64,000 nucleotides of DNA from Mucilaginibacter sp. UR6-1 (GTDB lineage Bacteria; Bacteroidota; Bacteroidia; Sphingobacteriales; Sphingobacteriaceae): positions 496,001-560,000 of the forward strand of contig NZ_JAJIWP010000001.1 in the NCBI RefSeq assembly GCF_020880975.1. The letters run 5' to 3'. Below, in pieces: positions 1 through 64,000 of this stretch. Every line of letters starts with the position of its first letter. Positions within the stretch are counted from its first letter, which is position 1. The position numbers and the translations under genes were made by a program. A model generated the notes under the pieces. The model did no database searches. It worked only from the letters and a program-made list of their open reading frames with translations, and was not told the origin of the DNA.

Positions 1-1206
1 CTTCAACTCGTATGGTTAGCAATTAAAAAACTACCCCAAGAATTGCGGACAAGGCATATCTATGTCGTTTGTAACGATACGCTTGTAGAGAACCCGAAGA
101 TCGCGCAATTTGTGCACCATACTTTAAAAAAGCTGCAAAGCGCAGCGGCCAGTCAAGGCATGCCCATCACCGTGCATGAAACTACCCCGATCTTGGAAGA
201 AACTTTTTGGGTCAACCTATTGGGGAAAGGATACCCGGCACCGAACAATATGTTCCGATGGTGTACCGAGCGTTTGAAGATCAACCCAACAACAGACTTC
301 ATCAAAACCAAAATAAGTGAAACCGGTGAAGTGATCATTTTACTAGGAACGCGCAGCGCTGAAAGCTCTAACCGTGCCCGGAGTATCAAAAAATATGAAG
401 TGAAAGGCGAAAGGCTGAGGAAACATATCCTGCCCAATGCCTACGTGTTCGCTCTGATCAAAGATGTACTTACCGATGAGGTGTGGACCTACCTGTTGCA
501 GGTCGATCCGCCATGGGGTGGTACCAACCGCGACCTGGTGACCCTTTACCGAAATGCCAATGGCGGCGACTGTCCTTTAGTGATTGACGATACGACCCCG
601 TCCTGCGGTAACAGTCGATTTGGCTGCTGGGTATGCACCGTGGTCAATAAGGATAAGTCAATGGAGGCGCTGATCGACAATGGCGAAGAATGGATGATTC
701 CTTTATCCGACTTCCGAGATATGCTCCAGGAAGAACGAAACAATCGTGACTGGCGAGAAAAGAGGCGACGCAACAGCGATATCACAGGCGAAGATGTATG
801 GGGGCCTTACTACCCAGAGAAGCGTGCTTTGATGCTGAAGACCCTATTGCAGGCACAAAAAGAAGTGCAGCAATCCGAACCCGACCTCGTGCTGATCAAT
901 TACCAGGAACTGGTAGCGATCCAGGTTACCTGGCATCGCGATTCGATCTTCAACTACAGCGTGGCAGAAATATATAACGAAGTTTATGGTACCGACCTGA
1001 ATAAGACCGATTTCAGCGACAATACGATCTTTGAAAAGGAGATATTACAGGAGGCCTGCAATGATGATACGGAATTTGAACTGATCAACGAGCTGTTGGA
1101 AATTCAAAAATCCAGGTACATTATGGTGAACAATTATGGGTTACAGAGCGATATCGAAAATCATTTGGAACACCATATCAAACACAGGAAACAGGATGTT
1201 CATTAA
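1..1206 (+). CDS. dndC: DndC, DNA phosphorothioation sulfurtransferase (5' end cut by window edge)
   Basis: PAPS-reductase-like ATP pyrophosphatase that, in the Dnd system, activates the DNA backbone and inserts sulfur together with DndD and DndE. The reading frame is open from base 1, with residues upstream of the first TTG (position 43) continuing the family sequence, so the true start and the SGGKDS-type P-loop lie left of the window. The WCTERLK motif near 257-277 and the cysteine cluster C-x6-C-x2-C (CGNSRFGCWVC, codons 604-636) fit the Fe-S ligands known for DndC. The 3' end overlaps dndD by 11 bp, indicating translational coupling. dndB and dndA are not visible and may lie upstream. 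Confidence 0.93.
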   Translation, partial: LQLVWLAIKKLPQELRTRHIYVVCNDTLVENPKIAQFVHHTLKKLQSAAASQGMPITVHETTPILEETFWVNLLGKGYPAPNNMFRWCTERLKINPTTDFIKTKISETGEVIILLGTRSAESSNRARSIKKYEVKGERLRKHILPNAYVFALIKDVLTDEVWTYLLQVDPPWGGTNRDLVTLYRNANGGDCPLVIDDTTPSCGNSRFGCWVCTVVNKDKSMEALIDNGEEWMIPLSDFRDMLQEERNNRDWREKRRRNSDITGEDVWGPYYPEKRALMLKTLLQAQKEVQQSEPDLVLINYQELVAIQVTWHRDSIFNYSVAEIYNEVYGTDLNKTDFSDNTIFEKEILQEACNDDTEFELINELLEIQKSRYIMVNNYGLQSDIENHLEHHIKHRKQDVH

Positions 1207-3343
1207 TAAAATATCATTATCTAATTTCAGGGTTTATTACGGGAATAACGAACTCGACCTGGCTACTGATATCAGTAACAATATCTCGGTCATCGCCGGT
1301 AACAACGGCTTTGGCAAGACCTCGTTGTTGACTTCTCTTGTTTGGGGCCTTTACGGTAAATTAATGACGGATGTCGATGAGCGCTATCGTCAGGACATCC
1401 TGGAATCGGGTGGTTATAAGCGTTATTGCGAAAAATTGATGAACCGTCTCGCGCTGAGCGAATCGGGTGAAAAGATCGCAGCCCTACAGGAAGAAATTAC
1501 GCTTACACCTAACTCGGCAGCGAAGCTTGCGCTGAAAAAGCAATTGACTGGCTTTTCTTCTTTCAGCGTCGGCTTGCAATTATCCGGTCTGATGATCCCT
1601 TCGGTGCCTTGCGAATTTGTGGAGATCAAACGGACGTATGATATAAAAACCCACCAGGAGGACGTAGAAATTTTGATTGATGGCAAGGTTAATGAACTGA
1701 CCAAAGGTGTCGGACCTGAAATCTTTATTAATGATTTTATACTACCTAAGGAGATCGCTAAATTTTTCTTTTTCGACGCGGAGAAGATCGTTGCCCTGGC
1801 GGATATCAATACTGCAGATGAAAAGCGTTACCTAAGCCAGGCCTATGCCGAAGTATTAGGGATCAAGAAATATACCGACCTGAAAGGTAACCTGCAAAAT
1901 TTAAGGTTACGTTTAAGGCAGAAGTCCGCTGTAAAAAGTGATCGCAATGTACTGGAGAAACTCTCTAAACAGCTTACCCAAAACAAAAAGCTGGGCCAGC
2001 ACTACTTACAGCAGCTGGAAGAACGGGCGGATATTATCCATTCCAAAAAAATTGCCTCAGATAAATATCAGGAACAGCTGATCCGCGAGGGGAGTTCGAT
2101 CACGCTGGAAGAATTAAAAAGGCTTAAAGAACAACAGGTCCAGTATACCCACGACCTGCTTAAAACCAAGACCCGCTTTAACGAATTGCTGGAACTGGCT
2201 CCATTCGCTATGCTGGCTGGAAAAGTTGCGCAGGTGAAACAACAACTGGAAGCAGAAATGAATAACAGTATGGCCTCGCGCACTTTATTACAGGATAAAT
2301 TTTCGGCGATCAGTGCGGCGATGGAAGGCTTTAAAACTAAATTTAACTTTACCTCTGAAACGGAGGAGACGCTGCTCGGCCTTATCAGGGCGGAGTTGCT
2401 ACCGGAACGCCAGCAGGAAGTAAAAACATTACTTGATTTTAGGCTTGACCAGCAGAACCAATTTTTTGCTATCTACGATAACTTAAAGAATGCTTATAGC
2501 AAAACGTTCCGCCAATTGGTAATGGAACAGAAGCGCCTCCAAACCATGTACAGTAATGTTCAACGTAAGCTTTCAGATGCGGAATCAAAAGAACGTGACC
2601 CGGTAATCATGGAGATACGCCAGTCTAAAGACCGCATCGATGAAGAGATCAGGTCCCTGGAAAACGAGATCGCCGGTATTACAGCCAAAAAACAAAATGC
2701 CGAAACGGAGATACAAGTGCTTTCCCGCAAAATTTCCGAGTTAAGCAAAAAGGTTGACCTGGAAGATACGGATAAGGAAAAAGATACCATGGCCGAAAGG
2801 CTCATTGAAAAGTTGGATAAATTCATCAATCAACTTAAAATTAAAAAGAAGATCAACCTGGAGAAAAGCATCCTGCGGGAGCTGAATCGACTTATGCATA
2901 AAGACGATTTTGTGAGTAAAGTAAATGTGGTCATTTCCGGGGATCTGATCGATATCGAATTATATGATCATCAAAAGCAGTTTATAGATAAGGAACTACT
3001 TTCTAAGGGGGAACAGCAATTATATGCGACCGCCCTTTTGAAAGCGCTGGTTGATGAGTCCAATATTCGCTTCCCTGTATTCATTGACAGCCCACTTCAG
3101 AAATTCGATAAACAGCACTCCCGTAACATTATCCAGGAATTCTACCCCTTCCTTTCCGGGCAGGTTGTATTATTCCCGCTATTGCAAAAGGAACTGAACG
3201 AGCAGGAATACGAATGGATGCTTCCGCGAGTAGGTAAAGCTTATCTGATCAATCAGAATGGTAAATACCATTCTGTGTTTAAAGCGGTGCAGGCCGATCA
3301 ACTGTTTGTGAATTACAACCAAAGTCAGGAATATGTTCAGTAA
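1196..3343 (+). CDS. dndD: DndD, SMC/RecN-like ATPase of DNA phosphorothioation
   Basis: 715-aa ABC/SMC-type ATPase that works with DndC and DndE in phosphorothioate modification. Walker A GNNGFGKT is at residues 35-42. A long helical, coiled-coil-like middle (about 200-560) is followed by the ABC signature region LLSKGEQQL and a Walker B stretch ending FIDSPL. I chose the ATG at 1196 (MFINKISLSNFR), preceded by AGGAAACAGG, because it begins exactly at the conserved N-terminal beta strand. A longer start at 1136 would overlap dndC by 71 bp. The gene overlaps dndE by 11 bp. No frame disruption is seen. Confidence 0.93.
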   Translation: MFINKISLSNFRVYYGNNELDLATDISNNISVIAGNNGFGKTSLLTSLVWGLYGKLMTDVDERYRQDILESGGYKRYCEKLMNRLALSESGEKIAALQEEITLTPNSAAKLALKKQLTGFSSFSVGLQLSGLMIPSVPCEFVEIKRTYDIKTHQEDVEILIDGKVNELTKGVGPEIFINDFILPKEIAKFFFFDAEKIVALADINTADEKRYLSQAYAEVLGIKKYTDLKGNLQNLRLRLRQKSAVKSDRNVLEKLSKQLTQNKKLGQHYLQQLEERADIIHSKKIASDKYQEQLIREGSSITLEELKRLKEQQVQYTHDLLKTKTRFNELLELAPFAMLAGKVAQVKQQLEAEMNNSMASRTLLQDKFSAISAAMEGFKTKFNFTSETEETLLGLIRAELLPERQQEVKTLLDFRLDQQNQFFAIYDNLKNAYSKTFRQLVMEQKRLQTMYSNVQRKLSDAESKERDPVIMEIRQSKDRIDEEIRSLENEIAGITAKKQNAETEIQVLSRKISELSKKVDLEDTDKEKDTMAERLIEKLDKFINQLKIKKKINLEKSILRELNRLMHKDDFVSKVNVVISGDLIDIELYDHQKQFIDKELLSKGEQQLYATALLKALVDESNIRFPVFIDSPLQKFDKQHSRNIIQEFYPFLSGQVVLFPLLQKELNEQEYEWMLPRVGKAYLINQNGKYHSVFKAVQADQLFVNYNQSQEYVQ

Positions 3344-3728
3344 TATCAAAACTTCTAAGGCCAACAAGGAGATCGTCAGCAGTTTGACAAGTAAACTGAA
3401 CCTCGGTGCGGAGAACATCATCGCACGTTTGGCTCTAGCGTACTCTATCAATTTAGAACGGAAAATGGAACTGTCGAAGATCCAGGATTCGGGCGGCAAA
3501 GAGTATAGCGCCAAAGTGCTTTTCGGCGATTACACGGATTACTACATTGCGCTGATCTGTGTCCATTACAATGTGTATAAGAGCGATAAGGATATCAGCC
3601 GCTATATTAAAATGCATATCGACGATGGCCTGGAATTACTCAATACCGAATTCGCTGGCAATGTCAGTACTACTGGCTTCGATTTCATCGCCACAAAGAT
3701 CGATCAAGGGCTTCAGTTCGCCCTTTGA
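3333..3728 (+). CDS. dndE: DndE, DNA phosphorothioation protein
   Basis: 131-aa basic helical protein of the DndE family, the nicked-DNA-binding partner of the DndCDE modification complex. It begins MFSNIKTSKANKE and carries the family pattern of two helix-rich halves with RLALAYSI and GDYTDYYIALI segments. It is the last gene of the modification operon, overlaps dndD by 11 bp and is followed directly by a strong intrinsic terminator, so dndCDE is probably one transcript separate from dptFGH. Assignment rests on sequence character plus strict gene order; both agree. Confidence 0.9.
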   Translation: MFSNIKTSKANKEIVSSLTSKLNLGAENIIARLALAYSINLERKMELSKIQDSGGKEYSAKVLFGDYTDYYIALICVHYNVYKSDKDISRYIKMHIDDGLELLNTEFAGNVSTTGFDFIATKIDQGLQFAL

Positions 3729-3739
3729 TTCAGCATAAA

Positions 3740-3769
3740 AGCAGCCAATAAATGGCTGCTTTTTTTTTT
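3740..3769 (+). terminator. Rho-independent terminator after dndE
   Basis: Perfect 8-bp stem AGCAGCCA (3740-3747) / TGGCTGCT (3753-3760) with a 5-nt ATAAA loop, followed by nine T residues (3761-3769). It lies 12 bp past the dndE stop and ends the modification operon on the + strand. Confidence 0.9.
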
Positions 3770-3863
3770 GATAGGGACGCGAAACGCGAAAATATCCAAA
3801 TACGAAAAATAAGCTTAGCCTTTTTGAAAGTACCGTTTTAGACAGGTACGAAATGCGCCTGCA

Positions 3864-3882
3864 ATTAGCAAGATTTGCTAAT
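3864..3882 (+). promoter_or_regulatory. Inverted repeat overlapping the XRE start codon (candidate operator)
   Basis: Perfect dyad ATTAGCAA-gat-TTGCTAAT. The right arm runs into the ATG of the XRE gene (3881). The position suggests an autoregulatory operator for the XRE protein or an RNA hairpin hiding the start codon. A weaker dyad, GTACC...GGTAC, lies about 15 bp upstream. Function is inferred from location and symmetry only. Confidence 0.5.
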
Positions 3883-4138
3883 GCCTAAAAGTCAAACCGA
3901 AAAATTCAGCCCCGAAGAATTACTACTTTTAGAAAAACTGGCGAAAAGGATAAAAGAATTGCGGATCGAAAAAGGTTTTTCCAATTATGAACATTTCGCC
4001 TATGAAAGCGGGATCTCCCGCACCCAATACGGAAAATACGAGATAGGCGACAACCTGAAATTTTTGACTCTGATGAAAGTCCTGAAAACACTGGATATAC
4101 CGGTGTCCGAGTTTTTCGCAAAAGGATTTGATAATTAA
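3881..4138 (+). CDS. XRE-family helix-turn-helix regulator between dndE and dptF
   Basis: 85-aa single-domain Cro/CI-type DNA-binding protein. The HTH covers most of the chain: KRIKELRIEKGFSNYEHF, then ESGISRTQYGKYEIG as helices 2-3, then VLKTLDIPVSEFF. ATG 3881 is preferred over TTG 3875. It stops 5 bp before dptF and is probably co-transcribed with the restriction genes, with its own promoter in 3770-3863 after the dndE terminator. Inferred role: control of the restriction arm so that modification precedes cutting. A perfect dyad overlaps its own start. Confidence 0.85.
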   Translation: MPKSQTEKFSPEELLLLEKLAKRIKELRIEKGFSNYEHFAYESGISRTQYGKYEIGDNLKFLTLMKVLKTLDIPVSEFFAKGFDN

Positions 4139-4143
4139 TAACT

Positions 4144-5898
4144 ATGCAGACACATCAACTCATCGCCCAGTTGGGTAAACTTAAAGAGTCTGCCAAGGAA
4201 GCGATCGCGAACGCCAATGCCCCGATCGACGACGCCCTGAAAAGCTATCTTCATATCAGTCGCCCGGTAGAACAGGTCCTGACCGATATGGTCATCCGGG
4301 CAAGCCAGTCGCCAGGCCCGTCTTTGCTCTTAGTTTGCGGTAACGTAGGTGACGGTAAATCACACCTGCTCGCCCGGCTTAAAGGCACGAACGATCTGGA
4401 GCCCTATTTCTCTAAATTCCATATTCATAACGATGCGACCGAGAGTTACAGTCCTGATGAAACCTGTAACGATACACTAAGTAAAGTACTGCAACCTTTC
4501 GCGGATGATCAATTAGGTTCAGACCCAAAGAAAGTCATATTGGCCATCAACTTAGGGACGTTGAGTAATTTTCTGGAAGAAAAGAAAGATGGTTTTGGCC
4601 GGCTAAAGGCTTTCGTCGAAAGTAACCGGATCATAGAAGCCGACGGCACAGAACCAGACAATGATACCGGCACCGACCCGGTATTCAAATTTGTCAACTT
4701 TACGAATTATCATTTTTACAGCTTAAGCGCGGACGGCCCGAAAGTAGACCTGATCGAAGAATTGCTCGGCAGGATCGTTCAAAGTTCCAACCAAAATCCC
4801 ATCTATCAGGCTTACCAATGGGTGGCTGCCCAGCCCTGGGCCGGGCAATGCGCGATCAAGGCTAACTACGAGTTTCTAACCCATCGTCCGTATCGAAAGG
4901 TGATCGCGTACATGTTGGTGGCCTGCCTTGTCAAGGAAAAGCAGATTATTTCCTTTCGTCAGGTACTCAACTTTATTTATGATCTGTTGGTACCTTATCA
5001 ACTGGCCCACCCAGAATTACCTAAATACCTGGCGCTGACCCAGGCACTTTCAGTGGAAGAAAAGGTGCAGTTCCTGGCACCTTATTATCTGTTCGAAAAC
5101 CCTAAGCTGTCCAAGATCTTTTTTAATCTCTACCAGCTTGACCCGGCCATAAGGCGTTACGAAGCACTTGATGAGTGTGCAATACTGCTTTTTACCGAAC
5201 CAGAACCCATTACCTGGTTAACCGGGGAGTTTCCGGAGCTCTTAAGCCGGCCACTGGATCTGAAGCCCAATGAACGGATTAAACATGAACTGGTCATCAA
5301 AGCCTATTTGCGTTTCAATTACTTTAAAAACCCAACGGCTGCGATCTATAATGACGACTACTTCCTTGAATACACCAGGGCTTTATTCGCCTTTAATAAC
5401 AACGATGCATTAGGTTTAAGGCCGATCATTGACCTCGTAAAAAAAGCAGCGTACAGCTGGAATGGCGGCACCTCCGAAAAAAATAAAGCCATCGTATCGG
5501 GAACCGTGAAAAACAACGCCTATCGGGTGTTTAAGCAATTGAACCTGAAAGTCATCCTGCCCAAACGCGAGGATAAAAAAGACTTGGCAGTTATCAATGA
5601 ATTTACTCAGGAGGTCACCCTGCGTTTTTCACTTCCCGGTGATCATATTTTCCCGATCACTGTGGATTATGCCTTATATGTGCTGCTCCAAAATGTAAAC
5701 GCGGGTTACCGCCCTAATAAACTGGACCGCCATACTTATATCAATTTTGCTCGCTTTGTCGAACAGGTAACCTTTGCCGATATCCAGGGACAAACTTTAT
5801 ATATCGACGAGATAAATTTTGGTTTCCCTCTCGACTACAAATTTGAGTTTAACGACGAATACCAGGAATTCACCTTTTCAAAATTACACAGGGCATGA
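4144..5898 (+). CDS. dptF: DptF, phosphorothioation-dependent restriction ATPase
   Basis: 584-aa P-loop protein of the DptF (DndF) family, the first component of the DptFGH machine that restricts DNA lacking phosphorothioate marks. Walker A GNVGDGKS is at residues 66-73, preceded by the hydrophobic strand SLLLVC. A Walker-B-like strand KVILAINLG follows near residue 125-135. The remainder is helical. It overlaps dptG by 4 bp (ATGA), so the trio is translationally coupled. The gene is intact, with length as expected for the family. Confidence 0.9.
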   Translation: MQTHQLIAQLGKLKESAKEAIANANAPIDDALKSYLHISRPVEQVLTDMVIRASQSPGPSLLLVCGNVGDGKSHLLARLKGTNDLEPYFSKFHIHNDATESYSPDETCNDTLSKVLQPFADDQLGSDPKKVILAINLGTLSNFLEEKKDGFGRLKAFVESNRIIEADGTEPDNDTGTDPVFKFVNFTNYHFYSLSADGPKVDLIEELLGRIVQSSNQNPIYQAYQWVAAQPWAGQCAIKANYEFLTHRPYRKVIAYMLVACLVKEKQIISFRQVLNFIYDLLVPYQLAHPELPKYLALTQALSVEEKVQFLAPYYLFENPKLSKIFFNLYQLDPAIRRYEALDECAILLFTEPEPITWLTGEFPELLSRPLDLKPNERIKHELVIKAYLRFNYFKNPTAAIYNDDYFLEYTRALFAFNNNDALGLRPIIDLVKKAAYSWNGGTSEKNKAIVSGTVKNNAYRVFKQLNLKVILPKREDKKDLAVINEFTQEVTLRFSLPGDHIFPITVDYALYVLLQNVNAGYRPNKLDRHTYINFARFVEQVTFADIQGQTLYIDEINFGFPLDYKFEFNDEYQEFTFSKLHRA

Positions 5899-7376
5899 GC
5901 TTCGACGTAGAAACAGCATTAAAATATTACGTGAGCAGGACTGCCAAAGGTTACGAGTTCAAACATAACAAGGCGACGCGGCTCCCGATCGTGCCCTTCA
6001 TCACCAAGCTGGAGGCCAAAGACATCGAGAAACTGGATTTTCGCTCTTTTGATGGTTATATCGGCCACTGCTACCGGCAGATGATCCGCAAAGAACTGCC
6101 GCCCGATATGGAAGACGCTAACTTTAAACCGGGCTTGAAGGCGGCGATCTTGAAATTTATTAGGACTGAAGTAAATACCACCGAAGACCTGCGGGATAAG
6201 TTCCTGCATATTGCCGAATCATTGTTCTTCAATGGGTCCGAGCTGATCAAATTCAGTGTGGATGCCCAGGCCTACCTTTACTGGAAACGGAAGGATTCAG
6301 GCCTGGAAAACATTGCGGATTTCTTGTGCAAGATATTTGTTAACGATCAGGTTGCCACCCTATGGCAGGATAAAAAAGGCGTGCCGGAAAATATTTTTCA
6401 GCAACTCCTCAACCAAGCCTTGCCTAAACTGAAAGAAAAAGCAGTCAAATCAAGAAGGCCTGACGATCCGAAAGATCCGGATTACCACGTCATCAATCCC
6501 GAGGTCATCTCGCTTTTCCAGCGCGACTTCGAATTCCTGAGCAAGGACAAGCAGAGTTTCCTGGACGAAAGCGACCTGCTCTTTAAATTTTATTACTTTT
6601 TCTACATTACCCAACTGGCTTTTTCGCTGAATAGCTTTTTTAACGATGGGACCGGCTTTACTCCATTGTATTTTACCATCGAAAGCGAAACCGTATCGGA
6701 AAACCGTAAAACGATCAAGCAAGGCTGGAAGATGCTGGAGCCGAGGCTGATCAATCTGATGTCACATTCGGTCAACCTGGATATGCTCAACCGCTTACCG
6801 CTACCGGTGCAGGAAAGCGGCTATGATTACCTGGTATTAAAGGACCTGTTCGCTAAACTGGATGCGGAACAAGCCGCAACATTGGAAACCAATATCCAGG
6901 AATTAATCTCCTTTTATGTGAGTGTGGTACCCGTTGAAAAATCAAGCTGGGACGAGTTCCAGGCAGACTTTGACCGCAAAACAAAATCGCGGCCATTTGC
7001 CAACGATCTGGAAAAAAAGGTGGTAGAATTATTTCACCGGATAGAATTCCAATTCGACCATTCCAGCCGAAAATCGAAAAGACAGTCCTTCGCCAACTGG
7101 TTCCTGTTCTTTTGCAAAGAGAATTTCCTGAAGAACCGCGGGCGAAATGGCTACTCGCTGAACCTTTCCCACGAAATGCTCATCTTCCTGACCAAACTCT
7201 GCATTGGTGAGCGGTCCAAGATCAGGCTGAACGACCTGATGCAGGCTTTTAAAAACCGCGGCATTTACTTTGATGAGGCCAGCAAGCGGGCCATTCTGGA
7301 GATCTACGAAAAAATTAACCTGATAGAGAAAAAAAGCGATAGCGGAGATGCACAATACATTAGACAAGTTCTATAA
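5895..7376 (+). CDS. dptG: DptG, phosphorothioation-dependent restriction protein
   Basis: 493-aa protein assigned to DptG (DndG) from its N-terminal sequence (MSFDVETALKYYVSRTAKG), its size and its position between dptF and dptH. No catalytic motif is apparent. It is helix-rich with a basic C-terminal third (RKSKRQSFANWF, KNRGRNGYSLNL), which could contact DNA. It overlaps dptF by 4 bp and dptH by 29 bp. Known family role: essential partner in DndFGH restriction; its biochemical activity cannot be read from sequence. Confidence 0.85.
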   Translation: MSFDVETALKYYVSRTAKGYEFKHNKATRLPIVPFITKLEAKDIEKLDFRSFDGYIGHCYRQMIRKELPPDMEDANFKPGLKAAILKFIRTEVNTTEDLRDKFLHIAESLFFNGSELIKFSVDAQAYLYWKRKDSGLENIADFLCKIFVNDQVATLWQDKKGVPENIFQQLLNQALPKLKEKAVKSRRPDDPKDPDYHVINPEVISLFQRDFEFLSKDKQSFLDESDLLFKFYYFFYITQLAFSLNSFFNDGTGFTPLYFTIESETVSENRKTIKQGWKMLEPRLINLMSHSVNLDMLNRLPLPVQESGYDYLVLKDLFAKLDAEQAATLETNIQELISFYVSVVPVEKSSWDEFQADFDRKTKSRPFANDLEKKVVELFHRIEFQFDHSSRKSKRQSFANWFLFFCKENFLKNRGRNGYSLNLSHEMLIFLTKLCIGERSKIRLNDLMQAFKNRGIYFDEASKRAILEIYEKINLIEKKSDSGDAQYIRQVL

Positions 7377-10300
7377 CTACCTGGCGGAAATTTTATTCCG
7401 CTATTTTACGACAACGAACCCGCTTCAGCCAGGTGATCGTTACTTTGTGCATTTTGAGAACGAAGATGACGTAGCCCTATGCTTCCGGCAGTTGATCGAA
7501 CACCAGCCCGACCTGGTGGAGGACTTCAGCTATCGCTACGATGAAGATACACAACTTTACAACACCAAGACTATTCAATTTGGCGGGATCAAACTGATCC
7601 TGGCATCCCATAAAGATGCCACCGAAAACTTCCTGACCATGCTGCGCAATCAGGTAGCCCTGCAGGAAGGTGTTTTTGAAAAAACGGCAATCCTGATTCT
7701 TTTTAGCGGGCAGCTTGACAGTTTGATCGGCGGCAGCGGCGATCTGACCAAATCGGGTATGCCGCTCAGCTTCGACAGTTTTTATGCGAATATCCAGGAA
7801 AAGATCACCCAGACCTTTCCAACTAAAACAGATAAGCGGACTATATTAGAGCTTGCGCTTAGAAATAAAATCGCAGAGTTTCCTATGGGCGAACTCAGCA
7901 TTTTTGACTTCAATCATATTATCGCCATCGTTCAAAACAAGCGATTTGAAAAGGAAGATTTCCAACTGCTCGGTTTATTCCCGCATCAGGAATTGGAAAC
8001 GATCATGGATGTTAACCGGATCCGTGAAAAACTGGATCAGAACCATGGTGTATTTGAGACGATAGAATACGCTGCAAATTATGGTAATGTCCAAAGCGAC
8101 CTGGACAGGCTGCTTACATCGGCCGGCATTACCGCGATCGAACAGGGCCTGGCCGATGAATCATGGAAACTCATCGATTATGCCGACCTGGTCAGGATGA
8201 TCATCAAACCAGACAAGGAAAAGCCGGTTGATTATAAGGGAGCCGAACAGAACCTGCTTAGTGCGAACCAGACCCTGTGGGAAAGAAAAGATGTTAAAAA
8301 CAAGCGCCTGTTTCATGTGATCATTTTTAACGCTAACGGAAGCTACCCTTTTACCCAGAATTTTGGGTTCAGCGCGACTTTACGCGGGAGCCTAAGTCTA
8401 ACCCGGGTTGATCGCACCTTGGGAAATGTTGAGCGGGTAGGAAAACAGCTTCAACTAACCGTCAATGCACCTGCATTTAACGACGAATCCTTATTTTTTG
8501 AATATGCCGACCAGAAAGTCCCAAGCGCCAAATTCCGGTTTCGTGTATGGGTGATCGACGGCACCTCAGATTTTTTAGAAGAGTTCAAAGCAAATTATAG
8601 CCTGAGCACGGAAGGGCAGCTCCTGTTGGATACCGAAAACGTTGTCCGCTTAAATACCGGAGCAATCGAAAAAGACGAATTTGATCTGGTACCGGAAGCT
8701 GAATATACCATTCAAGAGGATCGCGCATTAATACTGAATATCCGGAACGACAATGAAGAAGAGTTCCCATTCCGCCTGGTTCAGCAAGGGCAAGACCTGG
8801 ACGTTTTAGTTAAGCAGCAAATTGGGGCTTCTAAGCCGGTAAAAGGCTGGGATGTCTGGCAAAATAAACGGATCGAGCGCAAAAGTTACCAGCATGTGTA
8901 TGTGCCGGAAACCGACACGCTCAAACTGGTTTTTGGCAATGAAGAATTCGGTCCGCGGGACGATTTTCGCCAAAACCTGTTGTTGGAGATTCAAATGATG
9001 GCCGAGCCGTTTCCGGCCTGGTGCCAATCAGAAGGAAATCAATTAAGCGGACGGCACCTGAGGATTTCTCAAAGGATGGCTACGGCCTACCAAAATTATA
9101 TCAACATCATCAAGTCAGGCAATTATCTTCCGAGTTTGTTTTACCATAACGACGAAGCTTGTGTAGTTGCACGGGAATATATAGAAACGTTTCTGACGGA
9201 AGTAAACGGGATCGGCGAAAAACAGATTCTTCAGGAAGACGCAAAAGCTGACCTGCTGATGCTGGGAACCGTAACCGAGACAGATAAGGATCAGATCGTC
9301 AAAGTAAGCCCACTTCACCCTTTAATGGTAGCTTACCAACTGGAGATCTACAGCGAGGTTAAAGAGAACAAGCTATACGATGCAATGCTCAGGAAACTGA
9401 CGCCCCTAAACCTGCTACCGTATTTTTTCTGGCAGAACGAAACCGGTAACCAGTCCCGCCAACTCTACGCCAGCAAAGAGAACAGCCATTCGCCGGAATG
9501 GCTTTATTATAGCAATGACCTTCATTTTAAACGCTTCGCAGGAAGGGAGTTTATCCGCGGGCTCGTGAGTGAGAAGATACATGAGTTCGTTACTAATTTT
9601 TCCTTTCTCTTCGCTTATGACCTACGGGCACCTATTAAGATCAATGTCTTTAATATGGGTGATTGTAAGCAGGTTTTGCAGGGAATATTTGATTATTACA
9701 AAGAACGAGTGCTCGGCGGTGTGGCCATGCATGATCTGCGCCCTATCGAGTTGTTCCTGCACGGTTCAGACCAATACGTAACTACGTTTGAGCGGATGTC
9801 CCACCTGATCGAGCAAGAGGATATTGAACGGTCTTTCGATCTGATGACAAATACTAAGCGCATCGATTTTGAAGATCTGATCAATGCGTTCCGCAGCAAA
9901 GTTCATTATTACGCCATTGAACCGAATCTGAATAACCAGTATGCCCACCTGACATTTTACCAGTTCGATAATCAGCATACCAGTATCACCTACCGGGATC
10001 ACAAACAAATCCCCTCGGGCTTGTCGATGAATGGGCTCCTTTCGGACCTGCCATCTTATTACCATGACCTCACTTATGTTACCGGCTTTGGCACTGATTA
10101 CATATTGGGGGAAAGCGAGTTGATCAATATCGCCAAGGCTTATAACAGCCTGGCTCGGGTATCTTTTTCAAAAGATCCATTTGAAGAAGAAAAAGTAATT
10201 TGCACAACCATTAATAATGGTATCAAGGCGAATCTGAATAAGCTTTACGATCATTCACAATGGGTAGTATTCGTCGACCCTCATTTCGACCTGAGCTTTT

Positions 10301-12540
10301 TCAAGGATGAAACGGACCTGATCATTATTCATTATAGCGACCAGTATAGTAATGCCAGCGGTTTTGACGCGATAACCGTGAGCAGGAAGTCGACGCAATA
10401 CCGCCATTTACTCGAAACCATACTTACCGCACAGGGAGTAAATTATACGCCACCAGACATTTATAAACTGATTAACTTATATAATGCGATCAATGGGCAA
10501 TGGCTGATTAAAATGATCGGAAAAAAGGATGAAAAAACCCGAAAGGAAAAAATAAGCATCCCCGCGGCAGTAAAAGTATTCCTGGCTTATTACGAGCACC
10601 CGGAAGTAACCTGGGTACCTGTTTCACTCGAAGAGATCCTGCGGATTTCCGGCGGGGCTGGTTTGAGTCGCTCTGAAGGACTTTTCTCAACTTCTAACCT
10701 GGGTGCAAAAAATGAGCATTCGGACGATTTGCTGATGATCGGCCTTTACGAGCGGGAAGGCCGCTTGCAGGTTCAGTTTTACCCGGTCGAAGTAAAGATA
10801 GGTATCAATAAATCCGATGTACTGGACAAAGCCCGCAATCAGGCGCTGAAAACCTATAACTTAATCTATGAGCATTTGACATCAGATGTTAAATCTTTTG
10901 AATCAGCCTTCTACCGCAGCTTTTTCGCCAAGCTTGCCATCATGAACGCCAGTAAGATGGAGCTATACGAAGTGTGGCCTGAAAAGAACTGGGGCAAAGT
11001 GACCGGCGACTTCCGCAGCCGCTTATTGAACGACGATTTTGATATAACCACAGCATTATCCAGCGTGATCAATAAATATGCAGTTATTGCTTTCACACAA
11101 TCGGCACTAATTCGTTCTTATTTGCCGGAAGAAGATGGTATTTTAATTACCCATTTTGAAGAAGATGCCTACCAATACCTTGTTCAGGGAATTCCTGAAC
11201 TGAACCGGTGGTTGTTTGATATGCCCAATTCCATTAAGAAAGAAGAATTGCTCATCAAAAAGGCGCCGGCACTTACTGACCTGCCGGCAACTATCGAAGT
11301 TGCGACGCCTGTACCAACACCAATCCTGCCGGAACCGGTACCTATCCCCGAAACGTTGGTGGCAGAACCGATCGTTGAAGAGGAAGCGGAAACTACTGAA
11401 AAACTGCCGATGCGCATTTATTTCGGTAATGACATCAACAATGGACAACCTGTTTATTGGTTCCCGACAGACACTACCCAGGTGATGCACAGTAACACCG
11501 GGATCATTGGCACCATGGGCACAGGCAAAACCCAATTCACCAAGTCGCTGGTTACCCAGCTGTATAAAGAAAGCAAAAACAATGTTGAAGCAAAATCCAT
11601 CGGCATCCTGATTTTCGATTACAAGGGAGACTATATTAATGAAGCATTTGTCAACGCCACTAATGCCAAGGTATATACGCTTTACGACTTACCTTATAAC
11701 CCTTTATCGGTTGATGTCACACCGCGCTCAGTGCCATTGCTGCCCTTACATATAGCTTCTACCTTACAGGAAACTATATCATTGGCCTTTAATCTCGGAA
11801 ATAAACAAAAAGCGCTGCTGAAAGAAATGATAATGCTGGCATATGAAGATAAAGGCATACTGAAGAATCAGCGGGAAACCTGGTCAAATCTGGCGCCAAC
11901 AATTGCTGATGTATATGAAAAGTACCTGGAAGATGAGCGGATGACCACCGATAGCCTGCATGCGGCGCTCAACCAGCTGTACGAGTACCAGATTTTTCAA
12001 CCGGATGGGTCCAAAACTAAATCATTGTATGAACTGATCGATGGGGTAACCGTCATCAATCTGTCCGGCTATAGCGGTGACATCCAGAACCTGGTCGTGG
12101 CGATCACACTGGATGCGTTTTACTCGCAAATGCAAAAGAACGGGCATAGCCAGATCGATCAGAATTTTAGGCAACTGACCAAAATGATCCTGGTTGACGA
12201 GGCGGACAATTTCCTGAGTAAGAACTTTATGTCTATTCGTAAAATCCTGAAGGAGGGCCGGGAATTCGGTGTCGGTACATTATTATCTACGCAGTTCCTG
12301 AACCACTTTTCGACGGGCGACAATGAGTATGCCCAATACATTTTAACCTGGATCGTGCACCGGGTGAACGATATCAAGATGAAGGACGTTGAGGCCCTGT
12401 TTCCTGTCTTTGATAAGGACCAAAAGGATCAATTGTTACAGATGATAAAGAAATTGGAAAAACATCACAGCGCGGTTAATTTGGCCGGTTCAAAGCCAAT
12501 CTTAATTGAAGATTATCCGTTTTGGAAGCTAATCTCATAA
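7348..12540 (+). CDS. dptH: DptH, HerA-like ATPase of phosphorothioation-dependent restriction
   Basis: 1730-aa giant protein, the largest subunit of the DptFGH restriction machine. A long N-terminal region (about 1-1310) has no recognised fold. A Pro/Glu-rich linker follows at about 1313-1355 (TPVPTPILPEPVPIPE), then a C-terminal HerA/FtsK-type ATPase with Walker A GTMGTGKT (1388-1395) and Walker B ILVDEAD (D1617, E1618). The C-terminal block contains the conserved GREFGVGTLLSTQ motif of HerA-like translocases. The stop lies 4 bp before the next gene. The gene is intact throughout. Confidence 0.9.
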   Translation: MHNTLDKFYNYLAEILFRYFTTTNPLQPGDRYFVHFENEDDVALCFRQLIEHQPDLVEDFSYRYDEDTQLYNTKTIQFGGIKLILASHKDATENFLTMLRNQVALQEGVFEKTAILILFSGQLDSLIGGSGDLTKSGMPLSFDSFYANIQEKITQTFPTKTDKRTILELALRNKIAEFPMGELSIFDFNHIIAIVQNKRFEKEDFQLLGLFPHQELETIMDVNRIREKLDQNHGVFETIEYAANYGNVQSDLDRLLTSAGITAIEQGLADESWKLIDYADLVRMIIKPDKEKPVDYKGAEQNLLSANQTLWERKDVKNKRLFHVIIFNANGSYPFTQNFGFSATLRGSLSLTRVDRTLGNVERVGKQLQLTVNAPAFNDESLFFEYADQKVPSAKFRFRVWVIDGTSDFLEEFKANYSLSTEGQLLLDTENVVRLNTGAIEKDEFDLVPEAEYTIQEDRALILNIRNDNEEEFPFRLVQQGQDLDVLVKQQIGASKPVKGWDVWQNKRIERKSYQHVYVPETDTLKLVFGNEEFGPRDDFRQNLLLEIQMMAEPFPAWCQSEGNQLSGRHLRISQRMATAYQNYINIIKSGNYLPSLFYHNDEACVVAREYIETFLTEVNGIGEKQILQEDAKADLLMLGTVTETDKDQIVKVSPLHPLMVAYQLEIYSEVKENKLYDAMLRKLTPLNLLPYFFWQNETGNQSRQLYASKENSHSPEWLYYSNDLHFKRFAGREFIRGLVSEKIHEFVTNFSFLFAYDLRAPIKINVFNMGDCKQVLQGIFDYYKERVLGGVAMHDLRPIELFLHGSDQYVTTFERMSHLIEQEDIERSFDLMTNTKRIDFEDLINAFRSKVHYYAIEPNLNNQYAHLTFYQFDNQHTSITYRDHKQIPSGLSMNGLLSDLPSYYHDLTYVTGFGTDYILGESELINIAKAYNSLARVSFSKDPFEEEKVICTTINNGIKANLNKLYDHSQWVVFVDPHFDLSFFKDETDLIIIHYSDQYSNASGFDAITVSRKSTQYRHLLETILTAQGVNYTPPDIYKLINLYNAINGQWLIKMIGKKDEKTRKEKISIPAAVKVFLAYYEHPEVTWVPVSLEEILRISGGAGLSRSEGLFSTSNLGAKNEHSDDLLMIGLYEREGRLQVQFYPVEVKIGINKSDVLDKARNQALKTYNLIYEHLTSDVKSFESAFYRSFFAKLAIMNASKMELYEVWPEKNWGKVTGDFRSRLLNDDFDITTALSSVINKYAVIAFTQSALIRSYLPEEDGILITHFEEDAYQYLVQGIPELNRWLFDMPNSIKKEELLIKKAPALTDLPATIEVATPVPTPILPEPVPIPETLVAEPIVEEEAETTEKLPMRIYFGNDINNGQPVYWFPTDTTQVMHSNTGIIGTMGTGKTQFTKSLVTQLYKESKNNVEAKSIGILIFDYKGDYINEAFVNATNAKVYTLYDLPYNPLSVDVTPRSVPLLPLHIASTLQETISLAFNLGNKQKALLKEMIMLAYEDKGILKNQRETWSNLAPTIADVYEKYLEDERMTTDSLHAALNQLYEYQIFQPDGSKTKSLYELIDGVTVINLSGYSGDIQNLVVAITLDAFYSQMQKNGHSQIDQNFRQLTKMILVDEADNFLSKNFMSIRKILKEGREFGVGTLLSTQFLNHFSTGDNEYAQYILTWIVHRVNDIKMKDVEALFPVFDKDQKDQLLQMIKKLEKHHSAVNLAGSKPILIEDYPFWKLIS

Positions 12541-12544
12541 ATCA

Positions 12545-14533
12545 ATGGCGTTGAACTCTATAAATCGGCTCAAAGATGATCTAAGAAACAATTATTCCCA
12601 ATCATCAATTGCTCATTTAGAAAGTGCAACGGACGTAAACGTTTTGTTAACTTTCAAGGAACATAAACTTTTGCTAATTCCTGAAGATAAAATTGAATTA
12701 ACCAATGCCTATCGTAAGACTGTTTATCGTCTGATTCCGGAATCAGACGAGCGTGATTATGAATTAAACTATCTCGCTTTTTTAAACACTTTTTCGAGCC
12801 ATACGCGTGAAATTGAGAGCCAAGTCATAGAATTCTTATCGCCACTTAAAAACCAAGGGCTAAAAGAGTTTCTATTCCTGGCAATCACGATTGTTAATGG
12901 CCGCTTGTTACAAATGGTCGAGCATTTTTACGAGAACCTGGAGCAATATGATCAGCAGGCAATGGAGCATGAGCAATTGGCAGACTTTCAGAGTTCAACC
13001 CAAAATTCATTAAGAGGGAGATTAGTCGATACGCTTTTTGCCGTGAGTAATCTTCTCAATATCTTTTCAAAATGTCAAATCGCCAATCCGGATACAGATT
13101 TAAAAGGCTTGATAACGGACGAAGAACCAGAATTTCTATTTCAAGCAATTAGAAGGTCCGCCAATATTAATTCGTACCAATATGCCCTAGATAAAGTATC
13201 TTACGGGGAATGGCTGGTGAAATCAACAGCATGCAACGATTCCAAACTGATTTATAAATTCGAACTAACCGATTTTAATTTGGAGAAGGCCCGTGATTTG
13301 GGTTTGCAACGAATTTTGGCTGACCGGTTTAAAGGTAGACAGGAAAAACGCTGGTTGCGCATAGTTCTCGAAAATAGCATTCTGAGAGCTTTTGACCTTG
13401 CCTGGGATCATTACCAAAACGAAAGTTCAATTTTCGTTAGTGGCACCGAAAAATATGATGCCGGAAAAAAGAAGTTATTCGCACTTTTAGATCAATTGGA
13501 TGCCGAAGACGAATTGCTTGTGGGTTTCAACCTAACAAAATCGCAAGTTCTGTCGGCCTATCTTTCTGCCGTAACTTTGTTAGCTTTCACACTCGCCCCG
13601 GAGCTGCTAAAGGGAAAATCCAGTAAAGGAAAGTACCTATTTACCTGTGCCAAAATACCCCTAAAGCTGATTAAAAATTTTTTAACCACCATCGAAATTA
13701 ACGGTGCAGAAATTGTTGACGCAACTGGGCTATTTATTTCAGATTTGCCGTTGGTTCAGCATTTGGATCTATTCAAAGCACCCTTTGTTCGAGATAAAAC
13801 GGGAATAGTTTATGCACTTGATAATTTCGTTTTTGATAACTGGCCTGAAAGCGTACGGGTGAATTTAATGCGGGGCGGCTCAATTGCCGATCAAATTGGT
13901 AAAGGTTGGGAGCGATATGTTGCCTATACCATGTTAAACCATGACTGGGAAAAGGTAGCCACAGGCATTAAACTTAAAGAAAAAAATAAATTGATCACCG
14001 ATATTGACCTGGTTGCAAAAAAAGGGGATTTGCTTCTTATCATACAACTTAAAATCTACTACGGAACAGGAATTAACCAGTTCGAGCAGTGGAAGTTCAA
14101 AAATAAGCTTATTCATGGTGTCAGCCAGGTAAAAAAAGCCATAGAGGTTATTGGACTGAAAAAAGATATTCTAAATCATCATTTCAGCAAAAAAGAACTC
14201 GATGAAATCTCTGTGATTAAACCAGTTGTAATGACAAATGCTCATATGTTTAACGGCTGGAAATATGATGGAGTGAGCATAATGAGCACAGGAAGTCTAA
14301 TGCAAATTCTTAACGGAGCGAAAGTTAGGTTTACCAACCAGAACCATGAGGTCATAAGCGAAAAGCGATATGCAAAATCAGATAAATTAACGACCCAGGA
14401 AATCGTGAGTTTTATTGATGAACCACTTGACTGGAGAATAGGTTCACCTCAAATTGAAATCAAATATCATCACGAAATATTTTCAAAAAGCGAAATGTTA
14501 TTTCCGACAATTCAGGTTAATGGTTTGGAGTAA
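12545..14533 (+). CDS. Putative PD-(D/E)XK-like nuclease, accessory to the Dpt locus
   Basis: 662-aa protein of unrecognised family. The N-terminal two-thirds is helical with no clear domain. The C-terminal part contains a nuclease-like pattern: E456 in helix WERYVAYTML, D486/D488 in TDIDLVA, then strand LLLII running into Q501-L-K503. This is the E...D...(Q)xK arrangement of Mrr-type PD-(D/E)XK folds with Q replacing the usual E. It starts 4 bp after dptH, so it shares that transcript, but its A+T-rich codon use differs from dptFGH and suggests a separate origin. Inferred role: an extra effector nuclease of the phosphorothioate restriction system. The family name is not known to me. Confidence 0.6.
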   Translation: MALNSINRLKDDLRNNYSQSSIAHLESATDVNVLLTFKEHKLLLIPEDKIELTNAYRKTVYRLIPESDERDYELNYLAFLNTFSSHTREIESQVIEFLSPLKNQGLKEFLFLAITIVNGRLLQMVEHFYENLEQYDQQAMEHEQLADFQSSTQNSLRGRLVDTLFAVSNLLNIFSKCQIANPDTDLKGLITDEEPEFLFQAIRRSANINSYQYALDKVSYGEWLVKSTACNDSKLIYKFELTDFNLEKARDLGLQRILADRFKGRQEKRWLRIVLENSILRAFDLAWDHYQNESSIFVSGTEKYDAGKKKLFALLDQLDAEDELLVGFNLTKSQVLSAYLSAVTLLAFTLAPELLKGKSSKGKYLFTCAKIPLKLIKNFLTTIEINGAEIVDATGLFISDLPLVQHLDLFKAPFVRDKTGIVYALDNFVFDNWPESVRVNLMRGGSIADQIGKGWERYVAYTMLNHDWEKVATGIKLKEKNKLITDIDLVAKKGDLLLIIQLKIYYGTGINQFEQWKFKNKLIHGVSQVKKAIEVIGLKKDILNHHFSKKELDEISVIKPVVMTNAHMFNGWKYDGVSIMSTGSLMQILNGAKVRFTNQNHEVISEKRYAKSDKLTTQEIVSFIDEPLDWRIGSPQIEIKYHHEIFSKSEMLFPTIQVNGLE

Positions 14534-14638
14534 AATTAAATGTGCAGTAATGTTTGAATATTATATGTTTCACAATAATATGTGCTGCATATATAGATTT
14601 TATTTTAACTTAGAAAAGAATCCTAAATACTTCACGTA

Positions 14639-15190
14639 ATGCTTGAATATCCCAGTTTTGGCTACCTATATCAATTTTATAGGTATGTTTTGGCTAAAAG
14701 AAAAATGGAATTCGCCATTTTTTTCTCAATTACATTTATCTTTTCACTGTTCCCTTTTCTGATTTTGTGGTGGGAAGTACATGGGCTTGGTGATAAAGAA
14801 CAGCGAGGTTTTTTCGGGGATGGTAGTATACTAACCCTTTGTTCTGGCATCCTGTGTTCTTATTTTGCGATTCTTTTCGATTACAAAAATGAAAAAGAAA
14901 AGCATTTAAATACCATCGTCAATATTGGCCTTGTCATTTTATATTTTACGCTTTCATACGTTTTCATAAAATGTCAGCTCAATTTCGATAGGAGTTGGTG
15001 CTTCATAACCAATATCGTCATGCTTTCTGGATTTGTGTTACTTCTTACCATATTTTGTGCGATGTATTTAACCTTTAAGGAAAAGGTTGAATTTGCGGAC
15101 GTTCAAAAATATTCAGAGGAAGTAAAAGCGAAAAAAATTGAAAAAGAATTGTCAAAAAAGACTAAAAGCAAGAAGGGAGTAAGTGTATGA
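14639..15190 (+). CDS. Four-helix membrane protein paired with DGQHR protein
   Basis: 183-aa protein of unknown family. Four hydrophobic segments are visible at about 24-45, 60-80, 93-112 and 122-146. A lysine/glutamate-rich cytoplasmic-looking tail follows (EEVKAKKIEKELSKK). No catalytic motif is seen. Its stop overlaps the start of the DGQHR gene by 4 bp (ATGA), so the two products are probably made together. A 105-bp A+T-rich gap separates it from the nuclease gene. It could anchor the DGQHR protein or act as a pore-type effector; neither is shown. Confidence 0.7.
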   Translation: MLEYPSFGYLYQFYRYVLAKRKMEFAIFFSITFIFSLFPFLILWWEVHGLGDKEQRGFFGDGSILTLCSGILCSYFAILFDYKNEKEKHLNTIVNIGLVILYFTLSYVFIKCQLNFDRSWCFITNIVMLSGFVLLLTIFCAMYLTFKEKVEFADVQKYSEEVKAKKIEKELSKKTKSKKGVSV

Positions 15191-16386
15191 TTAGGGAAAT
15201 AAATGGCACAGAATGCGTACTTCTTTTTTGCCAGAGGACAGTTCAACCCATTGGGGAATTATATACCACAGTTGTACCATGGGAGGTATTGAAAAAAATC
15301 GCTTATACTAACCCACGGATTCTGATGGGTATAGACGAAGCCGGAAAGGAAGAGTATGCGGGGATACAAAGGCAATTGGCCCCTGATCGAAAAAAGGAAA
15401 TTTCGGATTATGTAAATAAAGACTCCTCGGCTACCTTTCCATCTTCAATAATCATTAATATACCAAATGAAAAACTGGATGTAATACAAATTGCGCCGAC
15501 CTTCGATCTGAATATTATTGTAGATGATAATAATGATATCAAAAACTTCCCCAACAATTATCACTTGGGTTTGGCGCTGCCAGATACTTTTCTTTTCGTA
15601 TTTCCGTACGTGGAAAATGTTGCGCAAATCATAGACGGTCAACATCGTATGTCCGGTTTTGATAACAGTGGCTCAGATTTAATATTCGATTTGCCCGTGA
15701 CAATATTCGTGGAACAATTAGTCGACAAGCAGGCAGAGATTTTCGCAACTATTAACGGAAAACAAACAAGGGTGTCGCCTTCGCTCGTTTATGATTTGTT
15801 TGGTTTGTCGCAAAAAAGAAGCCCATATAAAGTGGCAAATGAATTAGTAAAGCTGCTGAATGAAAGCGAACTTTCCCCAATCAAAAACTGGATCAGGATT
15901 TTAGGAAAGGCAAACTCGTTTTACGCTGGATATATCACCCAAAGCACTGTCATCAAAAACATCTTATTGCTCTATTGCGGGAATATCAAGCAAGCAGAAG
16001 AGGACAAGCGTGTTCTGGCCGATGGGAAAAAGCCGTCTTTGATACCTACAATGACCACACGACGACCAATATTCCGACAGTTTTTTGTCGACGAGGAGGA
16101 TGATATTATCTTTAAGGCACTGATTAATTTTTTCAATGCTGTTAAAAAGACATATCCGGTTGAATGGGAACTGCCGGATACGGTAATAAAAAAGACTGTG
16201 GGATTTTCCGCTCTCTTTAAGATATTTATAATATTGGCATCTAAAGGAATGGCGATCAATGACTTAAAAGAAACGTTCTTTATAGCACAGTTAGAAGGTA
16301 TTGATGTTGATTTTAGCAATATATTATTGAGTAGTAAAGGCGTAAACCAATTAGTAGATCGATTTAATATTGAACCATTAAACTAG
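15187..16386 (+). CDS. DGQHR domain protein (DndB superfamily)
   Basis: 399-aa protein with the diagnostic DGQHR motif at residues 150-154 (VAQIIDGQHRMSG), followed by a VTIFVE strand and the FATINGKQTRVSPSLVYDL segment seen in DndB-type proteins. DndB is the known regulator of dnd expression and shares this fold; this copy sits at the far end of the island, after the restriction genes, coupled to a membrane protein. It is more diverged than a canonical DndB, so I do not assign that symbol. Inferred role: sensing or regulating DNA modification status. A DpdB-like function is an alternative. Confidence 0.75.
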   Translation: MIREINGTECVLLFCQRTVQPIGELYTTVVPWEVLKKIAYTNPRILMGIDEAGKEEYAGIQRQLAPDRKKEISDYVNKDSSATFPSSIIINIPNEKLDVIQIAPTFDLNIIVDDNNDIKNFPNNYHLGLALPDTFLFVFPYVENVAQIIDGQHRMSGFDNSGSDLIFDLPVTIFVEQLVDKQAEIFATINGKQTRVSPSLVYDLFGLSQKRSPYKVANELVKLLNESELSPIKNWIRILGKANSFYAGYITQSTVIKNILLLYCGNIKQAEEDKRVLADGKKPSLIPTMTTRRPIFRQFFVDEEDDIIFKALINFFNAVKKTYPVEWELPDTVIKKTVGFSALFKIFIILASKGMAINDLKETFFIAQLEGIDVDFSNILLSSKGVNQLVDRFNIEPLN

Positions 16387-16458
16387 TTATGAGCACGTTT
16401 AATAGACTATTTATATTGGTACTGTTTATACCGTTTGTTTAATAATGTGGATGTATTT

Positions 16459-16884
16459 TTAATGATGTTGATTGTCTAAGGTCATATTTTTGCTTAAAGT
16501 TTTTAATTTTTCTATAAATTCAGCACCATATCCAGGACTTTCTATATCCAGCACTTCCGCTTCCCGTTCTTCTGCAACGATTAGCTTATTCCAGTCATCG
16601 TACTGGTAATAGCAAAGACGGTGATTGAAATGATGGTATTCTATTTCCTCTCGATTCATCGGTCGGGACAGAAAAGGCACCGCGTAATAAAGCCCCATCG
16701 GTCTGCGGTTCCGGTCGCACCATATCTCAGCATGCATAAAAACATAAATGCGCGGTGGGTATTTCGTTTGTGGTTTGAAATAATAGTCAACCCTGCCACT
16801 CAGTTTACGGGGCAGCGCATCAAGACGTTCAAACTCCGCTTTTTCCCTAGGTGACATTACATAGCCTTCTTTGATCTTTACCAT
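16459..16884 (-). CDS. Hypothetical protein, mobile-element cargo type
   Basis: 141-aa protein of no family I recognise, starting ATG at 16884 (MVKIKEGYVMSPREK). It is rich in aromatic residues (DYYFKPQTKYPPRIYVF) and ends in a short acidic/basic helix. It is last in a five-gene minus-strand block containing DUF932 and DUF1281 genes, which are usual in conjugative elements of Bacteroidota, so it is probably element cargo. Convergent with the DGQHR gene; 72 bp separate the two stops. Confidence 0.6.
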   Translation of the reverse strand: MVKIKEGYVMSPREKAEFERLDALPRKLSGRVDYYFKPQTKYPPRIYVFMHAEIWCDRNRRPMGLYYAVPFLSRPMNREEIEYHHFNHRLCYYQYDDWNKLIVAEEREAEVLDIESPGYGAEFIEKLKTLSKNMTLDNQHH

Positions 16885-16898
16885 CTTTTTGAAATTGA

Positions 16899-17234
16899 TT
16901 AGTTCTTAATCATTCGTATGTAAGCATCATACCGCTCTGTAATGTTCTCACCACGGGTGAACCTGCCCGTACCGTCGTTGTAGCTTTCCTCATAGAATGA
17001 AACCCGTTTGGTAAGCAGGTTGATTTCATAACGATACATTGCATTGATGCGCTGTTCATTCATGGAACAATGTTCCCTAAGCAATTTGAGTTCCGCCTCA
17101 GCTTCGCTGATTTCCAAAAGCGGCAATAGCAGATTTTCGACGATATAGCCCTGTTCGGGTGCGCTGCTGCTGTCGGCAACGCATTTAATCTTTTTACCGT
17201 TGCTCAGTATGATATGCAGATTTGAGCGTGTCAT
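16899..17234 (-). CDS. Hypothetical protein
   Basis: 111-aa protein without a recognised family. It begins MTRSNLHIILSNGKKIKCV, a beta-hairpin-like segment, and continues as a long charged helix (LEISEAEAELKLLREHC) that could form a coiled coil. It lies 1 bp after the upstream gene and 14 bp before the downstream one, so it belongs to the same minus-strand operon of element-type genes. Confidence 0.6.
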   Translation of the reverse strand: MTRSNLHIILSNGKKIKCVADSSSAPEQGYIVENLLLPLLEISEAEAELKLLREHCSMNEQRINAMYRYEINLLTKRVSFYEESYNDGTGRFTRGENITERYDAYIRMIKN

Positions 17235-17235
17235 A

Positions 17236-17718
17236 TTATTCGGATTTAGCTGTTAATAAAACATTTGCTTTCTCGGAGTTAGTGAGCCGGCTGATGTCAA
17301 ATGCTTCCGTCCAGTACTCTTCACCGGAATGTTTACCGATGGCGTTGTACGTAGCTGTGCCGTAGGGATAAACGGTTAGCATAAATGTGCCCAGTCTGCT
17401 TTCCGGTGCTACCAGGTTTTCAGGTTCACCATCTTCAAGGGTGATATAGCACCACACTTCGTCCTCGTTAAGCAGGTCTTTGGGAGTGCCGTTTTCATCT
17501 TCGTCATTGTTCTGATAAAATCCGACAGGGGCGTCCCAGTAAAGGAGGCTGCATAATTCCTCATCTGTTCCGAAACGTTCAATTTCAGCGAGGCGTTCCC
17601 TCATTTTGCCCTTCCATTCTTCGGTTAAATGGATGACGGCGAAATCGCAGTTATCCCATTCGCTGGCGGTGTCGGCCAGAATCATGATATAGGGTGTTGG
17701 TTCTCCTGATCTTTTCAT
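17236..17718 (-). CDS. Hypothetical acidic protein
   Basis: 160-aa strongly acidic protein, start ATG 17718 (MKRSGEPTPYIMILADTAS). Features seen: WDNCDFAVIHLTEEW near the N-terminus and a repeated acidic stretch NNDEDENGTPKDLL. It resembles small conserved proteins found beside DUF932 genes on Bacteroidota plasmids and conjugative elements, but I cannot name its family. It is separated from the upstream DUF932 gene by a GC-rich hairpin, which may tune expression. Confidence 0.6.
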   Translation of the reverse strand: MKRSGEPTPYIMILADTASEWDNCDFAVIHLTEEWKGKMRERLAEIERFGTDEELCSLLYWDAPVGFYQNNDEDENGTPKDLLNEDEVWCYITLEDGEPENLVAPESRLGTFMLTVYPYGTATYNAIGKHSGEEYWTEAFDISRLTNSEKANVLLTAKSE

Positions 17719-17742
17719 GGTTATAGTATTGTGATTTGAGAT

Positions 17743-17762
17743 AAGGGGGATTGCTCCCCCTT
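17743..17762 (-). terminator. Stable hairpin between DUF932 gene and next gene
   Basis: Perfect 8-bp stem AAGGGGGA / TCCCCCTT closing a 4-nt loop. Read on the transcribed minus strand the loop is GCAA, a GNRA tetraloop. There is no following T run, so it is more likely a partial terminator or RNA-stability/attenuation element than a full terminator. Confidence 0.5.
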
Positions 17763-17771
17763 GTGGGTTGA

Positions 17772-18833
17772 TTAATTAAAGCGCAGCACCTCTGCGCCAT
17801 GGATGGCAAATTCCTTGCACAGGTTGAAAGCGGTCTGTCCGCGCAGTTTGGCTGTGCCTTCTATGATGGATTTGAATTTGGTTTCCTCGTCTTTGTAATT
17901 GCGGACGTTTTGGAAATACCCGGTCACAGCGTTGTAAGCACCGAATACCGTACCTGCTGTGGTGGCCAACTGCTGGTTAGGGCTGCCGAAGGCATATTCA
18001 TAAACCTTGTCCACCATGTTGGTGTAATTGGCGGATAGTTCGTCTACGATGCCATTTTGCAGCTTCTGCAATACTTCCTTGTTCGGTGCCATTGCGATCT
18101 GCACCAGTTTCTTAACCTGTTTATCAGTGATGCGTACCTGCGCCCACCGGTTGAACAGCCCGTCCAGTTCTTTGGATAGATTGCTGCTGATACCCATTAA
18201 AGTATGTGCTTGCCTGATACGATCGTTGGCCGATGAAGTGTGGCGTATCTTGATGGCATTGGTATGGTTGCCGAGTGCTGCGTTGAGGGTATTATTGCAG
18301 ACGATACGCACGGGCGTGAATGCCGCCATAATGCTGCCGAAGCCGTTGTGCGTAGTGGTCAGGAAAAGGTATTGTTCGATCAGGTCTTCCTTGCCGACAC
18401 GGATATAATCAGGCAGCTTCGCTGTTATAAAAATGCGTTCGCCCTTGCCGAGTGCGCCTGCAGTTTCGTACAGGATACCGTCACCACCGCCGACGATAGC
18501 GTCAAAGAACTGGAAAGCATCGATATTCTGTACTATTTCATAGTCTTTGCCGACTACGCCGAGCACGTCCTCGGTATCGGTTCGGACGGTGGCGTAATAG
18601 TGGGGTACTTTAATTTCGGGGATAATCACATCCGTTTCACCGTAGTGGTTACCGGTATCGTAGGTAAACAGGGGGCGTTTTTCTACGGAATAATCCAGCC
18701 CGGCGTACTGTATAGCTTCGGCGCTGGTGGGGTATTGGTCGACAATTTTGCCGAGTCCGTGCCATGCTTTTTCCTTTACGCTGAAAAATGCGTGTTCATT
18801 GTTTTTCTGATTGTAATTAAGATGGTGTGCCAT
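17772..18833 (-). CDS. DUF932 domain protein
   Basis: 353-aa DUF932 family protein, start ATG 18833. Recognisable family pattern: AWHGLGKIVDQYPTSAEAI near the N-terminus, then YATVRTDTEDVLGVVGKDYEIVQN, then FTPVRIVCNNTLNAAL and IRHTSS. Length is normal. DUF932 proteins are common on phages, plasmids and integrative elements of Bacteroidota, and the family's molecular function is unknown to me. It follows the DUF1281 gene by 12 bp in the same operon. Confidence 0.85.
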   Translation of the reverse strand: MAHHLNYNQKNNEHAFFSVKEKAWHGLGKIVDQYPTSAEAIQYAGLDYSVEKRPLFTYDTGNHYGETDVIIPEIKVPHYYATVRTDTEDVLGVVGKDYEIVQNIDAFQFFDAIVGGGDGILYETAGALGKGERIFITAKLPDYIRVGKEDLIEQYLFLTTTHNGFGSIMAAFTPVRIVCNNTLNAALGNHTNAIKIRHTSSANDRIRQAHTLMGISSNLSKELDGLFNRWAQVRITDKQVKKLVQIAMAPNKEVLQKLQNGIVDELSANYTNMVDKVYEYAFGSPNQQLATTAGTVFGAYNAVTGYFQNVRNYKDEETKFKSIIEGTAKLRGQTAFNLCKEFAIHGAEVLRFN

Positions 18834-18845
18834 GATATCTGATTT

Positions 18846-19361
18846 TTAAAATGTTGCGGATTGGTCGTTATCGGTCGGGTTGAGGTCGTGCTGTTTGTGT
18901 GCAGCCTTTTTGCGTTCCAGCAGGGTTTGCAGAATGTCTTCCGGGCCTTCGTAGTTTCGGTTCTCGAAGCGGTAGGTATCGTTATCTTCGTCGTATTCGT
19001 ACTGTGCGAAATCGTCGGGATCAAGGTCGATATCGGTACATACCCCGTTGAGGTATTGCGTTTCGCCGAATACCATATTGCCCGGTTCATTGTAGCTGTG
19101 GATGAAGCCGACGCCATATCTGATGGCAATCCGCATCACTTCGCGCCTGTTAGGCGACCATTTTGTCAGATAATACAGGATGCCGTTCTCCCAACCGATC
19201 TCAAAGAAGTAGCCTGTGTCCGAAATCTCTGCACACTCGGGCAGCTGCCCGCACCTGTCTTTTTTCTCCTTTTTTGCCATTGCCTGAAACAGGCTGGCCA
19301 ATTGTTCCATCTGGCTGTGTTCGCCGATGAATTCTACTCTGTTGCTGCACCAGTTTGCCAT
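18846..19361 (-). CDS. DUF1281/Api92-like ferredoxin-fold domain protein
   Basis: 171-aa protein starting MANWCSNRVEFIGE, the hallmark opening of the DUF1281 (YubB/Api92-like) family, with WSPNRREVMRIAIRYG in the middle. These proteins occur on plasmids, phages and conjugative elements; their function is unknown. It is the first gene of the minus-strand block, and the A/T-rich tract 19362-19420 upstream probably holds the promoter. The C-terminus is charged and low in complexity. Confidence 0.75.
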   Translation of the reverse strand: MANWCSNRVEFIGEHSQMEQLASLFQAMAKKEKKDRCGQLPECAEISDTGYFFEIGWENGILYYLTKWSPNRREVMRIAIRYGVGFIHSYNEPGNMVFGETQYLNGVCTDIDLDPDDFAQYEYDEDNDTYRFENRNYEGPEDILQTLLERKKAAHKQHDLNPTDNDQSATF

Positions 19362-19796
19362 GTTCTTTATGTTTTTTTGTTAATTTTTTTCTTTTTTGCC
19401 AGCCTCTTCTTTGTGTTTTTAGCGATGAGGGGAAAAAGAAAGCAGCAGTACGTGGCCGGTTACAGGCAAAAGGAAACGGAATAATGGGAGGGGACCCTTT
19501 GGGGAGGAAGCCGTTTATGCCGTAGTCTTTTGACCACCCAAAGCATCCGCCGGGCACGAGCTTAGCTGTGCTTTTTGCCCGGTCGGTAAAAACAGCATGA
19601 AGGCGGGAAGCAGGAAGGAATGCGGGAGCGCATAACTGATCAGGAGTTAGCGATCAGCGGGATACACCGTCGGATGAAAAACAATAAAAAAATAAGGAAA
19701 ATGAGTTCCTGTGAGCTAATGCTAAGCAGCGCGGTAATAGCTAAAGCAGATCGCCAGCCAGCTGATGATCGTACATCCGGTGTTGCCAGGATTTAC
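19362..19796. other. Non-coding stretch upstream of the element-type operon
   Basis: No convincing gene. The first 60 bases are T-rich on the + strand and are the likely promoter region of the minus-strand block. The rest encodes only compositionally odd overlapping frames without recognisable motifs. Confidence 0.4.
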
Positions 19797-20112
19797 CTAA
19801 GCAATCTCGCCATTGAAATACCGCAGGTCGCGCAAAGTCGCTTTATCGGTGCTATTATCCAAATGACTGTAGATGGCTTCACGTCACGGCCTGCGTCAAT
19901 GGTCAGGTTTTCCCTGGACCTTAACTGCTCTGTTGCCTGTTGCAGTTTATCCTGCCGACCAAAAGGGATCTTGAATAATTTACGGTGTACCAGGCATGAG
20001 CGATCATGTCGGCAAAAAGGCGGTATTTAGGGATCACTGCCTGCCCGGTTTCTACGTGTTGCAACAAAGAAAGGAAGCAATAATATTTATAAGTCGTAAC
20101 CGTATGGTTAAA
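19797..20112 (-). pseudogene. Decayed fragment resembling an HNH/restriction-type defence protein
   Basis: Minus-strand remnant spread over at least three frames. From 20112 down it reads YKYYCFLSLLQHVETG, then MIAHAWYTVNY. It shifts frame near 20000 to FKIPFGRQDKLQQATEQL and LTIDAGR, and shifts again near 19890 to IYSHLDNSTDKATLRDL, ending at a TAG (19797-19799). The MIAxAWYxVxY...FG...DxL pattern recalls the N-terminal domain of HNH-endonuclease-like defence proteins, but this is from memory and weak. No start codon or HNH motif is left. The overlapping + strand ORF at 19620-20030 is not credible. Confidence 0.4.
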
Positions 20113-20235
20113 ACAGGCTGTAAGTCAATGGACAGGGGGATCTTTATGTTGGGGCAGGTCCTTTTCCCAATATAAAGTTATCTACGGGACAACTTCAGAA
20201 ATAAGGATCATCCGGCTGATCAAAGATCTGAACTT

Positions 20236-20808
20236 TCAGCCGGCTTGCCGGAACGGCATCATTTCCGATACCGACAATTCATAAAGGTCCTGCACCGGAT
20301 CAAAGGCAGCCCTGAAGCGGAAACCTGTTCGGGCCAGCACCTTTTGAGCTGCCGTATTCCGGCGGTTTACCACCGCACCCAAAATGGTAATATTGCGTTC
20401 CTGGAGTTCCGCAACAACCCCGGGCAATAGGGTGGACATGATCTTTTGACCCCGCGCGCTGCCTGCCAGGTAGAATTCGATAAAATAAGGATAGTCGTCC
20501 AAACGGTAATTGGTCATCGCCACTTCCGGGGATATGATATCGATCATCCCCACCAGTTTCCCGGTGACTTTATCCGTGATAAAATGAATAAAATTCCGTC
20601 CGCAATGGAAATTAAGGATCGCTCCCTGCAGCCATGCATCTGCCTCTGAGACCGAGCGCAGGCGTTTTTCGGGAAGGAAGTGAAGGGTGTCGTCGTCGGA
20701 CAACAGGTGGAATATTTCTTTGACCAGTTTACCATACCTTTTCATGTCTTCTGACCTGAAGGGATGGATGATGTAATTTTTGTTTTCAAGGCAAACAGGC
20801 TGAAGCAT
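20236..20808 (-). CDS. GNAT family N-acetyltransferase
   Basis: 190-aa RimJ/RimL-type acetyltransferase, start ATG 20808. Visible GNAT features: HFITDKVTGKLVGMIDI (beta 2-4), YFIEFYLAGSARGQKIMSTLL (strand 4 plus the acetyl-CoA-binding loop, degenerate RGQ) and VVNRRNTAAQKVLARTGF, the classic C-terminal N-x-A-x-x-V/L-x-x-x-G-F motif. Substrate unknown. It stands alone with long flanks on both sides. Confidence 0.85.
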   Translation of the reverse strand: MLQPVCLENKNYIIHPFRSEDMKRYGKLVKEIFHLLSDDDTLHFLPEKRLRSVSEADAWLQGAILNFHCGRNFIHFITDKVTGKLVGMIDIISPEVAMTNYRLDDYPYFIEFYLAGSARGQKIMSTLLPGVVAELQERNITILGAVVNRRNTAAQKVLARTGFRFRAAFDPVQDLYELSVSEMMPFRQAG

Positions 20809-20954
20809 GGGTGCAAAATAGAAATGTCAGGTATACATCGCAAGTTATTTTACTCACAATCTTTTTAACCTGCTCAAAGCAGGTGGCGGTTAGCGGGAGG
20901 CATATTCAGTGAGATCCTGTAAATAACGGCCTGGAGGAAATTGAAGGAGCAAGT

Positions 20955-21046
20955 GCCTGACTGCCGGATAAGCGGGCGGGATCAGCCAGGTTAAGCAGCG
21001 CGTACGGGCTGATCCGGGCGGTGTGCAAGGCATACGGCAGTCAGGC
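20955..21046. repeat. Nested inverted repeat (long imperfect hairpin)
   Basis: Outer arms of 12 bp (GCCTGACTGCCG at 20955-20966; its complement at 21035-21046) enclose inner arms of 9 bp (GGATCAGCC at 20979-20987; GGCTGATCC at 21007-21015). The whole 92-bp G+C-rich segment can fold into one long stem. It sits in a 400-bp gene-free gap and looks like a REP-type or small palindromic element. Confidence 0.6.
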
Positions 21047-21214
21047 TTTTGCTCAGGCCGCCGTGATCGGGAGAAGTAATGCAGCGCCGCGGAATGCATG
21101 AGCCGGATCGGTGGCGGCAACAGTCCCGATACGCCCGGTCTCGTTAACAGTTATCTGCGGGATTGTTCAGCTGCCTTCCTGCGCCCATTTAAAAAACGAA
21201 CCGGATGCTGATAT

Positions 21215-21756
21215 TTGAATAGGGATAGCACTTTACAAAAAATACATAAGATCACCTCTTACAATGTTGTGGCCGGAAATCAGATTATCGCCGAGCCAGA
21301 TTGTTATACAGACAGTGAAGATGCAAAGTCATTCGTCCTGGAAGTGATGCCTTTCGAATCTGAATCAGAAAATGCCGGCTTTACGCTCCTTGATGAAAAG
21401 CAGTGGGATGTTTTTTTGATTCCGATGAAACGGAAGAGACCGTATCGCCGGAAGATATACTTGACCGGCTGCTGTCCACCATCTTTGCCGGCTATGCCGC
21501 AAAGAAGCAGCAGGTCGAAATCAAAAAAAGGAAAGATGTATTCGATCTGGTTTTCACTAAAAACAACAGGATACTCAGCCTTGCTATGGTTTACGAATAT
21601 GACCGGTTTGTAAACAGTGATCCGAATTTTAAACCGGCACTATTTATTCACGATACGGAAGAGTTTGATGTCTGGCAGTTCCCGCTTGATGCAACAGATG
21701 AGGATATCTTCCGGGTCGTCTATCCGGCCGTAAAAAGTCCAAAATCCCGGAAATGA
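21215..21756 (+). pseudogene. Frame-interrupted hypothetical gene
   Basis: Two abutting frames form one protein of about 180 aa. The first part begins at TTG 21215 (MNRDSTLQKIHKITSYNVV) and runs to DEKQWDVF. The second continues FDSDETEETVSPEDILDRLL to KSPKSRK at 21756. The break is in a run of seven T (21411-21417). One extra T would restore the frame; alternatively T-TTT-TTG is a possible -1 slippery heptamer. The family is not recognised. It could be a real indel, a sequencing error or programmed frameshifting. Confidence 0.55.
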
Positions 21757-21950
21757 CGGACATAAGAATCTAAAGGGCGTATTCGGAATTTTTTCCGCGG
21801 GGGCAGGTTTCCGGAGCCTGCGTGAGGGGTGAATGAGTTGGATTAAGCGAAGCGTCCGGCGCGGTTAAAGCACTATGGCCTGGTAGCGGTATGGAGACAG
21901 GGGAGGGCCTTTTTTATTAAGCCGCGGTATCAGGTTAGACTTACTTAGGA

Positions 21951-22275
21951 TCTTTGTCCTTTCGGAAAACGGCGACTAATAAAATAATCAGGCTCACTGA
22001 CATGATCACATGCGTGAATGTATAAATGCCCTTCATCAGGGCGATTAATGACAAAGCCTAAAATGCTGTTCCGGCCTTACAGCTAATAATCTTTCGTTCA
22101 ACCCGACACAGCCGGCTTTAATAACTTTCAGGTTTCTTTTTAAGCAATTCAGCAGAACGTTGGCCCTCATCAGAAGTGAGGCCATGATAAAGGATGCCAA
22201 TACCAGAACCGGTAATACATGCTCGGATTTAAGCTCGGGCATCAGGATAGCGATAAGAGCAGCAAGTAACTTCAT
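21951..22275 (-). pseudogene. Remnant of a small membrane protein
   Basis: Minus-strand fragments. MKLLAALIAILMPELKS and LPVLVLASFIMASLLMRANVL start at ATG 22275. After a frame change near 22045 come ALMKGIYTFTHVIMSVSL and ILLVAVFRKDKDPK, ending at TAA (21951-21953). At least three hydrophobic segments are visible, but the family is not recognised. An FNR-type box lies 81 bp upstream of the start, suggesting it was once regulated like its neighbours. Confidence 0.35.
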
Positions 22276-22355
22276 AATAATAAATGTGCTTGGTTTACTT
22301 TGTAAAGTTCGGTGTTGAAATCTGCGCAGGAATTGAAGCTGGTCAAGAAATTCAG

Positions 22356-22369
22356 TTGACATTTATCAA
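22356..22369. promoter_or_regulatory. FNR-type box TTGACATTTATCAA
   Basis: Exact reverse complement of the 14-mer at 23332-23345 and 28316-28329. One half-site is a perfect ATCAA and the other differs by one base from TTGAT. It is 81 bp upstream of the decayed membrane-protein gene. Presumed target of the Crp/FNR-type regulator at 23538. Confidence 0.6.
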
Positions 22370-22470
22370 TATTTAAAGTAAGCAGGCAGAGTATGGCACA
22401 TGCAACCTGTATGCCCGTCTTCAACGCGCCTGTTGCGCCGTTAATCCCGGGCTTGAGGCTGATTTGGCTT

Positions 22471-22839
22471 TCACGGCGCATTTTCTACGTCCGGATCACG
22501 TCCTGCAATTACTTCCCGGTGCCTTTTTCCCCAGCTGCTCATAGCCAATACAACATCCTTCAATGTCTTGCTGTAAGCTGTCGCCGAATACTCCACCGTG
22601 AGCGGCCGGGTATCAAGCGGGGTTCTCCTGACCAGTTTGTTTGCTTCGAGGTCATCAAGTTCCTTTGACAACATGCGTGAGGTAATGCCGACATCACGTG
22701 ACAACTGCCGGAACTGCCGGTCACCCTTTGTCAGTAATTCGGTAAGCAAGATTAATTTCCATTTTCCGCCGATAACGGAGATGGTGTCCTGGATTGCCAG
22801 GTAAATTTTCTGGCAATCCTGTGTTTCAATATCATCCAT
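22471..22839 (-). CDS. HxlR-family winged-helix regulator
   Basis: 122-aa transcription factor, ATG 22839 (MDDIETQDCQKIYLAIQDT) chosen over a longer upstream frame because it places the usual short lead before the HxlR core. Core seen: ISVIGGKWKLILLTELL, RQFRQLSRDVGITSRMLSKEL (recognition helix), LEANKLVRRTPLDTRPLTVEY. One cysteine (C9) sits near the N-terminus, the position used for redox or electrophile sensing in HxlR-type HypR/QorR proteins. A broken paralogue lies at 25576-25952. Confidence 0.9.
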   Translation of the reverse strand: MDDIETQDCQKIYLAIQDTISVIGGKWKLILLTELLTKGDRQFRQLSRDVGITSRMLSKELDDLEANKLVRRTPLDTRPLTVEYSATAYSKTLKDVVLAMSSWGKRHREVIAGRDPDVENAP

Positions 22840-22934
22840 GGTTTTTTTAATAAATAACAGGTTAATCATCATCCCTTCGGACTTGCAACAGCGCATGTTG
22901 CGGTGGAACAGGCCGGTGAGAAAGCAGGAGCTGA

Positions 22935-23237
22935 TCAGGGATGGATCGTCCCGGGCGTAAGCGCTTTAAACAACCTGCTGTGATCGGGGTGGACCGGCAG
23001 GTAATTTTTAAAGAGGGTATCTGTCGCGATCAGTTTGACCTTTGCGCTTTTTGCAAAACTGATGACACTTTCCGCAAGCATCCTGAAGGCACCCGTCCCG
23101 ATCAGCCGGTTAGGTATGTGGGTATATATCAAATTGATGGTATCCATATTTTCCTGATATTCTACAAAGACATGCTGTTCGCTGACTTCCATTTCAAAAT
23201 GCCTTTCCGGAATATTGTTGTTTAAGGTGCTTTCCAT
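22935..23237 (-). CDS. YjdJ-type GNAT acetyltransferase
   Basis: 100-aa minimal GNAT of the PF14542 type: FEMEVSEQHVFVEYQ, then INLIYTHIPNRLIGTGAFRML, where the acetyl-CoA loop is reduced, then ISFAKSAKVKLIATDTLFKNYLPVHP. The YLPVHPDH ending is typical. Such small acetyltransferase-like proteins often accompany stress genes in Bacteroidota. Divergent from the Crp gene; an FNR-type box lies in the shared gap. Confidence 0.8.
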   Translation of the reverse strand: MESTLNNNIPERHFEMEVSEQHVFVEYQENMDTINLIYTHIPNRLIGTGAFRMLAESVISFAKSAKVKLIATDTLFKNYLPVHPDHSRLFKALTPGTIHP

Positions 23238-23331
23238 TTTCGTTATCTTATCTGTTCCTATTGATATCCAAAATTACAGGTAAGGAACCGCCCGGATTTT
23301 GACCTGTCTTAAAAAATCATCTTGATAAATG

Positions 23332-23345
23332 TCAAGAAAGAACGC
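23332..23345. promoter_or_regulatory. FNR-type box TTGATAAATGTCAA
   Basis: 14-mer with one perfect TTGAT half-site and a one-mismatch second half, in the divergent region between the YjdJ-type gene (95 bp from its start) and the Crp/FNR gene (193 bp upstream of its start). Identical to the site at 28316. Confidence 0.6.
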
Positions 23346-23537
23346 TGGCTGCAGGGGGAAAGCCGGGTTCGGCGGTTACAGCCGGCTATTTGGAAATCGC
23401 AGAAATTCCTAACTTTACCCTATGATTGTCCGCTTGCCTGACCTGCGGTGGCCAGGCAGGGACGGCATCAGTAAATCGTACTTTCGGTATACCTGTTCAA
23501 AGCGTACCGGAAGAACTGTTAAAATATGACCTGAATA

Positions 23538-24122
23538 ATGGAGCACCTCTTTAGATATGCCGAAAAACTTTCTGACATGACTTTGTCTGAAAAAGAGAAG
23601 GAAATGATCAGCAGCGCGTTCAAACCGAAGAAACTCAGAAAGAGACAGTATTTTCTTCAGGAGGGCGATGTTTGTAAGTTTGTAGGATTTATCATAAAAG
23701 GAGCTACACGGATGTATTCCGTAGATCAGAAAGGCAATGAACATATTCTCCGGTTTTCCATTGAAGAATGGTGGGTAGGCGATTCCGAGAGTTACACGGA
23801 CCTGGTACCGTCAAAGTATAATATCGACGCTGTAGAAGATACGGAAATGCTCGTGACCACCTTTGCGCTGATGCAGCCGCTGATGGCTGAGATACCTGCC
23901 ATAGCTAAAATGATCCGGACAATGGACCAGCGTTCCTACATCGCCAGCCAGCGAAGAATGCACGCTTCTATTACGATGACCGCGGAAGAACGGTATGATG
24001 ATTTCTACGGTAGCTATCCGCAGCTTCTGCAAAGGTTTCCCCAGGGCATGATCGCCTCTTATTTAGGGATCTCGCCGGAGACACTCAGCCGGATTCGAAA
24101 GAATGCGGGCGTGAAGCCTTAG
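23538..24122 (+). CDS. Crp/FNR-family transcription regulator
   Basis: 194-aa regulator, ATG 23538. The cyclic-nucleotide-binding-like N-terminal beta roll spans about 25-115 (YFLQEGDVCKFVGFIIKG). No cysteine cluster for a FNR Fe-S centre is present. The C-terminal winged HTH ends MIASYLGISPETLSRIRKN. The recognition helix carries E-x-x-S-R (ETLSR), the pattern that in FNR reads TTGAT half-sites, and four TTGAT-type boxes lie in the neighbourhood, one of them 9 bp past this stop. Ligand unknown. It probably controls nearby pirin and SnoaL-like genes. Confidence 0.9.
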   Translation: MEHLFRYAEKLSDMTLSEKEKEMISSAFKPKKLRKRQYFLQEGDVCKFVGFIIKGATRMYSVDQKGNEHILRFSIEEWWVGDSESYTDLVPSKYNIDAVEDTEMLVTTFALMQPLMAEIPAIAKMIRTMDQRSYIASQRRMHASITMTAEERYDDFYGSYPQLLQRFPQGMIASYLGISPETLSRIRKNAGVKP

Positions 24123-24131
24123 CCTGTTTTC

Positions 24132-24145
24132 TTGATATTTATCAA
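24132..24145. promoter_or_regulatory. Perfect FNR consensus box TTGATATTTATCAA
   Basis: Matches TTGAT-N4-ATCAA at every defined position. It is 74-87 bp upstream of the pirin start, within the Crp-pirin gap. Confidence 0.7.
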
Positions 24146-24218
24146 CAGCATTATTTAATTTACATCAAATTCCTTTCCGGGTATTCTCACCACTATTGTA
24201 AAACAGACAATAATCGTG

Positions 24219-25094
24219 ATGAATAAACAAATGCTGCACCGCTATGGCGGTAAAAATGCCGGTGTCGGAGAATTGCTGGTAAACCGTTTGCTGCCCGGTC
24301 TGGAAGCCCTGTCAGCCGGCCCTTTCTTCTTACTCGACCACCTGTATCCGACTGCCTTCAGCGCGTGTGAACCGCAATGCTATAACGGAAGACAGGCACA
24401 TCCGCACCGGGGTATCGCCACTTTCAGCTATGTGCTGAGCGGTGCACTGGAGCACGTGGACAGCGCGGGTAATTACGGTATAATCGGGGCAGGGGAGGCG
24501 CAATGGTTAAATGCCGGTAACGGTATTCTGCATAATGAAAGCCCGGCACCGGACTTCCGGCGCTCAGGCGGCTTACTTCATTGCCTGCAGTTCTGGATCA
24601 ACCTCCCCGCGGCCGCAAAGTCAGGCCAGCCGGAATATCACCTGCTCAGGGCATCAGCTATTCCGGAGGCAGAACTTCCTGAGCTGGCCGGAAGCATCCG
24701 CATATTGATCGGGAGCTGTGGTTCACTGGATTCACCGGTCAGGACATTCCATGGTGAATTTATCTATCACCTGAAGCTGAACCCCAAATCCGGCTATTCA
24801 TTAAATACAAAATCCGGCATTGAATATGCCCTGTTCGTGCCTTCGGCCGAAGTGAGGATCAACGGCGAACCTGCAGGGAACAGCGAACTGCTTATACCTG
24901 CATCCGGGACTGCAGCTATTGTTTTTGATAACCCGGGGATCATGCCGGCTGACGTGATCATATTTGGCGGTAAGCCTTATGATGAACCAATTTTTGCGCA
25001 AGGGCCATTTGTGATGAATTCTCCGGAAGAAGTTGCCGAAGCCTACAAAGATTTTTTCGAAGGGGTTTACGGCGAGATCAGCGTCAGCAAATGA
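24219..25094 (+). CDS. Pirin family protein
   Basis: 291-aa bicupin. ATG 24219 is used; GTG 24216 is an alternative. N-terminal cupin pattern: FFLLDHLYP, then AHPHRGIATFSYVLSG, then LEHVDSAGNYG and WLNAGNGILHNE, matching the metal-binding His/His/His/Glu set of pirins. The C-terminal cupin ends FVMNSPEEVAEAYKDF, the typical pirin tail. Some pirins act as quercetinases or redox sensors; the activity here is unknown. Preceded by a perfect FNR box. A second pirin lies at 29091. Confidence 0.93.
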   Translation: MNKQMLHRYGGKNAGVGELLVNRLLPGLEALSAGPFFLLDHLYPTAFSACEPQCYNGRQAHPHRGIATFSYVLSGALEHVDSAGNYGIIGAGEAQWLNAGNGILHNESPAPDFRRSGGLLHCLQFWINLPAAAKSGQPEYHLLRASAIPEAELPELAGSIRILIGSCGSLDSPVRTFHGEFIYHLKLNPKSGYSLNTKSGIEYALFVPSAEVRINGEPAGNSELLIPASGTAAIVFDNPGIMPADVIIFGGKPYDEPIFAQGPFVMNSPEEVAEAYKDFFEGVYGEISVSK

Positions 25095-25575
25095 ACTGAC
25101 CCGCTCAGCCGGTGGCTTTTGACCGTTGTATGTATGTTCGAAGGAAAAAGTTGGTTGGACACTTGATTATCCGTCTACTATAAAAAGCTTATCGCTGCTT
25201 CAGGGGATGACCTGCAGGTCAGTATAACAACCTGTCGCCGGCGGTTCTCGGTTATAGCCCGGAATTCACAGCAACCTGCTGTTGACGAAATGCGGGGTCC
25301 ATACCTGTACAGCCGGACGGGCTGACCCCGAAACCTATAGATCTTTACCGGAACCCCGGCATATTCCGTCCTCGTTTGTGACTATCGCCCCACCCATCAC
25401 CGGCATTCGCAAATCTTATGATGATGGTATCATCAATGTAGCCGGTATTGTCGATGTAACCTGCGCGGTAAGCCATTGCTCCGGGTGTTATCTTGGTCTG
25501 TGAAATAATATACTAGCAGTAAAAACTGCCTGATTTACAGGAAATCCAACCGGTCAGACTGGAAAACAACCATAA
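25095..25575. other. Gene-free gap, probably decayed sequence
   Basis: No frame with recognisable motifs on either strand. The open stretch at 25282-25503 has no family features and no credible start context. Nothing further can be supported. Confidence 0.3.
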
Positions 25576-25952
25576 ATGTATATGGATAATGAATTTGAGG
25601 ATTGTTCTCATACGAACGAAATGGTGCAGGAAACACTTAATGTGATCGGCGGAAAATGGAAAACGGTACTGATCACCATCTTACTGCTGAGAGGCAGCCG
25701 GCAGTTCCGGCAGCTGTCGAGGGAAAGCGGTATTTCCCCCGTATCTTGTCAAAGGAACTCAGCGAACTGAAGGCGAATAAACTGGTATCCCGTAAAGTCA
25801 GAGATACACGTCCGGTTACAGTAGAATATGCAGCAACTGCTTATTGTGAATCGCTCAGGGAGGTAATTGTCGTGATCAGTAACTGGGGTCTGCTGCACCG
25901 GGAGGTTATCGCAGGCCGCCTTCGCGCCGGTGACAGCGAACAGGCACTTTAA
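25576..25952 (+). pseudogene. HxlR-family regulator broken by a one-base frameshift
   Basis: The first frame (ATG 25576) encodes MYMDNEFEDCSHTNEMVQ, then LNVIGGKWKTVLITILLL and RQFRQLSRESGIS. The second frame resumes at PRILSKELSELKANKLV and runs through VSRKVRDTRPVTVEYAATAY to the stop at 25952. The break is a run of five C (near 25736-25740) where six would restore GIS-PRILSKEL. It is a close paralogue of the intact HxlR gene at 22471. A real deletion or a homopolymer sequencing error are both possible. Immediately upstream of the NmrA gene, which it would be expected to regulate. Confidence 0.85.
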
Positions 25953-25979
25953 ACCGGTACCCTAATAAGCATAGAGGTG

Positions 25980-26909
25980 ATGAATAAAAAAAAGGTTGTG
26001 GTATGCGGAGGGACCGGGCATCAGGGAGGTGCGGTAGTCAATGCGCTGATTAATCAGGGCACCTATGAGGTATCTGTTGTATCAAGAGACCCGGGCGGTT
26101 CAGCATCTGCCGCCCTGGAAAATTCAGGGGCAAGGGTTTTACAGGGAGATTTCCATCATTTAGGCTCCCTGCAGGCCGCGTTCCGGGGAGCGTTTGCTGT
26201 TTTCGGGGTCACGCAGCCCTGGTCAGGCAATACATTAAGTTATGATGCCGATAAGGAGATCATACAGGGCAAAAACATCATTTGGGCATGTAAAACCGAA
26301 AAAGTAAGCCACCTCGTATTCAGCAGTTTCTTTCGTTACAATGAAAAAGAATCGGGTGTCAGTTTTATTGACAGCAAGTTCGTCCTGGAAGCCATTATTG
26401 GGCGGGAGCAGGTCCCATATACCATCCTGAGGCCGGGACTTTATTTTGATCAGCTTGAAGCGCAGTTCCGCCCCGGCCATGCGAATTTATTATGCGGAAA
26501 TTACCAGGCCGATACCCTGGTGCCGTATGTTGCGCTGTCTGATATCGGCCGGTATTGTGCGTCGGTCATTGCTGACCCTGGCCGTTACAGCAGTATGACC
26601 ATCCCGCTGGTAAGCGAATTTATCCCGGGTAAGGATATTGCCGGATCGATGACAGCTGCCTTCGAAAAGGAGGTCAGCTACCGTTCAAAAAACAAAATTT
26701 TACTCCGGCTATTTCAACCCGAAATCTATAACCTGCGCCGGTATTTTGAAAGGATGAACAGCGAAATATCACCCGCTTCGCTGTTGGCTCTTACCCGGGA
26801 TGAAAAGCACCCGTTCCTGCTTCAGACGCTCGCTGATTTCTTAAAGTCCAGGGTGCCCGTTCGCATCGCCGACCTGATGTCAGCCCACTTAACCCAGCAG
26901 CGCATTTAA
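25980..26909 (+). CDS. NmrA-like NAD(P)-binding protein
   Basis: About 309-aa Rossmann protein of the NmrA/HSCARG atypical SDR group. Glycine motif GGTGHQGG is near residues 9-16, followed by VVSRDPGG (NADP-phosphate-binding position) and FGVTQPWSG; YTILRPGLYFDQ follows near residue 145. Atypical SDRs of this type often lack the catalytic Tyr-x-x-x-Lys and act as NADPH-sensing proteins or quinone/isoflavone-type reductases. ATG 25980 follows AGAGG closely; GTG 25977 is possible. It leads a pair with the SDR gene 30 bp downstream. Confidence 0.85.
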   Translation: MNKKKVVVCGGTGHQGGAVVNALINQGTYEVSVVSRDPGGSASAALENSGARVLQGDFHHLGSLQAAFRGAFAVFGVTQPWSGNTLSYDADKEIIQGKNIIWACKTEKVSHLVFSSFFRYNEKESGVSFIDSKFVLEAIIGREQVPYTILRPGLYFDQLEAQFRPGHANLLCGNYQADTLVPYVALSDIGRYCASVIADPGRYSSMTIPLVSEFIPGKDIAGSMTAAFEKEVSYRSKNKILLRLFQPEIYNLRRYFERMNSEISPASLLALTRDEKHPFLLQTLADFLKSRVPVRIADLMSAHLTQQRI

Positions 26910-26939
26910 CCTGTTTCAAACCAGAAATCATTATACGAT

Positions 26940-27686
26940 ATGTCTATAACAACAAAAAAGGTGGCCCTGGTTACCGGGGCAGCAACCGGGATCGGCCGCG
27001 CCATTGCCATCCGCCTGGCAAAAGACGGTATTGCAGTAGCCGTTAATTATATCGGCAGTCCCGAACAGGCTAACGGGGTGGTTGATCTAATCAATCAATC
27101 CGGCGGGACAGCTAAAGCTTTTTTAGCCGACGTCGGATCCGTCCCCGGGATCATAGGGCTTTATAACGAGGTGATCGGGGAATTCGGAGGCATTGATATT
27201 GTCGTCGCAAATGCAGGAATCGCCAAAATGGGTATACCTCTTGCAGAAGTTACCGAAGAAGACTTCGACCGGATCAACGCCGTCAATTACAAAGGAACCT
27301 ATTTCGTTTTGCAGCAGGCGGCAAAGCATGTCAGGAACGGCGGGCGCATTATCCAGATCTCTTCATCCAGTTCACTTTATCCCGCTGCCGGCCTGGGTAT
27401 TTACGCGCCGAGCAAAGCAGCCGGTAAAGTGCTTACCGAAATCCTTGCACAGGAACTGGGTCCGCGGCAGATTTCGGTGAACAGCGTTTTTCCTGGTCCG
27501 ACGAAGACCCCTTTGATGGAAAAGGAAGCTTCAGCGGAGGAAATGTCAAGAATAGCGCAAAACATGAATCTGGGAAGAATGGGCGAGCCGGAGGACATTG
27601 CAGGTGTGGTTGCGTTCCTGGCAGGACCGGAAGGCGCATGGATAAATGGTCAGCAGATAATCGCCAACGGCGGCGGGCGCATCTGA
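26940..27686 (+). CDS. SDR family oxidoreductase (FabG-like)
   Basis: 248-aa classical short-chain dehydrogenase. Cofactor motif TGAATGIG is at about residues 14-21, NAG at 91-93 (VVANAGIAKMG), the catalytic serine in ISSSSSLYP, and YAPSKAA supplies Tyr-x-x-x-Lys at about 156-160. It ends with the typical WINGQQIIANGG motif. NADPH-dependent carbonyl reduction is expected; substrate unknown. Probably co-transcribed with the NmrA-like gene. Intact, in contrast to a decayed SDR at 39349. Confidence 0.92.
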   Translation: MSITTKKVALVTGAATGIGRAIAIRLAKDGIAVAVNYIGSPEQANGVVDLINQSGGTAKAFLADVGSVPGIIGLYNEVIGEFGGIDIVVANAGIAKMGIPLAEVTEEDFDRINAVNYKGTYFVLQQAAKHVRNGGRIIQISSSSSLYPAAGLGIYAPSKAAGKVLTEILAQELGPRQISVNSVFPGPTKTPLMEKEASAEEMSRIAQNMNLGRMGEPEDIAGVVAFLAGPEGAWINGQQIIANGGGRI

Positions 27687-27707
27687 TGCGCAAAACGGAA
27701 ATGTTAA

Positions 27708-28272
27708 ATGAAATCAAAGTCTTATATGGAAATCGGCGTAGACAGTTTTGCAGGAAGTAACCAAAGCGCGCTGAAGGGGGCCGTGGTGCTGGAAGAACTC
27801 CTGGCGAGGATCGAGCTCGCAGACCAGGCCGGCCTGGCAACGTTCGGGATCGGAGAACACCGCCGGCGGGAATTCTTCGATGCCGCGCCTGCAGTGATCC
27901 TCGCGGCGGCGGCCCGGACGTGCTTGACCTGTTACACGAAGACGCGGAAATTTATTTCCCGAAGTTCGGATTCGTTTACGGCAGGGGATCGCTTTTCGAA
28001 ATGGTAAAAGGTTCTGAAGGTACACTTGAATTATAAAACACGATTACGATAACCTGAATATGATGCCTTCCGGCGATTATGTGATCGTGGAAGGAACCTC
28101 TAAGGGAACACTCGCCGGCAAAACCCGGGAAGGTGGCAAAATGCCCGGCGGACGTTTATGCAATGTATTCAGGTTCAGGGACGACCTGATCGCAAGCGTT
28201 CATATCTATCTCGATCCGGATTATACCGGGGAGATGAAGCGCGTTTCCGCTGGTAAAAACCGGGCCTGGTAA
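27708..28272 (+). pseudogene. Chimeric pseudogene: luciferase-like monooxygenase 5' end joined to SnoaL/NTF2-like remnant
   Basis: From ATG 27708 the frame reads YMEIGVDSFAGSNQSAL and RIELADQAGLATFGIGEH, the N-terminus of LLM-class flavin monooxygenases, ending at about 27905 (APAVILAAAA). From about 27915 another frame reads DVLDLLHEDAEIYFPKFGF and LFEMVKGSEGTLEL, a SnoaL/NTF2-like N-terminus. A shift near 28034 leads to KHDYDNLNMMPSGDYVIVEG and FRDDLIASVHIYLDPDYTG, and a last shift near 28235 to the end. The join implies a deletion between two ancestral genes followed by indels. Confidence 0.75.
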
Positions 28273-28315
28273 TCAGTATCTTCCCGCAAGCCGGACATTC
28301 AGATGACCATTTTTA

Positions 28316-28329
28316 TTGATAAATGTCAA
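28316..28329. promoter_or_regulatory. FNR-type box TTGATAAATGTCAA
   Basis: Same 14-mer as at 23332, here 89 bp upstream of the SnoaL-like gene start (28418). Supports a common regulator for both loci. Confidence 0.6.
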
Positions 28330-28417
28330 TGTTTTTTCTTGCGCTACCTCATCGTCGCAGGGTCCGGGTTTGCCGCAACTTTGCTATATCAAAAGACAAA
28401 TATCAATTCTTAAAAAA

Positions 28418-28843
28418 ATGAGCAATAACAATCAAAACATCCCGGCAACTCAGTTATTACGTAAAAGTTTGGACACCTTTCTGGCTAAAGATATGAAAGG
28501 CTGGTCAGAGCTTTGTGCGGCGGATGTCGTTGCAGAATTTCCTTTTGCGCCGGAAGGTTCACAATCGAGGTTTGAAGGCCGTGAAGCACTGTATGCCTAC
28601 CTGAAGGATTACCCGAGTTACATCGATGTAAAATCACTCCCGACCCTGAAAATATATGGCACTGATGATGAAAATGTTGCCATTGCGGAATGGAGCGCGT
28701 CCGGAGTTGTGATCGGCAGCGGTAACCCATACGAGATGAGCTATGCTACTTTCGTGACCTTCCGCGACGGGCAGATCGTTAATTACCGGGAATACTGGAA
28801 CCCGCAGGCTTTCCAGAAAGCAATGGGCGGAGGTAGTTTCTAA
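28418..28843 (+). CDS. SnoaL/NTF2-like protein
   Basis: 141-aa cone-fold protein of the nuclear-transport-factor-2-like (SnoaL/PhzB) superfamily. Start ATG 28418 (MSNNNQNIPATQLLRKSLD) follows an A-rich leader. Core: DTFLAKDMKGWSELCAADVV, FEGREALYAYLKDYP, and the final ATFVTFRDGQIVNYREYWNP, where the acidic/aromatic pocket is typical. The reaction cannot be deduced. Preceded by an FNR-type box and followed by a strong terminator, so it is a one-gene transcript. Confidence 0.88.
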   Translation: MSNNNQNIPATQLLRKSLDTFLAKDMKGWSELCAADVVAEFPFAPEGSQSRFEGREALYAYLKDYPSYIDVKSLPTLKIYGTDDENVAIAEWSASGVVIGSGNPYEMSYATFVTFRDGQIVNYREYWNPQAFQKAMGGGSF

Positions 28844-28861
28844 GAAACTGAAGCACCGCAG

Positions 28862-28893
28862 AAAGAGCCGCTGACAGCGGTCAGCGGCTCTTT
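28862..28893. terminator. Terminator hairpin after SnoaL-like gene
   Basis: Perfect 13-bp stem AAAGAGCCGCTGA / TCAGCGGCTCTTT around a 6-nt CAGCGG loop, 19 bp after the stop. The A/T outer ends make it usable in both directions, although the T run is short (TTTGT). Confidence 0.75.
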
Positions 28894-29090
28894 GTAGCAA
28901 AGATGAGCGTAGTGCTTTCCCTGAACCTGTATGAAAGCATCGGAGATAAGGCGATTGAAGTTGAGTTTGAACTGTAAATGGCTTAATAGCTTTAAATCAG
29001 AATTTTAGCTATAGTACGCGACCAACTCCTCAGGCCATTTTATAAAACCACGCCATAACAGGGACGCAGAAACCATCAAAATAATCAAGC

Positions 29091-29966
29091 ATGAAAAAGC
29101 AAATCAATTTTTCCACGGAAGGCAGCCTGACCAGCGTCGGCCCGCTGACGATCAGCAGGGTGCTGCCTAACAGGTATGCAGAGAAAGTCGGCCCTTTTGT
29201 TTTCCTTGACTATGTTGCACCGGCCCTGAAGCCGCATATAGACAAAAGGGGAATGGGGGCGCACCCGCACCGGGGAATTGCGACCTTAACCTATATCCTG
29301 CAGGGCGAAGTAGAACATTTCGACAGCCGGGGCCATCGCGCCAAGATCCATTCAGGCGGGGCACAATGGATGAAAGCCGGTAACGGCATCGTACATGATG
29401 AAAATTTCAATTATGACAGAGAGATGGACAGTAGATATATCCAGGGTTTCCAGTTTTGGATAAACCTGCCGGCAAAAAACAAAGCGGAAGAACCGGCCCA
29501 CGTGGCGGTACAGGCTGAGGAAGTACCCAGGAAAACCCTGCAGTCTGAGCGCGGCTGGATTAAAGTAGTGGTAGGGCAGTATGAGGGACTCAGCTCCAAA
29601 ATCCCCGATTATGCTGAACAGTTCCTTTATCATATCCACCTGGAAGCGGGTAAATATTTTTCCCTCAGCCTGGCGGAAGGGATGGAAGTTGCCGCATTTT
29701 TAACGGAAGGAACTGTAAACCTGAACGGAGCTGATGCCAAAGCCGGGGAACTGGTGGTGTTTGACCGGCATGCGGGCGATATCGATATCAGCAACACCTC
29801 CGGTACGGCTATCGATCTGTTATTGTTCGGCGGGGAGGAATACAAAGAACCTGTGGTCGCCCGGGGACCTTTCGTGCTGAATTCAGCAAAGGAAATTGAT
29901 CTGGCCTACCAGGATTATCATTCCGGTAAATACGGCAGTATTGAACAGGGGTCATATAATTATTAA
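29091..29966 (+). CDS. Pirin family protein (second copy)
   Basis: 291-aa bicupin pirin. Metal-site pattern: GAHPHRGIATLTYILQG, VEHFDSRGH, WMKAGNGIVHDE. The C-terminal cupin ends with ARGPFVLNSAKEIDLAYQDY. It is clearly diverged from the pirin at 24219, with distinct N-terminus and linker, so this is not a recent duplication. The FMN reductase gene starts 19 bp downstream and is probably co-transcribed. No FNR box is seen in its upstream gap. Confidence 0.93.
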   Translation: MKKQINFSTEGSLTSVGPLTISRVLPNRYAEKVGPFVFLDYVAPALKPHIDKRGMGAHPHRGIATLTYILQGEVEHFDSRGHRAKIHSGGAQWMKAGNGIVHDENFNYDREMDSRYIQGFQFWINLPAKNKAEEPAHVAVQAEEVPRKTLQSERGWIKVVVGQYEGLSSKIPDYAEQFLYHIHLEAGKYFSLSLAEGMEVAAFLTEGTVNLNGADAKAGELVVFDRHAGDIDISNTSGTAIDLLLFGGEEYKEPVVARGPFVLNSAKEIDLAYQDYHSGKYGSIEQGSYNY

Positions 29967-29985
29967 AACCAAAAAAAATCAGCGC

Positions 29986-30528
29986 ATGAAAATATTAGCA
30001 TTTGCGGGCAGCAACAGCGCTGCTTCTATTAACAAAAAACTGGTCACTTACGTCGCGTCATTCTTTCGTGAACACACCATAGAGGTCCTTGATCTGAATG
30101 ATTACGAGATGCCCTTATTCGGCGTCGATAAAATCGCAAAGACGGGCATTCCGCAGCAGGCGCTGGACTTCGCGGAAAAAATCGACGAAAGTCATCTGCT
30201 GCTGATTTCGCTTGCCGAGAATAACGGCGCATACACGACCGCATTTAAAAATATTTTTGACTGGATCTCGGTAATCCCGGAACGCAAAGCTTTCTGGGGT
30301 GATAAGCCGACTTTTGTCATGGCCACCTCGCCGGGGCCGAGGGGCGGGGCTTCCGTGCTGAACATCGCAAGCACCACACTGCCTTATTACGGTGCAAAAA
30401 TTATCGATACCTTTTCACTTCCCGGTTTCCACGAGAATTTCGACAGCGAAAAAGGCATTACACACGCGGGGGCGGCAGCTGAACTTCAAAGTAAGATTGA
30501 AAAAATAAAAGCCGATTTCCTGGTATAG
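29986..30528 (+). CDS. NADPH-dependent FMN reductase family protein
   Basis: 180-aa flavodoxin-fold quinone/FMN reductase. N-terminal phosphate-binding loop FAGSNSAASINKKL at about 5-18, LLLISLAENNGAYTTAFKN in the middle (contact to the flavin ring) and the SPGPRGGASVL segment are characteristic. ATG 29986 chosen; a longer frame to 29896 would run into the pirin gene. Expected role: two-electron reduction of quinones or flavins, consistent with the surrounding redox genes. Confidence 0.9.
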   Translation: MKILAFAGSNSAASINKKLVTYVASFFREHTIEVLDLNDYEMPLFGVDKIAKTGIPQQALDFAEKIDESHLLLISLAENNGAYTTAFKNIFDWISVIPERKAFWGDKPTFVMATSPGPRGGASVLNIASTTLPYYGAKIIDTFSLPGFHENFDSEKGITHAGAAAELQSKIEKIKADFLV

Positions 30529-31143
30529 CGCACACTTAGGCATACCTTGGAAAAAGTCTATCTTTCATTATAGGACCGGCAGCGGATTGAGCTCTGGAGT
30601 TGCCATTAAGGTAGGCAAAGAGGGGCATTAGGCCCGGATGGTCAATGCATTCGGAACATTAACGAGACGTCTGGTCATGGACCTGTTTAAGGATCTCAGT
30701 GCTGGGGATGACTTTGATCGCTGCCGTCCGGTCTGATAGGCCAAATTTGGTAAAATCGCAAAATATTTTGAAGTGATGATCTATCAGAAGCCCGATCCTA
30801 CGGGAAAGGCTTCTTCACGGCGATATCTCACTTAAGCTGCGCACGCGGCCATCTGATGTCTTCCTGCCGATCCTGATCTGTTCATTCTATGTTATTGCAT
30901 ACAGCCATCTGCCGGCAACTTCCCTGAATCAGCATTTTCCCTGGTCGTACTGATACGCAGCTGCGGCACGTGGACGGTCGTTTCGGTAAATGGCTCATTG
31001 CTTTATGCATGCTGCACCAGGCCACTTGGTTCTGCCGCCATCCAACCTGTTGCCTCAATACTGAACAATGTGCTGAATAGAATTATGAGGTTATTTCATT
31101 GCATAAGTTGATCAGTGCCGATCATACTTACGTATTGATGGGG
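30529..31143. other. 615-bp gap with possible decayed transporter fragment
   Basis: No intact gene. On the + strand at about 30834-30953 one frame reads LRTRPSDVFLPILICSFYV and IAYSHLPATSL before a stop, which looks like transmembrane segments of an MFS-type transporter. There is no start and the flanking frames are broken. Treated as a probable remnant only. Confidence 0.25.
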
Positions 31144-31626
31144 TCAGCTCATCGATAGTGCGGCAAAGATCAAAGCCATGATAATTGTAATACTTAAAAT
31201 CTTGAAAAATGTACTCTCAAGATGGCGATCCCGCTTGGCCAGCGCCTCTTGTGTATCTTTGCGGCGGCTCAGGACGGCTAAACCAACTGAGATTGCCAAG
31301 AGCGAACAGATCAGCCAACTGAACTCTCCGCTAGCGTCCTGAAAGATTCCCTTGATGGATTGAACGGACAAGGTCCGGAGCCGATCGCGCGCGGTTATTC
31401 CGGCGCTCCATGCGGCTATCCCGGTTATGATCAGGCCACACCGGGATAATTTATGCATGGGGGTACTTCTCCGTTTTAACAGATCTGCATCCGGTGTCTC
31501 CTCCACACCAGCTGGGTAATTTGTTGCAGCCGATAACGGCTCGGTAAGTAAACACATAGATAAGGTCATGCATAGGAACAGGCATAACCCGTTTTGAACG
31601 ATCGTTCTGATCTCTACGTAAATCAT
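31144..31626 (-). CDS. Hypothetical membrane protein
   Basis: 160-aa protein, ATG 31626. Segment layout: a possible signal/TM helix (LCLFLCMTLSMCLL) at 13-26, a weak helix around 64-78, a TM helix at about 104-119 (LICSLLAISVGLAVL) and a C-terminal TM helix at 143-158 (ILSITIIMALIFAALS). No family recognised. It lies 5 bp beyond a short doubtful frame that follows the copper ATPase on the same strand, so it may be the tail of the copper transcript. Confidence 0.5.
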   Translation of the reverse strand: MIYVEIRTIVQNGLCLFLCMTLSMCLLTEPLSAATNYPAGVEETPDADLLKRRSTPMHKLSRCGLIITGIAAWSAGITARDRLRTLSVQSIKGIFQDASGEFSWLICSLLAISVGLAVLSRRKDTQEALAKRDRHLESTFFKILSITIIMALIFAALSMS

Positions 31627-31630
31627 TTTT

Positions 31631-31804
31631 TCAAGGCTTTGATCTATACCGGACTTCCAACAGAGTTTTCAAAAATGTCGTTGCCCGAATTTCGTATGAG
31701 GTGAGCTTTGCCGGTCCGAATCTTATTTCAACACCTTTCTGGTCACTTTTGTAAACAATTGAAACCTGCGGCTGATCGGCATTTACGGATGTCCTGAAGA
31801 TCAA
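31631..31804 (-). CDS. Doubtful short ORF after the copper ATPase
   Basis: 57-aa frame opening at TTG 31804, overlapping the ATPase stop by four bases. It reads RTSVNADQPQVSIVYKSDQK and GVEIRFGPAKLTSYEIR, a beta-rich pattern without a recognised family. It may be the C-terminal scrap of a larger gene. Included only because it fills the gap between the ATPase and the membrane protein in frame-dense DNA. Confidence 0.2.
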   Translation of the reverse strand: MIFRTSVNADQPQVSIVYKSDQKGVEIRFGPAKLTSYEIRATTFLKTLLEVRYRSKP

Positions 31805-33843
31805 ATCTTCACCTTTAGCAATGCTGCATTGATCGCGACAACAACCGTACTCACCGTCATTAATACAGCCCCTGCGGCAGGACTTAATACAATACCCTGA
31901 TCATAAAGCACACCGGCAGCCAGCGGCAAGGCAACGACATTGTAGCCGGTTGCCCAGACCAGGTTCTGGATCATCTTCCGATAAGTTGCTTTTCCGAATA
32001 AAATTAAGGCAACGACATCTTTCGGATTGCTGTTGACCAAAACAATGCCCGCGGTTTCTGCGGCGATATCGCTGCCCGACCCGACGGCAATTCCGATATC
32101 CGCCTGTGCCAATGCCGGTGCATCGTTTACACCATCCCCGGTCATAGCTACGAATTCGCCTTTATTTTGCAAAGCTCTTATCTCTTTCAATTTTTGGTCA
32201 GGCAACACTTCGGCAATAAAACTGTCCATGCCCAAAGTTTTGCTTACACTTGCCGCTACTTTACGATTGGCTCCTGTAAGCAATATGGACTTGATCTTTT
32301 GCTGATTTAAAATACTGATCGCCGCTGCCGACTCAGGCCGTATTCTGTCAGACAAGGCAATATATCCGGCTATTTTTGCATCAATGATGACAAATACAAC
32401 AGTTTCGGTATCATCAGCCTTAAAGCCCTCAGGAATGGTTAGGTTATTTTCCTTCAAATAGCCGGGGCTGACGACCATTATTTTTTTCCCTTCGACCGTT
32501 GCTTGCACACCTTTTGCTGTTATGGAAATAAAATTTTCAGTTGCCGGTATTTTGATAGCCAGGTCTTTTACTTTCTGGAGGATGCCTGTCGCGATCGGGT
32601 GTTCTGATTTTTGTTCCAGCGCGGATGCTAACCGAAGGATCTCATTTTCTTTTAGCTCTCTGTTGAGGGAAATTATTTTAGTAACCTCGAACTTTCCTAC
32701 AGTTAATGTGCCCGTCTTATCAAACACAACCGTGGTTATCTTTCTTGAATTCTCAAATGCATTCCTGTTTTTGATCAGTAATCCATTCTTTGCCGACAGG
32801 GCTGTTGATTTGGCAACTACCAAAGGGACGGCCAGACCCAAAGCGTGAGGGCAGCAGATCACGATCACCGTAACCATTCTTTCCATAGCGAAGGCCAAGG
32901 TTTGCCCGGTCAGATACCAATATGAAAATGTGGCGATGCCACTGCACAAAGCAATAATGGTCAACCATCTGGCGGCTTTATCTGCCAGCAATTGTGTTTT
33001 TGATCTTGATCTTTGTGCATCATCGACCAGCTTCACCACCTGCGAGAGGTAGGAATCTTTCGCCGCGTGGGATACCTTAACTTGAAAAGAGCCGCTTCCA
33101 TTAAGAGAACCGGCGATAACTTTGTCCCCTTTTATTTTCCTTACTGGTTTTGACTCTCCGGTAAGCATACTTTCGTTCAGATAACTTTCCCCTTCGAGTA
33201 TCATCCCATCTGCAGCAACCTTTTCTCCCGGTTTGACCAGGATAATATCATCTTCTTTTAATGTGTCAGTTTTGACATCGTGGACCACATCGGCCATAAC
33301 CAGGTGGGCCTCTGAGGGCATCAATAGTACCAGTAACTCCAGTTCTTTCGACGCCCCTGCAATAGATCTCATTTCAATCCAGTGCCCTAATAACATGATC
33401 CCGATCAGTGTTGTCAGTTCCCAAAAGAAATTCATACCCTTTAACCCCAATACGATGGCCACGCTGTAGATATAGGCAACCGTTATAGCGAAGCCGATCA
33501 GGAACATCATCCCCGGATTACGCGCTTTTATCTCGTTGCGCCATCCCGTTAAAAAAGGCCAGCCGCCGTAAAAAAACACTACCGTTGACAGTGCAAATAA
33601 TAGATAGGAAGATCCGGCAAATTGCCAGTTTAAACCGATGATCTGCTGTATCATGGCCGATAGCAGCATGATCGGTAATGTTAGGGCCAGAACCACTAAG
33701 AACCGCTTCCTGAAGTCGGCGATCATCATCGCGTGATCATGCCCCGCCATCCCCATGGATGGATCGGGGTCATGATGCCTGGTGTTATGGTCTGTTTTTG
33801 AGTGAGCCGTTACCGGCGTTTCAATGTGATGTTGATGTTTCAT
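31801..33843 (-). CDS. copB: Copper-translocating P-type ATPase, CPH type (CopB-like)
   Basis: 680-aa P1B ATPase that exports copper from the cytoplasm. ATG 33843 is chosen (an upstream TTG 33876 exists). The N-terminus is histidine-rich (MKHQHHIETPVTAHSKTDHN, continuing to HDHAMM) instead of a CxxC domain. The ion-binding motif is C331-P332-H333, the phosphorylation site is D375 in DKTGTLT, and TGDGVNDAPAL closes the P domain. CPH plus a His-rich N-terminus is the CopB/P1B-3 pattern, linked to Cu(II)/Cu(I) rather than Ag/Cu CPC pumps. Last main gene of the minus-strand copper cluster. Confidence 0.9.
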   Translation of the reverse strand: MKHQHHIETPVTAHSKTDHNTRHHDPDPSMGMAGHDHAMMIADFRKRFLVVLALTLPIMLLSAMIQQIIGLNWQFAGSSYLLFALSTVVFFYGGWPFLTGWRNEIKARNPGMMFLIGFAITVAYIYSVAIVLGLKGMNFFWELTTLIGIMLLGHWIEMRSIAGASKELELLVLLMPSEAHLVMADVVHDVKTDTLKEDDIILVKPGEKVAADGMILEGESYLNESMLTGESKPVRKIKGDKVIAGSLNGSGSFQVKVSHAAKDSYLSQVVKLVDDAQRSRSKTQLLADKAARWLTIIALCSGIATFSYWYLTGQTLAFAMERMVTVIVICCPHALGLAVPLVVAKSTALSAKNGLLIKNRNAFENSRKITTVVFDKTGTLTVGKFEVTKIISLNRELKENEILRLASALEQKSEHPIATGILQKVKDLAIKIPATENFISITAKGVQATVEGKKIMVVSPGYLKENNLTIPEGFKADDTETVVFVIIDAKIAGYIALSDRIRPESAAAISILNQQKIKSILLTGANRKVAASVSKTLGMDSFIAEVLPDQKLKEIRALQNKGEFVAMTGDGVNDAPALAQADIGIAVGSGSDIAAETAGIVLVNSNPKDVVALILFGKATYRKMIQNLVWATGYNVVALPLAAGVLYDQGIVLSPAAGAVLMTVSTVVVAINAALLKVKI

Positions 33844-33904
33844 TTTCACGTTCTCTAATTTATGTAAATTGCCCAACGGTCATTTTTTAAACCTTTCTTA
33901 AACA

Positions 33905-33936
33905 GTGCCACTTCAAAGCATGCTTTGAAGTGGCAC
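33905..33936. repeat. Perfect 32-bp palindrome upstream of copB
   Basis: GTGCCACTTCAAAGCA directly followed by its exact complement, with no spacer, 62 bp upstream of the ATPase start and 151 bp past the multicopper-oxidase stop. It may terminate the oxidase transcript or be an operator. There is no clear T run on the minus strand. Confidence 0.7.
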
Positions 33937-34086
33937 ATCATCATAAAAGCTGCATCATTAAATGATCCTGCAAGCTGCTTTTTTTCGAAAGGGTTGACAC
34001 CTTCATTTCCCTGATCGATGCGCGTTCAATAGTTTATTCGGTCATTGTGAGCCCTATAAATGTCCATCAAACCTCATCTTATATTA

Positions 34087-36633
34087 TCAATAGGTCAGGG
34101 TCAATCCGGCACCAAGCCCCATGTCGCTGTCATAATGAGATGATATCGAGAAGTATTTAGCCACGATATACCGAAGACCTGCTGCATACTCCTTATCGGT
34201 ATTGACCATCACGGTAAACCGCAAACGCCGGGTAAGCGGCATATCCTCGCGGCCCAGCTGGAAACGCAGCTTACCATTACCATCGATACGCGCATCAGCA
34301 ATAAACAGCATTGGCAGTGTATAGGCAATACCGGCAACGACGGTTTTCCGGTCCTCTTTATTACTGACCTGCCCGAACATGTTTTTAGCATCACTGCCAA
34401 AGATATTTTTCTCATCCGGGTTGAACTTCTTGTAGTGATAGTCAAAGCCGATATAGGGATAGAGCCACTGGTTCCGCCCGATATACCGGCCGATCATGGT
34501 TTCGCTTTCATAACCCATTTTCGCGTCCGTACCCAAATGCCACAGGGTGCTGGCTTTCCAGCGCGTGCTGCCCAGCATAATCAGCCCGTCGCTCCCGTTG
34601 CTTTCCAGGCCGATCTTGCCCATCAGGTGGGGCATCCGGTCATCGCGGTACAATTGACGCTGTGCCAGTTCAGGGTCCGGCACGTCAGGGTTCGGCGGGG
34701 AGTTTTCATAAGAAAATACCCTGCCCATCCCGCTCATCATGTGGTATAAGATATGGCAGTGAAAGAACCAGTCACCGCCCGGCTCGGTCGCCGCAAACTC
34801 GATGGTATCCCTTTCCATCGGCATGATGTCGATCACATTCTTCATCGGGGCGTTGTCGCCTTGTCCGTTGAGCACGCGGAAGTCGTGGCCATGCAGGTGC
34901 ATCGGATGCCGCATCATGCTGTTATTGTACAGGATGATGCGCAGGTTTTCACCCTTTTTGATCAGGATCTTATCCGATTCGGAAACGGTTTTATTGTCCA
35001 GCGTCCAGACATAGCGGTTCATGTTCCCGGTCAGGTCAAATTTCAGTTCCCTGATCGGACCTTTGGGCAGGGTAGTCCGGTTCGGGTCACGGAGCATCGT
35101 GTAATTAAGGGTAACGATATCACTGCCACCGGGGGGCATGCTCATTCCGGCCATACCAGGATTGCCCGAACCCTGCATCCCCGGCATACTATTTTTTTTA
35201 TCGCCTGCTTTTGGCTTTTCCTCACCGGTGATCTCCGGATACATCACCGTGTTCATGTCCATGACCTGGTTTTGCATGTTCATGCCCTCCATTTGAACCA
35301 GGTTGCCGTTCATGTCCATCATGTCGTTCATCATCTTCATGCCTGCGAAATATTTTAGTTTAGGCATTTTACCGGCCGGTACCGCAGGGCCGCTCCCCAG
35401 CCACAGGGATGCCGACCGGGTACGGTCTTCCGGTGTTACCAGGAATTCGTAGCGCTTGTTCTCCGGAATGGTCACTACCACATCGTAAGTTTCTGAAACG
35501 GCGATGATGAGGCGGTCGACCTCTACGGGTTCTACATCATTGCCGTCAGTGGCCACAACCGTCATTTTACCACCGGCATACTTCAGCCAGAAATAGGAAG
35601 ATGCACCGCCGTTGGCGATCCTTAAACGCACTTTATCCCCGGCTTTGAACTGCGGCTGCTCAGCCTGGTTTTGGCCATTGATCAAAAAACTGTCATAGTA
35701 AACATCACTCACGTCCATGGCGTTCATGCGTTTCCATTCATTGACCACTTTCGTTTTAAAGTGCCCTGACCGGATAGCCTCCAGGTAACTTTGCGTCGAC
35801 CCTTTCCTGAGGGCAAACCAGTCCGAGGCCGCATGAAGGCTGCGTTGTACCTCTTCCGGTTTCATATTTGTCCAGTCACTCAAAACCACGGGCAAGGTAG
35901 GTATGTCCCATTCCTGCCTTTTGTTGATAATAAATGACCCGTACATACCGATCTGCTCCTGCAGTCCTGAATGGCTGTGGTACCAATGCGTGCCGTGCTG
36001 CCTGATCGGGAACTTATACAGATGGGTCGCGCCCGGCTTGATCGGCATTTGCGTCATATTGGGTACACCATCATAGCGGTTAGGCAGGAAAAGTCCATGC
36101 CAGTGCAGGGAGCTTTCTTCTTTCAGGTTGTTGTGCACATAGATCTCTGCGGTATCGCCTTCAGTAAAGGTTAAGGTCGGCATAGGGATGCTCCCGTTCA
36201 CCGCAATGGCGCGTTTGGGTTTTCCGCCAAAACTGACGACGGTATCCGCCAGGTAAAGGTCATAGCGGACGGTACGGGGCGGGGTATGGTTGGCCAGGGT
36301 TTTTACCGGCCCCAGTTTTGCCCTCGCATTTTGATAGGGATTATCCGCAGCGGGCTTGTCCGCCATCGTCATACCGCTCATATTGTCCGTTTTTGCTGCG
36401 GAATCTTTCGCCGGTATGCCGCTTCCCATTTTTGGGGAAATGCTTTTCGGTTTTTCGCTGACCAGTTTCATCCCGCACCGCGGACAGTTACCAGGCCCGG
36501 AGGCGTGAATATCCGGATGCATAGGGCACGTATAGGTAACAGGCGTTTGCTGTTGCGTCGCTGTCTTGTCGCCTTGGGCAAAAGCCGGCAGCCAGAGGCA
36601 GAGCATCAGGGCCATGATCATATGTTTTTTCAT
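34087..36633 (-). CDS. Multicopper oxidase with N-terminal metal-binding and C-terminal CopB-like domain
   Basis: 848-aa secreted protein. Signal peptide MKKHMIMALMLCLWLPAFAQ. A heavy-metal-binding motif follows at about 35-57 (TCPMHPDIH, then CPRCGMKLV). The CopA/PcoA-type laccase core has HWHG, HWYHSH, HPMHLHGH and HCHILYHM copper motifs and a Met-rich insert at about 440-510. The last 180 residues (WHLGTDAKMGYESETMIGRY, VVAGIAYTLPMLF, ending GLGAGLTLTY) look like PcoB/CopB outer-membrane barrel sequence, so this is a PcoA-PcoB-type fusion. Expected role: oxidation and sequestration of Cu(I) in the periplasm. Overlaps the haem-binding gene by 4 bp. Confidence 0.9.
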   Translation of the reverse strand: MKKHMIMALMLCLWLPAFAQGDKTATQQQTPVTYTCPMHPDIHASGPGNCPRCGMKLVSEKPKSISPKMGSGIPAKDSAAKTDNMSGMTMADKPAADNPYQNARAKLGPVKTLANHTPPRTVRYDLYLADTVVSFGGKPKRAIAVNGSIPMPTLTFTEGDTAEIYVHNNLKEESSLHWHGLFLPNRYDGVPNMTQMPIKPGATHLYKFPIRQHGTHWYHSHSGLQEQIGMYGSFIINKRQEWDIPTLPVVLSDWTNMKPEEVQRSLHAASDWFALRKGSTQSYLEAIRSGHFKTKVVNEWKRMNAMDVSDVYYDSFLINGQNQAEQPQFKAGDKVRLRIANGGASSYFWLKYAGGKMTVVATDGNDVEPVEVDRLIIAVSETYDVVVTIPENKRYEFLVTPEDRTRSASLWLGSGPAVPAGKMPKLKYFAGMKMMNDMMDMNGNLVQMEGMNMQNQVMDMNTVMYPEITGEEKPKAGDKKNSMPGMQGSGNPGMAGMSMPPGGSDIVTLNYTMLRDPNRTTLPKGPIRELKFDLTGNMNRYVWTLDNKTVSESDKILIKKGENLRIILYNNSMMRHPMHLHGHDFRVLNGQGDNAPMKNVIDIMPMERDTIEFAATEPGGDWFFHCHILYHMMSGMGRVFSYENSPPNPDVPDPELAQRQLYRDDRMPHLMGKIGLESNGSDGLIMLGSTRWKASTLWHLGTDAKMGYESETMIGRYIGRNQWLYPYIGFDYHYKKFNPDEKNIFGSDAKNMFGQVSNKEDRKTVVAGIAYTLPMLFIADARIDGNGKLRFQLGREDMPLTRRLRFTVMVNTDKEYAAGLRYIVAKYFSISSHYDSDMGLGAGLTLTY

Positions 36634-37103
36634 TTTTGTTGTTTTAATAAAAGGCGTTCCGCCGATCGTTTGACCCAGTTTTGCAACAGGGCTTTTTCCT
36701 TTACTGAAAGGATGGCGTTCCGGTGTATCAGCGTATAAGATGCTAAAGGCATCGTGCCTTCATCCAGGCTTTCCGCGATCGCCCTTAGTTTACTGTTTTG
36801 CTTCCTGGCGCTGTAAGTCGCGAAATCGTTGAAATTCAAGTTTTTTTTACCTTCCGCTACATGCCTGTCCAGCATCATCCGCACCGGCTGGATCATGGCA
36901 TATGCGGGATAACGGGTATTATTGCTGTGGCAATCATAGCAGGCGGTCTTTAAGACCACCTGCACATTACCCGGTACATCCAGCACCCCATTGATATCAT
37001 TTGCCGGTACTATCCTGCCTTCGTTGTGTGCGCGGGGCAGGAATTGGATCACGACAAGAATGACAGCCGCCATGGACAATATCATTTTAACTGCGCTGTT
37101 CAT
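36630..37103 (-). CDS. Haem-binding domain protein (single CxxCH)
   Basis: 157-aa membrane-anchored protein, ATG 37103. N-terminal anchor MILSMAAVILVVIQFLP, then the haem-attachment motif C-Y-D-C-H (about residues 55-59) in the typical TACYDCHSNNTRYP context of the haem-binding PF14376 group, and a helical C-terminus with W near the end (LLQNWVKRSAERL). It sits in a row of 4-bp ATGA overlaps with the DUF3347 gene upstream and the oxidase downstream. Possible electron carrier for the oxidase. Confidence 0.85.
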   Translation of the reverse strand: MNSAVKMILSMAAVILVVIQFLPRAHNEGRIVPANDINGVLDVPGNVQVVLKTACYDCHSNNTRYPAYAMIQPVRMMLDRHVAEGKKNLNFNDFATYSARKQNSKLRAIAESLDEGTMPLASYTLIHRNAILSVKEKALLQNWVKRSAERLLLKQQK

Positions 37104-37699
37104 GGGATATATTTCAGTTCCTCTTTCACAGCGCCGCAGGTTGGCATCGCAGATCCCAGGTAGGGGTTTTTGATCGCTTTGGTTTCGCTCAACCAAAGCG
37201 CGCCTTTCTGATCGTTGTACATCGGGCAACGGTCGATATACAGGTTCCGCGTTGTGCCGAAAGCTTTGACCAGATCGATCATGTCCTTGCTCAGCATATC
37301 AAAATGCTCGCGCTGATGCGGTAGCTTCCCGGCGCTTTTACCGATGTGTTCAGCCATTTCCTCAGCATCACCGGCGATATCGTCGAAGTACCTTTTTTGG
37401 CTAGCTGATAAAGGTGACCGGTCAAATTTGGCGAATCCCTCCGCCAGTATGGTCCCGGCGGCCGCGGCTTCATTACTGTTGTCCGCTGCCAGCCCATCCT
37501 TTATTTTCAGGTAGTTAACGAGCAGTCCGCTGAGGGGTGTGGGTACTTTCCCATCAACACCGGGTTTGGCAGCTGTATGCTTTACATGGCTTGCCTTGTG
37601 GGCTGAGTCTTTTGCTGCGTTTGACTTTTTAGGGTGCTTACAGGCACCAAGGAAAAGTGAAGCTACTGCTAAAGCAGTAACATATACTAAGGTTTTCAT
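37100..37699 (-). CDS. DUF3347 lipoprotein of the copper cluster
   Basis: 199-aa lipoprotein, ATG 37699. Signal with lipobox LFLGAC (C20) followed by a Lys/His-rich spacer. The DUF3347 domain (about 50-195) shows LLVNYLKIKDGLAADNSNEA, the HQREHFDMLSKDM helix and the metal-type ending C-P-M-Y...W-L...NPYLGSAMPTCG. The Cys/Met/His set suggests copper binding, similar to CusB/CusF-linked domains. Overlaps the haem-binding gene by 4 bp. Confidence 0.88.
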   Translation of the reverse strand: MKTLVYVTALAVASLFLGACKHPKKSNAAKDSAHKASHVKHTAAKPGVDGKVPTPLSGLLVNYLKIKDGLAADNSNEAAAAGTILAEGFAKFDRSPLSASQKRYFDDIAGDAEEMAEHIGKSAGKLPHQREHFDMLSKDMIDLVKAFGTTRNLYIDRCPMYNDQKGALWLSETKAIKNPYLGSAMPTCGAVKEELKYIP

Positions 37700-37777
37700 G
37701 ATAATGGATTGATAATGATATCCATCATGAGCGGGATGACCGCTCAAGATGGATGACTTCTGTTAAAAACTTATGCG

Positions 37778-38278
37778 TTATTTTTTCAGGGTTTCAGCAA
37801 TCTTGCCGCAGGTCAGCATCTGATTTCCGAAATAGGGATTCCGGATCGCCGCGTCAGCGGAAAGCCAGTAAATCTTTTTCATCGGGCAGTAATCATAGTA
37901 AACCGTTTGCCCGGCCAGGTTAACCGCCTTGGCTAATTTGAAGAAATTGGCAGAAAAATTTGCGAAGTGTTCCCGTTGATGAGCGATGTCCTTGCTTTCT
38001 GATATATGCCTTGCGTCAAATGCTAATTTTTCGTGGATTGAATTAAAAGCATTTCTGTCAGCTTCAGATAGGGATTTTATATCCAGGTCATTGGCCGCTT
38101 TTAGAAAATTACCTGCTTTTAAGGCAGTGGCCGCCGCATCACCGTTGACCAGCGCATCTTTGATGCTATAATAAAAAGGTAACAGGGAGGCGGGTGTGGA
38201 AGATTTGGTTTCCTGTGCAAATAGAAGTTGCGTAAACATAGTTGCGATGAGCGCAACCAATAGAAATATCTTTTTCAT
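37778..38278 (-). CDS. DUF3347 secreted protein, paralogue
   Basis: 166-aa protein with signal peptide MKKIFLLVALIATMFTQLLFAQ. Same DUF3347 pattern as its neighbour: YYSIKDALVNGDAAAT, AHQREHFANFS, Y-D-Y-C-P-M-K, W-L, NPYFGNQMLTCG. It has no lipobox and no His-rich spacer, so it is probably a soluble periplasmic partner of the lipoprotein version. A tandem duplication followed by divergence is likely. 78 bp separate it from the next gene. Confidence 0.88.
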   Translation of the reverse strand: MKKIFLLVALIATMFTQLLFAQETKSSTPASLLPFYYSIKDALVNGDAAATALKAGNFLKAANDLDIKSLSEADRNAFNSIHEKLAFDARHISESKDIAHQREHFANFSANFFKLAKAVNLAGQTVYYDYCPMKKIYWLSADAAIRNPYFGNQMLTCGKIAETLKK

Positions 38279-38352
38279 GATTTGAATGAATTAATGTGAC
38301 GGAAAAAATTAAACATGGCAAGCCCATGTAGTTCTAATTACCTGTCAATTCA

Positions 38353-38814
38353 TCAAATCTGAAAACTCTGTATAGTAATGCGGATGGGGTGATTGGGGGG
38401 CCTTCGCCGTTTATTCAGCGCTACTGACCATCGTTGCCGTACATCCCAAACTGGGTTTAAAAAGAACAGATAAAATGCGGCGACGAAAAATAAAGGAGAA
38501 AGTAAGTCAAAGTGATGAGACAGCGGAGGAACCTTGGCTAAGGTGTTGAAACTGTTGACTAGTCCCTGGCAGCAGGAATCATCCTTAGCGGTGATGCCTG
38601 GTTGGCCGGGATGATGCTGCGCGCTGAGAGGGTGGACCCTCTTTTGCCCGTCGTGATGATGTACAGCAGCTTCAGCGACATTATGGTGATGGCCGGCTTC
38701 ATGATGGCTGGCAGTTTCTTCCTGTCCGTGACCGGACATCAATAAAGCGCAGGCAAATCCGGTAGCCGAATTCAGCAGGAATATAAACAATAATAAAAGC
38801 GCTTTATTTCTCAT
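38353..38814 (-). CDS. Histidine-rich membrane protein, first gene of the copper cluster
   Basis: 153-aa protein, ATG 38814 (MRNKALLLLFIFLLNSATGF). N-terminal helix, then a His-rich region (about 30-75) with clusters SHHEAGHHHNV and AAVHHHDGQK, a CC pair in DDSCCQGL, and a hydrophobic C-terminal helix (LLSPLFFVAAFYLFFLNPV). Small proteins of this kind open copper clusters in related bacteria and probably bind copper at the membrane. It leads the minus-strand operon; the promoter should lie in 38815-38900. Confidence 0.65.
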   Translation of the reverse strand: MRNKALLLLFIFLLNSATGFACALLMSGHGQEETASHHEAGHHHNVAEAAVHHHDGQKRVHPLSAQHHPGQPGITAKDDSCCQGLVNSFNTLAKVPPLSHHFDLLSPLFFVAAFYLFFLNPVWDVRQRWSVALNKRRRPPNHPIRITIQSFQI

Positions 38815-38826
38815 CCTCAGGTACAA

Positions 38827-39348
38827 ATCTAATCATTAAACAGATAAGTTGTTTACTGTCAGGTGATACTCTGCTTAACTTTTTTACCTTTTGGGGTGAA
38901 ATTTTTGTCCCTTACCTGATTTTATGATGTTTCCCCTTTGTTTTCTGATCCCATAGTTTTGCTGAAAATCTATTTCGATCTGCGTGGTTCAGGCATGCCG
39001 TTTACCGGGAGGATGAATAAAAACGTTGATTCGCGCTCAATTTGAGGGTTTATCGGGCGCCTCGACTTTATTTTCCGGGTAGTTCAGCAGGATTTGGGTT
39101 TCTGACACTTCTCCGGTTTTTAAAGGCCTCACTGTTGAATAGATGGTATACAAGTGGATACCGGTAACCACTTGTATACCATAGGATTTCGGGCATCAGC
39201 AATCAGCTAAATCAGCCAAACCAGGTTACTGCCATTCATTCTGAAAACGTGGTAACAAGAGGGGAGGTCAGAAATCGGGTTGAAGTTACGTACTGGCTAT
39301 ACCTGATCTGCCCGGATTAATCAATCAACATCAATAGGAGCAATACTT
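38827..39348. other. Gap upstream of copper cluster with a palindrome
   Basis: No gene recognised. It holds the presumed promoter of the copper operon near 38827-38950 and the long palindrome at 39143-39182. Confidence 0.4.
39143..39182. repeat. Long inverted repeat
   Basis: Perfect 15-bp arms ATGGTATACAAGTGG (39143-39157) and CCACTTGTATACCAT (39168-39182) around a 10-nt ATACCGGTAA loop that is itself partly symmetric. No T run follows. It lies between the copper cluster and the decayed SDR gene. Confidence 0.7.
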
Positions 39349-39953
39349 TAAATATAACAGTCTTACTGACAGGCGGAAGCCGCTGTTCGGGCAGAAATTC
39401 CGCAATTCGACTGGCCAAAAGCGGGTTTGATGGGATCATCACCTATCAAACCAATAGGGCGGATGTCGGTAGGGTCGTAACCGAAATCGAATCCTCAGGC
39501 AGTAAACCTGCAGGCCTGCAACAGGATCTTCAAAAATCAGTTCCTTCGATGCACTGTGGCCGCCCTGGAAGAAAAACCGGAAAAGGATTTTGGAAGAACA
39601 TCAATCGATGCGCTGATCAATAATGCCGGAGCAGGCTGTTATGCCGCCATCGCTGAAACTGCTCAAGAGGCTTTCCATGCGATCAACCATTCATTTAAAA
39701 GCGCCCGTCTCCCTTACCCAAAAACATTTGCCGCTGATGGACGAGGGCGGACGTATTATCAATACATCCTCCGGTTTGGCCTGTTTCAGCTTACCTGATC
39801 ATGGCGCCGGTGCTGTATGGAAGCGGGATGGATGCGTTGACCCGTTACCAAGTGTTGAATGGATAGACTATCAATTTAACCCCGGAGGATCAAGTGGCCG
39901 CTGATGATGATAAGGTGGTAGTTACGGAACTGATGCTGCGCGTTTTGGCCTGA
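39349..39953 (+). pseudogene. Decayed SDR oxidoreductase
   Basis: SDR gene broken into at least four frame segments. Readable pieces in order: LNITVLLTGGSRCSGRNSAI (cofactor loop with a changed GIG), GFDGIITYQTNRADV, FGRTSIDALINNAGAG, LKAPVSLTQKHLPLMDEGG, RIINTSSGLACFSLP (catalytic serine region), GMDALTRYQVL and a tail to TGA 39951-39953. The Tyr-x-x-x-Lys motif is destroyed and a stretch near the C-terminus is missing. No start codon is visible upstream of 39360. Confidence 0.8.
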
Positions 39954-40183
39954 TGAAATCGATCTTTCGTTGAAATAATTTGTCCCATCAGGCATAGTAA
40001 GCTGAGTGGCGTTGCAACAGGGCAATTATTGACCCCTGGCATCAGATTCTGCCGGTCTTGCTTAGGTCCGGCAAGGGGAATTTGCCGGTTTCCTGAATCC
40101 ACCAGGGGCGTCAGATTTGATTTTTACCGGATGGCGCAGTAAAACGGCAGATTCGTAATCATCCACCGGGCGGCGACGTTAAA
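39954..40183. other. Short gene-free gap
   Basis: Between the SDR remnant and the kinase stop. No motif or hairpin stands out. Confidence 0.3.
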
Positions 40184-41203
40184 TTATTCCTGGTCACCCA
40201 CTGCGGATAGACGGACATAAAATATTGTTCCTTCCAGCTCCCGGCTTTCTAACCATATCTTTCCCTCGTGGCTTTCTATGATTTGCCGGGTGATGTACAT
40301 GCCAAGTCCCGTGGAGCTTTCGCCATCGGTTCCGGTTCGCCTGAAAGCTGTAAATTTGTGGTAAATGCCGGATTGCTTTTCCGCTGGGATGCCTATACCG
40401 TTGTCTTTGAATATCACGAGCAGATGACCATCATCTTTTTGCAACGTGACAGTGACCTCACCTCCGGATGGCGTAAATTTGATCGCATTGGAAAGCAGGT
40501 TGCTAAAAGCACGTTTGATCTTGATCTGGTCTGCCTGAATGTAACTGGCTTCAGGTGGCAAATATTCCTTGAGCTTTATCTTTTTCTGCTGGACAGCCGT
40601 TTTGAAAGAGGCTATGCATTCCCGGATCAGTTCATTTAAATTCAAACGCCTCGCTTTTAACAGGTTTTGACTTTCCGCAACTAACATATCATTAATGATC
40701 TCGGTCGCATAACGGCAGGATTCCTGAGCAATCGTAATGAGTTCACTGTTCTCTTCATTTTTCCCGGCATGTTCTAATAAATAGGTAACGCTTAGTACGT
40801 TTGATATCGGGTTTTTGAGATCATGGGCAATGCTTTGGATGAGGTTTTGCTGTTCCTCTATAAAGTTGCACAAGTGGTCGATGATGTCCTGCTTGTTGAT
40901 GACCCCTAAAAGCGTTTCTCCCTCATATACCATCAGGATATCCGAATGCGTGTCGCGCATAACAGATAGGGCATCGGATATCGTGTAATCAGGTGACAGT
41001 ACCGGCTTTTCGGTCAGGCAGTCTACGATAAGGTTGTGCTGCTTTTTAAACAGATCATACGCCGTAATCACCCCTAGTATTTCGGAACCATCAACTGTCA
41101 CCAGCGCACCTGCGTATCCCGAAACAATGGGCTTAACCTGTTTGACTCCCTGATAGGCATCCACCTTCGGATAGTTATTTTTGATCAGTGAGGAAATAGT
41201 CAT
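40184..41203 (-). CDS. Soluble CBS-domain histidine kinase
   Basis: 339-aa kinase without membrane segments. Two CBS motifs (about 1-60 and 62-115: ALVTVDGSEILGVITAYDLF and ILMVYEGETLLGVINKQDII) replace a periplasmic sensor and should bind an adenosine nucleotide. The HisKA phospho-site is H127 in IAHDLKNPISN. HATPase boxes: NLLSNAIKFTP (N), DNGIGIP (G1), STGLGMYITRQIIE (G2). Its start overlaps the 110-aa gene by 4 bp, and a single-domain response regulator lies upstream, so the three probably form one signalling operon. Confidence 0.9.
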   Translation of the reverse strand: MTISSLIKNNYPKVDAYQGVKQVKPIVSGYAGALVTVDGSEILGVITAYDLFKKQHNLIVDCLTEKPVLSPDYTISDALSVMRDTHSDILMVYEGETLLGVINKQDIIDHLCNFIEEQQNLIQSIAHDLKNPISNVLSVTYLLEHAGKNEENSELITIAQESCRYATEIINDMLVAESQNLLKARRLNLNELIRECIASFKTAVQQKKIKLKEYLPPEASYIQADQIKIKRAFSNLLSNAIKFTPSGGEVTVTLQKDDGHLLVIFKDNGIGIPAEKQSGIYHKFTAFRRTGTDGESSTGLGMYITRQIIESHEGKIWLESRELEGTIFYVRLSAVGDQE

Positions 41204-41532
41204 TCGTTTTCTAATTCTATGTTGGTTATGGAGATCTTGACGTTGAAATCAACTTTGATTAACTCGCCTTCCGAGATAAAAGGAAAAACATTAGTCCTTA
41301 GGATTCCTATCACCTTCTCGGCGGACACTTTATGTAAAATTGCCTTTTGCACAAAAACCGCCTCGATTAAGTCATCTTCTACGTCGATCAATGTAAATCC
41401 ATTGGGAATCAACAATTCAAAAGATTTACTCAGGCCGATCTTACCCTGGGGAGAGTTTTTGGCCAGGATCAGAATATCTTCAAACGGAGGTAATTTGATC
41501 TGCTCGAAATTAATGTTGATGGAATACTTCAC
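41200..41532 (-). CDS. Unknown protein between response regulator and kinase
   Basis: 110-aa protein, ATG 41532 (MKYSININFEQIKLPPFED), of no family I recognise. Predicted alternating strands and helices: FELLIPNGFTLIDVEDDLIE, AVFVQKAILHKVSAEKVIG, ELIKVDFNVKISITNIE. No Cys/His metal site and no HTH. It is translationally coupled (ATGA) to the kinase and so may be a kinase accessory or second-messenger-binding protein. Confidence 0.65.
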   Translation of the reverse strand: MKYSININFEQIKLPPFEDILILAKNSPQGKIGLSKSFELLIPNGFTLIDVEDDLIEAVFVQKAILHKVSAEKVIGILRTNVFPFISEGELIKVDFNVKISITNIELENE

Positions 41533-41597
41533 GATTTAGGCGTACACGTTATTTTTTTTAATAGAGTTCGTCGGATATGTGTCCGAAATCAGTCATC

Positions 41598-41981
41598 TTA
41601 CTTGTTGAGCATGGCATTGATAGCAAATTTCAATTCTTTGGTATCCCCGCCCTTGACTTTGAAAAGGTCGGCTCCGGAAAACAAAATTTCTGCAATGGTA
41701 CGCTGGTCGTCCATGGAGGAATGTCCGAGAATTTTAGTTTCAGGCCACGCTGCTTTCAGCTGCTTCGCAGTTTCAAACCCGTTCATCACGGGCATTTCGA
41801 TGTCCAGGATAATCAGATCCGGTACCATTTTGGCTTCTTTCATTCGTGTGATGCACTCCTGTCCGTCACCTGCCTCAAAAGCAAGTCTGTAATCACCACT
41901 TCGCAGTATCTTTCGCAAGATCCAACGGTAAACAATGTCGTCATCAACTATTGCGATCAGCGCATTTTTGGAATTTATCAT
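41598..41981 (-). CDS. Single-domain response regulator (CheY-like)
   Basis: 127-aa receiver domain with no output domain. Acidic pair in VDDD near residue 14, phospho-acceptor D60 (LIILDIEMP), switch Ser in LGHSSM, and the lysine in LFKVKGG near the end. Expected partner of the CBS histidine kinase encoded 0.4 kb downstream on the same strand; output would be by protein-protein contact. ATG 41981. Confidence 0.92.
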   Translation of the reverse strand: MINSKNALIAIVDDDIVYRWILRKILRSGDYRLAFEAGDGQECITRMKEAKMVPDLIILDIEMPVMNGFETAKQLKAAWPETKILGHSSMDDQRTIAEILFSGADLFKVKGGDTKELKFAINAMLNK

Positions 41982-42146
41982 GGCCTTGTTTTAAAGATTA
42001 TGAATATAAGCTCGTGCGTGTCCGGTTATGTTACCGGAACCGGAACCAAGGATGGAATAGCGGCATACATAACCACCTGAATGTCTGCTCCGGTGTCCCG
42101 CAATCCCGTCTGTTTAGTCGACACGAACATCCGTGTCGCCTTCAGG

Positions 42147-44756
42147 TTACCTAAGTAGAAGCTTCATGGCATTGCCGGCATATTGCTTTCGCAGCGCATT
42201 TTCAGCACCGGTTGAAATAAATTCAATTTTGAACAAACGATTTCCAGCCATCCCCGGAAAACTGCCTTTTCTTTTGCCAAGGGTTAAAGTCCCGTTCCGG
42301 TCATCCCAATGAATCGGAATAACAGAATAGGCCCCTTTTTCATAATGGTATGATTCCCCGTCGTCCTCGTATAAATTGAAATCAGCGTCCGCACCGGGAT
42401 ATATGCGCAGGGTGATCACCGGGTTTTTTACCTGCTGGGTATATTGCTGATCCGGGCCAAACGGTATGATTGAACCCGCCTTGACAAATAGCGGAATCGT
42501 AGATACGTCCGCAGCCGCGTTGACACGGGTTTTGGAATTTAACCTGCGGCCTGTCCAGAAATCGAACCACCCGCCTGCGTTCTCCGGCAAATATACCTTA
42601 CGAGTGGTAACAGACGGCTGCATCACGGGGGCGACCAGCAGCGAAGGCCCGAACATATACTGATCCTCTGCTTCGAGAGCCTGCTGATCTTCCGGGAAAT
42701 CCATGACTAAGGGTCTCATCAACGTTCCGCCCTTAAAGCTTACCGCCGCGTTCTGTGTATAGATGTACGGGAGCAGGCGGTAGCGCAGCCGGAGATACTT
42801 CAAAGACTGCTGTACAACTTCGGGGCCATAGTTCCAGAATTCAGTATTGGTCTGATAGCCGTGCACACGCTGGAGCGGGCTGAAGGTGGCGAGCTGCATC
42901 CACCTGGCAAACCGTTCATGATATCTGGGATCGGTATACTGATCTGCCGGTCTGAAAAAGCCGCCCGCATCAAATGTCCACCAGGGCATCCCTGATGCCA
43001 TATAATTCAGTCCGGCCGCTAATTGCCTGCGTAATGTTTCCCAATCATTGCCGACATCGCCGGACCAGACGGAGACCCCATAACGCTGAATCCCGCTGAA
43101 TCCGCTTCTGGATAAAATTAGCACCCGTTTATCTGATGTCTCCGCGCGCGAACCCTCGTATACCGTCTTACTGACCAAAAGCGGAAATATATTCCTGACC
43201 CGTTCCCCGCTCACCGTTCCGTTATTTACTTTACGGTCCAGCAGATCGTCATTTTCAGGCTCTGTTGCGTCCTGCCACCAGGCATCGATGCCAAGCTTGT
43301 ACATCCGTTCCCGGTAGTATTTCCAATATAGTGAAGCGGCCTCCGGATTGAAGAAGTCAACCCAGTCTGTTCCGGAAACATAAAAATTACGATCGGAAAA
43401 ATCTTTGCCGATCTCTGACTTTTTATCAATTCGGGACCATACCGATACCATTAGCCTGGTATTCATGGCATGCAGGCTGTCAACCATTTTTTTTGGATCA
43501 GGATAATCGGTTTCATCAAACCGCATTGCATTCCATCCGTATTTTCCCCAATATTCCCAATCCTGGACGATGAGATCCATCGGTATATTTCTTTTCCGGA
43601 ACTCCGAGGCCACACCAAGGATTTCCTGTTGAGAATGAAAACGTTCGCGGCAATGGATATAACCCAAGGCCCAAACGGGCATTAATGGCGCGTTGCCCGA
43701 AAGCCGCCTGAACTCACCGATAGCGGCATCAGCCTTGCCGGCAAAAAATACATAATCTACCGCTTCGGCCACCGGCGAACGGAACACCGTTTCATCTTGA
43801 TATTTCCGGTAATATAACCTCGGCTTGTCACCTTCAGACGCTATGACCTTAAAGGTATGAACACCGGGGGACAGGGTTTGAAACCAGCTTGTAGTAGGGG
43901 GGAGCCAGTGGTTCTTGAAATCCACCGCTCTTTTGCCGTCAATTTCCACATAGTACCCTCCGGCCATCTTGACCCCCGAATCATACAAAAACGAATAGCG
44001 GTCACCATTCGTTATGGTGAGCGTACCGCTGTAGCTTTTGTCCCTGCGTGTTTCCTTATGTGATCCGTTGGTAGTCGTAACGTCGACAGTTTGCGCTTTT
44101 GATGGATTTGCTGAGGTTACGGGCTGCAGTGTAATTTCGGAATCGGCAGGATTGAAATCTGTCAGCCCGTAGTTATGCCAGAGTAAAGAGTATCCTTTGC
44201 TGGATGTGATAAACGGGATGGAGATTTGCGTGTTTACCTGTGTTTGTCTCCTTGGCAAATTCTTGATATTCAATATGCCGTCCTGGAACTGCCCCATCCC
44301 GTACAGGTATTCATCCTTAGGTGAAATGAATTTTTGTTCAGCGATCATACAGTCCTCACCCTGTACCTTTCCGGCAGTATATTTCCGAGCCCCGGGCATT
44401 TCCCGCAGCATAATCTTTCCCTTTAAGTCGGTGAAGGTGATTGCGCCGTCCTTTCGGCTGACGTTGATAACCAGTTTCGATGTTTTGATCGTCAGCGCAC
44501 CGGAAGATGACGTTAAGGAATAAGCGACTTTTACTGCTTTTGCAGGAAATATCATGCTTGCCGGCGTCATCGCTGAATTTTTGGTAAAGCGGATTCTCAC
44601 TGCAGAAGGCGACATGGGTGCAACAACCAGATAACCGCCATTTACGGCGATAGTGACTTGATGGGTTCCTTTTGACCAGGACCGGATTTGCTGCGCGCTG
44701 CCTAAGGAGCTGGTAAGGGCCAGGAACAGGATAGAAAACATATAACTACGTAACAT
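42147..44756 (-). CDS. GH31 alpha-xylosidase/alpha-glucosidase with PA14 insert
   Basis: 869-aa secreted glycosidase, ATG 44756 with signal peptide (MLRSYMFSILFLALTSSLGS). N-terminal GH31 domain, then a PA14-like insert at about 220-310 (YSFLYDSGVKMAGGYYVEID), an architecture known from bacterial xyloglucan alpha-xylosidases. The catalytic barrel has the nucleophile D496 in WWQDATEPE and the acid/base D567 in WSGDVGND. A beta-sandwich C-terminus ends FNLYEDDGESYHYEKGAYS. Follows the GH95 gene by 100 bp in one minus-strand unit. Removal of alpha-xylose from xyloglucan oligosaccharides is the favoured role. Confidence 0.88.
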   Translation of the reverse strand: MLRSYMFSILFLALTSSLGSAQQIRSWSKGTHQVTIAVNGGYLVVAPMSPSAVRIRFTKNSAMTPASMIFPAKAVKVAYSLTSSSGALTIKTSKLVINVSRKDGAITFTDLKGKIMLREMPGARKYTAGKVQGEDCMIAEQKFISPKDEYLYGMGQFQDGILNIKNLPRRQTQVNTQISIPFITSSKGYSLLWHNYGLTDFNPADSEITLQPVTSANPSKAQTVDVTTTNGSHKETRRDKSYSGTLTITNGDRYSFLYDSGVKMAGGYYVEIDGKRAVDFKNHWLPPTTSWFQTLSPGVHTFKVIASEGDKPRLYYRKYQDETVFRSPVAEAVDYVFFAGKADAAIGEFRRLSGNAPLMPVWALGYIHCRERFHSQQEILGVASEFRKRNIPMDLIVQDWEYWGKYGWNAMRFDETDYPDPKKMVDSLHAMNTRLMVSVWSRIDKKSEIGKDFSDRNFYVSGTDWVDFFNPEAASLYWKYYRERMYKLGIDAWWQDATEPENDDLLDRKVNNGTVSGERVRNIFPLLVSKTVYEGSRAETSDKRVLILSRSGFSGIQRYGVSVWSGDVGNDWETLRRQLAAGLNYMASGMPWWTFDAGGFFRPADQYTDPRYHERFARWMQLATFSPLQRVHGYQTNTEFWNYGPEVVQQSLKYLRLRYRLLPYIYTQNAAVSFKGGTLMRPLVMDFPEDQQALEAEDQYMFGPSLLVAPVMQPSVTTRKVYLPENAGGWFDFWTGRRLNSKTRVNAAADVSTIPLFVKAGSIIPFGPDQQYTQQVKNPVITLRIYPGADADFNLYEDDGESYHYEKGAYSVIPIHWDDRNGTLTLGKRKGSFPGMAGNRLFKIEFISTGAENALRKQYAGNAMKLLLR

Positions 44757-44856
44757 CTGATGGTATTTAATTTTGAATGGTGAATCTGTTGTCAATAACC
44801 GCTTCCGGATCATTTTCAGGCCGGATGGATTCTCCGGTACGTGTTTTTATTCCCCT

Positions 44857-47337
44857 TTATTTCAGTTTGTTCAAAACCGGAACATTGGCTGATAAGCGAT
44901 ATATTTTCCCTTTAACAGTCGGGAAGGTGGTGATATAATAGCTGCTCTCCCTGACCGATTTTACCCCGAAAAGGGATACCGGTGAACCCGTGCGCACCCT
45001 GCAGCGTGCCCCGGTCAGCGATCTGATGCTGGCCGCCTGCAAATGCCCGCTTTTCCACCGCAGACTGACCTCAAAGCCGCCGCGCCCTTTCAATCCGGTG
45101 ATCTCACCATCCGGCCAGGCATCGGGTAATGCAGGCAGCAGGTGAACTTCACCGTCGCTGCTTTGTAAAAGCATTTCCGCTATTCCGGCCGTCGCACCGA
45201 AATTGCCGTCAATCTGAAAAGGCGGGTGTCCGCAAAATAAGTTCGGATAGGTGCCACCGCCATCCGACATATTGACACGGTAATTCGTGGTTGGATTCAG
45301 CAGGCGTTGCAGCAGCGAATAGGCGCGGTTCCCGTCTTCCAGCCGTGACCAGAAACTTATTTTCCAGGCCAGTGACCAGCCTGTGCCCGCATCCGTACGC
45401 GCCTCCAGCGTCTTTCGCGCCGCTAAAGCCAGATCAGGCGTATTTTGAGGACTGATCTGTGTCCCCGGATACAAGGCAAAAAGATGGGAAACATGACGGT
45501 GCGCAGGTTCTGTCTCTTTGAAATCTTCAGGCCATTCCATTAATCTGCCGTCAGGCGCAATTTTGGGCCTGGCAAGTTCAGACAAGGCTTGTTTAATCCG
45601 TTTCTGTAAATCGGAGTTGTCGTTCAGTAACCTGCCGGCCTGTATAACTGCTGTAAACAGCCCGCTGATAATTTCCTGGTCGTGTGAAGGTCCCATCGTC
45701 ACCGAGGCTACTGAACCATCCGGTGCATGGAATGAGTTTTCGGGGGAAGTAGATGGCCCGGACACCAGCTCACCTGTTGCAGGATTTTTAACCAGCCAGG
45801 AGAGATAAAATTCGGCCGAACCCAGCAAAATAGGGTAGATACGTTTCAAATAGGCCGGGTCTTTGGTAAAGGTATAATGGTCCCAAAGCTGCTGCGCTAT
45901 CCAGCCGCCACCGGCCGTGTACATTCCCCAGCTGGTTCCCTCACCGGGCGACGTAAAACCCCAGACGTTTGTAATGGTCTGACTGCACCAGCCATTTGCA
46001 CCGTATTGAATGCGTGCTGTTTGTTTCCCCGGTTTCACGAGCGATTCCACCAGATCCGTAAAAGGACTGAAGCAATCGGAAAGATTTGCCACATCAGCCG
46101 ACCAGTAGTTCATTTGCAGGTTGATATTGGTATGGTAGTCGCAATTCCAGGGGTTCTTAATTTTATTGCTCCACATTCCCTGAAGATTGGCAGGCAGGGT
46201 GCCATTCCGCGAGGATGCGATCAGCAGGTACCTGCCGAACTGGAAGTAAGTCTGCTGCAGTCTCAGGTCGTTCCTGTTTTCCAGACGCACATCGGTAGGG
46301 ATGGTATCCCTTCCTCCAATGGCGAGATTAAACTGAACACGCCCGAAAAGCGCTTGGTAATCCTGCGTGTGCCTTTGATAAAGCTTGTCGTATCCCTTTG
46401 CCGCAGCGCTTTGCAGCTGGCTTAACGAGGTTAACAAAGGATTCCCCTTTTTGTAGACCGGATAATCCAGGGCATAATCTGTGGCAGCGGTGAGGATGAG
46501 TGTTACGGCATCCCCATGCTGCACCATGATCGCATTGTCAGTTAAGCTGATCTTCCCGCTTCCGGCAACAGCTTTCAGCCGTGCGGCATAAGCCATTCCG
46601 ATGCCACCCTTACCGTCATCGAGCGTGCCGCTCATGAGCAGGTGGCCGTTTGCTGCCCGGGTGTTGAAGCGTTCAGGGCGGGTCATGCTTACTTTGAAAT
46701 TTATGGCTGAATGCCTGTCAGCGGTAAAACGGATTACAATCGCGCGGTCGGGGTAACTGGCAAAGATCTCCCGCTTAAAACGTATGCCCGCCTGTAAATA
46801 GGAAATGATCACCTTGCCGTTATCTAAATCGAGTTCCTTCCGGTAATCGGTGTACGGCGCATCAGTCTGAAAGTCAAACAGGAGATCACCAAGTGTTTGA
46901 TAACTGCCATATTGTTTGCCTGATGATCCCGGACCCTTACAAACCTGCGTTTTTTCGGTCAGCGCGCTCGCCTCCCTATATTTCCCCTGGAACAATAATT
47001 CACGAATTTTTTCGAGGGATAAGGCTGCAGCCGGATTATTGCTGTCCTGGTAGCTGCCCGACCAAAGTGATTTTTCGTTGAGCTGAATACGTTCCCTGTT
47101 CACGTCGCCATATATCATTGCTCCCAGATAACCGTTGCCGACGGGCAGTGCTTTCAGCCATTCCGGGTCGCTCTCAAAAACATTGTCAACATCCCGCGTT
47201 CCGGAATTGGCAGGCTTATCATACCAGAGCTTAAGCTGGGGAAATTTTTTTTCAGCGGTTTGTGCGCTGCAACAGGGTCCGGTCAGGAACAGGAGCAGCA
47301 CTGGCAGCATGAGGTATTTCTGGAAGGCTTTATTCAT
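44857..47337 (-). CDS. GH95 alpha-L-fucosidase-type glycosidase
   Basis: 826-aa secreted enzyme with signal peptide [20 protein letters not shown]. Family pattern: [20 protein letters not shown] and LNEKSLWSG at the N-terminus, the (alpha/alpha)6 barrel with [14 protein letters not shown] (the two Asn of the GH95 active site), [13 protein letters not shown], and [15 protein letters not shown]. The [18 protein letters not shown] motif follows. GH95 covers alpha-1,2-L-fucosidases and alpha-L-galactosidases; either suits fucosylated xyloglucan side chains. First gene of the GH95-GH31 unit, 118 bp from the left end of the ars module. Confidence 0.9.
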
Positions 47338-47439
47338 CGTTTGCGTATCTCTTTATCAGGGAGACACACGATTCACAGGATTTTACTCACTTGGCGAAGT
47401 TATTTATGGTAAACGGTCAAAATTTGTCGATAACATTTC

Positions 47440-48084
47440 TTAATGTCTCAAATTTACATCATTTGATGTCACACTTACTTTAGCGTAACATAACCAGTAT
47501 GCTGCCCTGATCGCGTTAGCACGTAGTTTAGGCGGCAGGCGTCTCATCTCCAAACGCTCATCTTTAAAGCGTTCGATGGGTAAGCCGTTCATCCCGTAAA
47601 CCTGACCAGCAAAGCATCTGATCTTTTGCACGGAGTATTTTGCAGTGATCATCAGGCTGGAAACATGGTGCAGCAGCCGGAAGTAAGATTCGGTGTAAGC
47701 CATCTGGGCATGGAATCCATGATCAATAATATCATAAAGTGGCTGTTGCAGTTTAACAAAGGCGGGCGGCTTTGAACTTAGGTGCCAGCAGCGCTTGTTT
47801 TTCGATCATTTCAGCGGTGTATTTGATCTCGACCAGCAGCGGTTTGCGTTTGATTTCCGACAGGTAGTAACCGCTGCATCGGGCGTATATGTTGCAGGCT
47901 TATTTCCGTTAAGGTCATGGATGGTAACCGGCTGCGCCGTGTAAGATTCGTCGCTGGTATCATATTCCAGCAGGGTCAGGTAATTGCGTTCGAGCGCAGA
48001 CTCGAAGTGCTGGCTCTTGTTATTTTTCAGGCTCGACCGCTTTCCGTTAATGGAACGGTTGCTCTGCCTGATCTTTCAGACAGG
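47440..48084 (-). pseudogene. tnsA: Broken Tn7-like TnsA endonuclease gene
   Basis: Minus-strand remnant of about 215 codons, close to normal TnsA length. The N-terminus reads PV-stop-KIRQSNRSINGKRSS, where one codon has become TGA near 48080. Next come SQHFESALERNYLTLLEYD, AQPVTI and TYTPDAAV, then a frameshift near 47870 and YLSEIKRKPLLVEIKYTAEM with APKFKAA. The E...D...E-x-K nuclease residues are all readable. After another shift, LYDIIDHGFHAQMAYTESYF continues to TAA 47440 as the TnsA C-terminal region. tnsB, which should follow, is absent. Confidence 0.7.
47456..47478 (+). repeat. Left terminal inverted repeat of ars module
   Basis: ACATC-attt-GATGT followed by CACACTTAC. The innermost 15 bases (TGATGTCACACTTAC) match the right copy perfectly; the outer 8 contain both mismatches. 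It contains the small dyad ACATC/GATGT. Confidence 0.65.
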
Positions 48085-48214
48085 TGTAAAGACATGTAGT
48101 AACAGGTAGAAATGGTGCCGCGAAGTTGTTAAGCCGCGACCGATTCCCATACCGATATTTTTAACATCGTGTTAACAAATATGCCCCTATAAGGGAGTAA
48201 AGGTTCATTTTGCA

Positions 48215-48877
48215 TTAATAAGCTTTGCGGAGTCTATCGGCCAATTCATCGGGCAAGTCGCTGTTTTCTATCGCCTCGGCAGCTTTTTCGATATCGTATT
48301 CGAAGCGAATAAACTCGGGCTGTATTTCGCCGCTGTCTCCAATATTAATGACGACATAGCAACCCTGCGGATTGCCATCCTTAGGTTTGCCGACCGAGCC
48401 AATATTTATTACATGCTTAGTGCCGATAACACGGTGATATGGCAAATGCGAGTGGCCGACACAAAGCACATCGGCTTTGGCTTCTGCCATCATTTCCGAC
48501 ATATAGTTTTCGTCGGTATCTTCCAGCACATATTCGTTGATGCTACGGGTGCTGCCGTGCGCCAGTACAATATTTAAGTGGTCATGGTTAAGCTGGTATT
48601 CCAGTTTAATATGTGCCGGTAAGGTGTTCAGATAGGCCCGATTATCAGTAGTTACCAGTTCATAGGCATAGCCCTTGGTTTTTTGATCATGGTTGCCGGC
48701 CAGTGTACCTATACCACGTTTGCGTATTTCAGCGATGACCTCATTGGGCCAGATATTATAACCGATCATATCGCCTAAGCAATAAACGGCATCTATCTTG
48801 CGGCTGTCCAAGTCAGCTAAGAATGCTTCGAATGCCGGTAAGTTGGCATGTATATCAGAAAAAAGTGCGATCTTCAT
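48215..48877 (-). CDS. Metallophosphoesterase (YfcE/MJ0936-type) of the ars operon
   Basis: 220-aa calcineurin-like phosphoesterase, ATG 48877. Metal-site motifs: FSDIHANLPA (D-x-H), YCLGDMIGY (GD), TLAGNHDQ (GNHD), VLAHGS and CVGHSHLPY (GHSH). It ends with a small helical tail. It overlaps acr3 by 1 base and closes the ars operon; phosphoesterases of this type are found in arsenic clusters of related bacteria, where their substrate is unknown. Confidence 0.88.
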   Translation of the reverse strand: MKIALFSDIHANLPAFEAFLADLDSRKIDAVYCLGDMIGYNIWPNEVIAEIRKRGIGTLAGNHDQKTKGYAYELVTTDNRAYLNTLPAHIKLEYQLNHDHLNIVLAHGSTRSINEYVLEDTDENYMSEMMAEAKADVLCVGHSHLPYHRVIGTKHVINIGSVGKPKDGNPQGCYVVINIGDSGEIQPEFIRFEYDIEKAAEAIENSDLPDELADRLRKAY

Positions 48878-49962
48878 TATTCCACGGCGGTTAAAGATTT
48901 AGCGGTATAATATTTCTTACGGAAGTAAAAGGCCAGGTTTACCAAAGCGATCAAGGCGGGCACTTCCACCAGCGGGCCGATCACCCCGGCAAAAGCTTCA
49001 CCGGAGTTGATACCGAAAACACCGATGGCGACCGCGATGGCCAGTTCAAAGTTATTGCCGCTTGCTGTAAAGGCAATGGAAGTTGACCTCGAATAATCGG
49101 CACCAAAGGATTTGCCGACAAAGAAGCTGAGCACAAACATGATGGTAAAGTAGATCACCAGCGGGATCGCGATACGCAGCACATCGAAAGGTATCTGCAC
49201 GATCAGGTTGCCTTTTAGACTGAACATCACCACTATGGTAAAGAGTAAAGCGATCAAAGTGATCGGTGAGATGAACGGCACATATTTAGTCTGGAACCAT
49301 TCTTCACCCTTTAATTTTATTAAAGCATAACGGCTGACGACACCGGCAGCGAATGGAATACCCAGGTAGATACCTACGCTTTTGGCGATCTCGCCAATGG
49401 TGATATTTACCGCCAAACCCTTCATTCCGAATAAGGGCGGGAGTACGGTAATGAACAGGTAAGCGTAAACGCTGTAAAGTAACACCTGGAAGATACTGTT
49501 TAGGGCAATTAATCCTGCTGCATATTCGCGGTTGCCTTCCGCCAGTTCATTCCAAACCACCACCATAGCGATACAACGTGCCAGCCCGATCAGGATCAAA
49601 CCAACCATGTAAGCGGGATGGTCGCGCAGAAAGATTATAGCCAAAATGAACATCAGCACCGGCCCCATGATCCAATTCAGGATAAGCGAAGCGCTCAATA
49701 CTTTGGTATCTTTAAATACCTCGCCCATATTCTCGTATTTTACTTTGGCCAGCGGCGGGTACATCATCAAGATCAAGCCGATAGCCATTGGAATATTGGT
49801 CGTACCGCTGGAAAAGGAATTGATAAAGGCAGCCGATGATGGTATAAAGTACCCGGTTCCCACACCAATAGCCATCGCCAGGAATATCCAAAGCGTAAGG
49901 TAACGGTCTATAAATCCTAATCTTCTTCTATTTGCTGCCGGGGCACAGTCATTTGCGCTCAT
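48877..49962 (-). CDS. arsB: ACR3-family arsenite efflux permease
   Basis: 361-aa permease of the ACR3 (BART superfamily) type with ten hydrophobic segments. Signature pieces: [20 protein letters not shown] in TM2 and [19 protein letters not shown], which contains the conserved cysteine of the arsenite path, then [17 protein letters not shown]. It extrudes As(III) driven by the proton gradient. ATG 49962. The 92-bp gap before it contains a copy of the ArsR-type dyad, so it may have its own promoter. The symbol arsB/acr3 is used loosely; the sequence is ACR3, not E. coli ArsB. Confidence 0.92.
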
Positions 49963-50015
49963 GTGTCTAATTTCTTTTTTGGTTTTGAACTGTATACTAA
50001 TTCTTCCAGTAATGT

Positions 50016-50040
50016 TTTATTGCGATTTTGCGATTGATTT
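50016..50040. promoter_or_regulatory. Candidate ArsR operator upstream of acr3
   Basis: TTTATTGCGATTTTGCGATTGATTT resembles the elements at 51505 and 51877 (shared ATTGNNAT.TTGCGATT pattern) and is 54 bp upstream of acr3. Confidence 0.45.
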
Positions 50041-50054
50041 GTTAAAAAAAAGGC

Positions 50055-50480
50055 TTAACCCTTTACGTGCTCATTCACGAAGTCAGCTGCGTAGACTTTA
50101 ATCATATCCCGCACCCGTCTGAACTCATCCATTATTTCTTCGGGCGTACCCGTGGCTTTGGCCGGATCAGGAAAGTTCTCATGAAGACGCTCTACCTTCC
50201 CCGGAAAGAAAGGACAAGCTTCGTTAGCATTATCACAAACGGTAATGACGATATCGAAAGGGATACCTATATATTCATCTACATGGTTGGACGTATGTTT
50301 GCTCATGTCGATATGATCTTCAGCCATTACCGCGATGGCTTTGGGGTTTACCCCATGCGTTTCAATGCCTGCGCTATAAAAATTGGCTTGATCACCCGCG
50401 AAGTGGCGCAGGTACCCTTCGGCGATCTGGCTGCGGCAACTGTTGCCGGTACACAGGACTAGTATATTTTTTTGGCTCAT
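50055..50480 (-). CDS. arsC: Arsenate reductase, thioredoxin-coupled LMW-phosphatase type
   Basis: 141-aa ArsC of the Bacillus/S. aureus pI258 class, ATG 50480. P-loop C10-TGNSC-R16 followed by SQIAEGYLRHF, and the resolving cysteines in ITVCDNANEACPFFPG (about 81 and 89, matching the known C10/C82/C89 relay). It reduces As(V) to As(III) for export by ACR3. It overlaps arsN2 by 4 bp (ATGA). Confidence 0.93.
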   Translation of the reverse strand: MSQKNILVLCTGNSCRSQIAEGYLRHFAGDQANFYSAGIETHGVNPKAIAVMAEDHIDMSKHTSNHVDEYIGIPFDIVITVCDNANEACPFFPGKVERLHENFPDPAKATGTPEEIMDEFRRVRDMIKVYAADFVNEHVKG

Positions 50481-50902
50481 AATTTCTTTTTCATGACAAT
50501 AGCTGATACCGGGCAAACATGGCTGAACTTCGATGACTGTTGTACTTCAGCAGGCACTTCTTCCCTGGTTATTTGATCATAATGATGCCGCTCAAAATAA
50601 GCCGGTGCGGTTTCGGTCAGCAAATACAATTCTGATAAGCCTTTCAGCCTGCTCATATTCGTCAAGCGTGCCAGCAGTTTACCGGCGATACCCACACTGC
50701 GGTGTGCCGGATGTACAGCCAAAGAGCGAAGCAAACCGTATCGGCCGTAAACTTCAACTCCGGCTACACCGACAACCGCACCATCTTGAATGGCAACGAT
50801 AAAGTTATCCAGCGTTTCCGGCAGATCGGCCACCGGCAGCTTTTCAGCCACCAGCAGCTCATGCAACGCATCTTTATAGGGTTGGGCCTGGTCGATGATC
50901 AT
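50477..50902 (-). CDS. arsN2: Arsenic-resistance N-acetyltransferase ArsN2-like
   Basis: 141-aa GNAT, ATG 50902 (a TTG at 50923 would overlap the DUF6428 stop). GNAT signatures: VVGVAGVEVYGRYGLLRSLA, then VHPAHRSVGIAGKLLARL (acetyl-CoA loop R-x-x-G-x-A) and LYLLTETAPAYFERHHYDQI. The LLTETAxxYFxxxGF-like ending is typical of ArsN2. ArsN-type enzymes can acetylate arsinothricin-like compounds; ArsN2 function is less clear. Its position between DUF6428 and arsC supports the name. Confidence 0.88.
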   Translation of the reverse strand: MIIDQAQPYKDALHELLVAEKLPVADLPETLDNFIVAIQDGAVVGVAGVEVYGRYGLLRSLAVHPAHRSVGIAGKLLARLTNMSRLKGLSELYLLTETAPAYFERHHYDQITREEVPAEVQQSSKFSHVCPVSAIVMKKKL

Positions 50903-50913
50903 TTTTGTAATAT

Positions 50914-51486
50914 TTAGCAGCAACCACCGCCAGGTGTGCAGCAGGCTTCAGCGGGTGCAGCAGCCAGGTTCACTAATTGTACTTTTGGTTTTTCTGCCAC
51001 AGCTGGTGTGCAGCATTCCTCGCCTTTATCGTTAGTACCGCAGCTACCGCCACGGCCTATGGCTTTACATTGTACTGCATCAGGGCGCAGGTCAACTGTT
51101 AAAGCGCCATCACTTACGATCATTTCATTCGGGAACATCTGGCGGGTATCAAATTCGGAATTGCCAAACTCGATCTTCACCGTACTTTTCGGGTTCAACG
51201 GCAGCATTTTTTCTACGATGTCCACGATAGATAAAGCTTTACCTACTTTCATTGAACGTTCCTGATTTTCGCCTTCAGGTACCCAAAGCTGCACGATGAT
51301 CTCTGTCCAGGCATTCATCACGCCGCCGCAATCCACCGAAGTTATCGGCGCTTGTTTGATCTCGGTGATATGGTAAGCCGCATCTACCATTTTGCCTTCC
51401 GCATATTGGAATTGCAGGTCAAGGTCGGGATGCTGTAACAAGGTATCCTTAAAGGTTTTCCAGTTGATCGCTTCTACTTTATTCAT
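50914..51486 (-). CDS. DUF6428 protein with cysteine-rich tail, ars operon
   Basis: 190-aa protein of the DUF6428 type found in arsenic operons of Bacteroidota. Core: FQYAEGKMVDAAYHITEIKQ, then ITSVDCGGVMNAW and IIVQLWVPEGENQ. The tail holds several Cys groups (GSCGTNDKGEECC, EACCTPGGGCC), which suggests As(III)/metal binding. It may act as an arsenic chaperone or sensor; this is inference. ATG 51486, preceded by an ArsR-type dyad. Confidence 0.82.
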   Translation of the reverse strand: MNKVEAINWKTFKDTLLQHPDLDLQFQYAEGKMVDAAYHITEIKQAPITSVDCGGVMNAWTEIIVQLWVPEGENQERSMKVGKALSIVDIVEKMLPLNPKSTVKIEFGNSEFDTRQMFPNEMIVSDGALTVDLRPDAVQCKAIGRGGSCGTNDKGEECCTPAVAEKPKVQLVNLAAAPAEACCTPGGGCC

Positions 51487-51504
51487 GGCTATTTATTTTA
51501 TATT

Positions 51505-51527
51505 TATTGTAATATTGCGATTGATTT
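51505..51527. promoter_or_regulatory. Candidate ArsR operator upstream of DUF6428 gene
   Basis: TATTGTAATATTGCGATTGATTT, 19-41 bp upstream of the DUF6428 start. It shares ATTG-N-AATATT-N-CGAT with the site before arsR. Confidence 0.5.
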
Positions 51528-51539
51528 GATCAAAAAATT

Positions 51540-51872
51540 TTAACAGCAGTTATCCTTCTTTTCTTTGTAAGAACCGAACAGCACATTCAATTCCAGTTGC
51601 AGCGCTTTCCAGGCTTCCGGCTCAATGCAATAACAAACGCTCACACCTTCAATGGTGCCCTGGATCAAGCCCGCATTTTTTAGTTCTTTCAAATGCTGGG
51701 AAATGGTCGCCTGTGCCAAGCCCAATTCTTCTACCAAATCGCCGCAAATACAGGCATTGGCCTTGATGATTTGTTGCAGGATAGCGATACGAGCCGGGTG
51801 TGCTATTGCTTTCAGTTGCACTGCCAGCTTATTTTGCTGCTCGTTGAAGATATCTGTTTTAGTTAAGCCCAT
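51540..51872 (-). CDS. arsR: ArsR-family arsenic-responsive repressor
   Basis: 110-aa winged-helix repressor, ATG 51872. HTH: NACICGDLVEELGLAQATIS followed by QHLKELKNAG. Several cysteines could sense As(III): the pair in ACICGD at the start of the DNA-reading region, C-Y-C in the beta wing (VSVCYCIEPE), and a CC at the C-terminus. It heads the ars transcript and is preceded by an almost palindromic element 5 bp from its start codon. Confidence 0.92.
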   Translation of the reverse strand: MGLTKTDIFNEQQNKLAVQLKAIAHPARIAILQQIIKANACICGDLVEELGLAQATISQHLKELKNAGLIQGTIEGVSVCYCIEPEAWKALQLELNVLFGSYKEKKDNCC

Positions 51873-51876
51873 AAGT

Positions 51877-51898
51877 ATATTGCAATATTACGATTAAT
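51877..51898. promoter_or_regulatory. Candidate ArsR operator upstream of arsR
   Basis: Dyad TATATTGCAATATTACGATTAA directly upstream of the arsR ATG; the ATATTGCAATAT core is perfectly symmetric. Similar elements precede the DUF6428 gene and acr3. Confidence 0.55.
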
Positions 51899-51941
51899 AT
51901 TTTAATCCTTCCAAAAGAAAAGGAAATAATCTTCTTGCCTT

Positions 51942-51964
51942 GTAAGTGTGACATCATAAGATGT
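51942..51964 (-). repeat. Right terminal inverted repeat of ars module
   Basis: GTAAGTGTGACATC-ataa-GATGT... on the + strand; its complement matches the left copy at 21 of 23 positions. It lies 200 bp upstream of the GH2 gene. Confidence 0.65.
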
Positions 51965-52163
51965 TATTGACAAGATTTTTACGCCTGCATCATTGATATC
52001 AGACGGGGCAGCCTGATTTACAGGCCATAACCCGGCTTTACTGAGAAACGCTGGATTAATTAATCATCATAAAGGGTAAAATCCGGGGCAACAGCTGTCT
52101 ATATAATGAATACATCCATACAACGCTTTGACGCGTTGTTATAACACGCTTATTACTTTTGAT

Positions 52164-54737
52164 ATGACTAAAAAACTCCTAATTTATTTATTCCTGATTT
52201 TTTGGATACCGGTATTTGCCCAGTCACCCCGTCAGCATATCAATTTTAACAGGGAATGGAAATTTAAGCTTGGTGACCATCAGGGTGCGGATGCTGTCAG
52301 GTACGATGACAGCAGCTGGGAGGCTGTAGGACTTCCGCATTCGTTCAGCATGCCTTATTTTTTATCGAGTGAATTTTACGTAGGATTTGGCTGGTACCGT
52401 AAACAATTCAGCATGCCATTTTCCAAAACAGGTAAAAGAATCAGCCTGGACTTTGAAGGTGCTTTTCAATATACCGAGGTTTTTGTGAACGGTCATAGAG
52501 CAGGTGAACACCAGGGCGGCTACACCGGGTTTTCCATCGATATTACCCGTTTCGTTAGAGCCGGAAACAACACCTTTGCGGTACGGGTAAATAATCACTG
52601 GAACGCCCGCCTTGCTCCAAGGGCAGGGGAGCATGTGTTTTCCGGCGGCATTTACCGCGACGTCAACCTGGTCATCACCGATGAAGTACATATGGGCTGG
52701 TACGGCACTCATATTACCACACCGGAGGTTAGTGAAACATCGGCCATCGTGCAAATTAAATCGGAATTGCATAATGACGGATCGCGGGCGGTGAAGTCAT
52801 TATTAACAACCCGGATTTTTGATCCGGCCGGCAAACTGGTTGCCCGCTTATCCTCAACCCAAATTATGCCGGCAAAATCTGCTTTAATTATCAGCCAGAA
52901 ATCCGGCCATCTGGTCGATCCCCGGCTTTGGGGTCCCGGCCATCCTGATATGTACCGGGCCGTTTCCACCATCAGTACAGGCGGAAAGATCAAAGACATC
53001 TATACCACAAACTTTGGGATACGTTCGATCCGCTGGACAGCAGATCAGGGTTTTTTTCTGAACGGCAAGCATATTTATTTAAGGGGGGCGAATGTTCACC
53101 AGGATCATGCCGGCTGGGGTGATGCAGTCACCAATGCCGGGTTTTACAGGGACATTAGAATGATCAGTGATGCCGGATTTAATTTCATCAGAGGGTCTCA
53201 TTACCCGCACGATCCGTCGTTTGCCGAAAGCTGCGATCAACAGGGAATGCTGTTCTGGTCTGAAAATGCTTTTTGGGGCATTGGGGGAAGCGAAAATAAT
53301 CCGGAAGGTAACTGGAATACCAATGCATACCCGGTTTTAGAGGCGGATAGAAAAGCTTTTGACGCCAGTGTGTTACAACAGCTGAAAGACATGATCCGGA
53401 TAAACCGTAATCACCCTTCCATTATTGCCTGGAGCATGTCTAACGAACCTTTCTTTACAAAACCGGCTACTATCGCACCGATGAGAAAGTTACTGGAAAA
53501 AGAAGTGGCGCTCTCCAGGCTGCTCGATCCGGGCAGGCCTGCAGCGATCGGGGGAGCACAGCGCCCGCTCGATGAATCCCGTATTGATCAATTAGGGGAT
53601 GTTGCAGGTTACAACGGAGATGGCAGTACGATCCCGGAATTTCAGCATCCCGGATTCCCGACAATCGTTTCGGAGTACGGTAGCACAACTGCCGACCGGC
53701 CCGGAAACTATGAGCCCGGCTGGGGGGATCTTACCGGCGACAAAGGCCTGGAAACCTACGCGTGGAGAAGCGGGCAGGCCATTTGGTGCGGCTTTGACCA
53801 TGGCAGTATTGCCGGGTCCCGATTGGGTAAAATGGGTATTGTAGATTACTTCAGGATTCCGAAGCGCGCTTGGTACTGGTATCGTAATGAGTACGTACAT
53901 ATTGCCCCGCCGGTTTGGCCCATGCAGGGCAAGCCTGCAAAACTTGTACTCCAGGCATCACAAACTTCGGGGATAAAAACGGATGGAACCGACGATGTGT
54001 ATCTGTTGATTAAAGTAACGGATGAAACAGGGAGGGCTATCTCTAATTCGCCCCCGGTCACATTTACAGTTATTTCCGGGCCTGGGGAGTTTCCTACAGG
54101 CAGGTCCATTAATTTTGAAGAAGCCAGCGACATCAGGATAATGGACGGGCAGGCGGCAATAGAGTTCCGCTCTTACTATTCGGGTAAGACGCTTATTCGT
54201 GCCACGTCACCAGGTTTACAGCCGTCGGAGGTGCTCCTTGATTTTACCGGCCCTGTATCCTACGTGAACGGTAAGTCTCCCCAAGTAACCAGCCGGCCAT
54301 ACGTTCGCTTCAGGAGCGTTAGCCATAAAAATACGCCGCAGCAATTTGGCCGTAACAATCCGACCTTTGCGAGTACATCCGGGCAGAACCACTCCGCCGG
54401 GCTGGCTGCCGACGGGGATTTATCGACCTTTTGGCAGGCATTGAGCAGCGACCGTGATCCGTCATGGGTTTTGGATATGGAACGTGGTGTAACGGTATCG
54501 GATGTGAAGATAATTTTTCCGTACGCAGGTCTTTATCATTATCGCATTGAATTATCGGATGACCGGGTGAACTGGAAAACGATTGCAGACCTTTTACACA
54601 ATACACTCAACGAACAATCCAGGCATTTAGTGATCGAAAAAAAGATGGCCGGCCGGTATTTGAGAATCCGGTTCGAAGATCAAAAGGATGCAAGGCTTAG
54701 CGAAGTTGTCGTTACGGGTATTCAGGATGCCCGTTAG
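52164..54737 (+). CDS. GH2 beta-galactosidase-like enzyme with C-terminal discoidin domain
   Basis: 857-aa secreted GH2 enzyme, ATG 52164, signal peptide MTKKLLIYLFLIFWIPVFAQ. N-terminal sugar-binding domain (REWKFKLGDHQGADAVRYDD, NNHWNARLAPRAGEHVFSGG), Ig-like domain, TIM barrel with acid/base E428 (SMSNEPFF) and nucleophile E504 (IVSEYGS). A further Ig-like domain follows, then a C-terminal F5/8-type discoidin domain at about 735-855 (AADGDLSTFWQA, RYLRIRFEDQ). Substrate not certain; beta-galactoside is most likely and fits galactosylated xyloglucan with the GH31/GH95 pair. Confidence 0.88.
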   Translation: MTKKLLIYLFLIFWIPVFAQSPRQHINFNREWKFKLGDHQGADAVRYDDSSWEAVGLPHSFSMPYFLSSEFYVGFGWYRKQFSMPFSKTGKRISLDFEGAFQYTEVFVNGHRAGEHQGGYTGFSIDITRFVRAGNNTFAVRVNNHWNARLAPRAGEHVFSGGIYRDVNLVITDEVHMGWYGTHITTPEVSETSAIVQIKSELHNDGSRAVKSLLTTRIFDPAGKLVARLSSTQIMPAKSALIISQKSGHLVDPRLWGPGHPDMYRAVSTISTGGKIKDIYTTNFGIRSIRWTADQGFFLNGKHIYLRGANVHQDHAGWGDAVTNAGFYRDIRMISDAGFNFIRGSHYPHDPSFAESCDQQGMLFWSENAFWGIGGSENNPEGNWNTNAYPVLEADRKAFDASVLQQLKDMIRINRNHPSIIAWSMSNEPFFTKPATIAPMRKLLEKEVALSRLLDPGRPAAIGGAQRPLDESRIDQLGDVAGYNGDGSTIPEFQHPGFPTIVSEYGSTTADRPGNYEPGWGDLTGDKGLETYAWRSGQAIWCGFDHGSIAGSRLGKMGIVDYFRIPKRAWYWYRNEYVHIAPPVWPMQGKPAKLVLQASQTSGIKTDGTDDVYLLIKVTDETGRAISNSPPVTFTVISGPGEFPTGRSINFEEASDIRIMDGQAAIEFRSYYSGKTLIRATSPGLQPSEVLLDFTGPVSYVNGKSPQVTSRPYVRFRSVSHKNTPQQFGRNNPTFASTSGQNHSAGLAADGDLSTFWQALSSDRDPSWVLDMERGVTVSDVKIIFPYAGLYHYRIELSDDRVNWKTIADLLHNTLNEQSRHLVIEKKMAGRYLRIRFEDQKDARLSEVVVTGIQDAR

Positions 54738-54832
54738 CACACCGACCGGCATGCGGGCAATTTGGACCAGGTGCTTCAGCTTCCTGTACGCACTGGAGTA
54801 GCTGCACTTTGCGGGACTGCTGAGCGTTATTT

Positions 54833-55465
54833 TTAACCTAACATGAAATATTGGCCAGGCCTGCCTATGTCTCCGATTTCTAACCTGAGTTTAACTGTTG
54901 CACGATACAAATGGTTCGCTATCGATTGGTAGGAAATGCCGGTCCGGGCTTCAATCTCGTTGTGGCTGTAGCCCTTGTGGAATCTCATATACAATACCTG
55001 CCGCTGCCGTTCAGGTAAGTTTAACAGCGCAGTCCGGAAATTTTTACAGTGCAGCAAATCGGTTTCTTTTTCTATCAGGATGATTTCCGGCGAGGGGTCG
55101 CTCAGTGTGGTTAAATTCTCACAGAATGAAATTGATGACACAGACTTTTTCCTCAAATGATTAATAACGATTGATCTTGCGGATACTAAAAAATATTGTG
55201 TTATACATGCTATCCGGCCGATCTTATAGCGTTTGATCCACAGCCTGACAAATAGATCCTGAACAAGGTCGCAGGCCGAATCTTCGTCCTTTACAGATTT
55301 GAGTACGGATTTATAGACGAGCGGGTAAAGTTCTTTGTACAGGATTGCAAAAGCTTTGGTGTCGCCGCGCAGCGTATGGTTCCATAATTCGGATAATTCA
55401 GATTTTGTTTTCAATAATATAGCTGGTTTGTGGATATTTCTTGTTGTCAGGGCAGGCAGGCCCAA
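54833..55465 (-). CDS. ECF RNA polymerase sigma factor
   Basis: About 210-aa sigma-70 ECF factor. Region 2: FAILYKELYPLVYKSVLKSV then SACDLVQDLFVRLWIKR. Region 4: LPERQRQVLYMRFHKGYSHN followed by EARTGISYQSIANHLYRATV. No ATG is available in frame; TTG 55465 or TTG 55414 are possible starts. In Bacteroidota such factors usually sit next to a FecR anti-sigma gene and SusCD, but no anti-sigma gene is present here. It may contribute to control of the adjacent polysaccharide locus. Confidence 0.85.
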   Translation of the reverse strand: MGLPALTTRNIHKPAILLKTKSELSELWNHTLRGDTKAFAILYKELYPLVYKSVLKSVKDEDSACDLVQDLFVRLWIKRYKIGRIACITQYFLVSARSIVINHLRKKSVSSISFCENLTTLSDPSPEIILIEKETDLLHCKNFRTALLNLPERQRQVLYMRFHKGYSHNEIEARTGISYQSIANHLYRATVKLRLEIGDIGRPGQYFMLG

Positions 55466-55788
55466 CTTTTACAAGGGCTAAAATCAGGGCAATTTATCTG
55501 AATCATGCGGTCCTTATAGACCTATTGTCGTACAGTCACAGACCAAAAAAGGGGGTAAGAGGGATCAATTGCTGGATTTTAACAGCCCAGACCTGTAAAG
55601 GCCGGATTCGGAGTTGTGTCTTCCCTCAACAGGTACGACGTGTATAAATATGGGGAGCGGACGCATCACAAGGAATCCGTCCGGAAAAAACCTGCGCCAA
55701 AGCTGGATTTGATGTCCGCGAGATCCGGAAGTCCTGATGCATTTTCATTGTTCAGGATAGCAAAGGCCGCTACTGTTCGAATACCAGT
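55466..55788. other. Gene-free gap
   Basis: Upstream region of the ECF sigma gene and downstream of the hybrid regulator. Nothing recognisable beyond short A/T tracts. Confidence 0.3.
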
Positions 55789-58700
55789 TTAATGGATAAT
55801 GCGGTCACCTTTTTTGAAAACCGGCCGGTTACGCCGTTTAAAGTCCGAAGGGGTACTCCCGAATAACAGGGCAAACTGCGTCCTGAAATACCGCATACTG
55901 TTAAAGCCGCATATTGTAGCGACCTCATTGACGTTCGATTCCGTGTTGATCAGCAGTTCTGCGGCTTTTCTTAAACGAATATATCTTATAAAGTGACTGA
56001 TGCTGTAGCCAGACATTGATTTAACCTTCCTGAAAAGATTGGAATGGCTCATGCCCATCTTTCCGCAAAGGCTTTTAGTACCGAAATCAGGATCGATCAT
56101 GCTGTTTTCAACGATCTTGATACATTTCGCCAAAAAATCGCGATATTCTGAGGAAACAATGATGTCATTTTTCTGAAGCGTTATTTCATTATAGAAATAG
56201 CTCCTGAGATTATTTCTGATCGTAAGTAAATTAGCCACCCGGGCCATGAACACCTGGTTGTCAAAAGGTTTACTCAGGTAGTCATCCGCACCTCCGTGCA
56301 ACCCTTTCAGCCTGCTTTCATCGGACGAAGAACCGGTCAGCAGAATGACAGGTATGTGGCTCAAAACAGGGTCGCGTTTTAGCCATGAACACCATTCGAT
56401 GCCGTTCATGCCAGGCATCATGACATCGCAAATCACCAGGTCGGGTTGTTTATCCTTCACAATGAGCATAGCCGTTTCACCATCGGACGACTCGATAACC
56501 GCATAATGATGAGCCAGCATGCTTTTCAGATAGTTTCGAATTTCAATATCGTCATCAACCAGCAAGATCAGTTTCTTATCAACGAAAATATTCTCCGCTT
56601 TGAAATGTCCGGTATCCTCTGTCAACGTTTCTTCAGGCAGGCCATCTTCCTTCAGTTCCTGTAGCAACACAGACTCAAATGAATCGTCTGCGCTAATAAT
56701 TTCGTTTGGAAAATGCAAATGGCCTTTCAGCAGGTTTAAAGTAAATACGGTTCCCTTTTCCTGCTCCGTATGGCAGTTAATGGTGCCATGATGGGCCAGC
56801 GCGAATTGTTTAACAAGGTACAAGCCTATCCCGAAACCTGCTTTAACCGGCTTACCTGCAGACTTTGACTGATAGAATTTTTCGAATAATTTTTCTTTGG
56901 CATTTTCCTCAATACCACATCCGGTGTCACTTACAATAATTTCAAAGCTGCTTGGAAGATCTTTAATGTTAATGTTGACCGCGCCACCCGGAGGGGTGAA
57001 CTTAATGGCATTAGATATAAGGTTGAAAAGTATGATTTCCAGCTTCTCCCGGTCAGCAAAGATGGTTTGACCCTTGTTTTCTGCCATGAAATTATATTGA
57101 ATTCCGGCCGATTTAGCTTGCTGGGTAAAACACAGGTAAACTTCCAGGCATAAGCTATACAGGTCAAGACGAGATACTCTCATGCTCGAGATGCCTGATT
57201 CAGCCTTTCTGAATAAAAGAAGCTGGTCTACGAGGCTCAGCAGGCGCCGCGCATTCCGATAAATGATATTCAGGTCATTACTTTCGCCTACCGGGCGCAT
57301 CAGGAGATCTTTAATAGGATTAATGATCAGGGTAAGCGGTGTACGGAATTCATGAGAAATACCGGTAAAAAACTGCAATCTCTTTTCATGTATTTCCCTT
57401 TCTTTTTCCGCCTCGGTTTTAGCCAGTTTGACCTCGTAAATCAACCGTTCCTGTTTGAATTTATATTTAAGATATATAGATATCAAAGTTATCGTAAACG
57501 CAATATATACGAGGTAAGCCCACCAGGTGCGATACCACGGTGGTAAAATAGTAATATGGACGATTACCTGCTTATTTATCCATGTGCCATTGGAATTGGT
57601 ACAGTTTACCCGGAATGTGTAAGATCCGGGGGAGAAGTTGGTATATATGGCAGTACGGGAAGCACCCGGGTAATTCCAGCCCTTGTCCATGCCGTCCATC
57701 CTGAACCGGTAACGGATCCTGTTCGCAGAAGGGTATTCAATCGCTGTATAATCGAAGGCGAATATAGCCTGTGCTAAAGGCACTCTTAATTCCAGGATTT
57801 GCTGGTCAGCGCCCTTTTTAACAAATTCAGGAACCAGGTCAGCAGCTTTATTATTTATGCGAATCCCGGTCAGTACAATTTCAGGGGCCTTTTTTTCATT
57901 ATTTAAACTTTCCGGAAAGAAAATATTCAATCCTTTGATCCCCCCAAATGCAAGCTCCCCGGAGCTAAGCCTTAGTCCGGCATTAAAATTGAACTCATTA
58001 CTTTGCAGGCCGTCAGCCTGAGAATAAGTTTTAAAGATCCCCGTGCTTATCTGCATTCTGGATAAGCCATTGTAGGTGCTGATCCATAAATTTCCCTGAA
58101 AGTCTTCCTGAATGGCAAAAACCTGGTCGTTGGCTAATCCTTGTGCCGTGTGAAATACCTTTTTTATTTTCTTTTTAGCCCGGTCATACAAAATCAATCC
58201 ATTGTCGGTACCCAACCAGAAGTTTTTATAGCGGTCTTCTAAAATTGATCTGACCCAGCTTTTTACGGAATAGTTAATGACCTTGTGCCGTTGTTTGTCT
58301 ATAGCTACTAACCCTGATCCGCCGCCGCCCCATAAACGGCCTTCGGCGTCTTCCGATAAAACCGAGATATTACTGATTGATTCCCATAATTCAAAAATAT
58401 CCTTTTCGCGGTTGTAACGATACAACCCGCTTTCAACTGAGCTTGCCCAAAGGTTATGATCGCTGTCTTCATAAAGCGTCCAGAACTTCGTCACCGGCAC
58501 TTTGCCAGGTCCTTTTGAAATGTTATAGCGTTTGAAATCATGCGAAAATTCCTGAAAGCGGTCAATGCCGCCGTCGTAAGAACTTACCCAGATTGAACCT
58601 TTGAAATCTCTTTCGATTGATGTGATGAAGTGGCCTGAAAGGGAATTAGAATAACTGGTCTGATGTTTGAAATTCTCAAACTTTCCTGACGATCGGTCGA

Positions 58701-59901
58701 GAATACTTAAGCCGCCGCCATCTGTCCCGATCCAGAGCTTATTGCCCGGCACTTCTTTTAATGACAGGACAAAGTTATTGATGAGGCTGTTGGGATTGCC
58801 CGGCTCTCGTTCAAACGTTGTAAACCTGGCTTTGTACGGGTCGAGCACGTTGACTCCTCCCCGCAAAGTACCGATCCAGATGCGTGATTCCTGATCCCGG
58901 TACAATGAAAAAACGGCTTCGCTTGATAAGGAGAACTTTCCGAAACCGGTCGCGATCGATCTTATCGCGCCGGTGGCCTTCGTGTAAACAAAGATCCCTT
59001 CTCCGTCCGTAGCTATCCAAACTTCGCCCGGAAAGTTCATCAGATCTTTAACGGGCAGTTGTGCAAATTTATTTTTCAGTGTACCGGTGCGCAAAACATT
59101 TTTCAATGATTCAACGCTGATCTGCGCCAGGCCATCAGGGCCTGCTGTCCATAAGGTGTTTCCGTCAGCCACCATTGATGTGGCATCTGCCAAACCGGAA
59201 TTCTTTACGAGAAGCAAATTAGAATTGTTAACCTGACATAGACCAATACCCTGAACAAGCACCCAGTTTGTTTGAGGACTGCATAAAATATCGTTGACGT
59301 TTAAGTCGGTTAATTCCGTGCCCCGATATATTAGTCGGGCTACTTCACCGTTGTCATAAGTTCCTTTCCGGAAACGGATAAGCCCGTAACCGGTGACAGA
59401 CGCAAAAACATCACCGTTCGCGGCGATCTGGATGTCTTTAACAAAACCACCGACGGGTTGCAAAGATTTTTTGACGCGGTCACGGAAATAAACCCTTGTG
59501 AAGTTGCCGGTTTGCGGATCGTATATATTTATACCTGAACGTGTTCCTATCCACAATTTTCCGGAACGGTCTTCCGCGATCGAATTGACCCAGTTATCCA
59601 AAAGACTATTCGCGTTGCCGGCATTTCTGGTAAATATTTTAAATGCGCTTCCGTCGAACCTGTTCAATCCGTCATGGGTACCTATCCAGATGAATCCGAG
59701 CCGATCCTGACAAATGCTTCGTACGGCGCTGTTTGATAATCCGTTCTCAATTCCGATATGATCTATGGGCAGATGTGACTGCCCCATGGCATGTTGCAAA
59801 ACAAAAAAGGACAAAAAGCATACAAAGAGCCGGCATAACGTGGGAAATGCCCTGTGTAGACGATTGATTTCGGAAAGCTTATTTATCGGGATGATTTGCA
59901 T
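55789..59901 (-). CDS. Hybrid two-component system sensor-regulator (HTCS) of the polysaccharide locus
   Basis: 1370-aa one-protein signalling chain, ATG 59901. Signal peptide, then about 14 Reg_prop beta-propeller repeats (DRLGFIWIGTHDGLNRF type) to residue about 690, the Y_Y_Y domain, and a TM helix near 790-810 (WWAYLVYIAFTITLISIYL). The histidine kinase has H850 (ISHEFRTPLTL) and the ATPase boxes, the receiver has D1159 (VICDVMMPG), and a C-terminal AraC-type HTH ends FGSTPSDFKRRN. The periplasmic sensor should bind an oligosaccharide and activate the SusC/D and glycosidase genes. Divergent from susC. Confidence 0.93.
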   Translation of the reverse strand: MQIIPINKLSEINRLHRAFPTLCRLFVCFLSFFVLQHAMGQSHLPIDHIGIENGLSNSAVRSICQDRLGFIWIGTHDGLNRFDGSAFKIFTRNAGNANSLLDNWVNSIAEDRSGKLWIGTRSGINIYDPQTGNFTRVYFRDRVKKSLQPVGGFVKDIQIAANGDVFASVTGYGLIRFRKGTYDNGEVARLIYRGTELTDLNVNDILCSPQTNWVLVQGIGLCQVNNSNLLLVKNSGLADATSMVADGNTLWTAGPDGLAQISVESLKNVLRTGTLKNKFAQLPVKDLMNFPGEVWIATDGEGIFVYTKATGAIRSIATGFGKFSLSSEAVFSLYRDQESRIWIGTLRGGVNVLDPYKARFTTFEREPGNPNSLINNFVLSLKEVPGNKLWIGTDGGGLSILDRSSGKFENFKHQTSYSNSLSGHFITSIERDFKGSIWVSSYDGGIDRFQEFSHDFKRYNISKGPGKVPVTKFWTLYEDSDHNLWASSVESGLYRYNREKDIFELWESISNISVLSEDAEGRLWGGGGSGLVAIDKQRHKVINYSVKSWVRSILEDRYKNFWLGTDNGLILYDRAKKKIKKVFHTAQGLANDQVFAIQEDFQGNLWISTYNGLSRMQISTGIFKTYSQADGLQSNEFNFNAGLRLSSGELAFGGIKGLNIFFPESLNNEKKAPEIVLTGIRINNKAADLVPEFVKKGADQQILELRVPLAQAIFAFDYTAIEYPSANRIRYRFRMDGMDKGWNYPGASRTAIYTNFSPGSYTFRVNCTNSNGTWINKQVIVHITILPPWYRTWWAYLVYIAFTITLISIYLKYKFKQERLIYEVKLAKTEAEKEREIHEKRLQFFTGISHEFRTPLTLIINPIKDLLMRPVGESNDLNIIYRNARRLLSLVDQLLLFRKAESGISSMRVSRLDLYSLCLEVYLCFTQQAKSAGIQYNFMAENKGQTIFADREKLEIILFNLISNAIKFTPPGGAVNINIKDLPSSFEIIVSDTGCGIEENAKEKLFEKFYQSKSAGKPVKAGFGIGLYLVKQFALAHHGTINCHTEQEKGTVFTLNLLKGHLHFPNEIISADDSFESVLLQELKEDGLPEETLTEDTGHFKAENIFVDKKLILLVDDDIEIRNYLKSMLAHHYAVIESSDGETAMLIVKDKQPDLVICDVMMPGMNGIEWCSWLKRDPVLSHIPVILLTGSSSDESRLKGLHGGADDYLSKPFDNQVFMARVANLLTIRNNLRSYFYNEITLQKNDIIVSSEYRDFLAKCIKIVENSMIDPDFGTKSLCGKMGMSHSNLFRKVKSMSGYSISHFIRYIRLRKAAELLINTESNVNEVATICGFNSMRYFRTQFALLFGSTPSDFKRRNRPVFKKGDRIIH

Positions 59902-60723
59902 CTGTGCTGCCGGTTCTTCAGTGAAGCTAATATATGCTTATATAAGAAGAAAATTCAATATTAAATCGGGGATATGTGCCAGGTTGAACCACAAATGTCA
60001 ATCATAGTTGACGTAAGGGTCGCGTTGAGATACGACTATTTATTGCTGTTTCGCTTCATTTCGTCACGGCAGATTATGCTGAAGGATTTTTGGTCCGGCT
60101 CTATCTTCGCCTAGATGATTGCAGCGCTTCTCCGACAATAAGGTTTCAGGCTTTTTATACTTTCTCTCTATTTTTTTCATAGCCGATGTTATCCTACAGG
60201 AAGATACAAGGCAGTCCTTATCCAAAGAACTTCTTAAGCCGGATCACGGTGGAAATTGGTTTAATTACGCCCTCTTTTTGACCGATGCGTGTATTTAATG
60301 GTCTGCTTATTCCCTTCATATTAGCCCTACAGAATAAACCAATTTGTAATAAGCCGCAGCACAGCCTGTAAAATTATTATGCAATGTAAAAGCCTTTGAA
60401 GCAGTCAGCCGGGCCCGGAAAAATGAACTGACCTTGATCGATCAGGATATCAATAACCTGAATCATGGATATGGTTAACGTGTGTTTTTTCCGGTGAAGT
60501 TGACGTTTCCGTTGGCCCACACATGGACAACGTGCACTGACAGGTTTTTGACGGTACGGTTTACCGTCAACATGAAATCGGTGTAGACCTGTGAATAAAT
60601 CGAATATACACTAAATAGAAAAATTATGAAAAGAAGCACACGAATCAGGGGGAAACCGGATACCAAAATTCCTCATCCAAGTTTTGATACTATATGCATA
60701 CCAAATTATAATAACCAAGTACT
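59902..60723. promoter_or_regulatory. Long divergent control region between HTCS and susC
   Basis: 822 bp without a credible gene. It should contain the promoter of the HTCS gene, the HTCS binding sites and the susC promoter. A perfect 9-bp inverted repeat TTGACGGTA-cggtt-TACCGTCAA lies at 60548-60570, about 150 bp upstream of the susC start. The 63-codon frame at 60475-60666 (minus) is not convincing. Confidence 0.5.
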
Positions 60724-63700
60724 ATGAAGAAAAATTACCAAAAACATGGCGGATGCCGTCTCTTTTCCATGCAAAAGAGAAAAATTTTCCTGCCGGCCTT
60801 ATTAGTCGCTATTTTCAACATTGTTGCGCACGGCGAAGTGTTCGCGGCCAAGGAATCGATAATTCATGATGATGTGATGTCAGAGCTCTTAAGTCGCATT
60901 ACAGAACAGCCGAAAATGACCGTCACGGGCACGGTGAAAGACGCAAAAGGCGACGTCCTGGCTGGTGTGACCATACAGGTTAAAGGGCAAACTGCCGCAA
61001 CCTCAACTGATGCAAACGGTAAGTTCACCATCAGTGTTGCTGATGACGCGATCCTCGTTTTCAGTTTTTTAGGTTATACCTCACAGGAGATTCCGGTTGC
61101 GGGTAAAACAGTTATCAATGTAACGATGCAGCCGTCCAACTCGGCCCTGCAGGAAGTAGTTGTAGTTGGCTATGGCACACAATCAAAGGCTAAAGTTACC
61201 GGCTCTATTAACACCGTACCGACAAAGCTGTTGACCGACCGCCCCGTGATTTCATTAAATAATGCCCTGCAGGGTACAACACCGGGCCTGACTGTCATAT
61301 CTCGTCCGGGCGATGTCGGCAGCGATATCGGCGGCATTACTGTACGTGGCCGTGGCAACCTGGGCGCACCGGAACCTTTATATGTTGTTGACGGGGTAAT
61401 TTTGGACGGTGCGTTTTTTTCGCGCATTAATCCCCGCGATGTAGAGAGTATATCCGTGTTAAAAGATGCGGCATCCGCATCGATCTACGGTTCGCGCGCG
61501 GCTAACGGCGTCATCCTGGTAACCACAAAAAAAGGCACCGGGGGCAAAGCCGTTATCGCGTACAACGGCACTTACGGTTGGCAAAAGGCAGCTTATTTAC
61601 CTAAGGTACTCGGTTCGTATGATTATGCCGTATTAAAGAACGAAGCGCTAACCAATGCCGGCAGAACGCCGCAATACACACCCGAGGTCATCCAGAAGAT
61701 CACCGGGCAGACCGATCCGGATTTGTATCCAAATAATAACTGGTACGACCTGACCCTCCGGAGCAATGCGCCGTTGCAGGAACACGAAATAAATGTTACC
61801 GGTGGGGGCAAAACCCGTTATTATGCAAGCGGTTCCTATTTAAATCAGGCATCCCTTTTCCCCGGTAAACAATTGCAGCGCTATTCGCTTCGTTCGAACA
61901 GCCAAACCCAGGTTAATGATAAACTGACCATTGGAACCAATATTTCATTCATCAGGGACGCCATAAACAACTCAAAAGGTTCACTGGATCTGTCTACCCT
62001 TGCCAGGATGACCCCATTATTTGTCAATAAACAAAGCGATGGTAACTGGGGATCGGTCAATGGGGGCAGCATCGATGTTACTCTCGCTAATAACAACCCG
62101 CTTTTTATACTCGAAAACGGTGGAAGATCTAATAGTTATGCGAACAGACTGACCACAGCCCTTGATGCCTCGTTCAAGCCGGTAGCCGGCTTATCAGTAG
62201 ATGGCAATGCTTCCTATTATACGCAATCAGAGGTATTTTCCACATTTACAGCGACAAGGCCTGCGATCATCGATTTTTTTACCAAGCAGCCCATCGCCGG
62301 CACAGGTGTGAATACCAATAATCTAAACGAGAACTGGTATACAAATTCAAGGTTGCTAACCCAAGCCACTGTTTCGTACACAAAAACTTTTGGTGAACAT
62401 GATTTTAAAGTACTAGGTGGTTCATCTTATGAATATTACAATGAGCGCGCCATTGGTGTTTCCAGGAATAAATTTCCCAGTCAAAATTTAGATGCGATCA
62501 ATGCAGGTTCAACAGATCCGGCCAATACTTCGGCTAACGGTTCGATCAATACCCGGACATTCATTTCTTATTTCAGCCGCTTAAATTACTCCTTTAGGAA
62601 CCGTTATCTGCTCGAAGGAAACCTGAGGCATGATGAATCGTCGCAATTTGCGCCAGGACACCGCGGCGGTACTTATCCATCCGCATCGGTTGGCTGGAGA
62701 ATCTCCCAGGAAAGTTTCCTGCAAAAAGCGAAATGGGTGAATGAGTTAAAGCTGCGCGGTTCCTGGGGCTTGCTGGGTAATGTCGGCAATGTTGGCTTTT
62801 ACGATTATTTCGGCGGTATATCGACAGGCAGGGGTGCATTCCTGAACGGCACGTTCGTGGATGGTGCATGGCCGGGCCGTTTACCGAGCCCATTCCTGAC
62901 CTGGGAAAAGAAGGAAATGAAAAATATAGGCGTAGATGCCACCTTGTTCAACAGAAGCCTGTCGATACAGGTAGATGCCTATGACGCATTGACTAAGAAT
63001 ATCCTGCTGAGCAATGCAAATTCAGTCCCTCAGGAAGCCGGTGTAACTTCAATTCCCAGTATAAATGCAGGCTCTGTAAGAAATAAGGGGATAGAGTTAA
63101 CCCTAAATTACAGTAATAAGATTGGTGAGGTCAACTATTCCGTAGGCGGAAACTTCACAAGGATATGGAATAAGATCGAAGATTTGAACGGCTTAAAGGA
63201 ATTACCGCCTTCCGGCTTTTACATTAACCGGGTAGGCGAAGCGATCGGATCCTATTACATGTATCAGGCCAACGGGCTTTTCAGGAATGCGGCAGAAGTG
63301 GCTGCTTCGCCATTCCAGGCCAACGGAACAGGGGCAGGCGACATTAGGTTTGTGGACCAGAACTGGGACGGAGTGATCAACGATAAGGATCGGGTAGTGG
63401 TAGGCAATGACGTGCCTTATAAGTACTATGGTGTAAACCTGTCTTTGAGTTACAAGGGTTTTGACCTCGCTGTTATCGGCCAGGGCGTTTTAGGGTTAAA
63501 AACCTATCTGGAAGGAGAGGCGTCTAATGCTTTCTTCAACGGCTCCGGTATAAGAGCCTATCACCAGGGAAGATGGACACCGGCTAATCCGGATGCGAAC
63601 GCCGTTTACCCGCGCCTGTTGCTGTCAGAAAACAATACCCAAAATACGGTGACCAATAGTTTCTGGTTATATGATGCCTCCTATTTTCGTGTTAAGGCAT

Positions 63701-63900
63701 TGACCGTGGGCTATAATTTCCCGGAGAAGATCTCAAAAAGGATCGGTGCCAGCAACATCAAGGTTTACTTCACATCAAATAACCTGTTCACCATTCGCGG
63801 TGATAAGCGCATGAAGGATTTTGATCCGGAGGCACCATCTGGCAGGCCATCTTATCCCCAGTTGAAGACGAGCTCATTGGGACTAAATGTTACTTTCTGA
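60724..63900 (+). CDS. SusC/RagA-type TonB-dependent outer-membrane transporter
   Basis: 1058-aa importer for oligosaccharides. Signal region (KIFLPALLVAIFNIVAHGEV), carboxypeptidase-regulatory-like beta domain at about 55-140 (TVTGTVKDAKGDVLAGVTIQ), TonB box-like stretch LQEVVVVGYGTQ, plug (PEPLYVVDGVIL, SISVLKDAASASIYGSRAAN) and a 22-strand-type barrel ending LGLNVTF. The terminal aromatic residue is typical of outer-membrane proteins. susD follows 20 bp downstream. Family assignment is secure; the substrate is inferred from the neighbouring glycosidases. Confidence 0.95.
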   Translation: MKKNYQKHGGCRLFSMQKRKIFLPALLVAIFNIVAHGEVFAAKESIIHDDVMSELLSRITEQPKMTVTGTVKDAKGDVLAGVTIQVKGQTAATSTDANGKFTISVADDAILVFSFLGYTSQEIPVAGKTVINVTMQPSNSALQEVVVVGYGTQSKAKVTGSINTVPTKLLTDRPVISLNNALQGTTPGLTVISRPGDVGSDIGGITVRGRGNLGAPEPLYVVDGVILDGAFFSRINPRDVESISVLKDAASASIYGSRAANGVILVTTKKGTGGKAVIAYNGTYGWQKAAYLPKVLGSYDYAVLKNEALTNAGRTPQYTPEVIQKITGQTDPDLYPNNNWYDLTLRSNAPLQEHEINVTGGGKTRYYASGSYLNQASLFPGKQLQRYSLRSNSQTQVNDKLTIGTNISFIRDAINNSKGSLDLSTLARMTPLFVNKQSDGNWGSVNGGSIDVTLANNNPLFILENGGRSNSYANRLTTALDASFKPVAGLSVDGNASYYTQSEVFSTFTATRPAIIDFFTKQPIAGTGVNTNNLNENWYTNSRLLTQATVSYTKTFGEHDFKVLGGSSYEYYNERAIGVSRNKFPSQNLDAINAGSTDPANTSANGSINTRTFISYFSRLNYSFRNRYLLEGNLRHDESSQFAPGHRGGTYPSASVGWRISQESFLQKAKWVNELKLRGSWGLLGNVGNVGFYDYFGGISTGRGAFLNGTFVDGAWPGRLPSPFLTWEKKEMKNIGVDATLFNRSLSIQVDAYDALTKNILLSNANSVPQEAGVTSIPSINAGSVRNKGIELTLNYSNKIGEVNYSVGGNFTRIWNKIEDLNGLKELPPSGFYINRVGEAIGSYYMYQANGLFRNAAEVAASPFQANGTGAGDIRFVDQNWDGVINDKDRVVVGNDVPYKYYGVNLSLSYKGFDLAVIGQGVLGLKTYLEGEASNAFFNGSGIRAYHQGRWTPANPDANAVYPRLLLSENNTQNTVTNSFWLYDASYFRVKALTVGYNFPEKISKRIGASNIKVYFTSNNLFTIRGDKRMKDFDPEAPSGRPSYPQLKTSSLGLNVTF

Positions 63901-63920
63901 TCAATTTAAAATATACTGAA

Positions 63921-64000
63921 ATGAAAAAATTTAAACTAAGATATATTGGCTATGGTGTCCTGTTCACCGCTTTTTTTGCAGCGGGGTGCAAGAAGAACCT
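63921..64000 (+). CDS. SusD-like lipoprotein, 5' end (cut by window edge)
   Basis: ATG 63921 opens MKKFKLRYIGYGVLFTAFFA followed by AGCKKN, a lipoprotein signal with its cysteine at residue 23, directly after susC. Only 26 codons are inside the window, so SusD identity rests on the lipobox and the invariant susC-susD order. The frame is open to the edge. Confidence 0.8.
   Translation, partial: MKKFKLRYIGYGVLFTAFFAAGCKKN

Follow-up and report, generated by a model that had tools for sequence, protein, structure and literature searches.

An ars operon within a Tn7-like-derived insert of Mucilaginibacter sp. UR6-1

Genes and terminal sites of the insert

The window, by which we mean the whole 64,000-nt stretch of Mucilaginibacter sp. 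UR6-1 DNA that was analysed, carries an ars operon and debris of transposition genes in the intergenic region of divergent GH95 and GH2 genes, on the upstream side of GH95 and 88 bp from its start codon (Table 1). ArsR, ArsC and Acr3 are encoded together in one predicted operon, whose presumed function is arsenic resistance, and none of its six ORFs contains an internal stop. The ArsC product scores below the NCBIfam cut-off and above the Pfam cut-off for LMWPc, and the true start of its gene probably lies inside the listed ORF. The ars genes appear to be under purifying selection, with dN/dS values of 0.003-0.112 where computable, which are rough because many dS values exceed 1. A second ars operon is present in the same genome on contig C5.

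Table 1. Features of the insert and its flanks, in window coordinates
Feature	Position	Strand	Evidence
Left copy of putative 5-bp target duplication, AAATT	47420-47424	.	4/5 identity to right copy; 5/5 in six relatives at the same position relative to the ends
Left transposon end: outer site TGTCGATAACATTTCTTAATGTCTCA (47425-47450) and second TnsB-type site (~47461-47478)	47425-47483	+	90% identity to element C left end (47438-47483); outer pattern shared in own genome by right end only
Left arm of 23-bp inverted repeat, overlapping second left-end site	47456-47478	+	Comparison with relatives' ends
tniQ remnant, middle of gene (~residues 207-301 of L007 TniQ)	47501-47770	-	tblastn E=3.5e-19 (match ~47491-47769); 77% DNA identity to element C (L023:13303-13572)
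tnsA remnant, 5' part (~residues 15-132 of L006 TnsA), with internal stop and frame change	47775-48187	-	tblastn E=3e-31 over two frames; 77% DNA identity to L023:17074-17489
YfcE-type metallophosphoesterase, last gene of ars operon	48215-48877	-	PF12850 E=1.6e-22; TIGR00040 59.5 bits, above cut-off
Acr3 arsenite efflux transporter	48877-49962	-	TIGR00832 447 bits, above cut-off
Thioredoxin-type arsenate reductase ArsC, ORF as listed	50055-50516	-	PF01451; TIGR02691 157 bits, below cut-off of 174
ArsN2 acetyltransferase, ORF as listed	50477-50923	-	NF040501 160 bits, above cut-off
DUF6428 protein of ars operon	50914-51486	-	PF20001 E=2e-46
ArsR-family repressor	51540-51872	-	PF01022; NF033788 above cut-off
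Right arm of 23-bp inverted repeat, within right end	51942-51964	-	
Right transposon end, outermost site only	51942-51972	-	TGTCAATAACATCTTATGATGTCACAC 27/27 identical to two R-type ends in G316
Right copy of putative 5-bp target duplication, AGATT	51973-51977	.	

The initial annotation had recognized the tnsA wreck, and the tblastn match over two frames bears this out. The E/D/E-x-K residues, which we take to be the catalytic motif of TnsA, are still readable, and the remnant continues into sequence that is conserved on the upstream side of tnsA. The left repeat had been thought to overlap tnsA; the ORF concerned (47440-47703) proves to be mostly TniQ. The tniQ piece itself had gone unremarked. 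Pfam models gave no match above cut-off on the wreck pieces in two scans, one of which was uninformative as the control also gave nothing, and the identity of the wreck is therefore settled by homology to relatives rather than by Pfam. Our searches agree with the earlier view that tnsB and tnsC are gone: TnsB of the relatives' kind was not found in the genome at E<=1e-30 (nor in a search at E<=1e-150), and 47300-48300 holds no convincing match to TnsC (best E=0.06). Because a DDE transposase TnsB was not found in its own genome, we file the element as a non-autonomous derivative, an ordinary kind of element among Tn7-like transposons.

The 23-bp inverted repeat reported initially is real. Its arms match at 21 of 23 positions (91% complementarity), its 14-bp core occurs at two places only in the 4.57-Mb genome when up to one mismatch is allowed, and none of 40 dinucleotide shuffles of 46500-53000 reached 21/23 matches (best 19). 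The arms do bound the ars operon and the tnsA wreck, as had been claimed, but they are not the ends of the element. Comparison with relatives of the same genus places the ends at 47425 and 51972, giving a span of 4,548 bp with termini TGTC(G/A)ATAACA; to the reported repeat the left end contributes its second TnsB-type site, and the right end its outermost one. A 26-bp outer-end pattern, built from the element's own two ends, matches the genome with up to three mismatches only at 47425-47450 (plus strand) and 51947-51972 (minus strand).

The right end is rare in the genus. Window positions 51946-51973 are identical at 28/28 to a right-end fragment in genome G316, and a 27-bp right-end query has matches with up to three mismatches in three of 149 genus genomes, namely UR6-1 itself, G316 and G285. 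In the UR6-1 genome this query detects the right end alone, the left partner being found by the 26-bp pattern; G316 has four matching places, among them the facing pair of an element termed C, and G285 has one facing pair. The TGT...ACA termini of the window element, with their repeated TnsB-type sites, thus resemble or match those of its relatives, the sites being predicted from sequence and called TnsB-type by likeness. The second right-end site present in element C is not recognizable by eye in the right end of the window element.

With the ends so corrected, the flanking pentamers AAATT and AGATT agree at four of five positions, so that a target duplication is not lacking, contrary to the initial annotation. 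Perfect 5-bp duplications surround six relatives (CAATT, ATTGC, TTTTT, GAAAA, ACAAA and CGGAT), of which TTTTT is weak as it sits in a T run; no clear duplication was seen around element A of L023 or around the small unit with which it is stacked. Both the missing duplication and the tnsA overlap had been puzzling because the ends had been misplaced. The secondary rearrangement suggested to explain them is not needed, since element C has the same layout.

Relatives of the element in Mucilaginibacter

A scan of genome contigs with TnsB revealed one close relative, in Mucilaginibacter sp. L294, and five distant loci, and a search of 4,306 plasmid records returned only matches of less than 60% identity. 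The relatives encode TnsA (PF08722, E=1.4e-16 and 2.1e-18), a DDE transposase TnsB, a TniB-family TnsC (PF05621, E<1e-66 in two) and TniQ. All four genes are open in L007, in L024 and in two L023 elements, while L025 carries all four with tnsA in two frames and tnsC split around a reverse-transcriptase ORF. The Tn6022/Tn5053 clade is built on the same core of TnsA, DDE TnsB, ATPase and TniQ-type protein.

The initial annotation had proposed a search for the repeat beside intact tnsABC; tns-bearing relatives that resemble the window element both in their type of ends and in their layout were found. On sequence comparison the closest of these is element C (G316:C1:2544874-2558070, in L023/L028), which shares with the window element the outer right-end site (27/27), a left end of 90% identity over 46-48 bp, the gene order, tniQ and tnsA at about 77% DNA identity, and a metal-related cargo between tnsA and the right end. 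Element C differs in that tnsA, tnsB, tnsC and tniQ are open, in that its cargo consists of P-type ATPase and RND efflux ORFs (RND named by eye) rather than ars, and in its location upstream of FecR.

The L294 element (NZ_LGEK01000009.1; L006:1800-11664) has homologous ends and tns genes and likewise carries an ars operon, at 75-80% DNA identity to that of the window. Unlike the window element, it has ars on the tniQ side, with an extra phosphoesterase and one extra ORF; its TnsA, TnsB and TnsC ORFs are open, with TniQ in two ORFs; and it lies between sigma and FecR genes, within a perfect duplication. G285 contains a 2,110-bp element devoid of tns genes whose ends are of the type described here and which lies within a perfect duplication, from which it follows that non-autonomous units with such ends do occur. 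The core of the first reading holds: the insert between GH95 and GH2 is Tn7-like-derived, lacks tnsB and tnsC and carries ars cargo.

Excerpts of two reports describe heavy-metal cargo in Tn7-like elements generally (PMC8649781, PMC10293859), and one of these describes ars-carrying Tn7-like transposons in Bacillus cereus (PMC8649781). The latter resemble the window element in their ars cargo but belong to another phylum, and the likeness is one of description.

Proposed origin as a stranded ars carrier

We consider it very probable that 47425-51972 is a single transposition unit of the Mucilaginibacter Tn7-like family and is now a stranded ars carrier. In the scheme that we propose, an element with the layout left end, tniQ, tnsC, tnsB, tnsA, ars cargo, right end would have inserted upstream of GH95 by cut-and-paste movement, using TnsA, DDE-type TnsB, TniB-type TnsC and TniQ and generating a 5-bp target duplication. 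An internal deletion of about 370 bp would later have removed the 3' part of tniQ. A deletion of about 3.5 kb would have fused tniQ to tnsA, with loss of the 5' part of tniQ, all of tnsC and tnsB and the 3' part of tnsA, and the residual tnsA may then have acquired its stop and frame change; the order of these events is conjectural. The ars operon would have been kept intact on a carrier that is presumably immobile unless a matching TnsABC-TniQ is given in trans. Several observations count against this reading: the duplication is 4/5 rather than 5/5, no empty site was found in the neighbourhoods read, the right end has one recognizable site where element C has two, the element is not at a sigma/FecR locus, the tnsA pieces are not called by Pfam above its cut-off, and the two stacked units in L023 show no clear duplication. 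Direct comparison with the relatives shows a Tn7-like unit losing its machinery while its resistance operon stays intact.

The initial annotation went further and called the insert domesticated and fixed, which would mean that selection held ars at this site and favoured the loss of tns. The intact ars genes, with their signs of purifying selection beside broken tnsA and tniQ, fit this idea, but such selection is expected of ars genes at any location, the genome has its second ars operon, and with one genome per species fixation cannot be seen. We therefore regard the wording as overstated and domestication as possible though rather doubtful.

Much less probable is an origin from an L294-like element, in which ars would have moved from the tniQ side to the tnsA side through circular permutation, or through deletions after a tandem duplication. 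The similar ars operon of L294 on the opposite side of tns, and the tandem stack of such elements in G316, speak for this route; we set it aside once element C was found, whose cargo occupies the tnsA side in the absence of any rearrangement, and L024 and L025 too have ORFs on that side. Across five genes, the window operon is closer in DNA sequence to a tns-free ars operon in G165 (84.6% identity) than to the L294 operon (79.0%), and joins the former in the ars tree with support of 0.958. This argument is partly blunted by Acr3, which is nearest to that of G308, and by the phosphoesterase, which is closer to those of G308 (84% amino acid identity) and L294 (80%) than to that of G165 (70%). 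One transposon clade has probably taken up such an ars operon on two or more occasions, to either side of the tns block.

That the repeat is an operator pair or a chance match beside unrelated tnsA/tniQ debris can be dismissed almost entirely, for although 19 loci in 19 other Mucilaginibacter genomes have an ars operon (or as much of it as their contig contains) without these repeats, and two G316 copies have no identified facing partner (a fragment at 2544842 and a lone end at 819472), the repeat belongs to longer ends that match those of tns-bearing elements with target duplications, occur as facing pairs in element C and G285, are rare among genus genomes as noted above, and find as best match in 20 ars loci only sites with 8-12 mismatches of 27 (loci of at least 90% DUF6428 identity together with the second UR6-1 copy, a partial 92% match in G340 apart).

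Insertion sites

We searched for an empty site among the eight genus genomes with a GH2 match (UR6-1 included). The uninterrupted divergent GH95-GH2 region that the initial annotation hoped to find in relatives was seen in none of the seven other neighbourhoods, some of which are on short contigs. Three of them (L101, L102 and L103) have a GH95-like gene of 37-42% identity beside GH2, on the same strand as GH2 in each case; L105 has a weak, distant GH95-like gene near GH2; and L099, L100 and L104 have none near GH2 on the stretch read.

All five relatives with both ends mapped have an ECF sigma gene on one side and FecR on the other. The window element is at neither comM nor sigma/FecR: it occupies the GH95 upstream region, 2.9 kb from the sigma gene at 54833-55465, and no FecR match was found within the window. 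We also considered that GH95, GH31 and GH2 might themselves be carried by a larger element, spanning the interval between the sigma gene at 54833 and the ORF at 40184-41203, and rejected this because the ORF encodes a histidine kinase, not FecR, and the genome has two ends only. Inspection by eye revealed no common sequence at the insertion sites of the window element and its relatives.

Counts in five genomes gave 11-44 FecR genes in each. The sigma/FecR pattern suggests, with about even chances in our judgement, a Mucilaginibacter Tn7-like clade whose TniQ steers insertion between ECF sigma and FecR anti-sigma genes, a scattered multi-copy site; the window element would then be either an off-target insertion or left over from a relaxed stage of the clade. 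Excerpts of the literature name glmS and comM as single-gene targets of Tn7-like elements, with comM targeted by Tn6022 via a separate selector, TnsF (PMC8649781, PMC10293859); set against these descriptions, the close clade of the window element would differ in having a many-copy target for its TniQ selector, and whether a TniQ recognizes sigma/FecR loci becomes testable. Distant Bacteroidota relatives (L026, in which no TnsA was seen, L038, L039 and L040) abut comM-type genes, and TniQ is 413-449 aa long in those members of the sigma/FecR clade in which it is a single ORF, versus 322-354 aa in three comM-side relatives.

Ends and gene remnants of the arsenic-bearing element

The inverted repeat of the window is real, as the initial annotation had proposed: its arms pair at 21 of 23 positions, a value never attained in 40 shuffled sequences (best 19/23), and its core has no further copy in the same genome when one mismatch at most is allowed. 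The arms had also been taken as the boundary of the element. Comparison with the mapped ends of relatives places the true termini further out: TGTCGATAACA at 47425 on the left and, on the right, a counterpart whose last base is 51972. Positions 51946-51973 match a right-end (R-end) fragment of G316, a genome of the same genus, at 28/28 bases, the last of which lies 1 base outside the element, and the window's own genome holds just two such ends with up to three mismatches allowed. At these corrected ends the flanks read AAATT (left) and AGATT (right), an agreement of at least four in five that about 1.6% of random pairs would show (16/1024, by arithmetic), which resolves the apparent lack of a target duplication. 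The reported overlap of the left repeat with tnsA is likewise accounted for, as the overlapping ORF is a piece of tniQ that continues into the left end.

Leftwards from ars, the debris consists of the 5′ part of tnsA followed by the middle of tniQ. Relative to element C of G316, the closest relative, about 3.5 kb is missing between these pieces and about 370 bp beside the left end; the tnsA remnant has an early stop, and its two matched stretches lie in different frames. Element C carries, in order, the left end, tniQ, tnsC, tnsB and tnsA (all open ORFs), cargo consisting of efflux ORFs (RND-type by eye) with a P-type ATPase gene (by Pfam), and the R end. The window element is ordered alike, with ars occupying the place of the cargo, whereas L006, a stretch of Mucilaginibacter sp. 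L294 (G183), carries its ars genes beyond tniQ, on the other side of tns. The window element is a Tn7-like derivative of an ordinary kind, non-autonomous and with ars as its cargo. Elsewhere in the window there is a heavy-metal-related block.

Coordinates of features in the window and in compared stretches
Feature	Stretch	Position	Remarks
Inverted repeat arms	window	47456-47478; 51942-51964	
tniQ remnant, middle of gene	window	47501-47770	directly joined to tnsA piece; ~77% DNA identity to element C
tnsA remnant, 5′ part	window	47775-48187	next to ars; ~77% DNA identity to element C
Heavy-metal block	window	31801-38826	P-type ATPase, multicopper oxidase with heavy-metal-binding domain, two DUF3347 proteins
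Missing between remnants	L023	13572-17074	
Missing beside left end	L023	12933-13303	
tns-bearing element	L006	1800-11664	
Reverse transcriptase ORF	L025	6294-8009	G322
Stack of elements	L023 to L028	5778-12870 to 9071	G316
tns-less unit	L115	5469-7578	G285
Lone end	G316	819472	
Second ars operon	L098	G000:C5:201500-221000	window's own genome

Relatives and non-autonomous units

A 56-residue piece of the wreck, searched against 301 family genomes (own included), retrieved two relatives from the same genus, one of them G183. Its element in L006 encodes TnsA, TnsB, a TniB-family ATPase and a TniQ split over two ORFs, and the TnsB matches rve (below cut-off) and Mu-transpos_C. Of 149 genus genomes, five gave matches to TnsB (E<=1e-30), the window's own genome not among them; at E<=1e-150, a wider sample of 399 family and 395 phylum genomes, taken from larger groups, added G386, G700 and G490, all distant. 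The elements in L006, L007, L024 and L025 and element C all begin with TGT and are flanked by perfect 5-bp duplications (CAATT, ATTGC, TTTTT, GAAAA and ACAAA), of which TTTTT is weak, as it sits within a T run. A small G316 unit beside element A has flanks AGAAT (left) and GAAAT (right), with no clear duplication. In L025, a group II intron-type reverse transcriptase ORF (by eye) lies between two tnsC halves.

The 27-bp R end occurs in 3/149 genus genomes at up to three mismatches: once in the window's own genome (its partner was found separately), at four places in G316 and as a facing pair in G285. The G285 unit, of 2,110 bp, has full ends, a perfect CGGAT duplication and no match to tns; its cargo, by eye, is an AraC-type ORF and a short-chain-dehydrogenase-type ORF. 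For one lone G316 end a partner was sought and none found.

Insertion sites

Five tns-bearing insertions of a close clade could be mapped at both ends (L006, L007, L024, L025 and the L023+L028 stack), and all of them have an ECF-type sigma gene on one side and a FecR gene on the other (Pfam in each case). This count leaves out the tns-less G285 unit, though both its ends were mapped too; that unit precedes a sigma-FecR pair at a distance of 187 bp, upstream of the two genes and not between them. The five occur in both orientations; in four of them 77-106 bp separate the near end from the listed start of FecR, and in L006 one additional ORF separates the element from the sigma gene. In G316, a stack of at least three family elements separates one sigma gene from its FecR. 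Besides element C it holds a full element and a tns-less unit of 2.3 kb, and a stray R-end fragment lies in between. A lone end in L116 likewise has sigma on one side and FecR on the other, along with other ORFs, and a damaged copy in L027, whose ends were not located, adjoins a sigma gene; L029 has the same genes. Since FecR genes number 11-44 per genome (five genomes counted), chance would be an unlikely cause of this clustering.

Four more distant Bacteroidota relatives (L026, L038, L039 and L040) adjoin comM-type (Mg-chelatase) genes, and no TnsA was seen in L026. According to PMC10293859, Tn6022 reaches comM via a separate selector, TnsF. In the close elements, TniQ measures 413-449 aa wherever it is a single ORF; for three of the relatives beside comM the figure is 322-354 aa. 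These lengths would fit a role of the longer TniQ as target selector in the close clade. Neither rule holds for the window element, which lies 88 bp upstream of GH95 and 2.9 kb from the nearest sigma gene; FecR has no match anywhere in the 64-kb window. Among the literature searched, matches for Tn7-like elements with fecR concern Pseudomonas only, and nothing was found on an anti-sigma target site in Bacteroid lineages. The sigma/FecR habit of the window element's relatives is a lead worth keeping.

Kinship and spread of the ars operon

DUF6428 is found in 112/149 genus genomes (E<=1e-20). We compared 20 ars loci, from 19 other genomes (DUF6428 at >=90% identity in the search table) plus the own second copy; none of the stretches (3.4-19.5 kb, the shortest being L081, with a partial operon) matches tns proteins (E<=1e-6), and none holds an R-type end, the best matches differing at 8-12 of 27 positions. 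The ars operon is therefore a common Mucilaginibacter property that was picked up by transposons. The initial annotation had counted ars operons without the repeats against its own proposal; such operons are literally what these 20 loci hold, and the transposon reading is not thereby refuted. Tn7-like elements in Bacteroidetes and heavy-metal cargo are on record, as are two transposons of Bacillus cereus whose arsenate operons are nearly identical (PMC8649781). Mucilaginibacter metal resistance has been placed on CTnDOT-like islands, in a paper that does not use the term Tn7 (PMC6316836).

In a tree of five concatenated ars genes from 21 loci (phosphoesterase excluded), the window is joined with G165 (support 0.958) and not with L006; DNA identity to the window over these genes is 84.6% for G165 and 79.0% for L006. 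Since the window groups with G165 and not with L006, independent capture of ars by the two elements is the simpler reading. The window Acr3 is closest to that of G308 (83.7% DNA), and its phosphoesterase shares 84% protein identity with G308, 80% with L006 and 70% with G165, so that the operon may be a mosaic. All six of its ORFs are open, and dN/dS is 0.003-0.112 in 17/18 comparisons with three relatives, values that are rough, with one ArsR comparison saturated and many dS >1. The second ars operon of the same genome has no transposon end (the best match differs at 9 of 27 positions) and is diverged, its Acr3 being 63% and its ArsC 74% identical.
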